Both the position numbers and the translations under genes were made by a program. Of a DNA stretch of 61,138 bases, positions 1-61,138 are shown one piece after another. The stretch comes from a virus. Numbering within the stretch: position 1 is the stretch's first letter; each line of letters opens with the position of its first letter. The stretch spans positions 1-61,138 of IMG/VR virus record IMGVR_UViG_3300050821_001088; one strand, given 5' to 3'. The notes below the pieces were generated by a model. That model was not told where the DNA came from, did no database searches, and was given only the letters and a program-made list of their open reading frames with translations.

Positions 1-449
1 GCAGGGCGAACCTCAGCGGGGCGAACCTCAGCAGGGCGGAACTCAGCGGGGCGAACCTCAGCGGGGCGAACCTCAGCGGGGCGAACCTCAGCGGGGCGAA
101 CCTCAAGGATGCAATTGATGCGGCCCATGCCTTGGCGATGACGGCCATCCTTCCCGCCGATGGGCCGATCTGGGGATGGAAGAAATGCAAAGACGGCGTG
201 CTGGTGAAACTTGTAATCGGAAATAAAGCACGCCGCAGTCACGCCGCTGGCCGCAAATGCCGCGCCGAGCACGCCAAGGTCCTAGAGGTCATTGGCGCAG
301 AAGTCGGCCTAAGTCTCTATGACGGTAAGACGGAATACCGCGTCGGGCAAATCGTAAAGTGCGATATGTGGAACGAAGATCGCTGGACCGAATGCGGAGG
401 CGGGATTCATTTCTACCTGACAAAAGAAGAAGCGATTGCCCACACCTAG
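1..449 (+). CDS. Pentapeptide-repeat protein with DUF5758-like C-terminus (C-terminal part; gene crosses the window ends)
   Basis: Read in frame from base 3, the first 34 codons are tandem A-N-L-S-G pentapeptides with a few A-E-L-S variants. They continue without a stop into a roughly 110-residue globular domain ending at the TAG at 447-449. The C-terminal domain has the order [10 protein letters not shown], then D-R-W-x-E-C-G-x-G-I-H-F-Y-L-T-x-E-E-A. I recognise this as the domain often fused behind pentapeptide repeats in phage proteins (DUF5758-like). The repeat portion should form a right-handed quadrilateral beta-helix. The N-terminus lies at the other end of the window (GTG at 60981). 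An ATG at 132 exists inside the gene but is not needed as a start. Function unknown; DNA mimicry or protein scaffolding are possibilities from the family only. Confidence 0.85.
3..107 (+). repeat. 15-bp tandem repeat encoding pentapeptides (left end)
   Basis: Seven near-identical copies of a 15-base unit (gcggggcgaacctca in one phase) encode A-N-L-S-G. Variants occur in copies 1 and 3 (R for G, E for N). The same unit fills the last 85 bases of the window, so the true copy number across the junction cannot be read here. Confidence 0.95.
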
Positions 450-495
450 GGCGGACGGCAAAGAGCTGCATTGTGGCAATGGAGGGAAGGTAACC

Positions 496-825
496 GTGGA
501 AACCACTCAGGAATTAACATTCCGAGTCATGGAGGCGCACTATGGGCGACAACATGGACCTGTGGATTCAGGCGTGCTCTGGCCTGCCAATCGAAAAGCA
601 GAACATCTTGGCATATTGCATGGTCGGGGCCTTCTCAGCTTTAGTGAGCCGGGAAACGTTCGAGGCCGCCTTGAGCGTGGCAACAACGTACTATCCTGCG
701 AAGCCGAGTATGCCGACTCCCCTGGACGGCAAGACGGATTCCAGTGCCGCAGAAGGGCAGTAATCTTTGATCTCAAGGATCAGGCATTCAAGTGCCTAAA
801 CTGCTTCCGCGAGGGGGTGCTGTGA
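496..825 (+). CDS. Hypothetical protein, alternative frame overlapping the 542-763 gene
   Basis: This open frame runs from a GTG at 496, which has a GGAGG about 9 nt upstream, to a TGA at 823-825. That stop overlaps the GTG of the next gene (GTGA junction), the arrangement used throughout this operon. The last 28 residues contain C-x16-C-x2-C, like a zinc-ribbon remnant. The middle of the frame looks less protein-like than the competing frame 542-763. Either this frame is real, or only its 3' end is translated from an unrecognised start. Confidence 0.35.
   Translation: METTQELTFRVMEAHYGRQHGPVDSGVLWPANRKAEHLGILHGRGLLSFSEPGNVRGRLERGNNVLSCEAEYADSPGRQDGFQCRRRAVIFDLKDQAFKCLNCFREGVL
542..763 (+). 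CDS. Hypothetical small phage protein
   Basis: Codes for 73 residues from an ATG preceded by GGAGG about 7 nt upstream. The first 50 residues have a regular amphipathic helical pattern (W-I-Q-A-C-S-G-L-P, then a long A/V/L-rich stretch). The tail is proline/serine rich and probably disordered. It overlaps another open frame (496-825) almost completely. I prefer this one for its ribosome site and composition. No family recognised. Confidence 0.45.
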   Translation: MGDNMDLWIQACSGLPIEKQNILAYCMVGAFSALVSRETFEAALSVATTYYPAKPSMPTPLDGKTDSSAAEGQ

Positions 826-998
826 AAAGTTCTTTCAATATCGCAGACCGGAAGCTCCAATTCGTACCCAAGCCCAAACTGCACAAGAATCTCAAGGAAG
901 TGCTCCGCATCGCACGCTATTGGAAGTCTAAGGCCGAGAATGCTTATGCAGGGATGCGGGTCTGTGCAGACCCGTCTCATCGAAGGAAGGATTTATGA
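822..998 (+). CDS. Small basic hypothetical protein
   Basis: GTG start at 822 overlaps the preceding TGA (GTGA) and has GAGGGGG just upstream. The protein is 58 residues and Lys/Arg rich, with one predicted helix containing L-K-E-V-L-R-I-A-R-Y-W. The stop at 996-998 overlaps the ATG of the next gene (ATGA). No family recognised; the position suggests part of the early recombination operon. Confidence 0.6.
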   Translation: MKSSFNIADRKLQFVPKPKLHKNLKEVLRIARYWKSKAENAYAGMRVCADPSHRRKDL

Positions 999-1174
999 GG
1001 GCAGACCAGTTAACCATCCATACAGCCGCCCCAGAACTCTTAGAAGCATTGCAAGAATTGCTATTTCGCTTCAAGCGGGTTGCTGCTGATTTCACTGGCG
1101 AGATAGATCCTGCCGATGAAAAACGCATCGCTATGGCTGAGGCTGCAATTCGGAAGGCCCGAGGTGAAAAGTGA
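995..1174 (+). CDS. Small helical hypothetical protein upstream of ERF
   Basis: 59 residues, ATG overlapping the previous stop, GGAAGG upstream. It begins M-R-A-D-Q-L-T-I and is then fully helical (L-L-E-A-L-Q-E-L-L-F-R-F-K-R), with a charged second half. Small proteins with an L-L-E-A-L-x-x-L-L motif are common in phage early regions. The stop overlaps the GTG of the ERF gene. Its first codons share 17 identical bases with the start of ERF. Confidence 0.7.
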   Translation: MRADQLTIHTAAPELLEALQELLFRFKRVAADFTGEIDPADEKRIAMAEAAIRKARGEK

Positions 1175-2130
1175 ACGACCAGTTAACCATCCAAGCACCT
1201 GAGAAGCCAGTTTCCCCCGCAGCGCAGCCAGAACAGACGGCTGCACCTACCCCAGAGCCTCAGTTATCCTATTCCCCGTCCATTGGGAGTTTGATTGAGG
1301 CTCTGGCTAAGGCTTCATTAGACTTCAAGCCCGTGCTAAAGAATAGCAAAAACCCCTTCTATAAATCCAACTATGCGGATTTAGCCGAAGTTATTGATGC
1401 TACTCGCAACGCTCTGGGAGCAAACGGTTTGGCCGTTCTTCAGCCAGCGATCTACAAGCGAGAGTCCGGCGTGGTTGAGATTCAGACCATCCTAGCGCAC
1501 TCGTCAGGCCAGTGGATGAAGTCCCTGCTAGAGATGCCAATGTCTAAACAGGATGCACAGGGCATTGGATCGGCCATCACTTACGGACGCCGTTATGCCT
1601 ACTCTGCCATGCTGAATGTCGCCAGCGAAGAAGATGACGACGGGAACGCGGCAGTATCCAAGCCGTTCAAGAAAGAGGAAACCGAGGTTCAGTTTGATCA
1701 GCGCACCGAGGATCAGCAAAACCTCAAAACCTTTGAAATCACAGCCATAGACGAAGCCTGCAAGCGTACCGGGAAGACTGAAGATGAAGTTGTGGCCTAC
1801 CTTGGCCTGTTAGGAGAGAAGCGTATCGAGCACCTCAAGCGTGGCCAGTTTAAGAGTTTCCTGCAATGGGCCAATTCCAAGACGGAGCCAAAGAAAACCA
1901 CGGCAGCCCTGAAGCCAGCTTCTCAGATTCCGGCTCCCGATCAGGCGCAGAAGGTCATGAAGCGGCTGTTTGCAACGGCCAATGAATACCAAATCCCAGA
2001 AGGAGACGTAAAAACATGCGCTTACGAGCGTTACAAGGTCGATTCCATGACCAAACTGACCGTTCCTCAACTGGAGGACATGATCGTATGGGTGAAGGAA
2101 GTCGCCGCCGCTGTACGGGAGTCGTCCTAG
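1171..2130 (+). CDS. erf: ERF-family single-strand DNA annealing protein
   Basis: 319 residues from a GTG overlapping the previous stop. Residues about 30-150 match the ERF (essential recombination function, phage P22) superfamily: S-I-G-S-L-I-E-A-L-A-K-A, N-P-F-Y-K-S-N-Y-A-D-L-A-E-V, and G-S-A-I-T-Y-G-R-R-Y-A-Y-S-A-M-L-N-V followed by an acidic E-E-D-D-D-G-N stretch. ERF proteins bind single-stranded DNA and promote annealing, typically for genome circularisation or recombination-dependent replication. The C-terminal half has two helical segments separated by a Lys/Pro linker. It is probably translated with the upstream small genes. This is the clearest recombination gene here; no partner exonuclease is recognisable beside it. 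Confidence 0.9.
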   Translation: MNDQLTIQAPEKPVSPAAQPEQTAAPTPEPQLSYSPSIGSLIEALAKASLDFKPVLKNSKNPFYKSNYADLAEVIDATRNALGANGLAVLQPAIYKRESGVVEIQTILAHSSGQWMKSLLEMPMSKQDAQGIGSAITYGRRYAYSAMLNVASEEDDDGNAAVSKPFKKEETEVQFDQRTEDQQNLKTFEITAIDEACKRTGKTEDEVVAYLGLLGEKRIEHLKRGQFKSFLQWANSKTEPKKTTAALKPASQIPAPDQAQKVMKRLFATANEYQIPEGDVKTCAYERYKVDSMTKLTVPQLEDMIVWVKEVAAAVRESS

Positions 2131-2216
2131 CGCGAAACGGGGTCAGGGAATACTATGCCAAATGCTGGAGACTGGCCTTGCCAGGGCGAACGAAGTGTAA
2201 GGGGTGTCTGAGGTAG
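2088..2216 (+). CDS. Small Cys-rich protein
   Basis: 42 residues, starting at an ATG inside the 3' end of ERF in another frame. The order R-R-R-C-T, A-K-C-W-R-L-A-L-P-G, K-C-K-G-C resembles the short zinc-binding phage proteins that share a C-x-x-W-A-x-P-G-x-x-x-C core. It ends 42 bp before the TnpB RNA candidate begins. Too short for certainty. Confidence 0.5.
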   Translation: MGEGSRRRCTGVVLARNGVREYYAKCWRLALPGRTKCKGCLR

Positions 2217-2258
2217 GGCAAGGGGTAAAGTAGCCGTAGCGGGGCCGCAAAGCGTGGC

Positions 2259-2453
2259 AAATAGCTATTTAGACATCGGGGAGAAGCTCAGACGTGGCGA
2301 GCACCGGCTACGGAGCCGGGGGACGCAGGACAAGCGGAGATGCCTCATTGCCTTCCGCCAAACAACGCCTCCTGCCTCCCCGATCAAAATTAACGAGAGG
2401 GCGCTGACATCTGCCAGTTGCCCTGATCTGAGAGATGCGCCAGGTCAGTTGCG
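2259..2453 (-). ncRNA. Candidate omega RNA (reRNA) of the TnpB element
   Basis: This stretch lies directly 3' of tnpB on the minus strand, where IS200/IS605-type guide RNA scaffolds are found. A perfect 9-bp outer stem pairs 2376-2384 with 2275-2283 (ATCGGGGAG/CTCCCCGAT on the minus strand). Inside it lie a perfect 6-bp hairpin at 2304-2319 (CCGGCT/AGCCGG) and further pairings (CAGGA with TCCTG, GCGGA with TCCGC), giving a branched fold. Beyond the stem lies the 12-bp palindrome AAATAGCTATTT at 2259-2270. The exact ends and the guide boundary are not visible. The location and structure are seen; the RNA role is inferred from the family. Confidence 0.6.
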
Positions 2454-3542
2454 TTAGCTTGCCGCTGCGATGTGTTGCGCGACGTTTGGCCTACTGACAG
2501 AGGCCCTGCCGCGAATCACTACGGCAGCGTTGAAATCGGCATTCGCTTCGTAACCGCAAGCGAGGCACCGAAAGACGGATTGAGAAGGGCGATTCCGCTT
2601 ATTAATATGGCCACACTCAGAACATTCACGGCTGGAATTCCGAGGGTCCACGACAGCAGTGGATATCCCCGCAAGTCGAGCCTTGTACTCGATAAATGCT
2701 CTGAGTTGAGCGAATGCCCAAGAGTGCAGAACTGCTGGGTGCTGACGCCCAGCCGTGATCCTGGTGCGGATTCCGCGCAAATCTTCGAGCGCAATCCCTA
2801 CCCCAGTGCCTTTAGCTTTGGCAACGATCTGCTTGGATACGACGTGGTTTACATCGGACGCGAAGCGATTCTCACGACCGGAAAGTTCCCTGAGTTTACG
2901 ACGGCACCCGCGAGTCCCCTTGCTTTGAAGCTTGGAGCGAAGACGCCTGTTCCTGTAGCGAACTCCTTTTACGGTATCACCGGAGTAGGTTCCGCCATCC
3001 GAGTCTGTTGCGATATTGGCAACCCCGAGGTCGATGCCAAGCCATTCGTCCACTTCCCGCAGGGACGGTTCTTCCACATTGCAGGTAACAGCGAGATACC
3101 ACTTGCCGCGATGATAGAGCAAGTCGGACTCGCCTTGGCGCTGCTTGAGTTGTTCGATCTGGCGAGGTCCGGCCACATAACCAATGTTCTGACGCCCGCC
3201 AACGGTCCAGATGTTGACGTGCGATTCCTTACGGAAGCTCAGTATTCGATCATCATAGGCAATGGCCCCAGTCTTCCCGAACACCCGCTGTCGCTGTTTG
3301 TTGATCTTGTAGGCATCTGCAACTTTGGAAAGGGCGCGAATTGTGACTTGGGAGTTGAGTTCGTACAACTTTCTGGCGGGATGATAAACGGCCTGCTGGA
3401 GAGCGAAAAAGGAAAAGACTTTGATCTTCCAAGCCTCGGCACTCAACCAGTTAGCACAGTCGTTCGCCCGGTGAATGGTAGTCAGTAACAGGGCGGCTTG
3501 TTCCTTCGTCGGCAGCAGTTTGATTTTTGCTGTAATCTTCAA
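2454..3542 (-). CDS. tnpB: TnpB-family RNA-guided nuclease (IS200/IS605 OrfB-like)
   Basis: About 362 residues from a TTG at 3542; a longer frame upstream to 3614 runs through the promoter and is unlikely. RuvC-like catalytic residues are all present: Asp171 in L-G-I-D-L-G-V-A-N, Glu253 in A-L-E-D-L-R-G, and Asp336 in N-A-D-F-N-A-A. A zinc ribbon sits at Cys307/Cys310 and Cys326/Cys329. The N-terminal K-I-T-A-K-I-K-L-L-P-T-K-E-Q is the usual TnpB wedge-domain start. In this family the protein is guided by an RNA made from the element's 3' end to cut DNA next to a short motif. No TnpA is present, so the unit cannot move itself unless helped in trans. It lies opposite to the early operon, between two intact small genes. 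Confidence 0.9.
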   Translation of the reverse strand: MKITAKIKLLPTKEQAALLLTTIHRANDCANWLSAEAWKIKVFSFFALQQAVYHPARKLYELNSQVTIRALSKVADAYKINKQRQRVFGKTGAIAYDDRILSFRKESHVNIWTVGGRQNIGYVAGPRQIEQLKQRQGESDLLYHRGKWYLAVTCNVEEPSLREVDEWLGIDLGVANIATDSDGGTYSGDTVKGVRYRNRRLRSKLQSKGTRGCRRKLRELSGRENRFASDVNHVVSKQIVAKAKGTGVGIALEDLRGIRTRITAGRQHPAVLHSWAFAQLRAFIEYKARLAGISTAVVDPRNSSRECSECGHINKRNRPSQSVFRCLACGYEANADFNAAVVIRGRASVSRPNVAQHIAAAS

Positions 3543-3548
3543 GTATTG

Positions 3549-3557
3549 AGTATAGCA
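3549..3557 (-). promoter_or_regulatory. Extended -10 promoter of tnpB
   Basis: On the minus strand TGCTATACT forms an extended -10 (TGn plus TATACT, 5 of 6 to consensus). It ends 6 nt before the TTG at 3542. No good -35 is visible 17 nt upstream. Confidence 0.5.
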
Positions 3558-3595
3558 TAGGGAATGAAAAAGTTGCAGGAGGGCTGAAAACGCCG

Positions 3596-3823
3596 ATGAG
3601 CTACGAAATTCCAACGTGTGTCAAATGTGGCGCTGAGTACTCGATGCCTGAAGGTTACGAGGCTACTGCTTGGTGCAACCCATGCGCTCAGGAGTTGGTG
3701 CCGGAACTGCTGGAAGCGCTGGAAGTTCTTATTGCTCCAGACAATGGCAAGATTCGAGCCGCCGAATTAAAGGCAAATTTTGCCAAAGCGCGGGCCGTGA
3801 TCAAGAAAGCTAAGGGGCGGTGA
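3596..3823 (+). CDS. Small zinc-ribbon protein
   Basis: 75 residues from ATG 3596, with AGGAGG about 14 nt upstream. The N-terminal C-V-K-C-G and C-N-P-C pairs (residues about 8-30) form a zinc-ribbon arrangement. They are followed by two amphipathic helices ending in a Lys-rich tail. It is the first gene to the right of the TnpB insert on the + strand and presumably shares the early transcript. No specific function recognised. Confidence 0.65.
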   Translation: MSYEIPTCVKCGAEYSMPEGYEATAWCNPCAQELVPELLEALEVLIAPDNGKIRAAELKANFAKARAVIKKAKGR

Positions 3824-3851
3824 GCGGGGGCTTTCGGGAAGGGAGGGGTGA

Positions 3852-4136
3852 GTGAGATGGCGAAGTCGACGACGAAAACTGTATGAGCGTGATCCGTTTG
3901 TTAAGGTATGCCCCGAGTGTGGCGGCCTTCACTTCGGGTCGTATGGCTGCCCCTATGCTCAGACGATTTGCGATGTCTGCGACAAAACGCTGTTACGGCA
4001 CGAAGGTCGCATGTTCTGCGTTGGCGGGAAGACGAAACACGATCCGACTTCTAAATTCTGCACATGTGCGCAGTGCGTAAATGATCGAATGAAGTTCAAG
4101 GAATCGCTGAAACGTGACGCGGAGACTAAACGATGA
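3852..4136 (+). CDS. Small Cys-rich protein with three CxxC-type pairs
   Basis: 94 residues. GTG 3852 is chosen because GGAGG lies 7 nt upstream. It contains C-P-E-C-G-G, C-D-V-C, a single C in M-F-C-V-G-G and C-T-C-A-Q-C, consistent with two or more structural zinc sites, then a basic helical C-terminus. No family recognised. The ATG at 3858 opens only a short frame. Confidence 0.6.
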   Translation: MRWRSRRRKLYERDPFVKVCPECGGLHFGSYGCPYAQTICDVCDKTLLRHEGRMFCVGGKTKHDPTSKFCTCAQCVNDRMKFKESLKRDAETKR

Positions 4137-4164
4137 GAACAAAAGGGGGATGAGGAACAAGGCA

Positions 4165-4383
4165 ATGACTGACAAGAATGAAGGGCTGGAAACACGCGGC
4201 AAGTTTGCAGGTCGCCAATCAGTTTTCAGGGGCGAGGATGACGAAGGCAAGAACACCGACCACGTTATCGAAGTTACGGACACCGAGCCGGAGATTGAGC
4301 TTGCGTGGAACAGCGGGAAGGTCCGTACCTATCTGCGAGTTCGCAAGTCGGATTTGTTACGGGCCATCAAGGAAATGGAGTGA
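4165..4383 (+). CDS. Small hypothetical protein
   Basis: 72 residues from ATG 4165, chosen over in-frame GTG 4114 and ATG 4150 because GAGG lies 10 nt upstream. It is acidic in the middle (G-E-D-D-E-G-K), with a beta-rich core V-I-E-V-T-D-T-E-P-E-I-E-L-A-W and a C-terminal helix L-L-R-A-I-K-E-M-E. No family recognised. Confidence 0.6.
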   Translation: MTDKNEGLETRGKFAGRQSVFRGEDDEGKNTDHVIEVTDTEPEIELAWNSGKVRTYLRVRKSDLLRAIKEME

Positions 4384-4386
4384 GCA

Positions 4387-4596
4387 CTGGCTGAGATCAG
4401 GCCGGAACATCGCAAAGTTGAACCGTGGATGCGTGAGGTTGTGCAGGAAATACTCGCTCACGGTTACGCGCCACGGGGCAATTGGGGCGCATGTTGGGAG
4501 ACTTTAGTCCGAAGAAACGAAGGCAGGTCCGCCCGAAGCTGCGAGCCTCATCTGGAACAGGCGGTTGATACAGGAATTGAAATGGGGGATTTATGA
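4387..4596 (+). CDS. Small hypothetical protein with probable CTG start
   Basis: An open, protein-like frame of 69 codons follows the previous stop in the same phase. It includes W-M-R-E-V-V-Q-E-I-L-A-H-G-Y, G-N-W-G-A-C-W-E-T-L-V-R-R-N-E and C-E-P-H-L-E-Q-A-V. The only standard in-frame start is ATG 4429 (55 residues), which would remove well-formed codons and has no ribosome site. CTG 4387 has GGAG 6 nt upstream. Both starts are possible. The TGA at 4594-4596 sits next to the following small gene. Confidence 0.5.
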   Translation: MAEIRPEHRKVEPWMREVVQEILAHGYAPRGNWGACWETLVRRNEGRSARSCEPHLEQAVDTGIEMGDL

Positions 4597-4615
4597 GGGC
4601 GGCGGGAGATTCAGA

Positions 4616-4780
4616 GTGAGCGAACGTAAATATATTGATGGGCAAATCGTAGATCATTGCTTTGTGCGGCCCAGCAACGGCTCCGACCAGTGCGGCTACG
4701 ATCAATGCCACCAACCAGAACTAGCTCATCTGTGGACGGTCGGCGCAAACAAACCGAATGAGCGGCCAGCGGAGTCTTAG
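4616..4780 (+). CDS. Small hypothetical protein
   Basis: 54 residues from GTG 4616, with a GGCGGGAG ribosome site 8 nt upstream. It contains C-G-Y-D-Q-C-H and a conserved-looking H-L-W-T-V-G. The upstream bases (ggcgggagattcaga) recur at the start of the next gene, suggesting local duplication. No family recognised. Confidence 0.5.
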   Translation: MSERKYIDGQIVDHCFVRPSNGSDQCGYDQCHQPELAHLWTVGANKPNERPAES

Positions 4781-4788
4781 GAGGAGCG

Positions 4789-5382
4789 ATGGCGGGAGAT
4801 TCAGAAGCGGGGCGGAAAGAGTTTGAGGCTTGGGCGCGAGATTACTTTCACGGCATCACTTTATATGAGTTTGAGCGCAAGGTTGATGGCCGTGGCGAGT
4901 ATAAGTGGGAGCCGATGATGTACGCATTCGACGCCTACCGTGCCGGAGTCGAGAGCCAGAGAGAGGAAGGGTGGATCTCGTGCGCGGAGAGGTTGCCGGA
5001 GTTTGGAGGCACATATCTCGTCTCAGTTCCATCGGCAGGAAACGCGCCAGCAGGAAGACAAGGAGGTGCCCTTGGCTGCAAGTGTGTCCACGATGGTCGG
5101 GAGATGTGCGAGCACTGCGGACTGATTGAACAGGTTAAGGACGCACTGTCTCCTCTGCGGGAAGAACTGCGGTCACAAACTTGGGAAGCTGCACACCAGC
5201 AAGAGTGTAGATTGAAGGTTGAGGCCGCGCTGGCCGCTTCCGAACGCCGGGTGGAGGAGTTGAGGGAGGCGTTGGAGAAATTAGAGTTGTACAACCGCGA
5301 CATCGCAGCAGGCCGCATTAACTATCGACCAAAAGATCACATTGCGGTGGCCGAGTCCGTGCTGAAGCGTCAGGAGGGGTAG
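4789..5382 (+). CDS. DUF551-like and coiled-coil protein
   Basis: 197 residues, ATG with TAGGAGG 8 nt upstream. Residues about 60-82 (E-E-G-W-I-S-C-A-E-R-L-P-E-F-G-G-T-Y-L-V) match the start of DUF551, a small domain frequent in phage early genes. A Cys/His cluster (C-K-C, C-E-H-C-G) is followed by a long coiled coil rich in E-E-L-R-E-A-L. The C-terminal end, including a 41-bp and a 30-bp identical segment, is repeated in the gene at 6164-6577. DUF551 has no defined activity. Confidence 0.7.
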   Translation: MAGDSEAGRKEFEAWARDYFHGITLYEFERKVDGRGEYKWEPMMYAFDAYRAGVESQREEGWISCAERLPEFGGTYLVSVPSAGNAPAGRQGGALGCKCVHDGREMCEHCGLIEQVKDALSPLREELRSQTWEAAHQQECRLKVEAALAASERRVEELREALEKLELYNRDIAAGRINYRPKDHIAVAESVLKRQEG

Positions 5383-5558
5383 TGTACGGTGAATGTGATT
5401 ACTGCCATGAGTTCAAGGTGGTAGGCGCACGGACGAAGTTATGCCGCGAGTGCCGGGAACACTATCGCATGGTCGTGGACAAGTACCTCGATGGTGATCC
5501 GCTGACTCCGCTAAAAGCGGCTGCGTATTTAATCGGTGAGCGTGAGGAGGGCAAGTGA
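5382..5558 (+). CDS. Small zinc-finger protein
   Basis: 58 residues from a GTG overlapping the previous TAG (TAGTG). A GAGGGG lies just upstream. C-D-Y-C-H and C-R-E-C pairs at residues about 5-26 make a treble-clef or ribbon-like zinc site, followed by helices and a L-K-A-A-A-Y-L motif. It ends in GTGA, overlapping the next start. Confidence 0.65.
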   Translation: MYGECDYCHEFKVVGARTKLCRECREHYRMVVDKYLDGDPLTPLKAAAYLIGEREEGK

Positions 5559-5761
5559 AACTGGATGAGAAGCAGGTTGAAGCGTTAATGGATTGGGCAA
5601 AAGATGCCACGTTGGAGATCGCCGCCATTGGTGGCAATGGATACGGATTCCGCGTGGAGCGAGTTGTCGCCCGCGTCTACCTGAGAGAACCGTACTGCCG
5701 CATCCACGACGATAAGCGACTTTGCGAATGCACCCTGTTGGCCGAGAGGAGGCTCGGGTGA
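5555..5761 (+). CDS. Small hypothetical protein, paralogue of 6777-7019
   Basis: 68 residues. GTG overlaps the previous stop. The N-terminal K-L-D-E-K-Q-V-E helix is followed by a beta-rich G-G-N-G-Y-G-F-R-V-E-R-V-V-A-R-V-Y-L, then a short Cys-containing segment (C-R, C-E-C) and E-R-R-L-G. The core is identical over 61 bp to the gene at 6777-7019. Function unknown. Confidence 0.65.
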   Translation: MKLDEKQVEALMDWAKDATLEIAAIGGNGYGFRVERVVARVYLREPYCRIHDDKRLCECTLLAERRLG

Positions 5762-6171
5762 AAACTATCTGCCTATTGCTTGGAGTGGTGATGATGGGGT
5801 GCGGGAAGCAGCCCTGGGACAATGCGAACGACAGTCTAGAGCAGCCGGACGAACGGCCCGCCGCGCCTCCGGTCATTCCAGCCGAGTGTCACTGCGGTAA
5901 ACAAGCTCCGTTGCCCCCATTTGGCCAACAGTGTGCGGCGTGTGGCGGGAGGATACCTCCGGTCATTCCAGAGAGCCGGGAGAAGGGGGGGGGGAAGGTG
6001 GAATATGACTGGCAGAGCTGCATGATAAACGGAAGCGAGTGGGGAAGAATGTTAACGCTTCGTGCCGCAGGGGGTTGGCGTATGGTTTCGGCCAGCGTGC
6101 TACCCGACACTTCACGGGGGATATTCGCTTATGTATTTTGGGAGCGGGAGAAGAGAGGCGAGCGTGGCTGA
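5758..6171 (+). CDS. Predicted lipoprotein
   Basis: 137 residues from a GTG overlapping the previous stop. The start M-K-T-I-C-L-L-L-G-V-V-M-M-G-C-G is a short lipoprotein signal with a lipobox-like V-M-M-G-C, so the mature protein should be membrane anchored at Cys15. Downstream there is a Pro-rich segment, a C-H-C-G and C-A-A-C-G-G zinc-ribbon-like pair, and a beta-rich C-terminus. Lipoproteins encoded in early phage operons sometimes act in superinfection exclusion; that role is only a suggestion here. Confidence 0.6.
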   Translation: MKTICLLLGVVMMGCGKQPWDNANDSLEQPDERPAAPPVIPAECHCGKQAPLPPFGQQCAACGGRIPPVIPESREKGGGKVEYDWQSCMINGSEWGRMLTLRAAGGWRMVSASVLPDTSRGIFAYVFWEREKRGERG

Positions 6172-6577
6172 ACAGGAGAGATGTCCAATGTGCGGGAAAT
6201 CGGATCGCTTCATGCGACATCCCGGAACGTGCCCCAATCCGTTCCACGATGAGAACGACGCTGCCGAGATCGTTGCCCAGCACAATCGAACGCACGGAGC
6301 CGCAGAAGAAACGAGTGCTGACCAGATGCGGTCACTGAATCAGGAGTGCGCCACACTGCGGAAGGGCTGCATCGAGTTGAATGCGAAATTGGCCGCTTCC
6401 GAACGCCGGGTGGAGGAGTTGAGGGAGGCGCTTACGCGAATGTTAAGACACTTTGCCGATGAAGACGGTGGCCTGTGTATTGAATGCGGTGAGGTAACCG
6501 GAAAAGGAAAAGGTTGCGACACGTGTTACGTGCTGGCCGAGGCCGAGTCCGTGCTGAAGCGTCAGGAGGGACGATGA
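6164..6577 (+). CDS. Zinc-binding coiled-coil protein
   Basis: 137 residues. GTG 6164 is chosen because AGAGAGG lies upstream and it overlaps the previous stop by 8 nt. It starts with E-R-C-P-M-C-G-K and a second C, H pair (H-P-G-T-C-P-N-P-F-H), a zinc-finger-like module. A coiled coil follows (S-E-R-R-V-E-E-L-R-E-A-L), then C-I-E-C-G-E and C-D-T-C. The coiled coil and C-terminal A-E-S-V-L-K-R-Q-E-G are shared with 4789-5382. Confidence 0.65.
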   Translation: MAEQERCPMCGKSDRFMRHPGTCPNPFHDENDAAEIVAQHNRTHGAAEETSADQMRSLNQECATLRKGCIELNAKLAASERRVEELREALTRMLRHFADEDGGLCIECGEVTGKGKGCDTCYVLAEAESVLKRQEGR

Positions 6578-6780
6578 TGTTTGAGAAAATTCGCGCAACT
6601 TGGAAAGCTATGTCTATTTCGGACATGACCGAGGAACAGATGAACGAGGTCTGCCAAGTCTGCGGATTCACTCGCGGCGATCATTACGGGCTGGATGGAG
6701 ATGCGTGCCCGATCGGAGAAGTGTTGCGTGGCCCACATCCGACATTGAAGTTCGCGGGTGAGCGTCAGGAGGGCAAGTGA
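6574..6780 (+). CDS. Small hypothetical protein
   Basis: 68 residues; ATG overlaps the previous TGA, with AGGAGGG upstream. Contains M-T-E-E-Q-M-N-E-V-C-Q-V-C-G and G-D-A-C-P-I-G, one possible metal site. Many phage early genes have a short C-x-x-C-G plus D-x-C-P protein like this. It ends in GTGA overlapping the next gene. Confidence 0.6.
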   Translation: MMFEKIRATWKAMSISDMTEEQMNEVCQVCGFTRGDHYGLDGDACPIGEVLRGPHPTLKFAGERQEGK

Positions 6781-7019
6781 AGCTGAATGAGCAGCAGGTT
6801 GAGGAACTCAGAAGATGGTCAGCTGTGATTTGCGTAACGCGGTCTATTCGGCGGCCTGTTGTGTTGGAGATCGTCGCTGTTGGTGGCAATGGATACGGAT
6901 TCCGCGTGGAGCGAGTTGTCGCCCGCGTCTACCTGAGAGAGCCGCGCTGCTATGGGCATGGGACGAAGCATGACGCGGTGTGCGAATGTGGGCCGATTGC
7001 GGAACGGAGACTCGCGTGA
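6777..7019 (+). CDS. Small hypothetical protein, paralogue of 5555-5761
   Basis: 80 residues; GTG overlaps the previous stop. The same helix plus G-G-N-G-Y-G-F-R-V-E-R core as its paralogue, with a 12-residue insertion before the core and a changed C-terminal Cys motif (C-Y-G-H-G, C-E-C-G). The copies share 61 identical bases. Function unknown. Confidence 0.65.
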   Translation: MKLNEQQVEELRRWSAVICVTRSIRRPVVLEIVAVGGNGYGFRVERVVARVYLREPRCYGHGTKHDAVCECGPIAERRLA

Positions 7020-7072
7020 AAACGATCTGCCTATTGCTTGGAGTCACGGAGGCGAGAAATGGAACTCATTAA
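7016..7072 (+). pseudogene. Truncated lipoprotein start (remnant of duplication)
   Basis: GTG overlapping the previous stop encodes the same first ten residues as the lipoprotein at 5758 (K-T-I-C-L-L-L-G-V). It then diverges and stops after 18 codons. It looks like the broken end of duplicated copy B, although the stub may still couple translation to the next gene. Confidence 0.6.
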
Positions 7073-7298
7073 CCGGATTTTCGGACTGTCTCTTTCAATC
7101 GTGACCATCGGACTCATTGCGGGTGCGATAGTCGATGTGACGCGCTGGTATCACAGCGGGAATGAGCAGGACTTCCGTTGGTTGATCGTGACCTTACTGG
7201 TGCTGATTATAGCCAAAAATGAACTTGCCATTTACGATCAAGGCCGCCGCTTACGAGAGATCGCCAAAAAATTACTGAATCGAATAGAACATGACTAA
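7059..7298 (+). CDS. Two-helix membrane protein
   Basis: 79 residues. ATG 7059 is chosen for its GGAGG 7 nt upstream. Two hydrophobic segments (L-S-L-S-I-V-T-I-G-L-I-A-G-A-I-V and W-L-I-V-T-L-L-V-L-I-I-A) are separated by a polar loop, with a basic C-terminus (G-R-R-L-R-E-I-A-K-K). It sits in the early operon, away from the lysis genes. Function unknown. Confidence 0.65.
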   Translation: MELINRIFGLSLSIVTIGLIAGAIVDVTRWYHSGNEQDFRWLIVTLLVLIIAKNELAIYDQGRRLREIAKKLLNRIEHD

Positions 7299-7368
7299 AT
7301 ACGCAGCGTTATTGCTTGGAGTGGTGATGATGGACGGGGTGCGTTTCTTCTCTACCTGGGAGGTGTGA
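7291..7368 (+). CDS. Micro-protein resembling the lipoprotein signal
   Basis: 25 residues: M-T-K-Y-A-A-L-L-L-G-V-V-M-M-D-G followed by an unrelated tail. The A-L-L-L-G-V-V-M-M segment shares its DNA with the lipoprotein start at 5758 but lacks the lipobox Cys. Either a third decayed copy or a small membrane peptide. Confidence 0.35.
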   Translation: MTKYAALLLGVVMMDGVRFFSTWEV

Positions 7369-7369
7369 A

Positions 7370-7525
7370 GTGAGCGATGGAACTGCGTTACTGTGCTTCG
7401 TTGTGGCGCTCTGTTGCTTCTTGCGCATCTTGGCGCTGGCCCAGGAACGCAACGAGCTGCGGATCGAGAATGCGGTGCTCAAAGAAAGGTTGACGCATTT
7501 GGAAACAAGCGAGCCGAAGCCATGA
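7370..7525 (+). CDS. Small membrane protein with coiled-coil tail
   Basis: 51 residues. GTG 7370 has GGAGG 6 nt upstream. One hydrophobic N-terminal segment (L-L-C-F-V-V-A-L-C-C-F-L) is followed by a charged heptad-like stretch (E-R-N-E-L-R-I-E-N-A-V-L-K-E-R-L). The layout recalls an inner-membrane spanin, but the length is short and no outer partner is visible. The stop overlaps the next ATG. Confidence 0.5.
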   Translation: MSDGTALLCFVVALCCFLRILALAQERNELRIENAVLKERLTHLETSEPKP

Positions 7526-7824
7526 CCCCATCTCTGTTTCTCTGCCTCAGTAGCAGCGAATTCGTTCCCGGATTCTTAATCGGGTTCATGGGACTGCTGA
7601 TCCTAGATATACGGCACTGCAATGGAAGGGGATTCTGTCTGGCGTGCCGCTTGGCTGACTGGTGGGAGGCCGACAAGCCCCGCATCGAAACCGAGCGCGA
7701 GGTCGATGGCCGATGGATTGCGGAAGTGATGGACGTGCCGGGAGCGTTGGCTTACGGAGCAACGAAGGAAGAGGCGAAGAAGAGGGCGGTGGAGATTGCG
7801 GAGGCGGTAAAGGAGCCGAAATGA
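7522..7824 (+). CDS. Membrane protein with HicB-like domain
   Basis: 100 residues from ATG 7522 (ATGA overlap). A hydrophobic segment (F-V-P-G-F-L-I-G-F-M-G-L-L-I-L) is followed by a Cys-containing link and a HicB-type antitoxin fold at residues about 57-98: E-R-E-V-D-G-R-W-I-A-E-V, D-V-P-G-A-L-A-Y-G-A-T-K-E-E-A. HicB domains are usually soluble toxin antagonists. Here no HicA is adjacent, and the domain hangs from a membrane segment. Confidence 0.6.
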   Translation: MTPSLFLCLSSSEFVPGFLIGFMGLLILDIRHCNGRGFCLACRLADWWEADKPRIETEREVDGRWIAEVMDVPGALAYGATKEEAKKRAVEIAEAVKEPK

Positions 7825-7898
7825 TCCGTTTCTTACTAGCGCTTGCGATGATGCAGACGGGGAGGGCGCAGCAGGATGCCCATTGCTTGCGTTTCTAG
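7821..7898 (+). CDS. Micro-protein with signal-like start
   Basis: 25 residues overlapping the previous stop (ATGA): M-I-R-F-L-L-A-L-A-M-M-Q-T-G-R-A-Q-Q. It looks like a bare signal peptide. It is the last reading frame of the rightward operon before the convergent endolysin gene. May be non-functional. Confidence 0.3.
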   Translation: MIRFLLALAMMQTGRAQQDAHCLRF

Positions 7899-7932
7899 CG
7901 TGGCTGGAGGGCCGAACGGGGGCAGGGGTATG

Positions 7933-8397
7933 CTACGGGGTCACCGGATACCAATTCCCCGCGAAAAGGGCATCCTGCTGGGCTACTGTACATCCCTGCA
8001 CGTGGTCTGAATCCACAAAGGTATGCTTCACTGCTGGATTTCCCCAATTTCCGCCCCAAATAAGGCCATATTTCCCTGCCAATGGCCCAAGGAATGAGTA
8101 ATCCACCTTCCACGTAGGCTCCCCTGCCACGACTCGCACGATGTCACAGGCCAGGCCGTAATGGTGGACGCCCACCGTCCGCAACTTTGTAGCTCCTTGA
8201 TTAAACAGCACTTGCTGCCTTTGGTCGCTGCGGTAGGTTTCAAAGGCGATGACCGGAGTTCCGGCTGTTTCGGCGTCGGCAATGATGTTCTGAACAGCCT
8301 GTCTGGTTACAGGTTCCAGAAGAGCTAGGTCGGAGATTCGATCTGTAGAGGTGAGGCGGGGATCGGCTGAGATCACGTCCGTGTAGAAGTTTCCCAC
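7933..8397 (-). CDS. Endolysin, M15-family peptidase
   Basis: 154 residues, GTG immediately after the previous stop. The zinc-peptidase motif H-H-Y-G-L-A-C-D (H78, D85; H-x2-G-x-A-x-D) and a second metal ligand in D-S-D-H-V-Q (H132) identify an M15 D,D-/L,D-carboxypeptidase-type fold, as in many phage endolysins that cut the peptide stem of peptidoglycan. No signal peptide, so release would need a holin; several small membrane proteins follow upstream in the same leftward operon. It is the last gene of the leftward late transcript. Confidence 0.85.
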   Translation of the reverse strand: MGNFYTDVISADPRLTSTDRISDLALLEPVTRQAVQNIIADAETAGTPVIAFETYRSDQRQQVLFNQGATKLRTVGVHHYGLACDIVRVVAGEPTWKVDYSFLGPLAGKYGLIWGGNWGNPAVKHTFVDSDHVQGCTVAQQDALFAGNWYPVTP

Positions 8398-8571
8398 CTA
8401 CTTCCGCTCCACCACGTGCATCTTGTCTTGGCACGCCTGAGAGAGAGAATCCAGCTTCTTCTGGGCCGCTTCTTGGGTAGGGAAGGTCTGCCCATAGGCG
8501 ATGCTTCGGCCTGAACCTGATTTGTAGGTGATGTACCAGCCCGCAGGGGCGTTGATATTGACGGTCCCCAT
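8398..8571 (-). CDS. Small hypothetical protein
   Basis: 57 residues; ATG 8571 is chosen for GGGAG 5 nt upstream. It has the form of a SPOR-like or DUF-type single repeat: W-Y-I-T-Y-K-S-G, then F-P-T-Q-E-A-A-Q-K-K-L-D-S-L. The stop abuts the endolysin start. Function unknown. Confidence 0.55.
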   Translation of the reverse strand: MGTVNINAPAGWYITYKSGSGRSIAYGQTFPTQEAAQKKLDSLSQACQDKMHVVERK

Positions 8572-8573
8572 AC

Positions 8574-9248
8574 TCACTCCCACTGATTCGATACCCGCCT
8601 GAATGATACCTGCATCTTCCCTGCTGTCTGATTAAAATCCAATTGTTTCTGATCGTAGGCCCCGTCCGGCCACGGCAAGGGGATGCCGGGGACGTTCTGG
8701 CAGGCGGCGGGGACCGAGTACGCCAGGCCGTTGATGGTGACTGCCAGAACGGACCACGTTTTCGCCACGGAGTTGATGACGTTGCGGATTTTGACGCGAT
8801 AGGGCGTGTTCGGCGCGAACTTCCCCGGAATGATGCCTGTGTTCGCCCACGGGTTCGCCTTCGTGTAGACCTGAAACTGTCCGCCGATCGCGTAGTTGAA
8901 CTGGCCTCCGCAGATGTAGTCGGTCCCGGCGATGTTGACTCGGTTGGTGGTTTCGATGGCCTGTGCTACGCCAGGAGCGTTGGCGTCGGTCATGAGATCG
9001 TAGACTTGGGTGAACAGGATGGCGGCAGGGTCATGGTACGGCAGGATGGGCCGAATGAGGGACGCCAGCATACACGTCCACGAGGTGCCAGCGATGTTCA
9101 CGTGCATCCATTCGTCGGCGTCGGTGGCGGGCGTGACCGTGTACAAGGTCGGAGGCACCCATTTGCCGTTGACCACAGGCCCGCCGATGTCCGCTGCGGC
9201 CTTCGGCGTCCACAGGGTGCTGCGTTCAAGGTCGATGTCGGGGATCAT
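8574..9248 (-). CDS. Hypothetical structural or binding protein
   Basis: 224 residues, beta-rich with many Trp/Tyr and Asn/Gly (G-G-Q-F-N-Y-A-I-G-G-Q-F-Q-V-Y), no signal peptide and no membrane segment. It resembles jelly-roll or lectin-type phage appendage domains in composition only. It lies between the lysis genes and overlaps the next upstream gene by ATGA. No family recognised. Confidence 0.6.
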   Translation of the reverse strand: MIPDIDLERSTLWTPKAAADIGGPVVNGKWVPPTLYTVTPATDADEWMHVNIAGTSWTCMLASLIRPILPYHDPAAILFTQVYDLMTDANAPGVAQAIETTNRVNIAGTDYICGGQFNYAIGGQFQVYTKANPWANTGIIPGKFAPNTPYRVKIRNVINSVAKTWSVLAVTINGLAYSVPAACQNVPGIPLPWPDGAYDQKQLDFNQTAGKMQVSFRRVSNQWE

Positions 9249-9385
9249 AGATTCTCCAGTTTGTCTTGTAACCTCTTGATTTCAATGTCGATCCAGTCCT
9301 TCAGCCGGGACTCCGCCCCTTGGCGTTGGTGCTGAAGTTCGTCAAGGCGATCCACGATCTCCAAGCGAGTCTTCGGCTCGGGCAT
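9245..9385 (-). CDS. Small coiled-coil protein
   Basis: 46 residues: M-P-E-P-K-T-R-L-E-I-V-D-R-L-D-E-L-Q, continuing as one long charged helix. ATG overlaps the following gene's start through ATGA. No hydrophobic stretch. Function unknown. Confidence 0.55.
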   Translation of the reverse strand: MPEPKTRLEIVDRLDELQHQRQGAESRLKDWIDIEIKRLQDKLENL

Positions 9386-9407
9386 TACCTTCAGGGGCGG
9401 ATTGTAT

Positions 9408-9647
9408 TTACGGCTGGTCACCTGCCCCCTCCGCTGGCACTCCCTGTACGGTGATGGTGTGCGAGTCGCGTTCGTCCTGCCGTCCCTCCGCCTTAGACGC
9501 CTTGACCAGTTGGTCCATGCGGCTATTGATGCTCAAGTGAACGTCTTGAATCTTGGTGCCGTTCCTGATCGAAGCTACCAAGGCCGCTGCTCCCAGCAGG
9601 GTAGGTGGGATGGCCACGATCATTGCTATCTGCACTGCGTCGGTCAT
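9408..9647 (-). CDS. Small membrane protein, holin-like
   Basis: 79 residues from ATG 9647 (an upstream in-frame TTG at 9665 is less likely). One N-terminal transmembrane helix (A-M-I-V-A-I-P-P-T-L-L-G-A-A-A-L-V-A), then a polar helical tail with N-S-R-M-D-Q-L-V-K-A-S-K-A-E-G. This layout is common in phage lysis cassettes, so it is a holin or lysis-accessory candidate. Confidence 0.6.
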   Translation of the reverse strand: MTDAVQIAMIVAIPPTLLGAAALVASIRNGTKIQDVHLSINSRMDQLVKASKAEGRQDERDSHTITVQGVPAEGAGDQP

Positions 9648-9651
9648 CGTC

Positions 9652-9816
9652 TTACCGAGGTACAATGGTCAGCATCTTCTCCACGCCGACCAACAGAAAT
9701 GCTAACAAGCCAGCAAAGAAAGCAAGCCTGCCGATTTCCTGCAATTTGGGGTTGACGCACAGGGCATACATTAAGACCCCAATCAAAGCGACCAAAAGGC
9801 TGAAATAAATAAGCAT
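9652..9816 (-). CDS. Two-helix membrane protein, holin candidate
   Basis: 54 residues, ATG with GGAGG 5 nt upstream. Two transmembrane helices (Y-F-S-L-L-V-A-L-I-G-V-L-M-Y-A-L and L-A-F-F-A-G-L-L-A-F-L-L-V-G-V) with a short loop containing N-P-K-L. Size and topology fit small class II holins. It sits 1.3 kb upstream of the endolysin in the same operon. Confidence 0.55.
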   Translation of the reverse strand: MLIYFSLLVALIGVLMYALCVNPKLQEIGRLAFFAGLLAFLLVGVEKMLTIVPR

Positions 9817-9826
9817 AGTGCCTCCG

Positions 9827-9988
9827 TTACCCGTTGGAATTTGAGTTGTAGTTGTTGGCGAACACCGCCTTGCCGTCCTCTGAGAACAGGAACGGATAGG
9901 TGGAAAGGGCAGTCAGGATATCCTGCTGCAATTTGTGGATGTCAGTTTGGGTCATGTCTACGATGATGCATGGTGGGCTGTCGTGCAT
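9827..9988 (-). CDS. Small hypothetical protein
   Basis: 53 residues; the ATG overlaps the previous TAA (TAATG) and has GGAGG 7 nt upstream. No signal or membrane segment: M-T-Q-T-D-I-H-K-L-Q-Q-D-I-L followed by an aromatic stretch and an Asn/Ser-rich end. No family recognised. Confidence 0.5.
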   Translation of the reverse strand: MHDSPPCIIVDMTQTDIHKLQQDILTALSTYPFLFSEDGKAVFANNYNSNSNG

Positions 9989-10437
9989 TATTGTCCTCCT
10001 TGGACTCCTGCAATTGGTTCATCCTTGACGCAATTTGGCCATGGCTCAAAAGTGTCGCTATCGGAAAGGGTAGCAGTCGATCCTGCTCGATTTTTGACCC
10101 ACGTCAAACTGTTCCCTCCGCTTGGCGATATATCGAGGCATCCGCGATTCGTGTACACCATTCGGCACACAGCATAACCTGCCTTGGGGAGGAGCCGATA
10201 AAACTTATTCTCGGGGCAGAAATCTGCACGAAGCGGGCCCGTCGCTGGGGAGATCATGTCAGCCGAATCAGGGGGGAGCACCCGCTGCACGCGCAGACCA
10301 TATAGCGTGACACGCTCGGGACGAGGCCACATTGCCATCACTGTCGCACCCGCACAGAACCCTACACAGAACAGTACGGCGGCGAATCGCGCCCATCCCT
10401 TAGATGTCGTCTTCGTCGGATTCTCCCCCTTCTTCAA
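9988..10437 (-). CDS. Membrane-anchored hypothetical protein
   Basis: 149 residues if TTG 10437 is the start; a longer frame to 10686 overlaps the next gene fully and reads poorly. A basic N-terminus is followed by one transmembrane helix (F-A-A-V-L-F-C-V-G-F-C-A-G-A-T-V-M-A-M) and a periplasmic domain with four Cys. It overlaps the 10400-10690 gene by 38 bp. The arrangement after a small cytosolic/membrane gene recalls two-gene lysis-accessory loci. Start uncertain. Confidence 0.5.
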   Translation of the reverse strand: MKKGENPTKTTSKGWARFAAVLFCVGFCAGATVMAMWPRPERVTLYGLRVQRVLPPDSADMISPATGPLRADFCPENKFYRLLPKAGYAVCRMVYTNRGCLDISPSGGNSLTWVKNRAGSTATLSDSDTFEPWPNCVKDEPIAGVQGGQ

Positions 10438-10690
10438 GTTCGGAGAGTGTGAGCTTTGGGAACTTCTTCCCACCCCGGAGCTTCTCCACGATTTCAGCGT
10501 CGTGCTGAGAGATTTTAGCCACGCTTCTCCGAACCGTTTTGCGAGTATTACGCCCGCGCTTGATAACATCAAGAATGACCCACCATAGAGCAGCCAGGAG
10601 AGCAGCTCCACAGACGGAGAAAATAGCAATCTCCCACTCCAGTCGAGCGTGAACATCGCCATCGAAAAGCATGAAAGCTGCATCATGCAC
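10400..10690 (-). CDS. Membrane protein with charged tail
   Basis: 96 residues from GTG 10690 (GAGG 8 nt upstream; ATG 10672 is an alternative). One transmembrane helix (I-F-S-V-C-G-A-A-L-L-A-A-L-W-W-V-I-L), then a strongly basic and finally acidic cytoplasmic tail ending E-E-G-G-E-S-D-E-D-D. Function unknown, probably lysis or membrane associated. Confidence 0.6.
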   Translation of the reverse strand: MHDAAFMLFDGDVHARLEWEIAIFSVCGAALLAALWWVILDVIKRGRNTRKTVRRSVAKISQHDAEIVEKLRGGKKFPKLTLSELEEGGESDEDDI

Positions 10691-10757
10691 GATGCCTCAC
10701 TTTACAGTGTATTTCGAGTTTTGCAGCAAAGTCCATACTGTTGTTACGGAGGACGAA

Positions 10758-11054
10758 CTATTTCTTGTCATTTACCGCAGCCGTGGCCGCAACTGCCTGC
10801 GTCTGGGCCACGGTTGCTCCAACCCCCTGAACGGTAGCGGAAGCTACATTGACTCGCAGCCAACCAGTAAGGGCTCCCTTGATAGCGCCAAATACGATAC
10901 CGCCAGCGACAATCCATGTGGACTTACTGAGAGGGATTCCGCCCACCAAGGCCAAGGATAGGCCGGATACCAAGCCAGCGAGCACAGCCTGCACTAAACT
11001 GTGGAATTTACCATTGGCCGCGTAGATCGTAACTACCTTTTCCCATAGATTCAT
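10758..11054 (-). CDS. Two-helix membrane protein, holin-like
   Basis: 98 residues from ATG 11054; the ATG at 11060 lies directly on the AGGGGG site and is too close. Hydrophobic Gly-rich segments (V-L-A-G-L-V-S-G-L-S-L-A-L-V-G-G and I-V-A-G-G-I-V-F-G-A-I-K-G-A-L-T-G) are followed by an Ala/Val-rich tail. A holin role is possible. Confidence 0.6.
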   Translation of the reverse strand: MNLWEKVVTIYAANGKFHSLVQAVLAGLVSGLSLALVGGIPLSKSTWIVAGGIVFGAIKGALTGWLRVNVASATVQGVGATVAQTQAVAATAAVNDKK

Positions 11055-11066
11055 AGCCATCCCCCT

Positions 11067-13073
11067 TTACTGCATTGATCCCACAAAAGCCGAGCATAAC
11101 TGATTTCCTTGCGAATCTTTGCCTAAATTTGCAAATCCGTCCGCAGGCCACATAGCCCCATCTCCACCCTGAAACACGAATCCAATGGAGTTCTTGCAAC
11201 CAAAAGAGCCAGAAGTTATTGAGTTGTATGTCGGGAAGAAGCGAAGAATTGGCAGGGGGCCAGATAATGGCTCCCCCCAAATCTCATTCTCCAATAGAGT
11301 CAGTGTCATTTGCCCCGGAGTCGAAAATCCTACACTATTTCCAGTCGCTATCACCCAAGGTTCGGCATCGTTGTTGAATGGATAAGCCATTCCACCGTGC
11401 GCCCCTGATGATGCGGTAGCTCCCGATGGAAAACAAGTCAAGGTGGTAAAGTTGCTCAATCCGGTTGACGATAGGGGGAACTCGGTGCGTATGTTTGGGC
11501 AAGGATCATTGGTAGTTAAATAGTTAGAAACAGCATCGGTATCATGGCCTGCGAAATTGTAGCCATTGCCGGGATTCCATGAACTGGTCCCACCCCCGAG
11601 GCCAAGTATATTGGTAGTTCCGATCTGCCAAAATGCCGCCGTACCCACTGCCAAATTCTGGCATCCTCCCGCCAGACGCATCACGTTTCCCGATGGCGAC
11701 ATTTGGGAATCGTGAATACCGTGAGGCGGAACAGCGTAATAGAGTGGGTCGTAGCATACGGTTTCCTGAGCGATTGGGGTAGCCGTAGCGCAACTGGATA
11801 AGCAGTTCCCGTAAATGTTCCCAAAGTTTCCTATGATTGCCCCTGTCGTAAGCGTAGTTGAGGCGGTATTCGTCAGAGGAGAGGCAGGGCAGGTATAGGA
11901 CACCGAGTTGCTAGTTTGTGCCGTAATGTTGGCTACCGGACAGTTGAAATTAGTATTTGAAGCATTCAGGACGTTCGCCGTAAATCCCGCTGGCATGTTG
12001 GGCTGTCCTGCCGTGGTGACAGTGGCTACATTCGCGGAAATACTCGCCGTTCCCGACAAGAAGGCCGTAGGTGATACATCAAGCGACTGACATCCTGCTC
12101 CGGGAGTGTAGACCAAGCCAAAATGGGCCGTACCCTGGCCCCCTCCGAACCCATTCGTCGCATTTGCCCATGAAATATCGGCAGAGAACATGGCATCGCC
12201 AAATGCGATGCCAAGAATTGATCCATTCGTTCCTGCCGTTCCGGGAGCGACCAATGCTGCAACTCCAGGACAAGTCGAAAAATCGAATGTAGTTCCAGGC
12301 GAACTAGTCATCGGCGTTACGCTCGTAGCGACTGTATAGTAAGTAAGAAGATTTATATTTTGGACGTTGAAAAATAGATTGGGATTAACTCTTGAAAATC
12401 CACACGGGCTGCTAAATTTCAGATTTGGATTCTCGCCCCCATTGGTGCTGTTCAGGATTGCCCCGCCGACCTTCGTCATCCCGAAAAGCCAACACGCACC
12501 ACCATTTAGTTTAATGGCGCAGGAAGTCGATCCCACGTTGCACATATTGTCATTCCAGCCGCCCGAGGACGAAAAGTTCCCAGTCGAAATATCGTAATCC
12601 AGATTTACTCCGGCAAAGGTATAAGGAAACGTCCCCGGTCCTCCAGTAACGGGCGTCGTAAGCGTAAGGGATGTGTTGCTTGCGGCTGAGATCAGAGATG
12701 TCTGCCCGTTAATGACGATCAGAGACTTTAGCCAACTAGAGGAGAACCCCGTTCCTGTGAAGATTGTGCCTGCCGAGTTCAGCGTCCCGGTACCGCTCGA
12801 ACTGGTCCCAAACTGCACGATGTTCTGATCCGTGAACCTGCAAATGAGATTAGTATTTGGGTTCAAGGGACCATGAAAGCATGTATTGAATGGCGTCGAG
12901 CTAGAGAACGGAGACGAGATTAGTCCAAGTGCAGCCGTGCTTCGGCTAGTTCCTGGGTAGCTTGGTGGTCCGAAGGCGCTTCCTATGGTTCCTCCCGCCC
13001 AGTTGCCCCCGGTAATGATAGTTGCCTGCCCGAAGCAACACCCCACCAACGCCAATGGAATCAGCCACTTCAC
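11067..13073 (-). CDS. Exported large hypothetical protein (signal peptide)
   Basis: 668 residues. The N-terminus M-K-W-L-I-P-L-A-L-V-G-C-C-F-G-Q is a Sec signal peptide with a likely cleavage after F-G-Q. The rest is beta-rich, Ser/Thr/Gly/Asn-rich and low in charge, with scattered Cys pairs, like surface or extracellular adhesins. No enzyme motif seen. The start overlaps the end of the next gene by ATGA. It is one of five consecutive genes with signal peptides. Confidence 0.75.
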   Translation of the reverse strand: MKWLIPLALVGCCFGQATIITGGNWAGGTIGSAFGPPSYPGTSRSTAALGLISSPFSSSTPFNTCFHGPLNPNTNLICRFTDQNIVQFGTSSSGTGTLNSAGTIFTGTGFSSSWLKSLIVINGQTSLISAASNTSLTLTTPVTGGPGTFPYTFAGVNLDYDISTGNFSSSGGWNDNMCNVGSTSCAIKLNGGACWLFGMTKVGGAILNSTNGGENPNLKFSSPCGFSRVNPNLFFNVQNINLLTYYTVATSVTPMTSSPGTTFDFSTCPGVAALVAPGTAGTNGSILGIAFGDAMFSADISWANATNGFGGGQGTAHFGLVYTPGAGCQSLDVSPTAFLSGTASISANVATVTTAGQPNMPAGFTANVLNASNTNFNCPVANITAQTSNSVSYTCPASPLTNTASTTLTTGAIIGNFGNIYGNCLSSCATATPIAQETVCYDPLYYAVPPHGIHDSQMSPSGNVMRLAGGCQNLAVGTAAFWQIGTTNILGLGGGTSSWNPGNGYNFAGHDTDAVSNYLTTNDPCPNIRTEFPLSSTGLSNFTTLTCFPSGATASSGAHGGMAYPFNNDAEPWVIATGNSVGFSTPGQMTLTLLENEIWGEPLSGPLPILRFFPTYNSITSGSFGCKNSIGFVFQGGDGAMWPADGFANLGKDSQGNQLCSAFVGSMQ

Positions 13074-13540
13074 TTAATCACGCACCCCGAAGCTGTTAGT
13101 GTCCCACTCGAACCACTGCTGATCTGTGCCGTAGAGCAAGCCAGCGTAGTTGGCGGACCAGAAAGCATGGAATAACTGTAGTCGTTCAATGTGGGTACTG
13201 CCGCAGGGGTTGTACGCCCATTGAAGGAGGTCAGGAATGCTCCACCGCCCGCAGCGGGATATGGATTCCACGTAGTCGATCCATTGAGCGAGAAATACAT
13301 TTGAGAGGTCGCTGCGACTCCGGTATCCACGAAGCACCACGCTACCCCAAAGGAGATCGTAGCTCCTGTAGGAAGAGTGCATCCTGAAAGCGAGGAAACG
13401 ACCATTGGAGAGGCAAAGCTGCCAACGGTAGGAGCTTGGGCCTTAACCGTGACCACAGGACGTGCCAGCAGTGTCACCATCACGGCAACGTTACAGATGA
13501 GGCTAACGGCTAGACATGCGAGGGTGAATTGCTTCTTCAT
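13070..13540 (-). CDS. Exported hypothetical protein (signal peptide)
   Basis: 156 residues from ATG 13540 (GGAG 7 nt upstream). A positively charged start, K-K-Q-F-T-L-A-C-L-A-V-S-L-I-C, leads a long hydrophobic segment and a K-A-Q-A-P cleavage-like site. The mature part is beta-rich with a Trp-Cys motif (G-V-A-W-C-F-V-D). No family recognised. It overlaps the end of the large 13503-16721 gene by 38 bp. Confidence 0.7.
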   Translation of the reverse strand: MKKQFTLACLAVSLICNVAVMVTLLARPVVTVKAQAPTVGSFASPMVVSSLSGCTLPTGATISFGVAWCFVDTGVAATSQMYFSLNGSTTWNPYPAAGGGAFLTSFNGRTTPAAVPTLNDYSYSMLSGPPTTLACSTAQISSGSSGTLTASGCVIK

Positions 13541-16500
13541 TTTTGATCTCCTGATTCTGGGCAAGTGAATTGCTTCCGATGATAGTCGAGCCAGCGAAGA
13601 TTGCGGGGAAGGGAGCGGGAGGCCCTACGATTGCCCCATAGCACGATGCTTCGTTGAACGTTAGCGCTGCGGTAGTGACCCCATCAGCAGGACCGCTCAT
13701 TGGGCCAAGGTAGCAATCCATTGCTGGGTTACTGTAGGCCAATCCAGAAAACGCGGAGGCAGTCGAGCCGCTCGGACATTGCGAGCTATTTGTAACCAGG
13801 GCGCGCGTCTGGGCCCCGCCAGTGCAAGTCAGCAGATTACCACCCGTTATGTCCGGGCCAATGATCGGCCACGCCTTGCCGCTCGGCCACCAAGATGGCG
13901 TTGCGGTGTAGATGAATGATGACGGCAATACGTGATTTCCTGGGCATGGAGTAGACAGGAAGAACTGGCTCGTATAGAGGTTGGCGTTGGCGGTCGTGTT
14001 CGACGGGAATTGCTGAATCTCGCTGCAATTGAATCGCGGAGAGCCGTATCCGGTAACATTGTCGGCGTTGCCCCAGAACATCGCCGTAGAGCTGGTGTTA
14101 GGGTCGGCATTCACGCTGGAGTTGTTGAACAAACCCAACTGCACAACCATCGAAGTGCCAGAGGCCGCCGTGCTATAGACGGTCGAGGCATTCACGTTTT
14201 GAAGAATGTTTCCAATGTAGGAATAAAAGCGATGATACGCGGTCAACTGAACTGCCGCAGTGGGGTTTGCGCATGAGCCATAAGAGGCCGCAGCGTAACT
14301 TAATCCGCTCGAATAGCAAGACGGCTGCGCCCCGTAATACAGGTTCCTAAAATGCGTGTTCCGGTTGCTGGTGGCGTGAATATCGTCGCCTGTGGACCAG
14401 TTCGTGATGTTGCCTTCCAGCAGCATAGTATCACTGGCTCCGTGGTCGCCTTCGCCGTTCTGGTTATAAGTAGCGGTGTTGAAATAATTGTTAACCGAGA
14501 AATTGTAGGCAAATACTTCGTTGTTCGATGGGCCATCGACGATCATGGGGCTGGCGACGCCGTGAAATATGTTGTTCACCACCAGCGTGTTTCCACTTCC
14601 CCATGATTCCGTTCCATAACTGCAAGTTGCCGTTTTATTCGTCAGAAATAGGTAATTATTAAGAATCGATCCGTTAGTGCTTGTCTCGTAATGGATATGT
14701 GACTGGTTGCTATTGAGGATGCGGACGCCCTTGATCCACCAATTCTGCGCGTTGCGTATGAATATGCCAGTCTGACCGCCGCACAATCCGCCACCCACAT
14801 TCGAGGCGTCCACCGATAAGTCTTCAATGCCCACGTAAGACACTGGAGATGTCGGCCCCCATGCCGACATCGTGCTTGCGCTGGTCCAGTTCGGCATCAG
14901 CAGGGGAGGATTGATTCCCACGACCACGTTACTGCCCGAGCACGATGCCCCTACGGTCGTGGTTCCATTGCAGGAGGTGATCGTTACATACTGCTGCTGG
15001 TGATAGCAGTTGGCCGGAGAAGTAGAAACACAACTGCCATTTCGGTTGCCATTGGCGTTGCTGCCGCTGACATTGTATGGGCCGTTATTTCCGGGAGTCG
15101 CTGAAGACCCGCTTGACGTTGAACCGCTGACGAGTATCCCACCATTATCGCTTGTGGTGTCGAGTTGATCGAGTACCAGAAACCCTCCAACTGTGAGACT
15201 GCCTCCCGCAGTTAAGGTAATTTGATTGCTGCCTTGTTGCAGCATTCCGGTAACAGTGGTCAGATTATCGGGACTAGCGGCTGTATTGCTGTCGGTAGCG
15301 ATCAGTCCGATGGCGGCAGAGTTCCCACAACTGCTAGTTCCCGCAGCCGGAACCAAGAACGTCTGATCCGCCCCAGCCCCGCGAAGGGCCGTGTTGCTGT
15401 ATCCGTTCATGCAAACTGGAACGGTATAAGTTCCGGATGGCAGAAGCACGTAGGTTTTCGATCCCGAAGCCGAAGAAAGGGCGGACTGAATCTGCGTCTG
15501 TGTCGAACTAGACCCATTCGTTGTTACGGTCCGGCAAGCCGTAGTCACGCATTGCGACCATGAACCGCTGGGGATTCCTCCAGAAACTCCGACAGATGTC
15601 CAGTTTCCTGTTCGGTTTGCTGGCAATATGTAGGAACTGGTATCGGACTGACCCCAAAATAATGGAAGTTCTATATATTCCGTCACGCCACTGGCTGTCG
15701 TTCCCGCATAGGTCGAAGTCATCGTGCAATGTGTCGTGTCGGCGCAGTAGGCGATCTGGTACATCACGCCGCCGATCAGCATCCACCCGCCCCACCCAGA
15801 CTGGCCCCACTGGTTCCCGGCGACGAAAGTGCTGCCACTGGCTCGCACAACAGTAGCGCTACCGTTGACGACGTTCACCGTTCCGGTTGGAGCGCTGTTC
15901 GACCACGCCAGCATCATATTCTGATAGTAACTATACGTTCCTGAGTTCGAGCCGCCCTCGTTGCTGAACACGCGAGAGTAGGCGTAGGTGGTCGTCGTTG
16001 GCTCGGTCAGCCAGGTTGATCCGACCAGCGTGCCTTGTGGCGTGAAGATGTAAAGCAGGCCAATCCCGTTCGTCATGTCCCAAGTGAGAGCGAAATAGTA
16101 GGTCGAACCGCCCCCCGCCGAGCCTGTGCCGAACGGCAAACCGATGCAGGCGGAGTGTGGGCTGACTGCGCGATTCTCAATTCGGACTCCAGGCTCCCCT
16201 ACCCCTCCGCAGTAATCAGCGAACTGCATATCGAAGTACTCGTTAGAGCCGCCCGACTCCAACATCATGATCATGTCGTTGTCGAAGCCGCCATTCTGGA
16301 ACGGAATGCTGAAGGTCAGGCAGCCTGTGAGTTGAACGTAGTGCGAACTAGCCGCGCCCCCGACGTTCATCAACACGCCCAAGGTTCCATTGGAGGAATC
16401 AAGATGGCCGATGTTGTTATAGTTCTGGCTTTCGGCAGAGAGAAGTGAGCCTCCACCATTCATCTGGATTGGGCCAAGATTTGAGCACACTCCCTGATTC

Positions 16501-16721
16501 GCCCCAACTTCCAATCCCGTGACGGTTCCGGTGAAGTTGCACCCCGCCGCTCCCGGCGTGCATACGTTACTGACTACTCCGGCGTTGCCGATGGCCGTAG
16601 TAAATGTTGTGCCCGGAGAACTCGTATTCATCTGGATCAGAGCATCGGCATTGACCGTAGACCACTGGCCTTGGCCGAAACAGGGGGCTGCAAGCAGCAA
16701 AATGGCGAGTAGAATCTTCAT
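13503..16721 (-). CDS. Exported beta-helix protein (pectate-lyase-like)
   Basis: 1072 residues. Signal peptide M-K-I-L-L-A-I-L-L-L-A-A-P-C-F-G-Q. The N-terminal third looks like a concanavalin/LamG-type beta sandwich. From about residue 370 there is a right-handed beta-helix signature with repeated G-V-x-I-x-N turns and N-N-x-F rungs (for example N-S-N-Q-S-H-I-H-Y, then V-V-N-N-I-F-H-G-V). Such folds occur in phage tailspikes that bind or cut polysaccharide, but tailspikes normally lack signal peptides. Substrate unknown. Confidence 0.7.
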   Translation of the reverse strand: MKILLAILLLAAPCFGQGQWSTVNADALIQMNTSSPGTTFTTAIGNAGVVSNVCTPGAAGCNFTGTVTGLEVGANQGVCSNLGPIQMNGGGSLLSAESQNYNNIGHLDSSNGTLGVLMNVGGAASSHYVQLTGCLTFSIPFQNGGFDNDMIMMLESGGSNEYFDMQFADYCGGVGEPGVRIENRAVSPHSACIGLPFGTGSAGGGSTYYFALTWDMTNGIGLLYIFTPQGTLVGSTWLTEPTTTTYAYSRVFSNEGGSNSGTYSYYQNMMLAWSNSAPTGTVNVVNGSATVVRASGSTFVAGNQWGQSGWGGWMLIGGVMYQIAYCADTTHCTMTSTYAGTTASGVTEYIELPLFWGQSDTSSYILPANRTGNWTSVGVSGGIPSGSWSQCVTTACRTVTTNGSSSTQTQIQSALSSASGSKTYVLLPSGTYTVPVCMNGYSNTALRGAGADQTFLVPAAGTSSCGNSAAIGLIATDSNTAASPDNLTTVTGMLQQGSNQITLTAGGSLTVGGFLVLDQLDTTSDNGGILVSGSTSSGSSATPGNNGPYNVSGSNANGNRNGSCVSTSPANCYHQQQYVTITSCNGTTTVGASCSGSNVVVGINPPLLMPNWTSASTMSAWGPTSPVSYVGIEDLSVDASNVGGGLCGGQTGIFIRNAQNWWIKGVRILNSNQSHIHYETSTNGSILNNYLFLTNKTATCSYGTESWGSGNTLVVNNIFHGVASPMIVDGPSNNEVFAYNFSVNNYFNTATYNQNGEGDHGASDTMLLEGNITNWSTGDDIHATSNRNTHFRNLYYGAQPSCYSSGLSYAAASYGSCANPTAAVQLTAYHRFYSYIGNILQNVNASTVYSTAASGTSMVVQLGLFNNSSVNADPNTSSTAMFWGNADNVTGYGSPRFNCSEIQQFPSNTTANANLYTSQFFLSTPCPGNHVLPSSFIYTATPSWWPSGKAWPIIGPDITGGNLLTCTGGAQTRALVTNSSQCPSGSTASAFSGLAYSNPAMDCYLGPMSGPADGVTTAALTFNEASCYGAIVGPPAPFPAIFAGSTIIGSNSLAQNQEIKNEEAIHPRMSSR

Positions 16722-18139
16722 GGCGCTATTGCGTTCCCCACAATCGTAGACCCGACAGCCGGACCGAGGTAAATATATTCGCTGCCAGCCGTAGTTGAAT
16801 TCCCGCTGTGGCCAAGTTCAAAAAACGCAGGATTAAAAACCGCTGAAGAACACGTTGCGGTGCTGGTGCCGACAAGCGCTCCTGTCGAAGCGTTGTAAAG
16901 AGAGATAGTATGCTCGCCGCCACCTATGTAATTGATCTCCATCCAGTAGAGCGTATTGAGAGAATAATTTACATTGTTCCCGTGTGAAACGCCGCCGCAC
17001 GCCACTTCAACATTGAACTGAGCCTGCGTTCCGGTGCTCTGGATGTTGCACTCCGCGTAATCAGTTGCCGTCCCAGCGATCCATCCACAGGCGAGTTGCG
17101 TAGTGTCTGAAAGAGTTTGAGCGTTGTAGAACAAGAACCCGAAGGAAGCGTTGGCGCTGTTGGTGGTGAACGCGTACCTACCGACATTGGACGCATGAAG
17201 ATCGTGCTTCCACATCACGCCCGGAACAGAACCCGTATTACTCGTCCCGCAGGCAGTTTTGGACGTATAGAAAGCGGGCGTAACGGTATTACTATAGGTG
17301 TCTGTACCGAAAGCTCCGCCACCATCCCACCGGCCGGTTCCGACTTCCGTGCCGCTGTTGAGATTCGCTTGGCTAATCGTGGTTCCGCTGGTGTTTCCAG
17401 TAAAGTCCACAATCATATTAGGGTCTATGTTGCACGGGCCGGGACCGTAGACGTTGGTTGGAACGTAGACATTGCCAAAATAGTAAGTGTTGCTGGCTAT
17501 TCCGGTAATGTCCAGTTCGTTGAATCCGTTGCTGTTCGCCGTAAATGTCGCATTCGCTCCGCCGTCTATATTTACATAAGAGCTGGACGCGCCCGATTGG
17601 ATGTGAATCCGCATCAGATGCCAGACATTCTTGCTCGGAGTAACCGCGCTGCTGGCGGTTGACCCTTGCATCTGATAACTCCCGTTTCCGTCAGATTTGA
17701 ATTGGGCGACATAAGCGGCAACGGTGCTGTCGTACAACTGCATGACAGTGTTGAAATTGCTGGTGCTTGTGGTGAGATAAAACGTGAAATATAAATCGAA
17801 CGTCGTGCCCGCTGGAATGTGCGGAATATCGTAAGCGCTGATCTGCCCAGCTACCGTGAATTCTATGCTGTTGGGGCACACACCAGAAATCAGCGTTCCC
17901 GGACTAGACACCACGGCTGGAGCTGTGCCGGAAACCACTGTCCATGTTTGATAGAAATTGCTGTTTCCCCCACTGGCCCAGTTCAAAGCCGATCCATCAT
18001 CTCCGAACCCTTCTGTAAATGTATTGCCAAAAGTAGTACAGATCGACGGATTAGGAGTGTTCCCCGCCACCTGCTGCAAAATCTGAGCGGAGCAGGAAGC
18101 GCAGAGCAGCGCGAGAATTAGGATCAGTTTGCGGTCCAT
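16718..18139 (-). CDS. Exported LamG/lectin-like protein
   Basis: 473 residues. The start M-D-R-K-L-I-L-I-L-A-L-L-C-A-S-C-S-A-Q carries a signal peptide; the C-A-S-C could serve as a weak lipobox. The body holds two concanavalin-type beta-sandwich halves: F-D-L-Y-F-T-F-Y-L in the first, and T-L-Y-W-M-E-I-N-Y-I-G-G-G-E-H-T-I-S-L-Y in the second. ATGA overlap with the downstream gene. Carbohydrate binding is a reasonable guess, no more. Confidence 0.7.
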   Translation of the reverse strand: MDRKLILILALLCASCSAQILQQVAGNTPNPSICTTFGNTFTEGFGDDGSALNWASGGNSNFYQTWTVVSGTAPAVVSSPGTLISGVCPNSIEFTVAGQISAYDIPHIPAGTTFDLYFTFYLTTSTSNFNTVMQLYDSTVAAYVAQFKSDGNGSYQMQGSTASSAVTPSKNVWHLMRIHIQSGASSSYVNIDGGANATFTANSNGFNELDITGIASNTYYFGNVYVPTNVYGPGPCNIDPNMIVDFTGNTSGTTISQANLNSGTEVGTGRWDGGGAFGTDTYSNTVTPAFYTSKTACGTSNTGSVPGVMWKHDLHASNVGRYAFTTNSANASFGFLFYNAQTLSDTTQLACGWIAGTATDYAECNIQSTGTQAQFNVEVACGGVSHGNNVNYSLNTLYWMEINYIGGGEHTISLYNASTGALVGTSTATCSSAVFNPAFFELGHSGNSTTAGSEYIYLGPAVGSTIVGNAIAP

Positions 18140-21100
18140 GTTCCTCTCTGCACATACACTTCCCAGTCCGTCGCGTCGATGGCAACAAAGCAGGCTGAGT
18201 CCCCAGCCGCTCCGCCCGATGCCACGCCGTGCGTTCCGCCGCCGCCGATGGTATTACGAACGCCGTTGAGGATCACGTAGGAACTGGCCGGAGGATACAC
18301 GGTAAGTACCCCGGTATCGGCTGCGCCAGTGCCCGAAACAATGGAGTTGCGAACGCAATACTGAAGCCCGGTTGCCGTGGCGGGCAAAGTATAAGTCACA
18401 CCCGTACCCGCCGTGGCTTCCTGGTTGAAGGTGTAGCCGCTGCTATAAGTCGCAGCGCCTAGCGTGGCAGTCGTACCGGTGGTAATCGTCACCGGAGCTT
18501 TACCGTCCACGATGCCTGTGGCGATCAGGCTGGTCCCAGTAGCCGCTCCAATGTTAGGCGTCACCAGCGCAAGCGATGAGGCCAGCTGGGTTCCGGTTAT
18601 TGTGTTGTTTGTGATGTCTGCGGCCACGATAGCACTGCTCGTCACCGTCTGCGTTGATCCCGCGAAGTGCGCGATGCCCGCGCCTGGAGAAACCGCTAGC
18701 ACGAGATTTGCTGGGTTGCTGCTGGATTGCGAGTAGGTCAACGAACTTCCAGCCGAGCCAATCGAAGTCACTTGCGAAGTAAGCAGCCAACTGGTGATCG
18801 CATTTGCCGTTCCAGATTGTACGAATATCGGTCCAGTATTGTTTACATCTGCAACGGTGTCATAGTCCAACGCCCGCGTGAAAACGGTCGAGACGCCCGT
18901 CGTACCTACCACGGTGACGGCGTAAATACCATTCTGCGAGGCCGTGCTCTGATTCTTTAACAGCACAGGTTGGCCAATTGCTGTGATTGCCACGCCATCA
19001 ATTGTAGTTGTGCCCGTGGCGGTAATTGTAAAGGTATCGCCGATGCCGCCGCCCACTTGCACGTAAGTCCCTGTGAGGTTCGCGGTTGTAGCGATGAGGA
19101 CTGCCGTCGCCGCATTGCTTCCGGTGATTGCAGCAGCTACGAATGCAGTCGTAGCCAGTTTTGTCGTGCTGTCCGCATATGCCTGCGTAGTGGCAGTAGA
19201 TGATCCAAGCGCTTGTGCAGCAGTCCACGATTGGGCAAGATTTAATTCTGCGATTATCCCCGTGTTCGCCGGAAGGGATGCCGTAACCGTCCCGAGTGCT
19301 CCGGCGACCGTTCCGAGCGTTACGATGCCACTGGTCGCATTTCCGAACCCAATCGTGCCTGCGGTGCCTGATTTACCCAGAACCGGGGTAGAAATGTAGG
19401 ATGGAGCTGCTGCCGAAGTCCCCGAATTAGCGAGAACCGTCCCGGCTCCTGCGTTTGCCAGAGTCAGCGTCACGCTTCCAGTCGATGCAGAATTCGAGAT
19501 GATCGTTCCATCCCCAGTGATCGAGTTCACGCTGCTGGAGGCTGCGGGAGCAAAGACAAAGGCTTCATAATTCGTCCCATCCGAATAGACGAATGCGCCA
19601 GAGGGAGCGGAAGCCGAACCGACCGGGAGGGTGATATTGCTCGCCGTCCCATTTATATTTTGCCCGCTTCTGGCTACCGTGACTACTCCGGAACCATAAT
19701 TCTCAACCCAGATACATTGCCCCGAAGGAGGCTGGGAACCAGAGGCTACCAGGGTAACCGTGAATGTTCCAGAGGCCGCTGGGATGGTCTTACAGCCCGC
19801 AAAATCTGCGGCCAGGACTTGATATGTAGCGGTCTTGGCATTCACTACAAAAGGCTGTGCAGCAATCAATTGTGAACTGGAGTTTGAGCCAAGAAAGAAA
19901 GATGAGGCTGGAATCGCCGCGCCTTCCACCTGTGTAACCGTGAATGCTCCGGTATTCGCCAGAGTTACATCGCCCGAGGCCGCTACGTCTACAGGTAGAT
20001 TCGAGCCGTTGCCGACATAGAGATGGGCGCTGGTCAAGGCCGCAGCGATTGGCTGGGCGCTTCCATTTGTGCCAAGCAGTTTTGCCGAGGTTGGTACGGT
20101 GGTGCCATTGATTGCCCCTACCGTCATAGCACACGTACCTGCGGTGTTTGTCGCGTCTCCCGTCAGCGCCATGAAGCCTTCGCAACCAAGCCTGCCATTG
20201 GCGTCCGTTGGTAGAATTTCTGCTCCCCAGTAGTTGGCGTTATCGGACCACCAGAACATGGCTTCCGGGTTGTGGCCAGCAACCGCACCAACCAATTTGG
20301 CTGTAGCGTTTCCATTGATCGCTGAAGTTGTTGGCGTATCTGTGGCAACCACGGAACCAGTGTTTGTGTGGACAAACGCGAATCCGCTTCCGAAGCTGGT
20401 AGACCCAGCCTGAGGTATGGCAACAGCCGTAGACCCCGTACTGTTTGTGGATTGTAGATTCTCCACGCGATCCGTAGCGGCTACCGTAAAGGCAGAACTG
20501 GATTGAGTGTCAACCGTGACTCCCGGCAGCGCCCAAGACTCAAGAGCGGCAGCGCCCCCTGAAGGGGTGTCTGTCAAAAGCTGTGGAACGCCATTCGGAG
20601 TCGTAGGCCCCGGAAGCCGAGAAGGAGTTGGAACTGCGTTCTCGATGATGATGTCGCCTAGGGTAGTCATCGGGTTGGTAAATGATCCACTGCTTCCCGC
20701 CGAAAGGTCGGGGGGATACTTGATGATGTTATAGGTTCCCGCCCCACCATTCGTAGAAAGAACTCGCCCAATGATTTGTCCGCTGGCTGGAGGATTTAAT
20801 ACTCCTGCATCAGTGCAATCCCCTGCGATGGAGGTACTGATCTGCACGTAATCATCGGCCGTGGTCGCTCCATCGAAAGCGCACGATACCTGCCCCTCCG
20901 TCGCAATCTGAGCATTACCCGTAGTGGTGCAGTTTCCTACGCAAATTCCCAGAACTCCAGCCGTATCTGTGGTAGCCGCAAGAACAACCGTGGATGGTGC
21001 CCCCGTTAATTTGGCTAACTTGTTCAGGGTTGTGCCCGTAGACGAGGCATTCGCAACTTCTGTGACGATGGATTGGCTGGTTAAATCCAGTGGCAATTTA

Positions 21101-24100
21101 AGTGTCTTGAATGTGGAACTCAGCCCCTCAACCCATGAAGACCCATCCCCCACGTTGTTTATATATTCATGCAGGGTTTGGCCTGCACGAATCGTCATGC
21201 AGCCATTTGCCCCACTGCAATCCGAGCCAAATGCCAAATCTGCAGCATCCCAGGCTGGACGGTAATAAGGCGTGGCCGCCGTCTTGAACTTATTGGAGTC
21301 CTGAATGGTCAGGAAATCGGAGTTCCCCGATGAAGCGCTGAGATTCAGAATTCCCTTCTGGCTGGCCGATGAACTATTGGACTGATTTGTAGACTGCATC
21401 ACCGTCGCTATTTGCCCCGCAATGGTGTAATCAGGATCAGAAGAAGAGCAGGTCACTGATTCCGGAGCCTGCATACTGGTGCCAGTGAAATCACTGAAAA
21501 ATGCCCCGCACATGCTGGCAGTTAGGCCCGATGAATTCGTTCCCCAAGTGGAAATATAATTGGTGCGGAGTTCATCAATCGAGATCACCGCAGCGGAGCT
21601 AACCAAACTCCCCGGCCAGTACCATAGACTTGGGAACCAATTCGGCTCCGCCACAGTATAGGAAGTCAGGGCAGGCTGAGTGTCCGTAAATGAACACATG
21701 CCATTATTCCCGCAAGTCGCCGTCAATCCTGCGGTGAGGGCAAAATTTCCGGTTCCATAGAGCGGGGTTATGCTTGTCCCTGTCGTGACCAGAATATCCC
21801 AAGTAATCGCTCCGTACACCGCATTCAGGGATGTTCCTTGACCGAAGGCTAGGTTAGGCCATGTCAAAGGGATACTCACGGCCCCGCTGGTCGGGATTGC
21901 TTGCCCGATGGGGAGGATGGCGCTTGTGAAGCTCTGCGCTGCTTGATGGGCTACCACAAAATAATTCCGCGTGTTCCCTGAAGCCCCTCCAGTTACGAAT
22001 ATAGGCAACTCCCCACCAATTGGATATGCCCCCGCCCCCACGATCTGTGCATGACCTCCAGGGCCAATGAAGGTCCCTGCGGACGGATTGGTCGGAAGTG
22101 TGGACGAGCCATAAAGTTGGTTGGTGCAGGAGATTCCAGCCTCCTCATACACATTCTCCTGCGCCACTCCTACTAGGCCGGGACTCATGAAGATGTTCCA
22201 CTGAGTCCCGCCTTGGACCACGGAGTCCTTGATGGTGAATCCATTTCCACTGAGGGCGAGGATTCCATTTCCTCCACATGCCATGCTGATGTCTGAATTT
22301 TGTACAGTAACCACCGAGGCATTCGATTGGTCTCCGCGTGCGTAAATCGCAGTTCCGCAGAAACCGGAACCCGATACTAGGCACATGAAGGGGCCGCCTA
22401 CGGTGAAGTTGTCCACGGTCGCCTTCTGATCGTTATCGAATACCAGCCCGTAACTAAACAAGAATGTAGTCGAGTTTGGCCCACGGGTATGAATGTCCCG
22501 GTAGATCGAGTCGTTCGCATTGTCCTCGATGATGGCATTTTCAAGTGCGGCCCATCCGAAAGCAGGAGCGTTGGCGAACGTCGTACTTCCAACCGTGAAC
22601 GTAAAATGGGTATTGTCTGGAACAGATGCGAGCGGGAAAATTCCGTGGATGTGGTTGCTTCCAACGGCCCCCGTGTTTACATAGAAATTCACGTCCACAT
22701 AATCAGGCCCGCCAGCATTGGCAGTCATTGAGAACGGATGGGTATTCGTGTGAACTGTGTACGTTCCCGAGGCCGCCGTTACATCTAGAATCTGCGTTCC
22801 GTCAATCGTTAAGCCGGACTGGACCGTCAATCCTTCCGTTACGTGATTTACCCCTCCAGCCGTAAGCGTTCCATCAAAGAAGCATCTGCTTCGCGTGTTG
22901 CATTGAATGTAAGACCCGTAGCCGCTGAAGAGAGAACGCCTGGACCCTCGCGTGGTCAGAAACACTGGAGCATAAACCTGATAGTTTGGCGTAGTCGTGC
23001 TCTCGGCTGACAGGAGATGGACTTCGCAGTATCCGATCTGGAGAGTACCATTCAAGCCGCAACCATCATTCCATGCTTCCTGAATGCCAGTAGAGGCCGA
23101 ACCTACCGTGAACCCTGCCGAGTGGGAGTTTACGGGAGTAAATGTGATGGTTCCACTGGCACCCCCAGGCGTGCAACTTCCTCCGGTAACCGCTACGGCT
23201 TCAGCGGTTCCTGTCCCGGCAACATAGGCTGAATAGGGACCGTTGGCAAAGTTTGAGGTGTCCACTCCTGCGGGGCATGGTGTCAGTGTGACAGTGGCAG
23301 GACTTCCGCCAGTCAGTGAACCAGATGGCGATTGCACCCAGTTGTAGTACGGAGTGGCCCAGACTACCTTGTTGACGATGTTTTCATTCAATGTAGTCGC
23401 TGTCGGCTGTATAACCGTCTGGCTTGTCGTAGGCGCAGTCAGCACGCAGCCCGAAGCGCATCCCCCTCCACCGCTAGTAGTTTGCGGATTCAATAGTTGG
23501 TAAACGCTTAGGGTGGGATTCCATTCGACAACCGCTAGAACGTTTTGTATTAAATCGTTGGGGGCTAGAGCCGTCCCACTGTCAGTCCCATCTGGCTTTA
23601 CCAGTCGGTAACTAGTGCCGCCATTTATGGTTAACAAGGTCGTCCCTCCACCCGGATACGTATAGGAGGGGTAGAAAGAGAAGATGAACGGCAAGGAAGT
23701 AAAAAACGGCTCAAGTAGGGTTGCGGTGATTAGAATCCCTCCGCCGCCGCCCGCGCCATTCCAGATACTGTAATCAGGAATGGGGTAGCAGGCTAAGCCG
23801 TTGATGCACTCGCCTATCGTCCCACTCGAATTAAGAATACCGAATTCTGTATTGGATGCCAGTGGAGCTATGTATCCTCCGCCTAGAGAGCTTTTTACGA
23901 CGTAGGAACCATTGCTGGCGTAACTGGCACCAAAGAAGTTTCCTGATGGGTCTACGGTAGCAACGGGATTCGGGTTTACGGTAGTGCTGCTGGCCGCCAA
24001 TGGGTAGTCAGCGATTGCGTTGGCATTCCCGGCATTCGGAGATACGGTCCCGCTTGCTCCACCACCGCCACCACTGCCACCTCCGAATACATCTGGCCTT

Positions 24101-24471
24101 ACATCCTGAAGGTTGTAAACCATTGTGGCATTTGTAGTTGCAATAGCCACGGGATAAACGTTGGTGGAAAATCCAGTAGTGTTCGAGCCTATTACCCCGG
24201 CAACCATGTCGAGATACACATAGGTCTTCGTGTTGGCAGCCAGAGCCAATCGCTGTGTTGGTATGGTAATCGGCGTGCCCGAAACAGTGATTTGGCCTGT
24301 CCCTACGTTAAGCCAGAGTCCATTAAGCGCGGGAGCGCTGGGGAAGAAGAAGGGGTTAAACGCAGGAAGAGAAACTGCTCTTTTGGCATCAGGAACCTGC
24401 GCCAGAACCGAAGCACACAGCACCATTGCAATGACTATCTTTTTAAGCAAAGAATGTGACCGTCCCAGCAT
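18124..24471 (-). CDS. Giant tail-fibre-like protein with signal peptide
   Basis: 2115 residues from ATG 24471 (GAGGA about 8 nt upstream); the frame stays open 50 codons further into the neighbouring gene. The N-terminus S-L-L-K-K-I-V-I-A-M-V-L-C-A-S-V-L-A-Q is a signal peptide. The middle is beta-helix-like. The C-terminal third has classic phage tail-fibre elements: T-T-Q-A-Y-A-D-S-T-T-K-L-A-T-T-A-F-V and V-L-L-K-N-Q-S-T-A-S-Q-N-G-I-Y. These suggest a receptor-binding appendage. A cleavable Sec signal on such a protein is unexpected. Confidence 0.75.
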   Translation of the reverse strand: MLGRSHSLLKKIVIAMVLCASVLAQVPDAKRAVSLPAFNPFFFPSAPALNGLWLNVGTGQITVSGTPITIPTQRLALAANTKTYVYLDMVAGVIGSNTTGFSTNVYPVAIATTNATMVYNLQDVRPDVFGGGSGGGGGASGTVSPNAGNANAIADYPLAASSTTVNPNPVATVDPSGNFFGASYASNGSYVVKSSLGGGYIAPLASNTEFGILNSSGTIGECINGLACYPIPDYSIWNGAGGGGGILITATLLEPFFTSLPFIFSFYPSYTYPGGGTTLLTINGGTSYRLVKPDGTDSGTALAPNDLIQNVLAVVEWNPTLSVYQLLNPQTTSGGGGCASGCVLTAPTTSQTVIQPTATTLNENIVNKVVWATPYYNWVQSPSGSLTGGSPATVTLTPCPAGVDTSNFANGPYSAYVAGTGTAEAVAVTGGSCTPGGASGTITFTPVNSHSAGFTVGSASTGIQEAWNDGCGLNGTLQIGYCEVHLLSAESTTTPNYQVYAPVFLTTRGSRRSLFSGYGSYIQCNTRSRCFFDGTLTAGGVNHVTEGLTVQSGLTIDGTQILDVTAASGTYTVHTNTHPFSMTANAGGPDYVDVNFYVNTGAVGSNHIHGIFPLASVPDNTHFTFTVGSTTFANAPAFGWAALENAIIEDNANDSIYRDIHTRGPNSTTFLFSYGLVFDNDQKATVDNFTVGGPFMCLVSGSGFCGTAIYARGDQSNASVVTVQNSDISMACGGNGILALSGNGFTIKDSVVQGGTQWNIFMSPGLVGVAQENVYEEAGISCTNQLYGSSTLPTNPSAGTFIGPGGHAQIVGAGAYPIGGELPIFVTGGASGNTRNYFVVAHQAAQSFTSAILPIGQAIPTSGAVSIPLTWPNLAFGQGTSLNAVYGAITWDILVTTGTSITPLYGTGNFALTAGLTATCGNNGMCSFTDTQPALTSYTVAEPNWFPSLWYWPGSLVSSAAVISIDELRTNYISTWGTNSSGLTASMCGAFFSDFTGTSMQAPESVTCSSSDPDYTIAGQIATVMQSTNQSNSSSASQKGILNLSASSGNSDFLTIQDSNKFKTAATPYYRPAWDAADLAFGSDCSGANGCMTIRAGQTLHEYINNVGDGSSWVEGLSSTFKTLKLPLDLTSQSIVTEVANASSTGTTLNKLAKLTGAPSTVVLAATTDTAGVLGICVGNCTTTGNAQIATEGQVSCAFDGATTADDYVQISTSIAGDCTDAGVLNPPASGQIIGRVLSTNGGAGTYNIIKYPPDLSAGSSGSFTNPMTTLGDIIIENAVPTPSRLPGPTTPNGVPQLLTDTPSGGAAALESWALPGVTVDTQSSSAFTVAATDRVENLQSTNSTGSTAVAIPQAGSTSFGSGFAFVHTNTGSVVATDTPTTSAINGNATAKLVGAVAGHNPEAMFWWSDNANYWGAEILPTDANGRLGCEGFMALTGDATNTAGTCAMTVGAINGTTVPTSAKLLGTNGSAQPIAAALTSAHLYVGNGSNLPVDVAASGDVTLANTGAFTVTQVEGAAIPASSFFLGSNSSSQLIAAQPFVVNAKTATYQVLAADFAGCKTIPAASGTFTVTLVASGSQPPSGQCIWVENYGSGVVTVARSGQNINGTASNITLPVGSASAPSGAFVYSDGTNYEAFVFAPAASSSVNSITGDGTIISNSASTGSVTLTLANAGAGTVLANSGTSAAAPSYISTPVLGKSGTAGTIGFGNATSGIVTLGTVAGALGTVTASLPANTGIIAELNLAQSWTAAQALGSSTATTQAYADSTTKLATTAFVAAAITGSNAATAVLIATTANLTGTYVQVGGGIGDTFTITATGTTTIDGVAITAIGQPVLLKNQSTASQNGIYAVTVVGTTGVSTVFTRALDYDTVADVNNTGPIFVQSGTANAITSWLLTSQVTSIGSAGSSLTYSQSSSNPANLVLAVSPGAGIAHFAGSTQTVTSSAIVAADITNNTITGTQLASSLALVTPNIGAATGTSLIATGIVDGKAPVTITTGTTATLGAATYSSGYTFNQEATAGTGVTYTLPATATGLQYCVRNSIVSGTGAADTGVLTVYPPASSYVILNGVRNTIGGGGTHGVASGGAAGDSACFVAIDATDWEVYVQRGTWTAN

Positions 24472-24913
24472 CCGCAGTCCTCGGGTGTTCGTCTTTCCTG
24501 TGTACAATGTTTTCCATGAACCAGGGCCGAATTGGAAGTTGTAAATTTGCATAGAATAAAGCCCTTTGAGGAATCCCCTTCCCTCCAGCCTTCCTAACAT
24601 CCGCCGCCACAGTGATGTCATCTTTCAGGCTTCCGTCGTAGATTGACGTGCATTGTCCGTGTAACCAGCGGAAAGTGGAATCCCAGATGTCTATATAGGA
24701 ACGAAAGTCCATCTCGGAAATGAGACTGGAAGAGTGAATATCCGCATCGGCCAAAAGCCTCAACCACTCGCCCCCCTGCCATCCAGACTCCACGCGGTTC
24801 CTGATCACATGGGCTATGCCTTGCATCACTGGGCGGCATCCCGGCGCTAAACGACGACCCTCCCTGAATGAGAACATCGTTAACTGACATATTGTGATTT
24901 CAGCGGCGTTCAT
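24443..24913 (-). CDS. SleB/CwlJ-like cell wall hydrolase
   Basis: 156 residues. The pattern F-R-E-G-R-R-L-A-P, then G-I-A-H-V-I-R-N-R-V-E-S-G-W-Q-G-G, fits the SleB-type hydrolase family (lytic-transglycosylase-like), with Glu17 a candidate catalytic residue. The C-terminal half has D-I-T-V-A-A-D-V-R-K and A-L-F-Y-A-N-L. In short-tailed phages such enzymes either help lysis or open the wall during entry. It lies just downstream of the internal-virion module and overlaps the giant fibre gene by 29 bp. Confidence 0.7.
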   Translation of the reverse strand: MNAAEITICQLTMFSFREGRRLAPGCRPVMQGIAHVIRNRVESGWQGGEWLRLLADADIHSSSLISEMDFRSYIDIWDSTFRWLHGQCTSIYDGSLKDDITVAADVRKAGGKGIPQRALFYANLQLPIRPWFMENIVHRKDEHPRTADAGTVTFFA

Positions 24914-24989
24914 CTGAACCGTGCAATAGAATTACGACGATTGCTAGAGCGGCAATCAGGAAAAAGATTAGGTAGTTCAAGGCGTCCAA
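24900..24989 (-). CDS. 29-residue membrane peptide
   Basis: From TTG 24989 (or TTG 24980) to a TGA at 24902-24900: one transmembrane helix (L-I-F-F-L-I-A-A-L-A-I-V-V-I-L-L) with a charged end S-D-E-R-R. It bridges two genes and overlaps both. Could be a tiny holin or a chance frame; no strong ribosome site. Confidence 0.35.
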   Translation of the reverse strand: MDALNYLIFFLIAALAIVVILLHGSDERR

Positions 24990-25759
24990 ATCCTGGATTC
25001 TTCCAGCCTTTGCTGCTTTCCGCTCATAACGTCCTGCGGAATCTCATACTGATATTTATCTGCCCGCAAGAAATCGAATCGGTTCTGGCAGTCGCAGGCT
25101 TCCTTTCGGCACACTCCACATTTCCCATTCCTGATCTCCCAGAGCTGCCTATACCAAGGTTCTGAGCGGAATGTATTAGGCTTTCCAAAGATCAGATCGC
25201 ACTGGGCTTCCGTGATGAAGTCGCCCTTAATGCAGGCCAGCAAGACAGTTCTCCAGCCTCGGTAGCGCTCCCTTGTTGGAAGGCCGTGAATGTCCACCTT
25301 GAGTTGACTCCATTCGGGCATGACCGTTTGTACCGATGTTCCACTGTATTTCGGCTTGCCATCCTGAACAAAGCCTAAACCCTGAAGCCCTAGAATCTGG
25401 CGCTCGGCCACGAAAGCATCGGGCCTGATCTTCTGCAAGAGTCCGAGGAATTCGCCAATGTTCAGAATCCGCCCCGGTATCCATTGCACAAAGTCTTGCT
25501 GGTGATTAAAGCGGAACTTCCTGACTGCATTGGTACTTTCTTCTCTGAGGCGAAGAGTTTCTTCGTTAACTTCATCAATCAGCTTGGCATCCTGCGCCCG
25601 CTTTTCACAGTCGAGAACGGCGGGGTCATCATAGCGCGGATCGTGGGTATCGTCCTCGGCAAAGCCCTGGCCGGGAATGTCGTCTCGCACTATTGTTGCC
25701 CCGCGAGCCTTGGCTTCTTCTATGGAAACTGCTGGTTTCTTGATGATTAGGTCTGTCAT
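24977..25759 (-). CDS. Hypothetical protein of the virion module
   Basis: 260 residues, ATGA overlap with the upstream gene. N-terminal charged helix (S-I-E-E-A-K-A-R-G), a central W-I-P-G-R-I-L-N-I-G-E-F-L-G-L-L segment and a C-terminal Cys cluster (C-G-V-C-R-K-E-A-C-D-C) that may bind zinc. No family recognised. Position suggests a minor virion or assembly role. Confidence 0.65.
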   Translation of the reverse strand: MTDLIIKKPAVSIEEAKARGATIVRDDIPGQGFAEDDTHDPRYDDPAVLDCEKRAQDAKLIDEVNEETLRLREESTNAVRKFRFNHQQDFVQWIPGRILNIGEFLGLLQKIRPDAFVAERQILGLQGLGFVQDGKPKYSGTSVQTVMPEWSQLKVDIHGLPTRERYRGWRTVLLACIKGDFITEAQCDLIFGKPNTFRSEPWYRQLWEIRNGKCGVCRKEACDCQNRFDFLRADKYQYEIPQDVMSGKQQRLEESRIWTP

Positions 25760-27585
25760 TGCAGTAATTCCTTGGCGACTTTGTACCCTGTTGCGCCAAC
25801 GGCTCCTCCGGCAGCATATGCCGCGCCCTTCTTCAAATACCCGACCGCGCTTTGGCGTAAAGCCTGCTTATTGATGTACATTCGCAAGCGATCTACGTCT
25901 GCACCGAATATCTTCTGTTGTGCGTCTGGCCGAAGTCTCTCAAACTGATTCCTGACGGAATTCCAATCGGTTATGCCCTTCGATCCACCCGTAATGGTCC
26001 CCTTAGCTTTGGTAGCGTTTTCCACCATCGTCTTCAATGCCTGCTTGCCCGTAGCTTCCGTTGGGACGCCCTTGGTCGGTACGAAATCTTTAATCTCTTG
26101 GGCTGCTATTTGGGCGCTGTCTATGGAGTGGGTAAAATTGTCTGCACCCTTTGAACCCAAGGCATTCTCTAGGCGAGAAGGGCCGCCAGTTTTGGGGACA
26201 TCACTCAATCGGGAAACTCGATTTGACAAGGCGGTAGGATCGACGGTTTCCTGAACTACCCCACCCTCCACCGTTCTTTTGGTAGACGCCTTGACCGCAT
26301 TGTTCAGATCATGTAGAGCCATACCCTTCCTGTAATTGGCGTTGGCCTTATCAATGATTTTGGGATCGACCTTTCCTCCAGCCTTAATGTCCTCGATCAT
26401 CTGAGATTGCAGGGTTTCTATTTCATTGCGCTTTAGTTCTAGTTTTTCGTAGGTGTCATCGTCTATTCCATTAACCTCGTCCATTCTGGTCTGGATATTG
26501 TCAATTTGATCTTTAAATCTTTGCCAGCGACCGCCAGACGCTTCATCCAATGCTTTGTAATCGGCCTGCGAACTCTTGATGACCTCTCTCCCCGTAGTTC
26601 CGACTGCATCCCGAATAGATGCTGGCTTGCTATATGGAACCCCAGATTCCTTGGCGGCCTGCTTGGAAATATCGTGGATTCTGCTTTGGAATTCTGGCTG
26701 AATATTTTCCCCGGACGGAGCCACAGTTGTCGGCATTCCTTCCGAAGCAGGAGCGCCTTCTGCAATGCCGGAACCCTCTACTGCCTTGCTGACCTGCGAT
26801 GCGACAGGTCCTTCTGTCGAAGTCGAGGGGGATGGCTCTGGTTTTTTGGCGTCCAATTCTGCCTGCTTGCTCTGAAATGATTCTGGGGCGGCCTCCGATT
26901 CCTCTATGACCGAAGCCCCCTTTGTTCTTTTCATTAATTCCGGAGAAAGCGCCATAACACCCGTAATGACTGCATGGGCTATGGTGTCAGGATTAGGAGA
27001 TTTAATCGCTTGGTCAAAAGCATCACTCACGAGATTGGCTATTGGCGCAATGCCAGCAACATGCTGAACGGTGGCCAGATGATCTCCGGCCTTCATGTCC
27101 TCCCTGGACGCTTCGAGATTTCTGGCGCTGGAATCCCATTGCTGCTTAAGTAATTGCGAGACGGGGTGATTTTCGACAATGTTTTGCGTTGCATTTCTAA
27201 GCCAGTGTTGAGCCTCTGGCACATTCCCAAGCTTTAGCGCCGTCCACCCCTTTCCGAAATCATCCTTCGCCTCTTGAGAAGCTCCATACCCGAATATTTG
27301 ATCTAGTAACTGTTTTCCGCTTTCGGCTGTTTTCCCTATGTCTTTATATGCAGCTACCGCAGTTTGGCCGATTCCGGTTCCCAGGTTTTCAAATTTACTT
27401 AATGTGTCATTGGGGGGTGCAGATTGTCCAGTCGAGGTGGAGTCAATCGCGGTCGCCTTGCTCATATCAAATAGCGGGGCAGGAGTGGTTGGCGTCTGCC
27501 CCGCACTGGAGGGGGCGGCTGTTGATGCAGCCGGGGCAGGTAGAGGCCGAGCTTGCGACATATCGAAAATGGGTTGCGTAGCTAT
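25756..27585 (-). CDS. Internal virion-like protein with probable ATA start
   Basis: About 609 residues if read from ATA 27585; 601 from the first ATG at 27561. ATA is preferred because AGGAG lies 7 nt upstream. It also overlaps the previous stop (ATAG), like the ATGA junctions elsewhere, and the ATG at 27561 has no ribosome site. The residues gained (A-T-Q-P-I-F-D before M-S-Q) mirror an internal P-L-F-D-M-S-K. The protein is helical and Ala/Gln-rich, with a Gly-rich hydrophobic C-terminus (A-A-G-G-A-V-G-A-T-G-Y). This fits ejected internal proteins of short-tailed phages. Confidence 0.65.
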   Translation of the reverse strand: MATQPIFDMSQARPLPAPAASTAAPSSAGQTPTTPAPLFDMSKATAIDSTSTGQSAPPNDTLSKFENLGTGIGQTAVAAYKDIGKTAESGKQLLDQIFGYGASQEAKDDFGKGWTALKLGNVPEAQHWLRNATQNIVENHPVSQLLKQQWDSSARNLEASREDMKAGDHLATVQHVAGIAPIANLVSDAFDQAIKSPNPDTIAHAVITGVMALSPELMKRTKGASVIEESEAAPESFQSKQAELDAKKPEPSPSTSTEGPVASQVSKAVEGSGIAEGAPASEGMPTTVAPSGENIQPEFQSRIHDISKQAAKESGVPYSKPASIRDAVGTTGREVIKSSQADYKALDEASGGRWQRFKDQIDNIQTRMDEVNGIDDDTYEKLELKRNEIETLQSQMIEDIKAGGKVDPKIIDKANANYRKGMALHDLNNAVKASTKRTVEGGVVQETVDPTALSNRVSRLSDVPKTGGPSRLENALGSKGADNFTHSIDSAQIAAQEIKDFVPTKGVPTEATGKQALKTMVENATKAKGTITGGSKGITDWNSVRNQFERLRPDAQQKIFGADVDRLRMYINKQALRQSAVGYLKKGAAYAAGGAVGATGYKVAKELLQ

Positions 27586-29360
27586 GGGGCCACTCCTAAA
27601 TCAGCCGTCCCTGCCGCATTCGTATAGTGATTTTTTCCATCTGGTCCGGGAACAATGTGCGTGGCTCCAGCAGGCGGAGGCGCTGTTGCTACACTCCGTT
27701 GAGCATATTCTGGATCAAGTGCCGCTCGCGCCGCTTTGCCCTTGGCGTCAATATCCGGCATCTGGGCTTCATAGGCTTTGCTAGGAGCAGCGTTCTTCCA
27801 TTGTTGCTCGTATTCGTCTAACTTTCTGCCCATCGACTGAACCTGCGTAGTGATGGCCGCGTGGCGGTTTCCGGGCAAGGTAGAGCCGAGGGTGTCCTTA
27901 TAGGCCTGGATCGCCGGTATCGTGACATCCCCGTAGAACTTGGCCAGTTCAGGAGCAACCGTATCCAGTTTATTGTGGTACTTCGTCCATGCTGGCGTAT
28001 GGGGGATGTGGCTTGCTGGAGTGTTTAGTTCGTCCAGTTCGTGCAAGTGCGAGAGGGCCGTGCCGCCAGAGTTCATGGCATATCCAGCGGTCCCCGGCTT
28101 AGTTGATTCAAACTGCTTCACGGCATCCGTGTAGGCTTCTATTTTGGACCCATCAAAGTCCGGGTATTCTTTAGCGACGGCGGCCATCAATTCCGGTTTG
28201 CGAGCCAAGACGTATCCCAATCGGCCAACTGGCATCTTGCCTTCGCCAATTTCTTTTACTAACGGATTGTCGCCAGTAACAGTCTGGGATTCCCGTAATT
28301 TCTGCTCTGCTCTGGCAGCACCTGCCTGTGCATTCTCTAGACCAATCTTGGCGATTCCTTCTTTAAGTTTTTGGGCCGTCTCCTTGTTTCCGTTGTAGGT
28401 ATCTAGGGCTAATTTTTCGGATAAGCTGTATTGATCCCATGTCGTACTCGGCATGGCTTTTTCTTCTTTGAGGGTTACCGTGTTCGTCTTGGGATCAAGG
28501 ACGGCGCGATGGACAATCATCCCTTCGCCAATGGCGCTATCGCCGGTCCCTTTTGGAATCTTTACGGCGTCAAACCCTCCCTTGGGGTTAGGTAGAAGCT
28601 GAATATCATTATGGGCCAAATCTACCGCGTATTGCTTCATCGCGGCGGGACCAACAGCCTCAAGATGGTCGTTGATGTCGTTATTGGAGTCGAAGTGCTG
28701 TATAACCTCCACTCCAGGCTGATTCAGTATCTTCTGCCTTGCATTAACGATAGCCAGTTGTTTTTGGTCGAAATCTAGGTTGGCGGATTTCATATCCAGT
28801 GCCCAACGAGCAGATTCTTGGGATGCCTTGGCTAAACTCGCCTGAGTCAGAAGTTTCTGCTGTTGTGCCGCATTGGTAGATCGTACATTTTGAGACTGAG
28901 CAAGGGTATTTTCTTGTTGCTGCTGTTGAAACTGCTGTGTTGCCTGCGCTCCTGCCGCCGCTGCCTTGCCCAAGTGTCCCGGACCATGCTGGCCTGCTCC
29001 TGCTGCCATAGCCCGCAGATACATGGATGAAGTATTGGCAATGCGCTCGGAGCGGGATAAGGGGACCTTCTCAATTGCACCCGTCTGTGGATTGACCTGA
29101 GTTGTAGTTGACGGTCCGCCAAGAACCTCCCCCACCGCATGGAGAATGTCCGACATCAGCGACTTCTTGGGCTGAAGTTCCGCCGTGGAAGTTTGTTCAG
29201 GAAGGGTTGCCTGATGCTCTGCCTGGGCTTGCTGGGCTGCTTGCGGAGGCGGAGCCTGTCCTTGGGCGGGGGGTCCTACTGCCGGAGCCGGGGCCGTGGT
29301 TCCAGAGAGTGAGCCAGCAGCCGCATCCATTACATCAGGAACAACTCCAGGCGTGCCCAT
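27582..29360 (-). CDS. Internal virion-like protein
   Basis: 592 residues. A Pro/Ala/Gln-rich disordered N-terminus is followed by a poly-Gln stretch and long helices (for example N-A-A-Q-Q-Q-K-L-L-T-Q-A-S-L-A-K-A), with no catalytic motif. Large, low-complexity helical proteins at this location are typically internal (ejection) proteins. TAATG overlap with the gene upstream. Confidence 0.6.
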   Translation of the reverse strand: MGTPGVVPDVMDAAAGSLSGTTAPAPAVGPPAQGQAPPPQAAQQAQAEHQATLPEQTSTAELQPKKSLMSDILHAVGEVLGGPSTTTQVNPQTGAIEKVPLSRSERIANTSSMYLRAMAAGAGQHGPGHLGKAAAAGAQATQQFQQQQQENTLAQSQNVRSTNAAQQQKLLTQASLAKASQESARWALDMKSANLDFDQKQLAIVNARQKILNQPGVEVIQHFDSNNDINDHLEAVGPAAMKQYAVDLAHNDIQLLPNPKGGFDAVKIPKGTGDSAIGEGMIVHRAVLDPKTNTVTLKEEKAMPSTTWDQYSLSEKLALDTYNGNKETAQKLKEGIAKIGLENAQAGAARAEQKLRESQTVTGDNPLVKEIGEGKMPVGRLGYVLARKPELMAAVAKEYPDFDGSKIEAYTDAVKQFESTKPGTAGYAMNSGGTALSHLHELDELNTPASHIPHTPAWTKYHNKLDTVAPELAKFYGDVTIPAIQAYKDTLGSTLPGNRHAAITTQVQSMGRKLDEYEQQWKNAAPSKAYEAQMPDIDAKGKAARAALDPEYAQRSVATAPPPAGATHIVPGPDGKNHYTNAAGTADLGVAP

Positions 29361-29770
29361 TATTTGGCTTCCACGAAGAACGAAATTGGAGTGCGCTCGT
29401 TTACCGCCTTATCATCGAGCACGTCTTGCAGGAATTCTATTACATTGCGGATATTCACAGAACGGAAGGTTTTACAGAGTTCCGCCAACGAGGAATCGGG
29501 CGTGATCTTCCCATTTGCACCATAGGCTGCCGGGGCGCTGTGTTCTTCCGTTTTTCCCTCACACTTCATGCGAAGATTCGCTACCAAGGCTTGATGTCCT
29601 GCATGGTAGGAATTGAATACCCGAAGCCCTTCCTCGTTGACTACATTCACTTTTGTAACGGAGTGCGCTCGCAGCATTCCGGGGTTTAAGGTTCGGCAGG
29701 CATCGGAGAACACTTCAAACGCCTGATGTTCCCGAGCTATGCTTATCGCAAGTGCCTCAATGCGAAGCAT
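29360..29770 (-). CDS. Hypothetical protein of the virion module
   Basis: 136 residues, alternating helix and loop; starts I-E-A-L-A-I-S-I-A-R-E-H-Q-A-F-E-V-F. Overlaps the Hint-domain gene by 14 bp. No signal, no membrane segment, no recognised motif. Confidence 0.6.
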   Translation of the reverse strand: MLRIEALAISIAREHQAFEVFSDACRTLNPGMLRAHSVTKVNVVNEEGLRVFNSYHAGHQALVANLRMKCEGKTEEHSAPAAYGANGKITPDSSLAELCKTFRSVNIRNVIEFLQDVLDDKAVNERTPISFFVEAK

Positions 29771-30869
29771 TTAATCTGTCGCCTATCTGATCCCACTTGT
29801 CCATGCTGACATGCCGTTCGGCTTCGCCAACACCCAAGGCCCAGACGCCATCGGCACGGTAGGTGTGCGATCCATCTGTGATGACATTGAAGACTTCATC
29901 TTGGCCGTCATATTGGACGCTGATGATCTTGGCACTGCCATTCCCGGTAACAACCGTTTTCCCCAAAGAAAACATAGCAACCGTGAATCCGCCAAACGGT
30001 AAAGCAAAGGCGTGGACTCTGGAGGTTCGCGTAACAAATCCATTATCCGTAATCACGCGCAGAATCGGATTGCTGGCAGTCTGAATTTCTTCGATGGTTT
30101 GCGGCTCTCCGTCTATGCCCAAGAGTCGATCACCAACCTTCAGCATTTCCACAAACCGCTCGCTACCGTCTGCCATTAGATAGAGCGACCCCTTGGCTGG
30201 ACAGAATGCCGATCCTACCGATGCCCCCCCCCCAAGAGCCGCACCAGCAAGATTCATCCAAGAGCTATCGGCCTGATTCACTTCGTTTGCCGTAGTTGCT
30301 GCTGCTGATCCAGCCCCAGTTGTCGCATTGGCGAACGCTGCGGGATTGTATTGCCCCGCTACGCCTCCGAGGACGCCAGCAGCTTCCAGATAATTCTGTC
30401 GCCCCGTGGCATAATCCTCGGCCATGATGTTCGACTCGATACCCGCTTCCTGCTGTGCAGCAGTCGAGGCCAACTGCTCTTGTTGCTGCATCTTGGCTCC
30501 TGAAGGAATATAGCTAGTTCCACCACCCTGCGTGCCTTGTGCTTCAGCCAGAGCCTTGGAGGCGTTGCTGTAGCCCTGCCCTGTGCCCGTGGTGGCTTGA
30601 CCTTCTAGATTCTGGAGTTCCGCCTGCGAGAAGCCTTGCTGATTGATTCCCAAATTTAAAGTTGGAAGGAAGGACATAGTTAAAGCAGTTAGGATTTTCT
30701 GATTGGCCGCGAATGTTTGCGTATACTGGGCAGACATCTCTTTGTACATGGCAGTTTGGGCAGCTTGTAAATCTTCTTGTGTAGAGCTCGCACCGCAACC
30801 TCCAGAGACAGACCGCCCTTCGGCTAGATATAGCTCTATGGTTTTATGCCAAGATGAGTTCATAGTCAT
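29757..30869 (-). CDS. Internal virion protein with C-terminal Hint domain
   Basis: 370 residues from ATG 30869. Residues 1-220 are Ala/Gln-rich with a hydrophobic segment, as in small internal or core virion proteins. From Cys223 the sequence is a Hint (Hedgehog/intein) fold: C-P-A-K-G-S-L-Y-L-M-A-D-G-S, K-V-G-D-R-L-L-G-I-D, then a block-B-like T-R-T-S-R-V-H-A-F (His286), and V-F-N-V-I-T-D-G-S-H-T-Y-R-A-D-G-V. The terminal His-Asn expected of a splicing intein is absent and only about 25 residues follow. N-terminal cleavage (Hedgehog-like or BIL-type) is therefore possible; splicing is not expected. Confidence 0.8.
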   Translation of the reverse strand: MTMNSSWHKTIELYLAEGRSVSGGCGASSTQEDLQAAQTAMYKEMSAQYTQTFAANQKILTALTMSFLPTLNLGINQQGFSQAELQNLEGQATTGTGQGYSNASKALAEAQGTQGGGTSYIPSGAKMQQQEQLASTAAQQEAGIESNIMAEDYATGRQNYLEAAGVLGGVAGQYNPAAFANATTGAGSAAATTANEVNQADSSWMNLAGAALGGGASVGSAFCPAKGSLYLMADGSERFVEMLKVGDRLLGIDGEPQTIEEIQTASNPILRVITDNGFVTRTSRVHAFALPFGGFTVAMFSLGKTVVTGNGSAKIISVQYDGQDEVFNVITDGSHTYRADGVWALGVGEAERHVSMDKWDQIGDRLNASH

Positions 30870-31248
30870 TCGATTCCCCAACCCTAGAAAACTCAAAGCA
30901 GCTCCTACAGAATCCGACCAACGAAGGGCTTTTGCTCTCAAACACCATGCGCCGAATTCCAGCCTTTATGACTCGATCTTTGAACTCAGGCCATGCCCTC
31001 AATAGAGTCTTGCCGCTCCGCACAAAACTAGGCCCGAACTGAATATGTAATCTCACTGAATCGGGCGGTTCAGAATCAAGCCTGACGTATAACCCCGGCC
31101 CATACAGATCGCCAATCACCATTGCCAAAGCATGATCCGAGAAGAAGAACTCCGCGCTCATGCCCTTCTCTTTGTGCTCCTCATCGTTCATGATCCATTC
31201 CATGATGGTTTCTTTATCGCTCTCTACTGGCTTGCGAAAGCTAATCAT
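30844..31248 (-). CDS. GNAT-like protein of podovirus virion modules
   Basis: 134 residues, ATGA overlap. Begins I-S-F-R-K-P-V-E-S-D, and has the beta-alpha layout of acetyltransferase-like proteins, with G-L-Y-V-R-L-D and G-I-R-R-M-V-F-E-S. The usual acetyl-CoA loop is not clear. T7-like phages carry a comparable inactive GNAT-like gene (gp13) beside internal proteins. An enzymatic role is doubtful. Confidence 0.6.
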   Translation of the reverse strand: MISFRKPVESDKETIMEWIMNDEEHKEKGMSAEFFFSDHALAMVIGDLYGPGLYVRLDSEPPDSVRLHIQFGPSFVRSGKTLLRAWPEFKDRVIKAGIRRMVFESKSPSLVGFCRSCFEFSRVGESNDYELILA

Positions 31249-31511
31249 GGCTTAGTGAATACCCGAAACGACGCCCCGGCCCTGTAAAACTGTCTGATGG
31301 AATCTGGGCTGACCGTTCCAATCGCAGGCATGGGGCAGCGGAGCGTTGAATTGAATGGCGGAGCGGTGACATCTGCCGGTAGGTTTACTCCTCTTTCAAT
31401 GGGATGTGGGGTATTGGCCTGAAGGCTGGACAAGGGTTCCGAATGCGACCACTCCTTTTTGGTGCCGTCCAGATTCAGTGGCGGTTTTATGAGTTCAGAG
31501 AGTCTTGGCAT
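31245..31511 (-). CDS. Small hypothetical protein
   Basis: 88 residues, Pro/Ser-rich and mostly disordered, with a short helix near the end (D-S-I-R-Q-F-Y-R-A). TAATG overlap with the nozzle gene upstream and ATGA overlap downstream. Possibly a small virion component. Confidence 0.55.
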   Translation of the reverse strand: MPRLSELIKPPLNLDGTKKEWSHSEPLSSLQANTPHPIERGVNLPADVTAPPFNSTLRCPMPAIGTVSPDSIRQFYRAGASFRVFTKP

Positions 31512-34500
31512 TACTCGCTTAACACCCTTCCGAAGATGGCATATTCCAAGACTTCGTTGGGCTGGTTCTCAGCTGGAAAAGCGATGTTCATCTGCATGTG
31601 CCGCATGTAGGCAGGCTGTTGTAGGGTCGAAAAATACCAGCGATCCGAGAATAGCGATGCTGGAGGATTCAAGAACGGCGGATCGGTTACGGCCTGACTC
31701 AACAATTCAAACGAGCCGCTGATTTCATCCCCCAGAATAGAAACCGCAGGGTGACTGCCAACTGCCTTGCAGGTAGTCGTGATGCTGACGATCTCTCCGC
31801 ATTGGCCGGGCTGGGCAAACACGAACGATCCGATGGTAACGTTGGCCGTATACGATGCCCCATTGTCCTGATTTGTGGTCAAATCTCTAGCCAGAATCGG
31901 CCCGCTAGTCGTTGGTCCGAGAAGAAGTTGCTTAACTCCTGGCGTAGTTTCAATGGACTTAATGCACTTCACTCCGCCAACAATCTGGGCATTGGGGGAC
32001 CATGTAAACCCTGATTCCGGGGCAGAGGTTGGGGCCAACCGATACCACCCCGTAGACCCATCTGCAATAAAGTAGGCTGAGTCGATTCCGTTGGTATGCC
32101 ATGCCACGTAAGAATTGGTATTCGAGAACTGCGAAAGCACATCAGCAATTGGATCGCTGACTCGATTCACCCCTGAAGATGGATCAAGCGTAAGCATTTG
32201 GAAATCAGAAGTGAACAAGGTTGGCAGTGAGCCATTGACCGTAAACAAGTTCGGACTCAAAAGGCCAATGTCTTCGAGGAGCTTCACCGGCTGCGATGGA
32301 TTCAGGTTGTTGTCCACGCCCTGCGAGAAGTAGACGCCATGCACTGTAAAGATCAGAAGCCCTGTCGCCGAACCCCAGTTCGTATTTACCAATTCCGGCA
32401 TCTGGAAGAAATTCAATCCCGGCCAAGATTCCTGACCGACTCCTACAGGCTGTCCGGTAACTCCAGACCAATAGACTAAATTCCCAACGGAACCGAAAAT
32501 ACGACTAAGGTAATATGTTAGGTTCGTCAGTCCTTTCGGGGGCGGGGCATTATTTCCAGTGACATCGGCTTCGATGAAGTTGTTCAGAATAGACCCAGTA
32601 GCGGGAGGGTCTGGAGAATTATCCTGATAGCTCCACGGGCCTCCATTGGGCGGGGCGACGATTGTCGCTAACTGAAAGAATGTTCCTCCGCTGATACTGG
32701 TATTTGCCCCTTGTACGGTTCGGTAAATGACGATGGTATCCACGCCATCAGTTGCGAAATTAGGATCACCAGTACCGGAGACATTGACCAGACTTGAGGC
32801 CGCCAACGTGACTAGCGCACTGGGCGGAGACATACTGGAAATCTGCTTGCCCGTGGAGTCTAAAAAGGCATATCCATATTGCCAAGCTCCAGAATTGGCG
32901 GCTACTGAGGGACCGCCATTTATCCATACGGCCTGATTGTCGGACGTGACGGACCCAGACGCTTTAAGCCAAGTGGGTGCGGCTCCTCCGCTCTCTCCAG
33001 CCAAGGAGATGTTCTGGAAATTCCCGTTACTGTCGATGATTTGTGTAAGCAGTGAAACTAATTGAGAATTACCGATGTTGCCCTTGGCTGTAGCGCTTCC
33101 AGCAGCCGATGCGGAAGTCGTTCGAGTGATCCACGGGCCAATATTATTCCAAACTACTGTTCCATCGGTAACATTGGTTGTCTGCCATGTGATCTGGGCA
33201 TTCGCCAGTGCTGACGAGGTTCCTGCCGTCACGCATTGGAAGAAGTAATAATACGGGCCGTAGGTGGTCGTTACTGAACCATAGATAGGGCCGCCTTGGT
33301 TGTATCCTGTGATGACCTGCGTGGTGACGTTATAAGAATAGCTTACTGCGATGATTGCTCCTACAGCGTAAGCAGTGGTGGTTGCACGAACCGAAGTCCC
33401 TTGATTGGTCCAGACCGCCGTGCCTCCCCCGGCACTGTCAGCGGTCGTTCCCCCAGTCGTTACATTCCAAGTCGGAACACTTGAGCCAGTTGTTCCTCCA
33501 GTCGTCAGAAGCTGCACATTGTTATTGGAGTCTACAATGCAAAGTGATGGATTGTAGTATGTATTGGCCGCCCATGCCGTTCCTGTATTGGTGTTGGGGA
33601 TGTTAGCCACTGCCGGGGCCGCCACAGGAGCTACCAATCCCCAGCTCTGGATGGAAATCCCATTGTTTTTCCAGATTATGTCATTGTCTACGGTGTATCC
33701 TCCGGGGCCTGCCCATGTGGGAGCCGAACTCCCGGAGAGATATAGGGCCGCAAAGGTGCCCACGTTATAGATGCTTCCCCCGGTATCTGCTGTAGGGCCA
33801 TAGTCAGGATGGTTCAAACTGGCCGTAAACTTCCAAGTTGACCCAGAAACATTCGCCACGGAAATTACCTGCAACGGGACGAGATTAACAAAAGTGGCAG
33901 TTACTACTCCTGCGAGGATTATGTTGAGTCCAGGAGTCAGCCATCCCGAAGACAGGGTGCCCGTATATTTGATGGTTGCAATATTACTGGCCACCGCAAC
34001 ATTGCTTATCGCTCCTGTGTGGACATTTTTCCCGGCATAAGCCGTCTCTCCGTTCGCATTGGAATCTCCAATGACATTCCCCGGTTTGTAGGTAGTATTA
34101 GCAGTCCACGGTGGGTTCCAGATATATTTCCACGTGTCTACGCCATCTCCTGCATAGAGGATGTTTCCAACGCTCTGAAATGATGTCTGCCCCGCTCCCG
34201 TAGATTTCGTATAGAGCAAAGTCTGCCCACTCGGACCTGTAGCGTCATAAACCGCAGTCGCCGTATCTGCAATGACCCTGATCTGCGTAGCCAAGGTCAA
34301 GGGATTGAATACCCTGAACGAATAGAAGGTATTGATTGCTGAGAACGTGGCTGAATTGTAGACCGAGTTCCCCGGCCTGCGGATTAGCGTCAATCTTGGG
34401 CTGATTTCGATATTCTGGCCGCCACGAATCGTCTCGAATCGCGCCCCCGAATAAAATTTCTGGTAGAGGAATGGGACTGCAGCTTCGCGCAGCGGATTTG

Positions 34501-34600
34501 AGTTGGAATAAAGTCCGGTCCAGAATTCATTTACATAGAGTGGTGCGAACTTCGAGGCTCTTTCAGGAGTAGCCCCAGCAGTTGTAAACGGATTCGGCAT
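31511..34600 (-). CDS. Tail nozzle / tubular protein B-like
   Basis: 1029 residues. Starts with T-P-E-R-A-S-K-F-A-P-L-Y-V-N-E-F-W-T-G-L and G-G-Q-N-I-E-I-S-P-R-L-T-L-I-R-R-P-G, typical of large beta-propeller nozzle proteins that close short tails. Between about residues 160 and 590 several copies of a beta module occur (D-S-N-G-N or D-S-N-N-N, G-G-x-x-G, P-x-W, then W-x-N-x-G). The C-terminal half resumes the nozzle fold (R-I-F-G-S-V-G-N-L-V-Y-W-S-G-V). Confidence 0.75.
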   Translation of the reverse strand: MPNPFTTAGATPERASKFAPLYVNEFWTGLYSNSNPLREAAVPFLYQKFYSGARFETIRGGQNIEISPRLTLIRRPGNSVYNSATFSAINTFYSFRVFNPLTLATQIRVIADTATAVYDATGPSGQTLLYTKSTGAGQTSFQSVGNILYAGDGVDTWKYIWNPPWTANTTYKPGNVIGDSNANGETAYAGKNVHTGAISNVAVASNIATIKYTGTLSSGWLTPGLNIILAGVVTATFVNLVPLQVISVANVSGSTWKFTASLNHPDYGPTADTGGSIYNVGTFAALYLSGSSAPTWAGPGGYTVDNDIIWKNNGISIQSWGLVAPVAAPAVANIPNTNTGTAWAANTYYNPSLCIVDSNNNVQLLTTGGTTGSSVPTWNVTTGGTTADSAGGGTAVWTNQGTSVRATTTAYAVGAIIAVSYSYNVTTQVITGYNQGGPIYGSVTTTYGPYYYFFQCVTAGTSSALANAQITWQTTNVTDGTVVWNNIGPWITRTTSASAAGSATAKGNIGNSQLVSLLTQIIDSNGNFQNISLAGESGGAAPTWLKASGSVTSDNQAVWINGGPSVAANSGAWQYGYAFLDSTGKQISSMSPPSALVTLAASSLVNVSGTGDPNFATDGVDTIVIYRTVQGANTSISGGTFFQLATIVAPPNGGPWSYQDNSPDPPATGSILNNFIEADVTGNNAPPPKGLTNLTYYLSRIFGSVGNLVYWSGVTGQPVGVGQESWPGLNFFQMPELVNTNWGSATGLLIFTVHGVYFSQGVDNNLNPSQPVKLLEDIGLLSPNLFTVNGSLPTLFTSDFQMLTLDPSSGVNRVSDPIADVLSQFSNTNSYVAWHTNGIDSAYFIADGSTGWYRLAPTSAPESGFTWSPNAQIVGGVKCIKSIETTPGVKQLLLGPTTSGPILARDLTTNQDNGASYTANVTIGSFVFAQPGQCGEIVSITTTCKAVGSHPAVSILGDEISGSFELLSQAVTDPPFLNPPASLFSDRWYFSTLQQPAYMRHMQMNIAFPAENQPNEVLEYAIFGRVLSE

Positions 34601-35332
34601 TTAACTCGCTGCCCTCGCCGTCAATCCCTGCCCAGCCTTGGCTGATGCCCTCTGACTCTCAATGGCAAACTTCCAGTTATCCATGAAGGCATTTCGTTCT
34701 TGCTCAGTCAGCCCTTCGGCCACAGCCAAAAGACCCGCCATGAACTTCTGGAGCATAAAGGCCGAGCGCATGTCATCGGCAAACAGGTACATCATGCCCA
34801 AAAAGCCCTGCTGATACACAAATCCATAGCGATCTGGGATCGGCCAAATGCTGGTCAGTGCAGTCATCAGAACTGGCTGCTTCTGGTAGGTAATCGTGGC
34901 CGTATAGTTCTGATCAGGAACTCCCGGCATGAAGCGGAATGTGATATTGCCATTATTGTCATCGAGATAGGGAGCAACCGCTGATGGCCTTCCGCTGCCT
35001 GCGTCCTGCGTCAATTCCTGCTTAATGTCTGGAACTTCCCAAATCTTGGCAGGGGTGCCGGAATCAAGCACGGAAGCCTTTTCGATAAAACCGAAGTCTG
35101 GTACGGCCTGCTGATAATCTGACCCGCCCGCACCAGTAATCGAAAAGGTGACAGTATTCCGGTTCCATCTCCAGCGGAAGGGGGGTTGCAGCATGGTCTG
35201 GATGACAATATTGGCCGAGGTCAGAGCTGGCTCTAGGGTAACTCCGCCATTGAGCAAGGCGAGGGGCCGACGCCCGATGTGGAGCTGTGCCCAATAAATA
35301 CTGCTCTGGAGTGTCAGGGTGTTGCTAGGCAT
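34601..35332 (-). CDS. Adaptor / tubular protein A-like
   Basis: 243 residues, start directly after the upstream stop. The N-terminal helix L-Q-S-S-I-Y-W-A-Q-L, A-L-T-S-A-N-I-V-I-Q-T-M-L, and then P-F-R-W-R-W-N match head-tail adaptor proteins of podoviruses. Paralogous to the next gene upstream, which has the same order of elements. Probably forms a ring between portal and nozzle. Confidence 0.65.
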   Translation of the reverse strand: MPSNTLTLQSSIYWAQLHIGRRPLALLNGGVTLEPALTSANIVIQTMLQPPFRWRWNRNTVTFSITGAGGSDYQQAVPDFGFIEKASVLDSGTPAKIWEVPDIKQELTQDAGSGRPSAVAPYLDDNNGNITFRFMPGVPDQNYTATITYQKQPVLMTALTSIWPIPDRYGFVYQQGFLGMMYLFADDMRSAFMLQKFMAGLLAVAEGLTEQERNAFMDNWKFAIESQRASAKAGQGLTARAAS

Positions 35333-36400
35333 TTAGTAGGGTCCGCTGAAAGGCCAGTCGGCACGAGGTCCAGTGAACGAATCCCAAGTCCCCATGATGT
35401 CATCGGATGGATACGCTCCCCACGACTCAGTTTCCCGATTCGACTGCTCGTCGCAAGTCGTAAGAGCCTTTTGCCACAGAGCCAGTTCCACTTGAAACTT
35501 AGCTCGAATTGCAGCTTCCGGCGATCTCTGATAGCAGAACGCCACAAAGCCCTGCTTGAAGTATTCGGAATAGTCATCAGGAACGGGGTTGATGAACTGT
35601 TGCAAGGAAGTAAAGCGGACAGGCTTGGCCTGCGCTCGCAGCATGATCTGCCAGACGTTTCCAGCCTGCGCCGGAGTCGGTTGAATCCTGAAGCCCTGCC
35701 CGTAGGGATCAACTACGGTCCATACGCAACTACCATCAGTGGTATTCGTGCCCACGACAGCACCGGTAGCAGGCCAACCCGGAGCCGATCCACCGCAGGT
35801 TCCAAATGTGGTCAAAACCTGATAATTGCCGTTGGGGTCTATGATCTGCGTGATTGGATTTGAGGGCGTTGTGGCCGCGCCCAAGGGCTGAGTGTAAACG
35901 ACCCCCGGACCAGGATTCGCCTGCCCCGTATTGTTCGTATTCGGGACATTCAACCCCGTTCCCCAAGTGCCGTATTGCAACAAGGAATTGGGCAACCAGA
36001 CTGCCTGAAATGGCCTGCCTGCTGAATCCGAGTTAGGCTGCAGGTCCTTGTTAACTTCCAGTTTGAACTTGCGCTTCGGAATCTGCGTGGAGTTGATGTC
36101 GATGCAGACTCCGTTTTCCAGCCACCCCAGATTCGTTAATCCCGGAATTGCATAGTCGTTCTGCCAAGAGATCGTCTGGAATGGAGGCACAAGGAAGGAA
36201 TTGAACTTCCAGTTGTACTTCCGCGCACAAAGCTCCATCATCACCTGATTGGCGATCGAGATGGCAGGCTCCATAGACGAGCCTCCAGACTGCATGACAG
36301 GCTTGATGTCACCAAAGCGAAGTGCGTGGTCGATACAGCCTTGAAGGGAAGTGCTGGAGCTAGGAATTGCCGTTCTCCTTTGGGGGCCGAGTGTACCCAT
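35333..36400 (-). CDS. Adaptor-like protein with inserted beta module
   Basis: 355 residues from ATG 36400 (GGAGG 9 nt upstream). The same adaptor fold as 34601-35332: L-Q-G-C-I-D-H-A-L, A-I-S-I-A-N-Q-V-M-M, K-Y-N-W-K-F-N. A roughly 65-residue insert contains D-P-N-G-N-Y-Q-V-L-T-T and D-G-S-C-V-W-T-V-V-D, the same module as in the nozzle gene. It overlaps the 36360-36626 gene by 41 bp. Confidence 0.65.
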   Translation of the reverse strand: MGTLGPQRRTAIPSSSTSLQGCIDHALRFGDIKPVMQSGGSSMEPAISIANQVMMELCARKYNWKFNSFLVPPFQTISWQNDYAIPGLTNLGWLENGVCIDINSTQIPKRKFKLEVNKDLQPNSDSAGRPFQAVWLPNSLLQYGTWGTGLNVPNTNNTGQANPGPGVVYTQPLGAATTPSNPITQIIDPNGNYQVLTTFGTCGGSAPGWPATGAVVGTNTTDGSCVWTVVDPYGQGFRIQPTPAQAGNVWQIMLRAQAKPVRFTSLQQFINPVPDDYSEYFKQGFVAFCYQRSPEAAIRAKFQVELALWQKALTTCDEQSNRETESWGAYPSDDIMGTWDSFTGPRADWPFSGPY

Positions 36401-36626
36401 TGCCAACCCTCCAAGTAAGCCTCTCCCACGGTTTATCCTCAAGCTGAAATCTCCACCACTCGTCGCTGAAGGTTGCCCATAATTCTCTATAAGATAAGAG
36501 TTTTTTCCATGCTGGATTGTTAGCGATCATGCCTTCTGGGTTGCCGTGCAACCGTGGCTTGCAAGTCTCGTTTGGCTTCCGGCTCGGACTTGCCCCCGGT
36601 TGCATCAGTGGTGGTTGTGTTGTCAT
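36360..36626 (-). CDS. Small hypothetical protein of the virion operon
   Basis: 88 residues; ATG with AAGGGGG about 9 nt upstream. Pro-rich N-terminus, then Trp-rich helices (W-A-T-F-S-D-E-W-W-R-F-Q). No family recognised. Confidence 0.55.
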   Translation of the reverse strand: MTTQPPLMQPGASPSRKPNETCKPRLHGNPEGMIANNPAWKKLLSYRELWATFSDEWWRFQLEDKPWERLTWRVGNGYTRPPKENGNS

Positions 36627-36647
36627 TGGGCATCACCCCCTTGTATT

Positions 36648-36811
36648 CGTATTTTATGTTTTGCAGAGAAAGCAAAACGTCCCTGATTTATCAGAAATTT
36701 CCAAACGATTCCCCCAAGATTAGGAATATGATATCTCATGGAATCCGAGATGGATATCTGACACAGACGGAATCTGGTGCTTATCGAGTAAAGTCACCGC
36801 AAGTTGCTTAA
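36648..36811 (+). CDS. Possible winged-helix protein on the opposite strand
   Basis: 54 residues from ATG 36648; the frame is open further upstream to 36554. The end K-I-R-N-M-I-S-H-G-I-R-D-G-Y-L-T-Q-T, then G-A-Y-R-V-K, looks like the recognition helix and wing of a winged helix-turn-helix. The first helices are missing. A rightward terminator follows 19 bp after the stop, supporting a rightward transcript here. May be a remnant. Confidence 0.35.
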
Positions 36812-36829
36812 TTACTTCAAGCTTCTCAG

Positions 36830-36871
36830 GGGAGCCGCGCACAATAGAAATCGCAAACGGCTCCCTGTTTT
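36830..36871 (+). terminator. Rho-independent terminator, rightward
   Basis: Perfect 8-bp inverted repeat GGGAGCCG (36830-36837) with CGGCTCCC (36858-36865), followed by TGTTTT on the + strand. On the minus strand no T tract follows. Confidence 0.55.
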
Positions 36872-37529
36872 ACTGGATGGCACTGGTTGACTCGTCGAAC
36901 GGGACTTCGTGCTTTTTTAGGGTTGCTGCGAACTCCTGATCGTCTTTGATGCTCTGGTCAATCAAGCGGGGGATATGGAACTTCACGGAGCCGGGAATGG
37001 TGCCACTGTCCGTATTGAAAAGCGGCTTATCCCAGGCCGCCACTTCATAATACTTGGCCGCCCTTCTGCGATAATCTGCCAGCGCCTTCATGCCTTCTTT
37101 CAGGCCATGCTTGGTGAAAGCCGTGATGACATCACGCTTCTTGGGCAGATGCCACTCCTCTTGGCAGCGGAAGCAAATGTAATAGACTTCCCCGGTCGGC
37201 AATTCCTGCGTAGCTACTGAATATCCCCACTTGCCATCGCCATTGAAGAATCCCGGAAGTCCCTTGCCTCCAGACTTGTGCTTGCACATGTTCCGTTCGC
37301 GTTGGATGCGCTCCTGCTCGTCGGCAATGATGATCGTCTTGCTTGCCGCCACCCGCTGCTTCTCAATCTTCTTGTCCTGAAACTCCGCATTCTGGGTTTC
37401 GACCAATTCAAGTTCCCGCTCGGATTTCTTCAGGGCAGTCAGCTTCATTCTGCGATCCAAATCCTCCAGTGAGAGAGTATCGGGATCGGCATCAATCAGT
37501 TCTTGGTAGCTCATTTTCTTGTCGGGCAT
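36870..37529 (-). CDS. Hypothetical protein with zinc-ribbon-like core
   Basis: 219 residues. Long charged N-terminal helix, then a core with C-K-H-K-S-G-G-K-G and Y-Y-I-C-F-R-C-Q-E-E-W (four possible metal ligands), then more helix. Located between capsid and adaptor genes; might be a structural chaperone. No family recognised. Confidence 0.6.
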   Translation of the reverse strand: MPDKKMSYQELIDADPDTLSLEDLDRRMKLTALKKSERELELVETQNAEFQDKKIEKQRVAASKTIIIADEQERIQRERNMCKHKSGGKGLPGFFNGDGKWGYSVATQELPTGEVYYICFRCQEEWHLPKKRDVITAFTKHGLKEGMKALADYRRRAAKYYEVAAWDKPLFNTDSGTIPGSVKFHIPRLIDQSIKDDQEFAATLKKHEVPFDESTSAIQ

Positions 37530-37537
37530 AATCCTCC

Positions 37538-37750
37538 TTACGCGATTAAATCTCCCACCACAACCACTGGCCTATTGAGCATCTTGAATTGCGTTCCCTC
37601 TTTAGTTTCCAAAACCAAATAGCCATAGGGAACTACATCTACCACCCTCCACGGGGCCATCATATCCTCTGGCCTGAGTTGCGATCCCCACCACGGGAGA
37701 TCGCGGTATTTGGCGAAACTTCCGCCGTACCATTCCTCGTAAGTGTTCAT
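37538..37750 (-). CDS. Small hypothetical protein
   Basis: 70 residues, Trp/Tyr-rich start (E-E-W-Y-G-G-S-F) and an SH3-like beta core (W-R-V-V-D-V-V-P-Y-G-Y-L-V-L-E-T). ATGA overlap with the Cys-rich gene upstream. No family recognised. Confidence 0.6.
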   Translation of the reverse strand: MNTYEEWYGGSFAKYRDLPWWGSQLRPEDMMAPWRVVDVVPYGYLVLETKEGTQFKMLNRPVVVVGDLIA

Positions 37751-37914
37751 GCCGCCCTCATCTCCTTCAGCAGTTTGGCTACGGCCAGCATCTCATCATG
37801 GGTCAACAGGTGACACTTAATCCTATTGCAAGAGACGCAGCATCGGGTTTTGATTATACGGGCAACGATATTCTGTTGCCCGTAAGTTGTTGATTCAGGA
37901 GATGTTGCTGGCAC
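37747..37914 (-). CDS. Small Cys-rich protein overlapping the capsid gene
   Basis: 55 residues from GTG 37914, which lies inside the last codons of the capsid gene in another frame. The stop overlaps the next ATG. Core C-C-V-S-C-N-R-I-K-C-H followed by a helix (H-D-E-M-L-A-V-A-K-L-L-K-E-M), so zinc binding is likely. No clear ribosome site precedes the GTG. Translation by re-initiation or by slipping past the capsid stop (TCC-TGA) would also fit. The coding sequence contains the 9-bp hairpin at 37858-37883. Confidence 0.55.
   Translation of the reverse strand: MPATSPESTTYGQQNIVARIIKTRCCVSCNRIKCHLLTHDEMLAVAKLLKEMRAA
37858..37883 (-). repeat. Perfect 9-bp hairpin after the capsid gene
   Basis: ACGGGCAAC (37858-37866) and GTTGCCCGT (37875-37883) with an 8-nt loop, 12 nt beyond the capsid stop. 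No U tract on either strand, so it may attenuate or stabilise mRNA rather than terminate it. Confidence 0.6.
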
Positions 37915-38920
37915 TATCGATGTAACGAAATCTGAGCGTAGTGTCAGGTCCCAAGCTCGCTGCGTAAAAAAGATTATAGGATGTCCATCCGCCTATAACC
38001 CCAGCCGGATCAGCCGCCGACGTAGCTGGCGATTTCACCAGTTCGGTCGAAATGTTTCTCCATTCGCCTTCTCCGATCTTTGCGCCTTCTTTTGCACCCA
38101 AAGAGATGCCGAAGGTGGCGTTCTGACCGAAGTAGTACGAGCGGAATGCGGTGATTCCCGTGTGGCCCAAGTAGTTTGGAGTCTGGGTGACCATTTGGCA
38201 CTGATAGGCCCTGAGTCCAGAAACGTCGAGGACGGGAGCTTCTTCACCGGGAAGTTCGTAGAGGGCGTCGGGGTCTTTTGCACCTCGAACCGCCGCGAAC
38301 TTCGCAATGTCAGTGATGCCGCCGACTGAGGTATCGTTCAGTGCATCACCGATGCAGAACGAGTGAATCAGGGCAGCGAATCGGTTAGCACCTTGATCGA
38401 AGGCTTTCACGCCACGGCCTTGCAAAGACTGGATTGCAGCTACGAAATCCGTCTTGGCCAATGTGGAGTTATACGCCTTGGAAAGTGCATTTACCGAAGA
38501 GTCAATGGTCGGGCCAGTATCCACTACGTTGCGGTGGACTGAGTTGAGTGACAGCGCGGCACGGTAGGCGATTTCCTCACGGAGATTGCCCAGCGCATCA
38601 TCGAGCGCCGTCAGTAGAGCATAATTCGACAGGGAAATATAATCAGCATATTGCCCAATGGTCGTGGTATTTGTAAGGACTGCGGGCGTGATTCCCGACC
38701 CAACCGTACCTTCCGAGACTTGCGTGATATTCGCCGCAAGGGGCTGGTACATGAAGAGTTCCAGTTTATTACCTGAATTTAACGGGAGCGGTCGCCGCTC
38801 AGAGCAACGAAGAAACAACGTCCACAACTTTAAGTTTTCCACAAACTTGCGGTCGTAGAACGTAACTGTGGACTGAGGCAGCGCATTTGAGGTGGTGCTT
38901 GCCGAATTGTATCCGCTCAT
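37895..38920 (-). CDS. Major capsid protein, N4-gp56 family
   Basis: 341 residues. F-Y-D-R-K-F-V-E-N-L-K-L-W-T, then R-R-P-L-P-L-N-S-G-N-K-L-E-L-F-M-Y-Q-P-L and V-S-E-G-T-V-G-S-G are hallmark elements of the N4-gp56 major capsid family (HK97-type fold). A-Y-R-A-A-L-S-L-N marks the spine-helix region. It forms the icosahedral shell. It follows the scaffold-like gene, the usual order. The last codons overlap a small Cys-rich gene. Confidence 0.85.
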   Translation of the reverse strand: MSGYNSASTTSNALPQSTVTFYDRKFVENLKLWTLFLRCSERRPLPLNSGNKLELFMYQPLAANITQVSEGTVGSGITPAVLTNTTTIGQYADYISLSNYALLTALDDALGNLREEIAYRAALSLNSVHRNVVDTGPTIDSSVNALSKAYNSTLAKTDFVAAIQSLQGRGVKAFDQGANRFAALIHSFCIGDALNDTSVGGITDIAKFAAVRGAKDPDALYELPGEEAPVLDVSGLRAYQCQMVTQTPNYLGHTGITAFRSYYFGQNATFGISLGAKEGAKIGEGEWRNISTELVKSPATSAADPAGVIGGWTSYNLFYAASLGPDTTLRFRYIDSASNIS

Positions 38921-38957
38921 GCAGTTTACTCAGATGCAACTATTCGGGAACTAGCAA

Positions 38958-39854
38958 TTACCTTCCCCACTTGCCTTCGCTCTCTAGATAAGCTCTCAGC
39001 TTGTCGGAAGAATACATTGCTATTTCGGCGGGAGACGGCTTCTTCGGTTTCGCAGTGCCAGTTCCGGATGCCTGGTCGCGGCTTAGACCTGAAGGGAATG
39101 CTGTCCGACCCTTAGTTACTGGTGCCTCAGTCCGAGGTGTTACTTCAGCGACTACGGGTTTTGTTTCTTGTTTCACCGGGACCACCTCCGGCTCAGGTTC
39201 TTCCGGGAATGTCTCCAACAGTCCGTCAGAAGACAGTTCCACGAAAGCAATCTCAAAATTCTTTTTGGTCATCGCCAATTTACGGGCGGCGAGAAAAGAT
39301 GCTATAATTTTCCCATTAGTCGGGGTGCTGAAGTATTCTGGATGTGATTCACAGAATGCTTGGCCTTCAGCTTTGATTGCAGAAATCGCTGCATCTCGCT
39401 CCAGAATCTCTTTGGCCTTGGCATCCTCTTCAGGAGTGCGGCCCGTAACGGCCTGATGCAATTCTCGATAGCCCTCTACTACGGTAGATGGGTCTTTCAG
39501 TTTCTCGGATACCTTGAATCGCTCATCCGCCGTAAGCTCTCTTGGCTTTGGGGCAGGAAGGTGATCATCCAGTTCTGCGCCTTCGGGAACCTTCAGAGCC
39601 CCCGCCTCCATCTTCTCCTTCAGCGAAAGTTCCCTGATCTTCAGGGTTCCGCTGGCAATGGCATCGGCCATTTTGTCTGAGACTTCCTGCTCTGTAGCCC
39701 CGTAGTAGACATGAGGCGAACCTACGGGATTCCCAGATTTATCCTTGGGCTGGATGATTCGCTTGAATTTCTTAGGATCAGGGGTTTCCTCCTGCTTGAC
39801 TTCAACTTGGGTTTCTTCAATTACAGTCTGTTCGACTACTGCTTCTTCTGTCAT
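38958..39854 (-). CDS. Scaffold-like protein
   Basis: 298 residues, very acidic N-terminus (E-E-A-V-V-E-Q-T), a Pro/Lys/Glu-rich body and a helical C-terminus (A-E-I-A-M-Y-S-S-D-K-L-R-A-Y-L). Composition, length and position directly upstream of the capsid gene fit a capsid scaffold. No sequence family recognised. Confidence 0.6.
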   Translation of the reverse strand: MTEEAVVEQTVIEETQVEVKQEETPDPKKFKRIIQPKDKSGNPVGSPHVYYGATEQEVSDKMADAIASGTLKIRELSLKEKMEAGALKVPEGAELDDHLPAPKPRELTADERFKVSEKLKDPSTVVEGYRELHQAVTGRTPEEDAKAKEILERDAAISAIKAEGQAFCESHPEYFSTPTNGKIIASFLAARKLAMTKKNFEIAFVELSSDGLLETFPEEPEPEVVPVKQETKPVVAEVTPRTEAPVTKGRTAFPSGLSRDQASGTGTAKPKKPSPAEIAMYSSDKLRAYLESEGKWGR

Positions 39855-40085
39855 TTACTTTTTCTCCTGACCCGTCGAAAGAAGACTTGGCGGTAAAATT
39901 TGTGCTCTATAAACGAGAGCGTCAGTCAGGGTGTGCCATACATCCAGAGGGATTTGTTTAATTGTTGAGAACTGTAAAAAACTCCCATCTCCCAATTGGA
40001 TTTCATAGGCGAACCATTTATCGTCGGTTATTTCCAACCTTCTTGTTTCAACGACTACTTCCTGCGTTCCTGTCAATGCGCTCAT
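39855..40085 (-). CDS. Small hypothetical protein
   Basis: 76 residues, beta-rich (Q-E-V-V-V-E-T-R-R-L-E-I-T) then helical, no Cys. Sits between portal-side genes and the scaffold-like gene, with its stop immediately before the scaffold start. No family recognised. Confidence 0.6.
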   Translation of the reverse strand: MSALTGTQEVVVETRRLEITDDKWFAYEIQLGDGSFLQFSTIKQIPLDVWHTLTDALVYRAQILPPSLLSTGQEKK

Positions 40086-40098
40086 TGTTGTTCTCCTG

Positions 40099-40389
40099 TC
40101 AGTCCGACAGTTTCACCTTACGGCGCTCCATCGTATCTTTTTTCTCGCCCTCCCGTGATTCAGCAACCAACACGTCTATTTGGTTTGCCACCGTAGTGAG
40201 CATTACTCTGTGCGCGTGTGCGATCGCGTGAAGAGCGAGAACTGTTTTGTCATCACCGGGAAGTTCCCCGATCAAGGCATCCTCGGCATCCAAAGTGATG
40301 TTTTCCATGACATCCAGAAAGGCTTGAAATCCTGCGCCATCATAGTTGGCAAGCAAGGCCAGTTTGCGCTCTGGCTTCAGTTCTCTCAT
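40099..40389 (-). CDS. Small helical hypothetical protein
   Basis: 96 residues: L-K-P-E-R-K-L-A-L-L-A-N-Y-D-G-A-G-F-Q-A-F-L-D-V-M-E is a helical start, followed by H-A-H-R-V-M-L-T-T-V-A-N-Q and a basic end. ATGA overlap with the next upstream gene. Function unknown. Confidence 0.6.
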   Translation of the reverse strand: MRELKPERKLALLANYDGAGFQAFLDVMENITLDAEDALIGELPGDDKTVLALHAIAHAHRVMLTTVANQIDVLVAESREGEKKDTMERRKVKLSD

Positions 40390-40622
40390 TTTCCTTCTCT
40401 GGCTATCCCAGCCACAATATCTTCAAGGGTAATGTGATGAGTCACTGAATCAGTATTTCGCAAGGATGCTTCGTGCTTGGCAAATAACATTGCGCGGGCT
40501 GCTTTGATTGAGAACTTGTAACTATCGTCAAGCGTGCGAAATTTATCATCCCGCAGGGCATTTTTCCATAAATCAACAATTTCATTTACGTCGATTTTGT
40601 TGCTTGGTTTCGTATCTCTCAT
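40386..40622 (-). CDS. Small helical hypothetical protein
   Basis: 78 residues, charged helices (I-V-D-L-W-K-N-A-L-R-D-D-K-F) and K-A-A-R-A-M-L-F-A-K-H. ATGA overlap with the portal gene. Possibly an assembly factor; no family recognised. Confidence 0.6.
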   Translation of the reverse strand: MRDTKPSNKIDVNEIVDLWKNALRDDKFRTLDDSYKFSIKAARAMLFAKHEASLRNTDSVTHHITLEDIVAGIAREGK

Positions 40623-42751
40623 TCGCCTTCTCCGAGGGAGTTGATGGCATCCTTACCTTCAGACAGGAAGTTTCTCCGCAGATCGCCCGCCTCACCCTGT
40701 TCCAGAGAGTTGGCGATCTCATCCTTACTCCCAGCAGATTTGGTGGCCTCTTTGACCACATCCCGCGCAATGCCCTCATGGGTCTTCTGGGTTTGCAGAT
40801 CACTGGCCTGCTTACCTTTTTGGGCAAGAATCTGGGATTGCTGGGCGGTCTTGCTGGCCTGCGAGGTCTTCTCCTTATGGGCAGCCAGTTGCTCTTTGCT
40901 CATCTTCTTGATCAGAGAGCGGGTGTTTCTCCAGCCCGTACTCTCCTGCCACATCATCAGAAGCTCACGCACGTCCACGTAGTAGCCGAGATCGGCCAAT
41001 TGATCTTGCAGTGCTGGGTTCTCAAATATCTGCGTAATCAATGGCATAGCCTGAGCCATCGTCTTCTTGGCGGCAATGTGCGAGCCTGCCAGAACATCAA
41101 AAACGACCCCACCGCTCAGGAACTTGTCTTCCGGGAACTTGAAGTCTTTCCCGAGTTCGTCACCGAGAATGTCTTTGATCTGCTGCATTCCTTCCGGAGT
41201 CGTCATGATAAAGCGGCGATTCAGTTCATCCAGTTGGTAAATCCACGGCAGAAAGACCTGCCTGCAAAACCTTCCCACTGGACCCTGAAGCCTACCAGCC
41301 TGCGCTGAAATCACCCCTGCGGCCCCTGTAGCATTGCGCGTGGCAGAACTTCTGCCTGCCGTCCCTGGACCAGGCATCGCCCCCTGACTGAACATCTCGC
41401 TTGCCCCGCCCGCAGCCTCGGCATGGGAGGCAGAGTTTTGTAGAAAGGCCATCAGTTCTCCGATGGGGGCGCGTGGCATCTCCAACGGAGCAATGGCAGC
41501 CCTTACGTCTCCTTTGACTTTGACGAAGCCGCCTTTACGAAACCGGACGTTTTGAGTTGGGACATAGGCTTCTTCGTTTATGGCAAAGGGAGGGTCAAGC
41601 AATAACTGGAGGAGACCCAGTCCGCCATTTTCCAAACCCTGTTGTAAGCGCTGGTCAGTTCCAACAATCTTGCCCAGTCCAATTCCCCAAAAGGATCGAA
41701 TGCGGTTGTAGAAATTGCTTGAGTAGTACGGAAGACAGCCATAGGGGTTCTCTCGATTCTGGATGACTTTCTTGTTGTTGATGGTTGTGATGACCTTGTG
41801 ATCATCCCAGCGTTCCAAGCACATCAGGGCGTCTTGGTAAGGGTCGTCGCTGGTATCCATCCAATCTGGGGAGCCTTGGCCTGCAATCGCCGGAGAACCA
41901 GGGGTCGTATCAAGATTGCCCATCTGTGAAGGAAGCTCTTTGGGCTGTTCGGCAATCCACTTCTTCAGCGTTTCCTCGTCTGGTAAATCGTAGTTTTTGT
42001 CCTTGGCCAACTCCATCAGGTCGGCAAGGGTTAGGTAGAACTTGTCTACAAGCCATCCGGCCTTTCGGATGTTGGGAACCTTGCATTTAGGATTAACGAG
42101 GAGGTTTCGGATTTCTCTGTTTTCAAAAAAGGGTTTGAGCACGACTCGGGTGCGGGGCACTTCCTCGAATGTGGAAGATTCTTCCGTCTGGACCTCAATC
42201 TTTTCGCCCATTGGTCCGGTCTGACTGAGTGGTTCCCCTTTTCGTTTGTACTCATAGAACTTCTCTTCGATCTTCCTTAGTCCCCATTTGTAGATTCCCG
42301 TACCATGCAAAATGGTCTGAAAGGTCCCTAAGCCAACCTCATCCTCAAAGCACATTTCCTTCAATTGCGCCCGTATCACAGCAGCCCGCGCCCGCACAAT
42401 GTCGTTATCGGTTCCAGGCTTAGGAGTCGCCACAAAGTACTGGTCATCGTAGAACAGCCCATCCGTGAACTGCGGATGAATCGAATTCACATGCTGGCAG
42501 AGGATGAAACGGTTGACTGCAACTTTTTGCACACTCGACCCTTCCCACGTTCCAAACTGTCGCGGGGAGTCGTACAGAATGTCGATCTGCCGCCAAGCCT
42601 CATTCCACTGCTGGCCCTCAATCCACGCTTGGGCGGATTCTGCATCTCGCTTTACGAGTTCGATGGCAGCCGCCTCCTCGATTTCTCCAGGAGATGGGGA
42701 ATTTTCAATTGTGACCTGTATGCCAGTGATGGCATCGGAAGGGATCGTCAT
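40619..42751 (-). CDS. Portal protein
   Basis: 710 residues. Position directly after the terminase, size and features fit a podovirus portal. W-I-E-G-Q-Q-W-N-E-A-W-R-Q-I-D-I-L-Y-D and S-V-Q-K-V-A-V-N-R lie near the start. F-Y-N-R-I-R-S-F-W-G-I-G-L-G-K-I-V-G-T-D-Q is the conserved portal segment before the crown. A Lys/Gln-rich helical C-terminus follows. The portal dodecamer serves as the DNA channel and terminase dock. A-T-R-N-A-T-G-A-A-G near residue 480 is typical of portals in this group. Confidence 0.8.
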   Translation of the reverse strand: MTIPSDAITGIQVTIENSPSPGEIEEAAAIELVKRDAESAQAWIEGQQWNEAWRQIDILYDSPRQFGTWEGSSVQKVAVNRFILCQHVNSIHPQFTDGLFYDDQYFVATPKPGTDNDIVRARAAVIRAQLKEMCFEDEVGLGTFQTILHGTGIYKWGLRKIEEKFYEYKRKGEPLSQTGPMGEKIEVQTEESSTFEEVPRTRVVLKPFFENREIRNLLVNPKCKVPNIRKAGWLVDKFYLTLADLMELAKDKNYDLPDEETLKKWIAEQPKELPSQMGNLDTTPGSPAIAGQGSPDWMDTSDDPYQDALMCLERWDDHKVITTINNKKVIQNRENPYGCLPYYSSNFYNRIRSFWGIGLGKIVGTDQRLQQGLENGGLGLLQLLLDPPFAINEEAYVPTQNVRFRKGGFVKVKGDVRAAIAPLEMPRAPIGELMAFLQNSASHAEAAGGASEMFSQGAMPGPGTAGRSSATRNATGAAGVISAQAGRLQGPVGRFCRQVFLPWIYQLDELNRRFIMTTPEGMQQIKDILGDELGKDFKFPEDKFLSGGVVFDVLAGSHIAAKKTMAQAMPLITQIFENPALQDQLADLGYYVDVRELLMMWQESTGWRNTRSLIKKMSKEQLAAHKEKTSQASKTAQQSQILAQKGKQASDLQTQKTHEGIARDVVKEATKSAGSKDEIANSLEQGEAGDLRRNFLSEGKDAINSLGEGE

Positions 42752-42915
42752 TGAGTCGGCACTTCTTTTATGGTTACTCTATTTGGTTTCCGCTCAATGT
42801 TTACAGCGATGGGGTAATGACTACTGGCCTCAAATGAATACGAGAAATTCTCTTCATCTTGAAGTTTTAGCCAGCGAATGAACCGATCCTGATCGCTAAA
42901 TATAAGCGCAGTCAT
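42748..42915 (-). CDS. Small hypothetical protein between terminase and portal
   Basis: 55 residues, overlapping both neighbours through ATGA. W-L-K-L-Q-D-E-E-N-F-S-Y-S-F-E-A-S and A-V-N-I-E-R-K-P-N-R-V-T-I suggest a small beta fold. No family recognised, but the double overlap argues it is real. Confidence 0.65.
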   Translation of the reverse strand: MTALIFSDQDRFIRWLKLQDEENFSYSFEASSHYPIAVNIERKPNRVTIKEVPTQ

Positions 42916-44642
42916 TGAAACAACTCGTCAATCGCGTAACTCGGCGCTTCCTGGGGATTCTCTTTGGGTAACGGTTCCACTGGGGTATAGCGGCCCTTGC
43001 CGTAAATCATGTCGTGGAAGTCTTTCTCGGACAACTCCTGCCAGCGCCGTTCGTCATCCATTGTGCTCGGAGCCTTCACTTCGGCGGCGAAGCGAGTGTA
43101 TTGCTCAACCAAGCGAGACATTGCATCTGGGATTTCATCTGCCGAGGAATTTTGGGGTTTCGCATTCTTGAACTGGCGGATCAGCTCATCGACATATGGA
43201 ATGCTATTCAGGAAGTAAAGCCTCTTGCTGGTCATCCACGGATGCAGTCCGCAGATACGGACGTATTTGGCATCCTTCGTACCCTTGCCTAGCGAAATCC
43301 AGTCCACATCAAGGGGAATCTTGGCTTCCTTGGCTGCCCGATCCAATGGTCCACTGAGGTTGTCCTGAGTGCCGTGCTCGTCTTCGATGCAGGTACGTCT
43401 TGGGTGATGGATGCCAATAGTCTTTACGACTTGATGGCAACGTTCGGAGAAATTGAATCTTCCCTTTACGATGTCGATAATCCACCAGCGCCGCTGATCG
43501 TCAATCAATCCCACAATGCCACAGGATTCATCGGAATTGCGCTTTGCGGTGACCGCTAAATCCCACGAAGCAAATATCAATCCAGTTCTCGGCAAGGCAG
43601 AATGGTCGATAAGGCAAGCCCGCAGCAATTCATCCGTAAACTCTACCGACGCCGATCTCTGCGGGTCGTTGAGCTGCTGGGAAAAGAATATTTTTCGATT
43701 CTTGAACTTTTTCTTTAGGGCCTTATAGGGAGATCCTTCCGGAAAGAATAGATCGACAGATTCCTCGGTAGGGAAGCCTTGATCATAATTTGGCTGCTTG
43801 TATTTTTCTCCCTTTAGCCACAAACACGGACGGCACATATAAAGCAGATCATCCGCCTCAAAGTCTCCATATAGATCACGGATGTCATGAGATTCAGCAA
43901 TGACTCCATAGGGATCACTCGGGTCATATCTTGTAGCGACGTAATTCGTGAACCCGTAATTCATTACGAGTTCGTTGATCATCGAAATGCGGTTCCGGAG
44001 TTTTTCGAGTTGGTTTCCTGTCTCTGAGTTCCTGTCAGAAATGGGATCATCGAAGTCGGTAACATCTGAGTGCCATCCGCTGGACGTACCCTGCATGGAG
44101 ATCGTTCCAGCCGTTGTCTCTTTTTCTACTAGATTCGGCGGCAGGGGCCTTCTTGCCGGAGTTGTGAACTCTCCCTGGATACCCTCTGATTCCGTGACGC
44201 AGTGTTCAGGGAAAAGCTCCTGAAATACTGTTGGATTTCCACCTTCGAGCAGATTCGTCTCTGGGTTTCGTTCGGCCTTTCCTCGAACCACGAAATAGTT
44301 GGTGAGTTGATTGATAAAGGCTTCGGCCAGATCATTTTCTGCGGTTACGGTGAGAATCCTGATTTCCTTGAAGTTGATGATCCACTGAACATTGTCCACG
44401 ACCTTGATGGAGCTTTTGTAGGTTTCCCGTGGAACCAACTGCATTCGATCATGTGGGCCAGTATATTGCTGGGCGAACTCCTTGAATGTTTTGAACGATG
44501 GGTCCTTCTTGACGTAGAAGTCGCACATTGCCTTGTGCGGAGTCTCCACGAAGTCCTTCTTGAGCACTTCACGACCGAGGAAGTAGAGATCGGTCTGGCA
44601 CCGATGCCTCAACTTCGCTAATTGTTCTGGAGTGTAAGTCAA
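42912..44642 (-). CDS. terL: Terminase large subunit
   Basis: 576 residues. ATPase: P-R-E-T-Y-K-S-S (71-78) is a variant Walker A, and D-F-D-D (196-199) is Walker B. RuvC-like nuclease: Asp361 in S-W-D-L-A-V, Glu420/Asp421 in C-I-E-D-E, Asp506 in I-P-D-A-M-S-R. It packages DNA into proheads and cuts the concatemer. Variant P-R-x-x-x-K-S-S loops are normal in T7-like and related terminases. The small subunit is not certain; the gene at 50947-51165 is a candidate by size only. Confidence 0.9.
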   Translation of the reverse strand: MTYTPEQLAKLRHRCQTDLYFLGREVLKKDFVETPHKAMCDFYVKKDPSFKTFKEFAQQYTGPHDRMQLVPRETYKSSIKVVDNVQWIINFKEIRILTVTAENDLAEAFINQLTNYFVVRGKAERNPETNLLEGGNPTVFQELFPEHCVTESEGIQGEFTTPARRPLPPNLVEKETTAGTISMQGTSSGWHSDVTDFDDPISDRNSETGNQLEKLRNRISMINELVMNYGFTNYVATRYDPSDPYGVIAESHDIRDLYGDFEADDLLYMCRPCLWLKGEKYKQPNYDQGFPTEESVDLFFPEGSPYKALKKKFKNRKIFFSQQLNDPQRSASVEFTDELLRACLIDHSALPRTGLIFASWDLAVTAKRNSDESCGIVGLIDDQRRWWIIDIVKGRFNFSERCHQVVKTIGIHHPRRTCIEDEHGTQDNLSGPLDRAAKEAKIPLDVDWISLGKGTKDAKYVRICGLHPWMTSKRLYFLNSIPYVDELIRQFKNAKPQNSSADEIPDAMSRLVEQYTRFAAEVKAPSTMDDERRWQELSEKDFHDMIYGKGRYTPVEPLPKENPQEAPSYAIDELFQ

Positions 44643-44866
44643 GACTTTCTGGCTTTGTAGGTGTCGCGGTAGCTTACTTTTTCCCCGGACTTACGTCGTG
44701 CATGGGTGCCACTGTGGGATTCATATTCTGTCTTGCCCTCGGCCGCCACTCGCTTTTCAGAAAGCATGATGGCTTCGGCTTGCTTCTGGGATTTGACAGG
44801 CTTACCGGAGCCGCCAGACTTCAGCGACCCAGCCTTCCATTTGTGCATGACCTTATCCCACGGCAT
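44639..44866 (-). CDS. DUF6496-like small basic protein
   Basis: 75 residues, ATGA overlap with the terminase. M-H-K-W-K-A-G-S-L, then K-P-V-K-S-Q-K-Q-A-E-A-I-M-L-S-E-K resembles small basic phage and bacterial proteins annotated DUF6496. Function unknown. Confidence 0.55.
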   Translation of the reverse strand: MPWDKVMHKWKAGSLKSGGSGKPVKSQKQAEAIMLSEKRVAAEGKTEYESHSGTHARRKSGEKVSYRDTYKARKS

Positions 44867-44874
44867 GGCGACTC

Positions 44875-45069
44875 CTACTTTTCAGATTCATACTTTTCGC
44901 ACCAGCCTTCGGGTGAAATAGGGCTTTTCACATGTTCACAGCGGTCAGGACGAATGAAATGCCGACAGTTGGAGCATTCATCGTTGGGATTCCTAGCGCC
45001 GGAGATTCGGGCATCGTCCGTATAATCTACTGACGACTGAGACTGCTTCTGATATTCGTACAGTTCCAC
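44875..45069 (-). CDS. HiPIP-like small Cys protein
   Basis: 64 residues with C-S-N-C-R-H-F-I-R, then C-E-H-V and I-S-P-E-G-W-C-E-K-Y. The four-Cys order C-x2-C ... C ... G-W-C is that of high-potential iron-sulfur-like proteins frequently found beside phage structural genes. In a phage it is more probably a zinc or structural metal site. It overlaps the start of its neighbour by one base. Confidence 0.65.
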   Translation of the reverse strand: MELYEYQKQSQSSVDYTDDARISGARNPNDECSNCRHFIRPDRCEHVKSPISPEGWCEKYESEK

Positions 45070-45479
45070 TATTCCTCTTCGGTTTCGCCGTGCTCGGGCT
45101 TCTCGCTTTCCTCGGAAGTATCCTTGCCCTTTTCTTTCTTGGGCTTGGATTCGTGGCCCTGCTTCTTCTCGCCCTCTTTTTCGCCGTCGCGGAAGCCAGC
45201 ATCTTTTGTGACTCCACCCTTTTCGCCATCCGCATGGCCAGAATTTCCCATGTGCTCCTCAAGGTGATCATGGACTCCATCCAGATCGTGGGCGCTGCCC
45301 TCTTCGACAGGCTTTACTGGCATCATGTCTGTCCCATTCCCATGATGCTTCTGGATATGATAAGTACCATCGTGAAGCTGTTTTACGTGGAACTCCTTCA
45401 TCGGCTGGGGCTTTTTGGCGGTCTTATTGCCCGATGACTTACTACCCAGCGCGTGTTCCGCCATTCCTGCTTGATCCAT
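45069..45479 (-). CDS. Hydrophilic low-complexity protein
   Basis: 136 residues; ATG with GGAG 6 nt upstream. The N-terminal part has E-F-H-V-K-Q-L-H-D-G-T-Y-H-I-Q-K-H-H-G. The rest is Glu/Lys/His-rich and disordered. Similar proteins sit near terminase genes in many phages. Function unknown. Confidence 0.6.
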   Translation of the reverse strand: MDQAGMAEHALGSKSSGNKTAKKPQPMKEFHVKQLHDGTYHIQKHHGNGTDMMPVKPVEEGSAHDLDGVHDHLEEHMGNSGHADGEKGGVTKDAGFRDGEKEGEKKQGHESKPKKEKGKDTSEESEKPEHGETEEE

Positions 45480-45489
45480 AATGCTCTCC

Positions 45490-45807
45490 TTAGTTTGAGT
45501 AGGTAAGCCAGCCGCTCTGTTGTGCAGCCGCAGTCGAGGTTACAGACAGATTTGAATTGGGATCAATCGTCCACATCGGAAGATTCCCGAGTCCGGACTG
45601 ATCAAAGATTCCGCCAGCCAGAAAGTTCATGTTTCCAGTCAAGGCTCCTGAGCCGTTGTAGAACACGAGGTTCGTAGCTCCGGCAACCGTGACGTACATA
45701 TCCCAGACATAAGCAAATCCAGTCGCGCTGGGATTTTTAAAAATTGTGGTTTGCCCCGTAGCTGCATTATTAATGGTTACCGTTTGGGCATTTCTCATTG
45801 ATGGCAT
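45490..45807 (-). CDS. Small beta-rich virion protein
   Basis: 105 residues, ATG with GGAG 5 nt upstream. Beta-sandwich-like: T-V-T-I-N-N-A-A-T-G-Q-T-T-I-F-K-N, Y-V-W-D-M-Y-V-T-V-A-G-A. Could be a capsid decoration or appendage protein; no family recognised. Confidence 0.6.
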   Translation of the reverse strand: MPSMRNAQTVTINNAATGQTTIFKNPSATGFAYVWDMYVTVAGATNLVFYNGSGALTGNMNFLAGGIFDQSGLGNLPMWTIDPNSNLSVTSTAAAQQSGWLTYSN

Positions 45808-45825
45808 GTGTGCTCCTTTAGACCA

Positions 45826-45851
45826 GGAGGACGGTTTTTAGGCCGCCCTCC
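45826..45851 (-). repeat. Hairpin between two virion genes
   Basis: On the minus strand GGAGGGCGG pairs with CCGTCCTCC (one G-U) around an A-rich 8-nt loop, 22 nt after the stop of the 45874-46764 gene. No U tract follows. Confidence 0.45.
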
Positions 45852-45873
45852 TCCCCGTGGTCCATTAACGTCA

Positions 45874-46764
45874 CTATTGCTCAAGGAAGAAAGACTTGAG
45901 CGTTGCTGCATTGTTGGCATTGGAAGCGCTGAAAATCTCGCCAACCTGCAACGTGAACGGCGGTTCATTTCTGAAGTTGATTCCCGGAACGGCCAGCCCG
46001 GAACCGACGTTCTGCTGCACGACCCAGACTGCCGTGTCGTTGACGGACTGAGCAGCCGTGCCAGCAGCCACCAAGTTGTAATTGACCACGCCGTCAATGC
46101 CATAGGCAAAGACAACGTTTGAACCAGCATCGCCCTGAATGCGGACTTCTGCCATCCATGGGCAGGTCTGACCTACGTTCAGGTTGGCTACCGTGTTCAG
46201 GCCAATGTACAGCGGTTGCGGCAGCATGGTGGCATACCCCGTGGTTGAGGTATTCACCGTAGCGCCAGTCGAGGCGTTTACTACGTTCGCGCCATTGATC
46301 AAACCAGCAAACGCCGTGGAGTTTGCTACCGTGAGCGGGCCGACAATGCCATAGAACTGCGTGTTGGGCTGCATGTTCACGGAAACATACTGACCTACCA
46401 CGAAGTTGTTGTTAGCATTGAACAGAGCTGGGCCGTTGGTCTGGGCGCTGTTAATGGTCACCGCAGCCGTGATATTGGCCAGCGGGTACTGCGCTGCCCC
46501 GGTAGCAAGCGTGGGATAGTTCAGATAGAGGCAGAACTGGGTGTTCGTGGCAACCCCGCCAGTGATGTTTCCGGCAGCCCGGACGATGGCTTCTGATCCA
46601 TCCATGCGGAGCGAGCCAGGAGCGTTAATGATGGACGAAAATAGTTTTACGGCTTGCGGTCCAGCAGTCAAGCCGTTCGTGGATGCCTGCATACTGGGCC
46701 AGGTCGCAGATACGCCTGAAACAGTATTCGGTAGCGGACTACCAGTTGCTACGACAATTGCCAT
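45874..46764 (-). CDS. Beta-rich virion protein
   Basis: 296 residues, no signal peptide. Ala/Asn/Thr/Gly-rich with long beta stretches (L-Y-L-N-Y-P-T-L, then W-M-A-E-V-R-I-Q-G-D-A-G-S). Composition is like head fibres or second capsid proteins. AGGA 8 nt upstream of the ATG. No family recognised. Confidence 0.6.
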   Translation of the reverse strand: MAIVVATGSPLPNTVSGVSATWPSMQASTNGLTAGPQAVKLFSSIINAPGSLRMDGSEAIVRAAGNITGGVATNTQFCLYLNYPTLATGAAQYPLANITAAVTINSAQTNGPALFNANNNFVVGQYVSVNMQPNTQFYGIVGPLTVANSTAFAGLINGANVVNASTGATVNTSTTGYATMLPQPLYIGLNTVANLNVGQTCPWMAEVRIQGDAGSNVVFAYGIDGVVNYNLVAAGTAAQSVNDTAVWVVQQNVGSGLAVPGINFRNEPPFTLQVGEIFSASNANNAATLKSFFLEQ

Positions 46765-46813
46765 TGGAGTTTTCCTGAAACTGAGTTTGTGATTCGGGGA
46801 TTCCGAAGATTCC

Positions 46814-47680
46814 TTAGATCGTCAACGGGACAAATCCATTCGAGGGGATTGGATTGTCTGGCGGCGGAATTCCAACGGCAGCCTGCGCCGGGATGTCCAT
46901 CCAAAAGTCCATCATACCAGTGTGACTCGTAACCGCCCAAGGCAAAAGCCATGTCTGAAATCCAAGCTCTCGGGCATCGAGGCAGAACCGATAATCTTCC
47001 GAATCGTAATACTTGGTGTCCTTGTTGATGCCGATCTGGAAGAAGTCATAGGCGTAATCGCGCTGCGGAGTTCGCACGGAGGGAATCTTCTCGCCTTCCA
47101 TGAGCTTGTAGCGCCGCCATTCCTGTTTCGTCATGCCTTCAAGCACTTCCCGCTTGATAAGCAACAAGCCGGTCCCAAGCTGTGGGAACTCGATTGGCTC
47201 GCTACAATTGAAGGACGGCACGGGACCGTTGGTGTTCACGATAGGCCGCGATCCCATGCGGGCGAGAACGACTGGATTCTCTACGCCTTTCTTGACTGCC
47301 TGCACAATGTAATCCCAGTTGATCGTCTTGCATGGGTAAGGCAGGGCTACGATGTCCTTGTCCCAACCTATGGCCTCGATGATGTTGTCAGGATTGAATC
47401 CAATATCTACGTCCAGAAACAGGATATGGGTGAAGTCTCTACCGTTGGCATCGCCATCGAAGCAGCAGATATTAGCAAAGGCGTTTCTGGCTCTGGGGAT
47501 CAGGGACTCGGTGATCGTCTCTGCAATCGTGAACCTTGTTCCATAGGCGCGAAAACGATCAGTCAGGCCACGAAGGGATCGTGTGTGCTGCACGTAAACT
47601 TGCGATCCGTAGCAGGGCATGGCGATCAATATATTAACCAAGCCAGCATCTACCTTCGGCAAGGATTGTTGATCAAGCAT
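46814..47680 (-). CDS. Glycosyltransferase, GT-A fold
   Basis: 288 residues from ATG 47680, overlapping the previous stop; a longer frame upstream reads through another gene. V-N-I-L-I-A-M-P-C-Y-G start, P-R-A-R-N-A-F-A, and the metal-binding F-L-D-V-D-I-G-F (DxD) mark a GT-A nucleotide-sugar transferase. L-G-T-G-L-L-L-I-K-R is the usual later motif. The adjacent genes are a second glycosyltransferase-like protein and methyltransferases, so the cluster probably modifies a virion or host surface sugar. Confidence 0.75.
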   Translation of the reverse strand: MLDQQSLPKVDAGLVNILIAMPCYGSQVYVQHTRSLRGLTDRFRAYGTRFTIAETITESLIPRARNAFANICCFDGDANGRDFTHILFLDVDIGFNPDNIIEAIGWDKDIVALPYPCKTINWDYIVQAVKKGVENPVVLARMGSRPIVNTNGPVPSFNCSEPIEFPQLGTGLLLIKREVLEGMTKQEWRRYKLMEGEKIPSVRTPQRDYAYDFFQIGINKDTKYYDSEDYRFCLDARELGFQTWLLPWAVTSHTGMMDFWMDIPAQAAVGIPPPDNPIPSNGFVPLTI

Positions 47681-47901
47681 TACGAAGGCCCCGTACTCCA
47701 ATGGAGCAGATCGTTGCTTGCGCCCGGAACCAGCGTATGGATGCTTCCGGTTGTGTGTGGTGAAATACAGACCCACCATCCACCCGTATCGGAAACGATG
47801 ATGTCGCCTTTGTTCATCGTTGAGTTCGGGACAAAGTTGGTTACTTTTCCAACTCCATTCGTTCCGGGGCTTGGTACTTTTCTCTTACCATCATCCGACA
47901 A
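47680..47901 (-). CDS. Small beta-rich protein in glycosylation cluster
   Basis: 73 residues: a disordered G-K-R-K-V-P-S-P-G start and a beta core I-I-V-S-D-T-G-G-W-W-V-C-I-S-P-H-T. It overlaps the gene upstream by 11 bp and the glycosyltransferase start by 1 bp. No family recognised. Confidence 0.55.
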   Translation of the reverse strand: MSDDGKRKVPSPGTNGVGKVTNFVPNSTMNKGDIIVSDTGGWWVCISPHTTGSIHTLVPGASNDLLHWSTGPS

Positions 47902-48790
47902 GCTGGGCCTCCCCTCTCACCTCTTGGCATACCTTATCGAGAACGTAAGTAGCCAAGGCAGTCGTTGTTAGTTTTTCTTTGAATTGCGCGAATATCTTTT
48001 CTTTCAAGGCTTCCCATATTCTCTGCCCAGCAGAAGTTTCGTAAAGCTCGCCTTGGTTGTATTCGAGGATTGATTTGGCAATCAGCATCTCAGCCTTGGG
48101 CGAGCGGGTCATAATAGACTCTGGGCACAGATCGAGGCCCACAAAGTACGGAATTGAATGGCAGGCCATGATCTCAAGGTGTCTCATGCATTCCCATCCG
48201 GCCTTCTTCATCGTCTTGCCGAACAGGGCGCGGCGGTAGGAGTCGTAGTATTCCTGTTCGCTTTCATAAACGTAGGTCCGCAGATCAATCGGATCGAGCG
48301 GAGCCATAACGTGAGTCTTGGGCAGTATGGTCTGAATCTTTTCAGAAGGAAATCCAAACTGAATGGGGTGAACGTCAGGCAGGAACTTATGCAGCTCGCG
48401 CTTGAAAAGAATCCCGCGCTTCGATAAATCCACCCATACATCAGGATCGTCCTCGCCGTCGATGAATACGATCTTTTCTGGGGGATAGGCATCCCAGACC
48501 TTGCCTGCATATTGATAAGCCTGAGAACGTCGGGCAGAGCCAAAGACTACGAGATCGAAGTACCGAGTCCTGATCTTCGCATCAATGTCTTCGCGGTCTA
48601 CTTGCCCTTCTTCAATCAGGCCAAAGAGAGTAAACCCGCGCCCATACATACCGTCTTTGTTGCAGCCCTTGTACATGTGCTCCATGCGGAAGGGGTCCAC
48701 CACGTCAGGGCCGAACAGGGAACGGAATCCGTGGAAGGCCGAATCGCATTGATAGTCTGCCGTGTATGCGCCGACAAATAGAATCTTCAT
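47891..48790 (-). CDS. Glycosyltransferase-like protein
   Basis: 299 residues from ATG 48790 (ATGA overlap with the methyltransferase). M-K-I-L-F-V-G-A-Y start, F-D-L-V-V-F-G-S-A-R-R and I-V-F-I-D-G-E-D-D-P-D suggest a GT-B-type two-domain fold. The A-G-W-E-C-M-R-H-L-E-I-M-A-C-H-S-I-P segment resembles the C-terminal sugar-nucleotide region of such enzymes. Substrate unknown. Confidence 0.6.
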   Translation of the reverse strand: MKILFVGAYTADYQCDSAFHGFRSLFGPDVVDPFRMEHMYKGCNKDGMYGRGFTLFGLIEEGQVDREDIDAKIRTRYFDLVVFGSARRSQAYQYAGKVWDAYPPEKIVFIDGEDDPDVWVDLSKRGILFKRELHKFLPDVHPIQFGFPSEKIQTILPKTHVMAPLDPIDLRTYVYESEQEYYDSYRRALFGKTMKKAGWECMRHLEIMACHSIPYFVGLDLCPESIMTRSPKAEMLIAKSILEYNQGELYETSAGQRIWEALKEKIFAQFKEKLTTTALATYVLDKVCQEVRGEAQLVG

Positions 48791-49359
48791 GCTACAGCCT
48801 CGATAGCCGCTCCACTGCGAACGAGCCACATATCGGAATTCCCCGGCCCAGAGATGGTTGGGAAAATCTCATGGACGGCTTTGTGGACATCGGCAAACTG
48901 GTAATCGTGCCCGCACATCACTCCATCAGGGGCAAGGAGTCCAAGCCATGCCAAGATGTCAGCCTTCACGTTGTCATAATCATGCAGGCCGTCAACGAAG
49001 ATAAAATCGAACGTCCGGCCCTGACTGCGGAATAAAGCGGCGGCCTCTACGCTCGGCATTCGGCATATTTCAAGATTTGAGAAGTCGGCCATCGTGTACA
49101 GGAATTCATCAAACAGCCAGTCTGGGTTTCCGGTCACGTCCTGCATCAACTTGATGTATTCCATCAGACCGGGGGAACCTCGCCACGTGTCCACGGCAGT
49201 AACGGTTCCTGGAGTGTTATCGCAAAATGCAGTGGTTGTTCTCCCACGGAAGCAGCCTATCTCAACGATCCGGGTATGTGTTTCGGCTTGCTCGGCAAAC
49301 CATTTCAGGTAATCGGAGGGCATCATGCCCTGAATCCGTTCTGCGCGAACAAGGTTCAT
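48787..49359 (-). CDS. SAM-dependent methyltransferase (class I)
   Basis: 190 residues from ATG 49359 (ATGA overlap). Motif I I-V-E-I-G-C-F-R-G-R-T-T-T-A, then V-T-A-V-D-T-W, and F-D-F-I-F-V-D-G-L-H-D-Y fit the Methyltransf_24 type, often found with sugar clusters. Same family as the C-terminal half of the next gene. Confidence 0.75.
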   Translation of the reverse strand: MNLVRAERIQGMMPSDYLKWFAEQAETHTRIVEIGCFRGRTTTAFCDNTPGTVTAVDTWRGSPGLMEYIKLMQDVTGNPDWLFDEFLYTMADFSNLEICRMPSVEAAALFRSQGRTFDFIFVDGLHDYDNVKADILAWLGLLAPDGVMCGHDYQFADVHKAVHEIFPTISGPGNSDMWLVRSGAAIEAVA

Positions 49360-50774
49360 TTCGTAAGCGCTTCGCTGGCCTGCCAAGATTCTTCCGATTC
49401 GATGCAGGTAGGTTTCACCAGAACTCCCATGCCGTTCTCGCCAGGAAGTTCGTAGTGCTCAAGATTGTTGGCGTGGGCGAACGAGAAATACTCATCCCGA
49501 ATGTACTTTGAGGGTCTGTCCGAGCCGGGGAGGGCTTCCAGTGTAAGGCTCGGATCGGGGGCTATGTCATGGGACAGAATCAGCCCTCCCGGTTTCACCA
49601 AGGGGAAGAAACGTTCGAGGTCGGCACGATAACCCTCGCGGGAGTGATCGCCATCCACCAAGACCATATCTAGCGGCGGGACGTGGAGTTTCGGGTTTTG
49701 GCTCGATGTCTGAATGAACGACCACTGCGGGTGGCCAGCAAATAGCCCTGAACAATCAGCAGTATCAACCGAGAGCACCACACCACCATTCTGCTGAACT
49801 CCTTTAAGAAATGCCGAGGTTGATCCGCCATCCCGCGTGCCAATCTCAAGAATCGTGCCCTTGGCGTGCTCCATGATCCACGGGGCGAAGTCTTTGATGT
49901 CGCCTTGCCTGCAAGCTGAGGCATAGCGGAGTTCTACCTTGTCCTGCGGGGTTAACTCGGTCAGGGCAGACTTCACGGTTGCGATGTAATCTCGCTTCGA
50001 GATGGCTTCGGTGGCATAAAACCCATAGGGTAGCTTCTTCAGGGTCGCCACTACCGTATCCACAATGTCTTCGTACTTGCACCGAATCAGGGCAGGATTC
50101 CTCAAGTCGGCATATTCTTCATCGTCTTCGCTGACTTCTGTGACCACGCATTTGTAGTTGGCCAGCATGTAGGAGACGCGGACGATCTCAAACAGATTCC
50201 TGCCGTCATGGTGAACGTTCAGGCAAATCTTGGCTCGGGAGATCAGGTTGTCCCGGCCTCCGCCATAGCATTTGTCGCTGGCTACCACACTGACCCCAGC
50301 AGATCGCAGTGCTTCGATGATCGCGTGGCGGCGGGGCGTCATCCAACCCATGAATAGAACATCAATGTCCGGGGCTGAGTTGCCGGGGATTCGCGTGATG
50401 TTCTGCGTGTAGCCTATGGGCACGTAATGAACATCTGCGCCCAACTCGCGCCACATCTCGAAGTTCGTCTTGGAATACTCCCAGACCTTGCATCTTGATC
50501 CGCGAACCAGATTCTTGACCTTGTCCAGATTGGGGTGGCTTGGTTGTTCCAAATTGTAGACCACGCTCCCGGCAGGTATGGCTTCGGGCTGATTATTGGC
50601 CAGGAGTTCTGCGCCGAAGATGATGTTGGTTTCTTCCTTGGAAAGCCAGTTCTCGGTTACGTTTACCGTATGTCCTAGGGCAGACAGGGCCCATGAAAGC
50701 GAGTCAATTACTTCCCGGAAGGCGGAGGAATGAATGAATCCTCGTGGCCTGATTGTGGTGATATTGAAGTTCAT
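49356..50774 (-). CDS. Glycosyltransferase-like plus methyltransferase fusion
   Basis: 472 residues. Residues 1 to about 270 look like a GT-B transferase: V-L-F-M-G-W-M-T-P-R-R-H-A-I-I-E-A-L, C-L-N-V-H-H-D-G-R-N-L-F-E-I-V-R. Residues about 300-450 are a class I methyltransferase: I-L-E-I-G-T-R-D-G-G-S-T-S-A-F, D-M-V-L-V-D-G-D-H-S, G-G-L-I-L-S-H-D. The methyltransferase half is homologous to the neighbouring stand-alone gene. Fusion implies that transfer and methylation act on the same glycan. Confidence 0.75.
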   Translation of the reverse strand: MNFNITTIRPRGFIHSSAFREVIDSLSWALSALGHTVNVTENWLSKEETNIIFGAELLANNQPEAIPAGSVVYNLEQPSHPNLDKVKNLVRGSRCKVWEYSKTNFEMWRELGADVHYVPIGYTQNITRIPGNSAPDIDVLFMGWMTPRRHAIIEALRSAGVSVVASDKCYGGGRDNLISRAKICLNVHHDGRNLFEIVRVSYMLANYKCVVTEVSEDDEEYADLRNPALIRCKYEDIVDTVVATLKKLPYGFYATEAISKRDYIATVKSALTELTPQDKVELRYASACRQGDIKDFAPWIMEHAKGTILEIGTRDGGSTSAFLKGVQQNGGVVLSVDTADCSGLFAGHPQWSFIQTSSQNPKLHVPPLDMVLVDGDHSREGYRADLERFFPLVKPGGLILSHDIAPDPSLTLEALPGSDRPSKYIRDEYFSFAHANNLEHYELPGENGMGVLVKPTCIESEESWQASEALTK

Positions 50775-50947
50775 TCTAAAGGGCAGGGCACGCCTGCGTC
50801 CCGAGCAAGGCGAACAAGCAGGGCATCCGCTCGCTCGAAATAACTGTCTGCATCCGTTGTCATAAGACCATATAGAACTTGCATGATTTCCATTACCTCA
50901 CTAAATGGCAACGCCGTCACGATAATAGCCGCCTCTGGCTCTGCCAT
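50771..50947 (-). CDS. Small hypothetical protein
   Basis: 58 residues; both ends overlap neighbours (ATGA). A-I-I-V-T-A-L-P-F-S-E-V-M-E-I-M-Q-V-L-Y helix then A-D-A-L-L-V-R-L-A-R-D. No family recognised. Confidence 0.55.
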   Translation of the reverse strand: MAEPEAAIIVTALPFSEVMEIMQVLYGLMTTDADSYFERADALLVRLARDAGVPCPLE

Positions 50948-51165
50948 CATTGCTCCATCTTGGAAATCAGGGTTCCGATCTGGCCTGATGGCACTGTCGG
51001 TTGCGGAACGCCTTTAGCCTTGCGCCGCCTTTTGATCGGATTCGACATACGAATCAGGCAGTCTGTGGCCTTCAGAACTTGTGCAGGCTTCGAGGCAGGG
51101 TCGGCAATGATCCGCTTCAGGCGATCCCGGATCAGTTTGATTGGAACATCCTGCGGATTGCTCAT
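50947..51165 (-). CDS. Small basic protein
   Basis: 72 residues: I-K-L-I-R-D-R-L-K-R-I-I-A-D, Q-V-L-K-A-T-D-C-L-I-R, then K-R-R-R-K-A. Helical and DNA-binding-like. Could be a terminase small subunit or a nucleoid-type protein; no positive evidence for either. Confidence 0.5.
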   Translation of the reverse strand: MSNPQDVPIKLIRDRLKRIIADPASKPAQVLKATDCLIRMSNPIKRRRKAKGVPQPTVPSGQIGTLISKMEQ

Positions 51166-51479
51166 TGCGTGACTTGCTTCTCCATGAAGCCGCTCTTTTT
51201 CAGGGATTCATTGGCGCGGGCAAGGACCTTATCCTGTTCGGCCTGCTTCTTCTCTTCGTCGGCCTTATGGGAAGCCAGCATTGTCTCCCCAGAGATCATA
51301 CATTCTAAGGTTTCGTACCAACGATAATCATCTGCGCTTCTCGGCGGAGCATCTCCGTTCATAACACCGAACCATTTGGCGATTATGGGAACAACTACTT
51401 CTGCTGGATCGTCAATGAAGAAGTTCTCATGCTTACCGCAAAATTCACAATTGAGTTGTTTTATATTCCTGGCGGGCAT
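51162..51479 (-). CDS. Small zinc-ribbon protein
   Basis: 105 residues, C-E-F-C-G-K-H at residues 11-17 plus a helical Glu/Lys-rich C-terminus. ATGA overlap downstream. Only one Cys pair is evident. Function unknown. Confidence 0.55.
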   Translation of the reverse strand: MPARNIKQLNCEFCGKHENFFIDDPAEVVVPIIAKWFGVMNGDAPPRSADDYRWYETLECMISGETMLASHKADEEKKQAEQDKVLARANESLKKSGFMEKQVTQ

Positions 51480-51676
51480 TAGAGGCGGTACATCCTTTCC
51501 AGTTCAGCTACTTCCAAAGGTGATTCGCAGGGTAGGGCATCATCGGTGAAGATGTACTCCGCACAGGGAACATTGGCCCCATTCCAGTAGAGCTGCATCC
51601 CTAAACTGCTGGGGTTTGGCTTGAATCCGAAAGACTCTTCAAACTCAGCGCGGGTGAGTTCAATGCGCGTCATCAT
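51479..51676 (-). CDS. Small hypothetical protein
   Basis: 65 residues, E-L-T-R-A-E-F-E-E-S-F-G-F-K-P, then Y-W-N-G-A-N-V-P-C-A-E-Y. Overlaps its upstream neighbour by ATGA-type junctions. No family recognised. Confidence 0.55.
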   Translation of the reverse strand: MMTRIELTRAEFEESFGFKPNPSSLGMQLYWNGANVPCAEYIFTDDALPCESPLEVAELERMYRL

Positions 51677-51843
51677 TGCACCTTCGTAGTTAACTCAGGA
51701 GGATTTTCATTCGCCTTTAGTATGCAGCCCCATCCGTAATGACATGGCCTTCCGAAAGTATCTGTTATCGTCCTCTGAATGCCGATTTCTTTTCCGCAGC
51801 CCGCGCAAATTATTACATCCGACTCAATGCGCGTCATCACCAT
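51673..51843 (-). CDS. Small zinc-binding protein
   Basis: 56 residues from ATG 51843; ATG 51837 is also possible. C-A-G-C-G-K-E then C-H-Y-G-W-G-C form a plausible zinc site. GAGGTGA upstream lies in the previous stop. Function unknown. Confidence 0.5.
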   Translation of the reverse strand: MVMTRIESDVIICAGCGKEIGIQRTITDTFGRPCHYGWGCILKANENPPELTTKVQ

Positions 51844-52146
51844 TCACCTCAGAAAAGTTACCATGCGATGCTGAAGTTTCCACGTATCCGACTGCGGGGG
51901 CTGGAAATAGCAATTCGGCACTTCCCTTGGCGGCATATGCTCCGGAGCATGTCTTTCTCCGCAACGGGCTACATGCTTCAATGGTCGAAAGGAAGAATCG
52001 GGCGGGAACATGCGGATCAACCCTTGACGGATCGGTTCTGCTGCGAGACGTGCCACCAGAACTTCAGCGACATCTCTAGGAATCCACGTAGTCACGCGGT
52101 CGCCGTCCCCTTGGTGATAGTCTAAAACGCCTGTCTTTCGAGACAT
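51844..52146 (-). CDS. Hypothetical protein
   Basis: 100 residues, Arg/Pro-rich, with W-I-P-R-D-V-A-E-V-L-V-A-R-L helix and a Cys/His scatter. Its stop directly precedes the next ATG. No family recognised. Confidence 0.5.
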   Translation of the reverse strand: MSRKTGVLDYHQGDGDRVTTWIPRDVAEVLVARLAAEPIRQGLIRMFPPDSSFRPLKHVARCGERHAPEHMPPREVPNCYFQPPQSDTWKLQHRMVTFLR

Positions 52147-52239
52147 TTTGGGCTATTAAAAGACGAGTTATCCCTTACCCAGCTACGATCCACATGGCGT
52201 GGAACAATGCCTGCTGCGAACAGTATAGGCCCTGCGTCA

Positions 52240-52273
52240 AGAAAATACGGGCAGGCTCACGAAGTCCCGCCCG
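52240..52273 (-). terminator. Rho-independent terminator, leftward
   Basis: On the minus strand ACGGGCGGG pairs with CCTGCCCGT (9 bp, one G-U) and is followed by TATTTTC. It starts 8 nt after the stop of the 52282-52767 gene. It ends the transcript from the 53.3-kb promoter, so the genes from 52146 leftward need another promoter or readthrough. Confidence 0.75.
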
Positions 52274-52281
52274 TTTCCGCA

Positions 52282-52767
52282 CTACTGTAACGTCAAAGTC
52301 GCTGTGGTCAAAACCGGAGCCGGGGCCGTAATGGTCAAAGTGTCCGAACTGGAAGCCACTCCGCCCACACTGGCCGAGATCGAATCCCCGGCAGTGGCCA
52401 CAAGTCCAGTGACTACAATCGTCGCCGTTCCGTCCGCATTGAACGTCGGCGCTCCGAAAGTCTCGTCTGCCGGGGTCGAAGATACCGGGGTAATTGTGTC
52501 TGCGGACGTTAAGGGGAAGGGTTTGCCGAACTGGTCAAATCCCGCAAGAACTGCGTTTGAGGTTCCACCAACTACGATGGTCTTGGGCATGAGCTTGATC
52601 TCCGCAGTGAACAGTACCTTCGGGGTGAGTATTGCACGAATCCACTGGATTTCGCAAAGCAATTTATGGAAATCAACATTAAATTCCTGCTGCTCCTCCA
52701 CCAACTCCTGGAAAAGCTCAAGAAGCTGCCGCTGGAAGTTGTCCATGTGCTTGAAGTCGAGGTCCAT
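52282..52767 (-). CDS. Coiled-coil plus Ig-like (bacterial Ig) protein
   Basis: 161 residues. Residues 1-45 form a charged helix (F-Q-R-Q-L-L-E-L-F-Q-E-L-V-E-E). The rest resembles a Big-type Ig domain: L-A-G-F-D-Q-F-G-K-P, T-I-V-V-T-G-L-V-A-T-A-G-D-S. Such Ig domains commonly decorate phage virions. TAATG overlap with the upstream micro-gene. Confidence 0.6.
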   Translation of the reverse strand: MDLDFKHMDNFQRQLLELFQELVEEQQEFNVDFHKLLCEIQWIRAILTPKVLFTAEIKLMPKTIVVGGTSNAVLAGFDQFGKPFPLTSADTITPVSSTPADETFGAPTFNADGTATIVVTGLVATAGDSISASVGGVASSSDTLTITAPAPVLTTATLTLQ

Positions 52768-52874
52768 TATTTTGGCTGCCAGACTGGATGTTCAGGCCCG
52801 ATCCGGTGCAATCTGTGAACTCCGCCCTGAATCAACGGAGAGAACAATAACACAAACATCAAGACATACGTCAT
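52767..52874 (-). CDS. 35-residue signal or membrane peptide
   Basis: ATG with AGGAGG 5 nt upstream: M-T-Y-V-L-M-F-V-L-L-F-S-P-L-I-Q-G-G, then a His/Arg-rich tail. The strong ribosome site and TAATG overlap favour a real gene. Function unknown. Confidence 0.5.
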   Translation of the reverse strand: MTYVLMFVLLFSPLIQGGVHRLHRIGPEHPVWQPK

Positions 52875-52890
52875 AAATCCTCCTGTGATT

Positions 52891-53274
52891 TCACTTCCTC
52901 GATCTCCTCATAGCCGCCAGCGCCTCAGATGGACTCATGGAAATATACTTCTCCATCAGGCTCACCCTTGATCGCGGTTCTGCTTCTTCGCCCGCTCCCT
53001 GCCCGCTACTATCTTCTGGTACGCTTCCGTCCACTGCGCCGGAGTCGAGTTGTGTGTTGCCAGGTGACTTGCGTGCTCCCCCAGGCCCTCGAACACCAAC
53101 CCCGGACACAATGGGCAAATCCTTCGCGTTGCCTCCATTTACCACCTCCTCAGGAAACTGTGCCGCAACCACCCACGTCACCCACTCCACTAACGTCTTC
53201 CCCTCCAGTGCCGCCTGCGACTTTACCATCGCCGCCAGTCGGTCATTCACCCCCCTCAGATTCCATGTTGCCAT
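52891..53274 (-). CDS. Ribbon-helix-helix regulator
   Basis: 127 residues. Residues 3-40 fit an Arc/FitA-type RHH: W-N-L-R-G-V-N-D-R-L-A-A-M-V-K, then T-L-V-E-W-V-T-W-V-V. The second half is disordered and Gly/Ser/Glu-rich. The strand residues W-N-L-R would contact DNA. Its own promoter carries two direct repeats and an inverted repeat, suggesting autorepression. The ATG is only 6 nt after the -10. Confidence 0.75.
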   Translation of the reverse strand: MATWNLRGVNDRLAAMVKSQAALEGKTLVEWVTWVVAAQFPEEVVNGGNAKDLPIVSGVGVRGPGGARKSPGNTQLDSGAVDGSVPEDSSGQGAGEEAEPRSRVSLMEKYISMSPSEALAAMRRSRK

Positions 53275-53280
53275 GTACCT

Positions 53281-53322
53281 AATGTATCACGGGATACGTG
53301 CATAGTCAATGACAATGTATCA
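53281..53322 (-). promoter_or_regulatory. Promoter and operator of the RHH gene
   Basis: Minus strand: -35 TTGACT (plus 53304-53309), 17-nt spacer, -10 TACATT (plus 53281-53286), then 6 nt to ATG. AATGTATCA occurs twice on the plus strand (53281-53289 and 53314-53322), one over the -10 and one upstream of the -35, 33 bp apart. GTATC and GATAC form an inverted repeat at 53284-53297. Confidence 0.7.
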
Positions 53323-53484
53323 ACTGTAACGCGGGCTCGGCACCGCCGTTCCTGCTCAACACCCCGACAAGGGTAGTGGCGTACCGGCCTCCGGGTCCTA
53401 CTCGTAGGGGTCCCAAAGCTTGTGCAGATTCGCGCCGCAAAGCGGGCAGCATGGGCCTGGCTTGCGTGCTCTATCTCCTTGCGT

Positions 53485-53688
53485 ATGCGCGTGTTAGCTC
53501 ACAAGGCCAGTGTGCGGCGAATTGCCGGGCATTGCGATCATTGCCGAGCCTATGCGGGGCTGCAGCTGTGCAGGTCGTGCCATTGCGTGCGCTTACAGGC
53601 CGACTGGCGAGCTGAATTGCGAGTGATTTGGCCCAAAATGCGTTTATTCGCGGGACGTAGTGCTGAGTTTTGCTTTGCAAACTACTGA
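53485..53688 (+). CDS. Possible Cys-rich protein in a gene-poor stretch
   Basis: 67 residues from ATG 53485 without a ribosome site; the frame is open from 53422. G-H-C-D-H-C-R-A-Y-A-G-L-Q-L-C-R-S-C-H-C is a convincing zinc-ribbon order, the rest is basic. It would converge with 53694-53927. The stretch 53323-53484 before it shows nothing I can interpret. Confidence 0.35.
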   Translation: MRVLAHKASVRRIAGHCDHCRAYAGLQLCRSCHCVRLQADWRAELRVIWPKMRLFAGRSAEFCFANY

Positions 53689-53693
53689 ATTAA

Positions 53694-53927
53694 TTAGACT
53701 TTGGGGATTATAGTGCGATTGAGCGGGATTCCGAGATAGGTAGCGCCGGGTTCGTTGTCTCGGAACTCGAATTGTACGAGGATTGGTTTACCATCTGGGA
53801 TATTGTGGGCTTTGAGCCAGATTACTAAGGCTTTGTCTGCAATTGGTAGGATGTGCGGCTCGGCTGTAGTCGCAAACGTGACATATGGGTACTTATCTTC
53901 TATTTGGGCCAGATTAGTTGCGCTCAT
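53694..53927 (-). CDS. Small hypothetical protein
   Basis: 77 residues, beta-rich (I-L-V-Q-F-E-F-R-D-N-E-P-G-A-T-Y-L-G-I-P-L) with A-L-V-I-W-L-K-A-H helix. ATGA overlap with the zinc protein upstream. No family recognised. Confidence 0.6.
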   Translation of the reverse strand: MSATNLAQIEDKYPYVTFATTAEPHILPIADKALVIWLKAHNIPDGKPILVQFEFRDNEPGATYLGIPLNRTIIPKV

Positions 53928-54172
53928 GAAATGCTTTCCTCTGCACCCAGGTGCGCGAATTTAGCCTCAGATTCGATTGTTGCAGTCTCTTGAGTAACAG
54001 GCTTAGGTTGCACAGTTTTGCGGCCTGAGCCGCGTGTGTTTGGCTTAGGATTGGCTAATCTGCGGCATTTCGAGTTAGGACATCGCTCAGGCATGGTCTT
54101 AGCTTCGCCTTGCCAGCCGCATTCCTTGCAGCGAAACGTGCTAATCAGCCAATCGCCTACATGCTCTAACAT
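53924..54172 (-). CDS. Rubredoxin-like zinc protein, leaderless start
   Basis: 82 residues from ATG 54172, 7 nt after a strong -10; upstream in-frame starts lie inside the promoter. C-K-E-C-G-W-Q-G-E and C-P-N-S-K-C-R make a four-Cys zinc ribbon, followed by a basic, Thr/Pro-rich tail. Zinc-ribbon proteins of this kind often bind nucleic acid or transcription machinery. Confidence 0.65.
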   Translation of the reverse strand: MLEHVGDWLISTFRCKECGWQGEAKTMPERCPNSKCRRLANPKPNTRGSGRKTVQPKPVTQETATIESEAKFAHLGAEESIS

Positions 54173-54179
54173 GTGCAGA

Positions 54180-54208
54180 ATCATAGCGTGAAATAAATCT
54201 TTTGTCAA
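54180..54208 (-). promoter_or_regulatory. Strong sigma70-like promoter, leftward
   Basis: TTGACA (plus 54203-54208), 17-nt spacer, TATGAT (plus 54180-54185). Six of six and five of six matches. The expected start site falls on or next to ATG 54172. Confidence 0.8.
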
Positions 54209-54222
54209 TAGTAGAATAAGGC

Positions 54223-54251
54223 TTGACAAGTTTATGCATTTCTGTCATATT
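54223..54251 (+). promoter_or_regulatory. Sigma70-like promoter, rightward
   Basis: TTGACA at 54223-54228, 17-nt spacer, CATATT at 54246-54251. Drives the 54.3-57.6 kb operon. AATGTA-N4-GATAC at 54255-54269 downstream resembles the RHH operator half-sites. Confidence 0.75.
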
Positions 54252-54268
54252 GTGAATGTAAGGCGATA

Positions 54269-54282
54269 CAGACTGTGAGGAG
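54269..54282 (+). repeat. 14-bp leader repeat, copy 1
   Basis: CAGACTGTGAGGAG, containing the ribosome site for ATG 54290. Identical to 54594-54607. Confidence 0.8.
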
Positions 54283-54289
54283 CGAAACG

Positions 54290-54541
54290 ATGCCGATTAC
54301 ACGAAATCCAAGAGTCCAACCGATGAAAGAGTTTGCAGCGTCTTTGGGAGCGAAGATCAAGGTTGAATATCCCGAAGTCGGCCTTGCGACGTATGTTCTC
54401 TATGACGGCAAGGGTGAGCGATTAGTCAGCGAGTACGATACGTTTGACATGCTCGATTCCATTGAGGCTTATTTTGGCGGCCATCCTGATTACGTTGAGG
54501 CGCGCGCACAGTTTGAGTATATGACTTCGCAGTCGGCTTAG
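54290..54541 (+). CDS. Small hypothetical protein
   Basis: 83 residues; ATG 54290 with GAGGAG 7 nt upstream. Basic start (T-R-N-P-R-V-Q-P-M-K), then V-L-Y-D-G-K-G-E-R-L-V-S-E-Y-D and an acidic helical end. First gene of the operon. No family recognised. Confidence 0.65.
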   Translation: MPITRNPRVQPMKEFAASLGAKIKVEYPEVGLATYVLYDGKGERLVSEYDTFDMLDSIEAYFGGHPDYVEARAQFEYMTSQSA

Positions 54542-54593
54542 TCCCCCATCGGGCACACTGGCGCGGGTCAGTGTTCCCTGTTGGTTGACTAAT

Positions 54594-54607
54594 CAGACTG
54601 TGAGGAG
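54594..54607 (+). repeat. 14-bp leader repeat, copy 2
   Basis: Same CAGACTGTGAGGAG as at 54269-54282, here 13 nt before ATG 54620. Confidence 0.8.
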
Positions 54608-54619
54608 ATGGGAGAGATT

Positions 54620-54973
54620 ATGACGCGAACATTCAAGGTTGAGCGCAAAGGTAAACAGACCTGGGTAGTCATCCGTCAGATGCCGCATGATCCTCAGTAC
54701 AAGATTGGCTCTCGGATACCGGGATACGGGAAGGTGGTGGAGATATCCACCGCTCCCGTTATCTCCTACTCTGGCCTGTTGAGCGGCACGTCGGATGAGC
54801 AAGAGGCGGCGAAGTGGAATGCTGCTGGTGCTCACCGCACGGCTGAGGATATTGCTCAGTCTCGCGCTAAGGCTGCCATGATGCTGTGGATTGGTACAGA
54901 GCCGTGCTATCAGGCTGAAACGAATGCTCACATTACCGCGTTCTATCAACGTCATCCCGAGGCGGTGCTGTGA
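54620..54973 (+). CDS. Hypothetical protein
   Basis: 117 residues from ATG 54620, with GGGAGAG 5 nt upstream; the ATG at 54608 is too close to the leader's own site. Beta-rich start (R-T-F-K-V-E-R-K-G-K-Q-T-W-V-V-I), then Ala-rich helices. TGATG overlap with the next gene. No family recognised. Confidence 0.6.
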   Translation: MTRTFKVERKGKQTWVVIRQMPHDPQYKIGSRIPGYGKVVEISTAPVISYSGLLSGTSDEQEAAKWNAAGAHRTAEDIAQSRAKAAMMLWIGTEPCYQAETNAHITAFYQRHPEAVL

Positions 54974-55335
54974 TGCGCGTGACCATGACGCAAGCAGGCT
55001 GTACGCTCACACGCGAGGATGGCGATCCCAAGCTCTACCATGAGTCCACGGTCGGCTACCACATGAAGAAACTGCTTAACCAGCTCCCAATCGGATACGA
55101 GTTTGTGCGGATGAATCCTTCTCGGCACAGCCTGACAAGTTGCAAGCTTGGCTTAATTGACCACAGAGCTGGGATCATTCTTTGGCATGAGCGGTACGCG
55201 ATTGAGAATGCAGCGACGGAGTTTAACGGTGGTGGAGTATTTTTCCAGCGCGTGATGACAGATGAAGCTGAATACGAATCAGACAGGCGATTGGCTAAGA
55301 TGCGCGAGCGCCGTTATCACGTGGAGGCATTCTAA
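54973..55335 (+). CDS. Hypothetical protein
   Basis: 120 residues, ATG overlapping the previous TGA. Contains K-K-L-L-N-Q-L-P-I-G-Y-E-F-V-R and I-I-L-W-H-E-R-Y-A-I-E-N-A-A. Resembles small phage proteins with an N-terminal beta hairpin. Stop overlaps the next ATG by one base. No family recognised. Confidence 0.6.
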   Translation: MRVTMTQAGCTLTREDGDPKLYHESTVGYHMKKLLNQLPIGYEFVRMNPSRHSLTSCKLGLIDHRAGIILWHERYAIENAATEFNGGGVFFQRVMTDEAEYESDRRLAKMRERRYHVEAF

Positions 55336-55598
55336 TGTTTGTATGCGTAGCGTGCAATCGCCAGATGCGTCCACAGAAGAATGGGTTTGAATTTGTCGAA
55401 CTGGTGCCGGGCTGTGGCGTGGATCGTCCCTATCGCTTATGGAGCGGCGACCTGTGGGCCTGCCAAGATTGTGGAGCAAGAATAATCCACACCGATCCTA
55501 GGCAAACGCCAATCGCCGAGTCTTATCAGCCGAATTTCGAGGAACGGATACAGGCAGCCAATAGCACCGTAACCGCAAAGGAATGGAGCCGAAAATGA
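55335..55598 (+). CDS. Zinc-ribbon protein
   Basis: 87 residues, C-V-A-C-N-R-Q-M and C-Q-D-C-G-A at residues 4-48, the classical phage zinc-ribbon spacing. Disordered charged C-terminus. ATGA overlap with the next gene. Confidence 0.65.
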   Translation: MFVCVACNRQMRPQKNGFEFVELVPGCGVDRPYRLWSGDLWACQDCGARIIHTDPRQTPIAESYQPNFEERIQAANSTVTAKEWSRK

Positions 55599-55777
55599 GC
55601 GAACATTGCAGGGATTGTGGTTCTCAAGTCTGCGGGCATGGTAATTGCCCTGAGTGTTCTCCGTGCCAACACTGTTACGGCGGAGATCGGTCTAACAAGT
55701 TTGTATGCGATTACTGCGGGTATCCTGGCCATTATTCAGAGGAGTGTCCATCCCTCCCAAGCCGACACAGACGCTAA
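55595..55777 (+). CDS. Zinc-knuckle protein
   Basis: 60 residues from ATG 55595. Three C-x2-C pairs (C-R-D-C-G, C-P-E-C, C-Q-H-C) are followed by a retroviral-type CCHC knuckle C-D-Y-C-G-Y-P-G-H-Y-S-E-E-C. CCHC knuckles bind single-stranded nucleic acid. Very unusual density of Cys for 60 residues. Role unknown. Confidence 0.65.
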   Translation: MSEHCRDCGSQVCGHGNCPECSPCQHCYGGDRSNKFVCDYCGYPGHYSEECPSLPSRHRR

Positions 55778-55818
55778 ACGCTCACACAAACACTTTCGAT
55801 TGGGAGAGGGGATGTTTT

Positions 55819-56127
55819 ATGGCGACATCGGGATTAGGATTCGCACCTGGCACGAAGCAAGATGCACTCCACGATAACCGTGAGCATGTTTGCACGCCTG
55901 AGGATTGCCCACCACGGGGCGGATACTACGTTTCGTGCATCGACGATAACGGGAATGTGTTCCTCATGGCGGGACCGTACCGGACACATGGGTTAGCGCT
56001 GGCCGATGAGCGCAAGGCGTGCAAGATCGCGTCTGATATTGACGGTCGCGCGTGGTTCATGGCGTGGGGCACGTGTCACAAGGATTCGAAGGAGCAAGGC
56101 GTGCTCAATAAGCACAAGCTGATTTAG
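55819..56127 (+). CDS. Hypothetical protein
   Basis: 102 residues from ATG 55819 (GAGAGGGG 7 nt upstream). C-T-P-E-D-C-P-P-R-G-G-Y-Y-V-S-C-I-D-D-N-G suggests a beta fold with a metal or disulfide site; D-G-R-A-W-F-M-A-W follows. No family recognised. Confidence 0.6.
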   Translation: MATSGLGFAPGTKQDALHDNREHVCTPEDCPPRGGYYVSCIDDNGNVFLMAGPYRTHGLALADERKACKIASDIDGRAWFMAWGTCHKDSKEQGVLNKHKLI

Positions 56128-56135
56128 GGGGCATT

Positions 56136-56387
56136 ATGACGAACGATCCGATTAAGAATCTGCAAGACGCAATCGATTGGGCTGAGAAGAATTACCCACT
56201 GCCGCGATGTCGGCATGGGAAAGCACTCAAGGATGCGGCTGGAGACTTGCTTGAGCCTACTTGCGGCTGTCGCTTGCAAGGGTGCGTCATTGTGTGCCCA
56301 CCTGAGCCAGAGCCGGACGCGGGATCGTGGGATGAGTACCAGCACATCAAGGCAGCATGGGCCAATCGGCCAAAGTTTGACGCCTAG
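56136..56387 (+). CDS. Cys-rich hypothetical protein
   Basis: 83 residues; AGGGGGG 5 nt upstream of the ATG. P-R-C-R-H-G-K-A-L-K-D and L-E-P-T-C-G-C-R-L contain a probable zinc site. The C-terminal half is acidic and Pro-rich. No family recognised. Confidence 0.6.
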   Translation: MTNDPIKNLQDAIDWAEKNYPLPRCRHGKALKDAAGDLLEPTCGCRLQGCVIVCPPEPEPDAGSWDEYQHIKAAWANRPKFDA

Positions 56388-56434
56388 CCCATCCGGTACG
56401 CTTGGCGGGCAGGTGAGGGAGTGAGGGAGGGATT

Positions 56435-56659
56435 ATGACACGATACGAAGCACTTGTTGACGGCGTTCTCTGGCAGGGCGGGAAGGGTTACACATCCTAC
56501 TCGTTCGGCAACAAGCCAACCAGAGCGCAAGTCATAGCGAAGTGTGGTGACTTTCAAGAAGTAACGCGGATTCGCTTGCATCGGATTGTCACTACGCAAA
56601 CCAATGACGTGCCGTTTGCCGTTGACACTGAGGACGCAATCGAGCAAGCACGACGCTAA
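56435..56659 (+). CDS. Small hypothetical protein
   Basis: 74 residues, GAGGGAGG 5 nt upstream of the ATG. Beta-rich (Y-E-A-L-V-D-G-V-L-W-Q-G-G-K-G-Y-T) and helical end. No family recognised. Confidence 0.6.
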   Translation: MTRYEALVDGVLWQGGKGYTSYSFGNKPTRAQVIAKCGDFQEVTRIRLHRIVTTQTNDVPFAVDTEDAIEQARR

Positions 56660-56704
56660 CCCACTAACCCCGGCATCCTGAGAGCCGGAGAATGGAGACG
56701 GACA

Positions 56705-56968
56705 ATGGCATCGCATATGGGAGAAGCAATCGCTCTTTCTAGTCCGAGTGGTCGCATGTCGAAGCGTGCGCGTAAGGCTGCAATTGCGCGGCTTGGCAAA
56801 GCATTGTTCCCAGATGGCATCCCCGCACCCTTGGTGCCGCAATACGACCGCAAGTATTCATTGCTGCGACGGGCGAGAGAATTGCGCGAATTGGCAGATC
56901 GTGGGATGCATCCAAGGTTATATCGCAAGACTGCGGCAAAGTGGGAAGCGGAAGCGGCGACTCTGTAA
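56705..56968 (+). CDS. Small basic helical protein
   Basis: 87 residues: S-K-R-A-R-K-A-A-I-A-R-L-G-K-A-L-F-P, then L-L-R-R-A-R-E-L-R-E-L-A-D-R-G. Highly basic helices suggest nucleic-acid binding. A GGAG site lies about 11 nt upstream. No family recognised. Confidence 0.6.
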   Translation: MASHMGEAIALSSPSGRMSKRARKAAIARLGKALFPDGIPAPLVPQYDRKYSLLRRARELRELADRGMHPRLYRKTAAKWEAEAATL

Positions 56969-57016
56969 TCGCTGGCAAGAATGGCGGAGCGGTCAAAGCA
57001 GCATAGGAGGCCAAAG

Positions 57017-57190
57017 ATGCGGTCAACTTTCTGGATGACGGCGCAAGAAGCAGAAGATGAGATTAAGCTCCGGGAATCAATAGTTTGCAGTCACGACTGG
57101 CGGGGAATTGACACAGGCAAAATGTGTGCAAAATGCTGCAAGATCGTGAAATTCGATGAAGAATCGGAAATGGAGCGTGATTTGAGATGA
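57017..57190 (+). CDS. Small Cys-containing protein
   Basis: 57 residues from ATG 57017 (AGGAGG 6 nt upstream). C-S-H-D-W-R-G-I-D then C-A-K-C-C-K-I-V make a likely zinc finger, like small phage proteins with a C-x-H-x-W start. ATGA overlap with the next gene. Confidence 0.6.
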   Translation: MRSTFWMTAQEAEDEIKLRESIVCSHDWRGIDTGKMCAKCCKIVKFDEESEMERDLR

Positions 57191-57309
57191 ACGGCCAGAT
57201 TCTAACGTTTCGCACTCTCCGCAAGATCAATCACCCGTTCTTGCTAACTATGGGCCTTGGATTGCTGTTCTGGGCTGGCATCGTTGCGCTAATATGGCGC
57301 TTATGGTGA
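57187..57309 (+). CDS. 40-residue membrane protein
   Basis: ATG overlapping the previous stop. Basic N-terminus then one transmembrane helix (F-L-L-T-M-G-L-G-L-L-F-W-A-G-I-V-A-L). Function unknown. Confidence 0.5.
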   Translation: MNGQILTFRTLRKINHPFLLTMGLGLLFWAGIVALIWRLW

Positions 57310-57524
57310 CGATCTTGGGCCGAAACGAAGCTATGAAACGGCTGATTCTAGCCTCTGGTGGGCCTAGGCCCATGCCCGAGGGCTATCCGAAGGTTATTTC
57401 TGGCTCCAGAGTCACCGTAGGCGCAGCAAAAGCCATTCCACAAGCGGAGGAGCTATGCCAAAACGGGGAACACAAAGGCTCTGCGCCAAGTGTGGCAAGC
57501 AAGCCCGTCCTGGTTCGGCGGTAG
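57303..57524 (+). CDS. Hypothetical protein
   Basis: 73 residues from ATG 57303, overlapping the previous stop. E-A-M-K-R-L-I-L-A-S-G-G-P-R-P then V-G-A-A-K-A-I-P-Q-A-E-E-L. It overlaps the next gene by 70 bp in another frame, so its 3' end may be wrong. Confidence 0.4.
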   Translation: MVTILGRNEAMKRLILASGGPRPMPEGYPKVISGSRVTVGAAKAIPQAEELCQNGEHKGSAPSVASKPVLVRR

Positions 57525-57577
57525 TCCGAGACTTCGGGGCTGGTGGACGAATCCACAAAGCCTGCCTCAAATCCTAG
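57455..57577 (+). CDS. Small zinc-ribbon protein
   Basis: 40 residues, GGAGG 4 nt upstream of the ATG. L-C-A-K-C-G-K-Q-A-R-P-G, then H-K-A-C-L, a compact C-x2-C ... H-x2-C site. Last gene of the rightward operon; its stop overlaps the convergent lipoprotein gene. Confidence 0.55.
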   Translation: MPKRGTQRLCAKCGKQARPGSAVVRDFGAGGRIHKACLKS

Positions 57578-58140
57578 CGCCCATGCTTGTGATGCACGTG
57601 CACCAATGCTCCGCAGGCCGTATCCCCTAAACAGACCTGAGTCTGCCATCGCATCTGCAAGCCTTCAGGGGTTGGCATTCCGCCAATTGTGCGGGCGCTG
57701 ATATTGGCAGTGGACGGGGATACCGCATTCACAATGGCTACAGCCGTATCCGTGACCAGATTTACCCATGCCGTGGCCTTCTGCACTGCCATTGGATCAA
57801 CAATCTTAGCCGCTGCCAGCTCTTGAGGCAGATTGCTTTGGATTGCCTGAGCTGCTACCACGACGTTTTGCAGGTTGCTCGATGTCTTGTTCTTCTCGTA
57901 GTTGTCGTATGCGGTCTTGATGGCATTGACTCCCGCAATTCCAAGGCCAGTAAGGAGCTGCAGGGCTGCACCATCTGCCGGGGAGACTGCGCCAATTGCG
58001 CCTTCCAAGTTCGCGGCGGTCTGCAATACGAGATCAATGTCAGAAAGCACCTGATCGACCGTGCAAGCTGTGAGCACGATAGTGAAGCACAGAACGGCGA
58101 TTACGGCGTGCTGCCAAGCATAATTCCAGAGTTTCTGCAT
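57574..58140 (-). CDS. Predicted lipoprotein
   Basis: 188 residues from ATG 58140 (GGAG 8 nt upstream). Signal A-V-I-A-V-L-C-F-T-I-V-L-T-A-C with lipobox L-T-A-C. The mature part is Ala/Val-rich and helical, with a His-rich end (H-V-H-H-K-H). Last gene of a leftward cluster. Outer-membrane location inferred; function unknown. Confidence 0.65.
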   Translation of the reverse strand: MQKLWNYAWQHAVIAVLCFTIVLTACTVDQVLSDIDLVLQTAANLEGAIGAVSPADGAALQLLTGLGIAGVNAIKTAYDNYEKNKTSSNLQNVVVAAQAIQSNLPQELAAAKIVDPMAVQKATAWVNLVTDTAVAIVNAVSPSTANISARTIGGMPTPEGLQMRWQTQVCLGDTACGALVHVHHKHGR

Positions 58141-58170
58141 GGTTATTGCTCCTTCGGGCGAATTGTACAC

Positions 58171-58794
58171 CTAAGTTCTCGTTTTCCTATGACAAAAGCA
58201 CGGGCATTCCACGACGTAACAGCCGGAATGCTTGTTTTTGAGGCACATTTTAGAAGTCTTGGGCACTCGCGGCGGGCCTGTTTTGCGCCGATCTCTCCCA
58301 TGCGGAAGATTGAGATTTCCGCCCATGAGCCTCAGTAATTGGGAGCGTTTGCTCAGAATGGCTCCGTTCCAAGTAGGGGGCGACGGCTCTGGGGGTCTGC
58401 CGTGGGCCGTGCTCTCATCCTCATAAATCTGCTTGAGTACGCAAATTAACTCCTTGAGATCGACGCCCATGCGCTCAGTTGCGGCAGCTCTCAACCTGTC
58501 AATTCTGCCGGGAAATTTAGCCTCTATCCAATCCACGAAGCCTACGGGATCACGGTGACTCCAGAAAATGTGGCACGCAAGGCACAGGCCAATCACATTG
58601 TCTAGGTCGTAACGTATGCTCGGGTGTGATCCCTTTGCCAAGATGTGCGCGGCCTGCAGCGGTTTCAGTTTCTCGCACTTCAGACAACCCGTACCCTGCC
58701 GCTGGAATACTATAGCCTTCACCCAGGCGTCGGCCTCAGTCACCAATGGAAAGCGCTTCTTGCTGCGCTTACGGATTGGCTTGCGTGGCTTCAC
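58171..58794 (-). CDS. HNH / NinG-like nuclease
   Basis: 207 residues. C-L-K-C (37-40), A-A-H-I-L at His50, D-N-V-I at Asn66, and C-L-A-C-H (71-75) form an HNH fold in the NinG/Rap style. A second Cys/His tail (C-P-C-F-C-H) ends the protein. NinG-type proteins resolve or process recombination intermediates, which fits with the ERF gene. No target known. Confidence 0.75.
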   Translation of the reverse strand: MKPRKPIRKRSKKRFPLVTEADAWVKAIVFQRQGTGCLKCEKLKPLQAAHILAKGSHPSIRYDLDNVIGLCLACHIFWSHRDPVGFVDWIEAKFPGRIDRLRAAATERMGVDLKELICVLKQIYEDESTAHGRPPEPSPPTWNGAILSKRSQLLRLMGGNLNLPHGRDRRKTGPPRVPKTSKMCLKNKHSGCYVVECPCFCHRKTRT

Positions 58795-59123
58795 TTCTTA
58801 AGCGCCTCTAATTGCGCCTGCAGCTCTGCCGCCTTAGGGCCAACGATAATGTAATCGTCCGTCAGTAACGAAGTTTGGCCTTCGCCTGTAAATCTTGGCG
58901 GGCGCTTCTCTTTGAACTCTGGGCGGCACCCACAAGAGCAACCCCCGCCATCACATTTGGCAGTCTTGGGACGCTTAATGCCTTGCGCGTCTCGGTACGG
59001 AGGAGCGAAGTGGTTTCCATTCCAGCAATGAAAACAGAGCAGATACCCGCGTGACGGGTCGAAGCGCAATGGCTCCTTCTCCCCGTCGTGCTTTTCAACA
59101 GTTTGCACAGGTTTTGCACTCAT
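58791..59123 (-). CDS. Zinc-binding hypothetical protein
   Basis: 110 residues from ATG 59123 (ATGA overlap). C-F-H-C-W-N-G-N-H-F and C-D-G-G-G-C-S-C-G-C-R indicate two metal sites. C-terminal helix A-E-L-Q-A-Q-L-E-A-L. Function unknown. Confidence 0.6.
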   Translation of the reverse strand: MSAKPVQTVEKHDGEKEPLRFDPSRGYLLCFHCWNGNHFAPPYRDAQGIKRPKTAKCDGGGCSCGCRPEFKEKRPPRFTGEGQTSLLTDDYIIVGPKAAELQAQLEALKK

Positions 59124-59350
59124 CGCAGTTTCGCCTCCTTCTCCAGCCTCGATAGATTCACCCAATTATGCTGCATTTGGCGCATTTCGTCCCGCTTTTC
59201 CTGCCGCCTGCGAACTCTCAGCCCATCTAGCGACTGATCCGGCGCTTCCCGATAGAGGTAATTCGCCTCGCGGCGCTTGTTCGCGTTGAACTCTTGCATG
59301 GCTTTTTCAAGCCAAGGCTCGTAGCGGCAGGTGAATCCTTCGTTTGCCAT
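59120..59350 (-). CDS. Small helical hypothetical protein
   Basis: 76 residues from ATG 59350. F-T-C-R-Y-E-P-W-L-E-K-A-M-Q-E-F-N and long Arg/Glu-rich helices. Its upstream part overlaps the 59227-59460 gene by 124 bp. ATGA junction with the zinc protein downstream. No family recognised. Confidence 0.6.
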   Translation of the reverse strand: MANEGFTCRYEPWLEKAMQEFNANKRREANYLYREAPDQSLDGLRVRRRQEKRDEMRQMQHNWVNLSRLEKEAKLR

Positions 59351-59460
59351 TCTTTTAGGCTCCAAATCTGGACATAACTGCGTCCGCGAATGTAGAACCG
59401 TTTCTGCGTGGCGTGGGCCGTGTCTCGTAGCTCTCGCCAGAAATCCAGATCGCCAGTCAT
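59227..59460 (-). CDS. Small hypothetical protein with long overlap
   Basis: 77 residues, ATGA overlap with the replication-like gene. The first 45 residues look real (D-F-W-R-E-L-R-D-T-A-H-A-T-Q-K-R-F-Y-I-R-G). The last 40 lie under another gene and are less convincing. Confidence 0.45.
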   Translation of the reverse strand: MTGDLDFWRELRDTAHATQKRFYIRGRSYVQIWSLKEWQTKDSPAATSLGLKKPCKSSTRTSAARRITSIGKRRISR

Positions 59461-59831
59461 TGCGGTCTAAAGCTGAACGGCGAGGCCAGCCCCTCATGTG
59501 CGTGCATCCGCATCTTTTCATCCACGGCCTGCACTTCCGAAGCCGTAAGGCGGTGCCATTCGACCTCATCATCCAAATAGCGTGACTGGTTGAAAAAGGT
59601 TGATGGGTGTGGGGTTAGGCTCTCTCTGTTGCCTGCTGGAGAATCGCGGTACTGGCGGGTTTTTGTGATGATGAACTTGTAGACATCTTCTAAGGCCATC
59701 GGTTTCTGGTTGTACTCTCCAGCCCGCAGGCGCGTGATCGCGTTCTCGATGGCCCGGATCGCTATTCGCTTTCCAACGTGCCTTGGATAGAGATTATAGA
59801 CTTGCTCGGCGCATTCATTTGGAAGCATAAG
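59457..59831 (-). CDS. Phage replication-type protein
   Basis: 124 residues from ATG 59831 (GGAG 5 nt upstream); the frame stays open far upstream, but that part does not look like protein. The N-terminal A-E-Q-V-Y-N-L-Y-P-R-H-V-G-K-R-I-A-I-R-A-I is a motif seen in phage replication and DNA-binding proteins. C-terminal W-H-R-L-T-A-S-E-V-Q-A-V-D. Leads a leftward cluster that also contains the HNH nuclease. Confidence 0.6.
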   Translation of the reverse strand, partial: LMLPNECAEQVYNLYPRHVGKRIAIRAIENAITRLRAGEYNQKPMALEDVYKFIITKTRQYRDSPAGNRESLTPHPSTFFNQSRYLDDEVEWHRLTASEVQAVDEKMRMHAHEGLASPFSFRPQ

Positions 59832-60040
59832 TCTCCTGTAGACACACGCCATCCCTTTGGACTCAGGGTGTTCCGTGCTCGTCTGCCGTGCCGTTCTTGA
59901 GAAGTAGGTACGTCTTAGTATGTAAGCCTGTCCATGCGACCGGGACGTTGGCGTTTTCGCAGGATCGAGTACCTGCCCGTTGCCCGGATTTCGACAGCCT
60001 TGCTTCTCTTCCCCAGACCTGATGGGGTTAACGTGTTGCA

Positions 60041-60070
60041 GCGGCCCTTTTTTCTCGGAAGGGGTGCCGC
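60041..60070. repeat. Strong hairpin
   Basis: GCGGC at 60041-60045 pairs with GCCGC at 60066-60070, extended inside by CCTT with AAGG. A T tract lies in the loop, not after the stem. Confidence 0.6.
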
Positions 60071-60150
60071 GATCCTCCGCCCGTGTTACCGGGAAGCAGA
60101 CGTAGGTCTCCCGGTCCATGAGAAGCTCCGAATTGTAAAGGGAACTTGCA

Positions 60151-60207
60151 TTCGCCGGAGTACAAGCAAGAAGGTTAGGAGAGGGCGGCGCTGGCGACTC
60201 CGGCGAA
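60151..60207. repeat. 11-bp perfect inverted repeat
   Basis: TTCGCCGGAGT (60151-60161) and ACTCCGGCGAA (60197-60207) with a 35-bp spacer. Followed by GGAATTTTTCC on the + strand, so a terminator is possible. Confidence 0.65.
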
Positions 60208-60295
60208 GGAATTTTTCCAACGGGCCGCCCACCCAAACTTTCCTGCACCAGTAGCATCGCACAACCTCTCCGCCGCTGTCAACTTGTACCATACA

Positions 60296-60313
60296 CATTT
60301 TGTAGGCAAAATG
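60296..60313. promoter_or_regulatory. Inverted repeat, possible operator
   Basis: CATTTTG-TAGG-CAAAATG, perfect 7-bp arms, 63 bp upstream of the rightward -35. No protein is known to bind it. Confidence 0.5.
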
Positions 60314-60375
60314 CCGACACTCAGTAACACACTACAGGTTGTGGTTTTAGCGGCATACTTGCCCACATCTTGTGA

Positions 60376-60404
60376 TTGACAGCTGTTGGTAATGGCGTTA
60401 CGAT
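60376..60404 (+). promoter_or_regulatory. Sigma70-like promoter, rightward early operon
   Basis: TTGACA at 60376-60381, 17-nt spacer, TACGAT at 60399-60404. The first ATG lies 9 nt after the -10, so the transcript would start at or next to the start codon. Confidence 0.75.
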
Positions 60405-60413
60405 GCCATCACT

Positions 60414-60683
60414 ATGAAATACAAGACGGCGAATATTCCTACACGGCTGCGAGTTAATTCATCGAAATGGGAGGCCTTGTGGCAGCAAGCTTTATCCCTT
60501 CCGAAAGGAAAGGCTGTTCAGTTGCCGCTGGGTGGTGAGCATTTTGAAGTGGTGCGTAGGCGGATAACGGCCAGCTTCTACCATTTCAGGAAATCAACCA
60601 CCGCGCTGAAGGATCGTCAAATATCAACTTCCAATGACGATGGCAAGCACCTTTTCGTGTGGTTGAGGGAAAAAGGCGAATAA
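60414..60683 (+). CDS. Hypothetical protein, first gene of early operon
   Basis: 89 residues from ATG 60414. No ribosome site; leaderless start implied by the promoter. Basic, beta-helix-beta layout (V-N-S-S-K-W-E-A-L-W-Q-Q-A-L, then H-F-E-V-V-R-R-R-I-T-A-S-F-Y). Looks like a small DNA-binding or regulatory protein. No family recognised. Confidence 0.65.
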   Translation: MKYKTANIPTRLRVNSSKWEALWQQALSLPKGKAVQLPLGGEHFEVVRRRITASFYHFRKSTTALKDRQISTSNDDGKHLFVWLREKGE

Positions 60684-60685
60684 CT

Positions 60686-60823
60686 ATGAAATGCTACTGC
60701 GGACTTGAATTTACCAAACAGACGCCTTGGCAGAAGTATTGCTCTGCAAAGTGCGGGAACCGGAAGCGGGCTAGACGCTGGAAACGGAAGGTACGGGCAG
60801 CGCTGGCAGGAGAGAACAAGTGA
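60686..60823 (+). CDS. Small zinc-ribbon protein
   Basis: 45 residues: C-Y-C-G-L-E-F, Y-C-S-A-K-C-G-N-R-K-R-A-R-R-W-K. This is the familiar phage C-x-C-G ... C-S-x-x-C motif with a basic tail. No strong ribosome site before the ATG. GTGA overlap with the next gene. Confidence 0.6.
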   Translation: MKCYCGLEFTKQTPWQKYCSAKCGNRKRARRWKRKVRAALAGENK

Positions 60824-60978
60824 CCTACCGCTGGTTTCGCCTCTGCGTCCTGCTTTATGCCGCACTACTGGTGATCTGCATGGATTCGGAAGTTGCAGGC
60901 TTACGGCAGGACCGGGAGTTCTGGGCAGACATGGCAAGTCGGACGGCTGCGAGTTGCGTGCAAGCTCTAGGGAGGTAA
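60820..60978 (+). CDS. Small membrane protein
   Basis: 52 residues, GTG overlapping the previous stop (AGGAGAG upstream). One hydrophobic segment (L-C-V-L-L-Y-A-A-L-L-V-I-C-M) then a charged helix. The stop precedes the pentapeptide gene by 2 nt. Function unknown. Confidence 0.55.
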   Translation: MTYRWFRLCVLLYAALLVICMDSEVAGLRQDREFWADMASRTAASCVQALGR

Positions 60979-60980
60979 TT

Positions 60981-61138
60981 GTGGACAAAGACGAACTCAA
61001 AAAGGTTCTCGGACTTCACTTGGATTGGCTAAATGGCAAGCCCGAAGGCGTCAGGGCGAACCTCAGCGGGGCGAACCTCAGCGGGGCGAACCTCAGCGGG
61101 GCGAACCTCAGCGGGGCGAACCTCAGCGGGGCGAACCT
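60981..61138 (+). CDS. Pentapeptide-repeat protein, N-terminal part (continues at window start)
   Basis: GTG 60981 with GGAGGTAATT just upstream. The first 23 residues (D-K-D-E-L-K-K-V-L-G-L-H-L-D-W-L-N-G-K-P-E-G) form a short cap helix; then A-N-L-S-G repeats run to the end. Simple joining of the two ends gives a 1-base phase error, so the join must overlap inside the repeat rather than abut. Confidence 0.85.
   Translation, partial: MDKDELKKVLGLHLDWLNGKPEGVRANLSGANLSGANLSGANLSGANLSGAN
61053..61138 (+). repeat. 15-bp tandem repeat encoding pentapeptides (right end)
   Basis: Nearly six identical copies of the same 15-base unit as at the left end. Confidence 0.95.

Follow-up and report, generated by a model that had tools for sequence, protein, structure and literature searches.

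Five consecutive late genes of a podovirus-like soil phage (genes 1 to 5, numbered by position) each begin with a Sec-type signal peptide (SP), as the original prediction had it, and the same design recurs in unrelated phages of acidobacterial hosts. We analysed the whole of an IMG/VR virus record 61,138 bases long (the window). Two of the five proteins are built around domains shared with exported host proteins, and they may work at the surface of the infected cell.

Signal peptides in a late gene block

All five reading frames lie on the minus strand, as do the terminase, portal and major capsid genes (Table 1). The contig also holds a transposase gene. With cleavage placed by motif (slash), the N-termini in the order of genes 1 to 5 are MKWLIPLALVGCCFG/QA, MKKQFTLACLAVSLICNVAVMVTLLARPVVTVKA/QA, MKILLAILLLAAPCFG/QG, MDRKLILILALLCASCSA/QI and MLGRSHSLLKKIVIAMVLCASVLA/QV. 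Each has a positively charged n-region, a hydrophobic core and small residues at −3 and −1, with gene 2 borderline. The cleavage sites predicted earlier (FGQ/SAQ/QA/LAQ-like) are borne out in that a plausible [AG]/Q motif puts a glutamine at +1 in all five.

Table 1. Positions of the late block and of other features in the window (SP, predicted signal peptide; a slash marks motif-placed cleavage)
Feature	Position	Strand	Length	SP	SP score	Other properties
Gene 1	11067-13073	minus	668 aa	CFG/Q	5.2	GTG start; 18 Cys
Gene 2	13070-13540	minus	156 aa	VKA/Q	5.7	ATG start; small Cys-containing mature part
Gene 3	13503-16721	minus	1072 aa	CFG/Q	6.2	330-aa N-terminal extension; parallel beta-helix 355-1050
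Gene 4	16718-18139	minus	473 aa	CSA/Q	6.95	beta-rich mature part; 8 Cys
Gene 5	18124-24471	minus	2115 aa	1-24, VLA/Q	8.3	25-130 phage-specific beta; 330-1190 host-shared; 1714-1998 tail-fibre-like repeats; 1965-2115 shared C-terminal
Small gene directly upstream of the SP block	24443-24913	minus				
Major capsid protein	37895-38920	minus		none		phrog_1357, 6e-17
Portal	40619-42751	minus		none		phrog_332, 4e-22
Large terminase	42912-44642	minus		none		phrog_38, 1.9e-35
Transposase gene	2454-3614					phrog_506, 2e-48
ORF outside the late block	57574-58170			VLTA/CTVDQ		SP- or lipoprotein-like start

The SP scorer was written for this analysis and combines n-region charge, h-region and −3/−1 residues, with a threshold of 5. 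Tried on annotated E. coli sequence (49 kb), it called 12 of 12 SP proteins, none of 24 cytosolic proteins and two of six membrane proteins. Its own cleavage positions are rough, and the [AG]/Q sites were set by motif. Among 57 picked ORFs of the window only one besides the five scores (the last row of Table 1), and by permutation five in a row have a p of about 5e-5. The scorer calls no SP on other virion genes of the window, and none among 93 ORFs of at least 150 aa in T7, phi38:1 and Page.

A purine-rich stretch resembling a ribosome site stands exactly before the SP start codon of genes 2, 4 and 5, and is weaker in genes 1 and 3. Longer frames are available for gene 2, whose longest ORF would begin with TTG at 13564, and for gene 5, which has an upstream in-frame ATG at 24621. 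The lipobox test scored none of the five genes; gene 1 has a marginal lipobox, LVGC, with only 11 residues ahead of the cysteine. Pfam found no peptidoglycan hydrolase domain in the five, as would be looked for in a secreted endolysin. Gene 4 has no Pfam or PHROG match, and its single-sequence AlphaFold model (pLDDT 36) is unusable.

The SP call is least secure for gene 2, whose hydrophobic stretch of about 20 residues could be a membrane anchor. This long stretch, together with the fact that the scorer alone does not separate SPs from N-terminal membrane helices, would fit the alternative that the hydrophobic starts have no role in export and anchor ordinary virion proteins during assembly or in a membrane. 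However, such starts are missing from the rest of the virion proteins of these phages, and further evidence against anchors comes from the relatives and host homologues described below.

Relatives, probable host and recurrence of the design

The capsid protein of the window has 84-87% identity to four soil contigs, found by a pattern search of viral contigs, 80% identity to a 65-kb contig in a Candidatus Sulfotelmatobacter (Acidobacteriota) metagenome-assembled genome (MAG), and 45% identity to Tunturi_3, a podophage of Tunturiibacter. Because the Sulfotelmatobacter contig and Tunturi_3 are among these capsid relatives, the host is very probably an acidobacterium. The closest full-length relative of the window is the phage in the Sulfotelmatobacter MAG (the MAG phage). 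The same MAG holds another portal gene (G029:C120:10874-12847, 32% identity), probably from a second related phage.

A similar gene order in relatives, which had been proposed as a check, was found in the MAG phage: three consecutive SP genes of 1272, 140 and about 1274 aa in the same place, with the 140-aa protein in the position of gene 2. The last of these three proteins has, in its C-terminal third, a homologue of gene 1, with the similarity beginning at residue 16 of gene 1, which is its SP cleavage site. Directly upstream of the SP block, both phages keep a similar small gene (166 aa in the MAG phage); by eye its product appears cell-wall-hydrolase-like, and a Pfam search of the window's copy gave no match.

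The design is also present in Tunturi phages. In the isolated podophage Tunturi_1 (PP887698), five of six neighbouring late genes carry SPs, namely gp12, gp13, gp14, gp16 and gp17, with gp14 annotated as tail spike and gp17 as virion structural. The siphophage Tunturi_4 has SPs on gp111 and gp114, the latter with 50% identity to Tunturi_1 gp17 over half its length. Five more distant capsid relatives (G020, G021, G022, G023 and G028) have two to seven SP genes each, and SP proteins of relatives include GH30, chitobiase C-terminal (CHB_HEX_C) and beta-helix domains. G023 (L076/L077), a soil phage of 112 kb, has SPs on seven late genes, and one of these encodes a GH30 glycoside hydrolase domain. 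No SPs were found on the fibre genes of Tunturi_3 and its near relatives G009-G011. Since Tunturi_3 shares its host strain with Tunturi_1, growth on this strain does not depend on the trait, which is common, not universal.

We considered whether the five-gene block could be host flank or a misassembly, and rejected this because phage genes flank it on both sides, a similar block is present in the MAG phage and the same design is found in the complete genome of an isolate. A pattern search of viral contigs for direct relatives found none, either for gene 5 or for the 592-aa gene, tblastn of genes 1, 3, 4 and 5 against 50,697 phages gave no match, and Tunturi_1 gp11 used as a query found no relatives among viral contigs.

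Probable export and the host homologues of genes 3 and 5

Of 150 Terriglobales genomes, 14 encode homologues of the beta-helix part of gene 3 (best E 3.8e-76), with 31-40% identity across most of the homologue length and with the conserved cysteines inside the alignment. The host-shared part of gene 5 has homologues in 16 of the 150. Nearly all complete-start chromosomal homologues of the two genes carry SPs, and the homologues are Cys-rich. The portal, used as a control, matched in only 3 of the 150 genomes, so this homology is not simply prophage content. Of the protein types first assigned to the block, beta-helix stands for gene 3 only, by way of these homologues, and LamG-like was not confirmed by Pfam.

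A close look at three genomes places the gene 3 homologues within polysaccharide clusters, where their neighbours are glycosyltransferases, O-antigen ligase/polymerase (Wzy_C), flippase-type proteins, DegT aminotransferase and UDP-glucose/GDP-mannose dehydrogenase. This location suggests that the exopolysaccharide of the host itself is the probable target of the gene 3 protein, to be acted on or bound. A beta_helix_1 match in this family is weak (E 1.3e-7, under the curated cut-off). The chromosomal proteins form an exported, Cys-rich parallel beta-helix family of about 700 aa within exopolysaccharide clusters of Terriglobales (L135, L136, L139; G140, G142, G100); the members tested have no Pfam match, and the family is possibly an uncharacterised polysaccharide lyase or epimerase. 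After each of the chromosomal gene 5 homologues of about 1700 aa, which carry SPs (L137, L138, L106; G043, G121, G029:C129), comes another large SP gene, with a mature part that begins [AT]TYYVSSS; the two form a conserved host pair.

Cleavage before glutamine is a habit typical of the host. An [AGSC]Q context is found in 25 of 34 large SP ORFs of the phages and 15 of 22 Granulicella plasmid proteins, compared to 3 of 16 E. coli proteins. The SP also keeps its place when mature domains are reshuffled: in gene 3 it precedes the 330-aa extension, which in turn precedes the host-like part, and in gene 1 it directly precedes sequence that makes up the last third of a longer SP protein of the MAG phage. 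Because the +1 glutamine is host-typical, host homologues of genes 3 and 5 bear SPs and the SP stays N-terminal in the rearranged genes 1 and 3, we consider it likely that the five proteins are Sec-exported. The earlier claim of export is better supported than before, also by the recurrence of the design. The same three observations fit cleaved SPs and weaken the anchor alternative, which the original prediction had offered and which we now regard as very unlikely.

Real homology to exported host proteins would also be expected if the phage had captured host surface-protein genes passively, with the SPs retained merely as a by-product. We think this improbable, given that genes 1 and 3 are new N-terminal arrangements in which the SP still comes first, that the trait occurs in unrelated podo- and siphophages, and that genes 1 and 4 have no chromosomal homologue among the 150 Terriglobales genomes.

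The mature parts are also unusual in composition: they have 2.0% Cys and 6.7% charged residues, where the remaining virion proteins of these phages have 0.5-0.8% and 19-20%. This holds both for the window and for the unrelated Tunturi_1. Exported Granulicella proteins overall are not Cys-rich (0.5%), so the Cys richness supports a special family and not export as such. For this reason we rejected an argument for disulfides from a general Cys enrichment of exported proteins, and base it only on pairwise co-variation: across the gene 3 family, both cysteines of each pair, 966/982 and 658/661, are present or missing at once, which is how disulfides behave.

Models for the late block and known systems

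We propose a model to which we give about an even chance, in which the phage acts on the host's surface polysaccharide or envelope after late Sec export. Late in infection, the phage would make beta-rich, Cys-rich and mostly very large proteins with host-type SPs, which the host Sec machinery and signal peptidase I would move to the periplasm or surface. There the proteins would bind the envelope and surface polysaccharide of the host itself, or modify them, with gene 3 built on a beta-helix protein of host exopolysaccharide clusters and gene 5 supplying a long fibre-like protein. The most likely benefit would be a polysaccharide coat opened for escape and spread of the progeny; alternatively, progeny and rivals may be kept from sticking to the dying cell. 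Of the roles offered in the original prediction, blocking of further phages, coating of the cell and release as decoys are all candidates, and the host homologues indicate surface polysaccharide as the target. What we observe are the signals, the recurring design, the homology to host proteins and the Cys pattern; that the proteins are in fact exported, what they target and how the phage benefits are deduced from these.

Gene 5 has fibre-type parts. Its tail-fibre-like repeats match orf22 of PDB 9efk, a solved 18-chain structure (E=1.7e-9) for which we found no describing paper. Gene 5 alone among the five has this match, and PHROGs gave no virion-fibre match. The phage-only domain directly after its SP is common to four phages (the window and three others); all three family members with complete starts have SPs, which differ in sequence while the domain that follows is clearly conserved. 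A two-sequence model of this N-terminal domain has low confidence (pLDDT 52), and its fold matches, receptor-binding and tail proteins, are weak hints. The C-terminal domain of gene 5 is found in another SP protein as well.

The virion-type domains of gene 5 and the annotations of Tunturi_1 gp14 and gp17 would fit virion parts, and thus count against action on the host surface. Alternatively, the fibres and spikes would be exported first and reach their folded, disulfide-bonded state in the periplasm, and the mature forms would join progeny tails when lysis brings periplasmic and cytoplasmic contents together. The conserved domain right after the SP of gene 5, its 9efk match and weak fold matches, the Tunturi_1 annotations and the fact that no better SP-less fibre candidate is obvious in the window all speak for this route. 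However, to our knowledge no tailed phage assembles its fibres by export followed by attachment to the virion, the model of the gene 5 N-terminal domain is poor, and sequence alone cannot put a protein in a virion. We regard the route as a whole as rather unlikely, and its last step, virion attachment after export, as similarly doubtful. In its general form, that tailed phages of Acidobacteriota Sec-export their fibres and spikes, mature them through disulfides outside the cytoplasm and attach them at lysis, the proposal is unlikely; if true, it would amount to tailed-phage assembly by way of the host periplasm.

Whether the preferred model of surface action or this alternative holds, such a late block of exported proteins, fibre- and beta-helix-type and mostly very large, would be new, as a means of working on the host surface during infection or as a means of building virions. 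It recurs in unrelated phages of one of the commonest soil phyla, and it ties late genes of phages to the exopolysaccharide clusters of their hosts. Both readings are directly testable in the isolate Tunturi_1 (host T. psychrotolerans X5P2), and 'tail spike' labels on such SP genes need checking; the main text of the Tunturi paper mentions neither signal peptides nor mass spectrometry (PMC11924767). Our literature search, mostly of open-access papers, found no description of tail fibres with Sec signals, of SPs in acidobacterial phages or of fibre- and sugar-binding-type phage proteins sent to the infected-cell surface in the way that seems to apply here.

Phage-exported proteins are known singly, as endolysins and receptor maskers. 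Receptor-masking lipoproteins of the T5 Llp type are phage products sent to the envelope that could block adsorption, but they are small, whereas the window's proteins are mostly very large and of the signal peptidase I type. Podophage fibres and tailspikes such as T7 gp17 and the P22 tailspike resemble the block in size, beta structure, place after the tail genes and the repeats of gene 5. The known ones lack SPs and assemble in the cytoplasm, in contrast to the five genes here with an SP on each, and our scorer finds no SP gene in T7. Lys44 of Oenococcus phage fOg44 and the SAR endolysins are phage proteins that use host Sec export before lysis (PMC6116005), but as single small lytic enzymes and not as a block of fibre-like proteins. 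The beta-helix proteins of Terriglobales exopolysaccharide clusters share with gene 3 the SP and conserved Cys pairs; they are about 700 aa, lack the 330-aa extension and are host proteins, not products of a late phage gene. The Tunturi_1 block, gp12-gp17, has no detectable homology to the window and is annotated as tail spike and virion structural, yet it has the same design of adjacent late genes with five SPs, Cys-rich and charge-poor, in a phage of an acidobacterial host.
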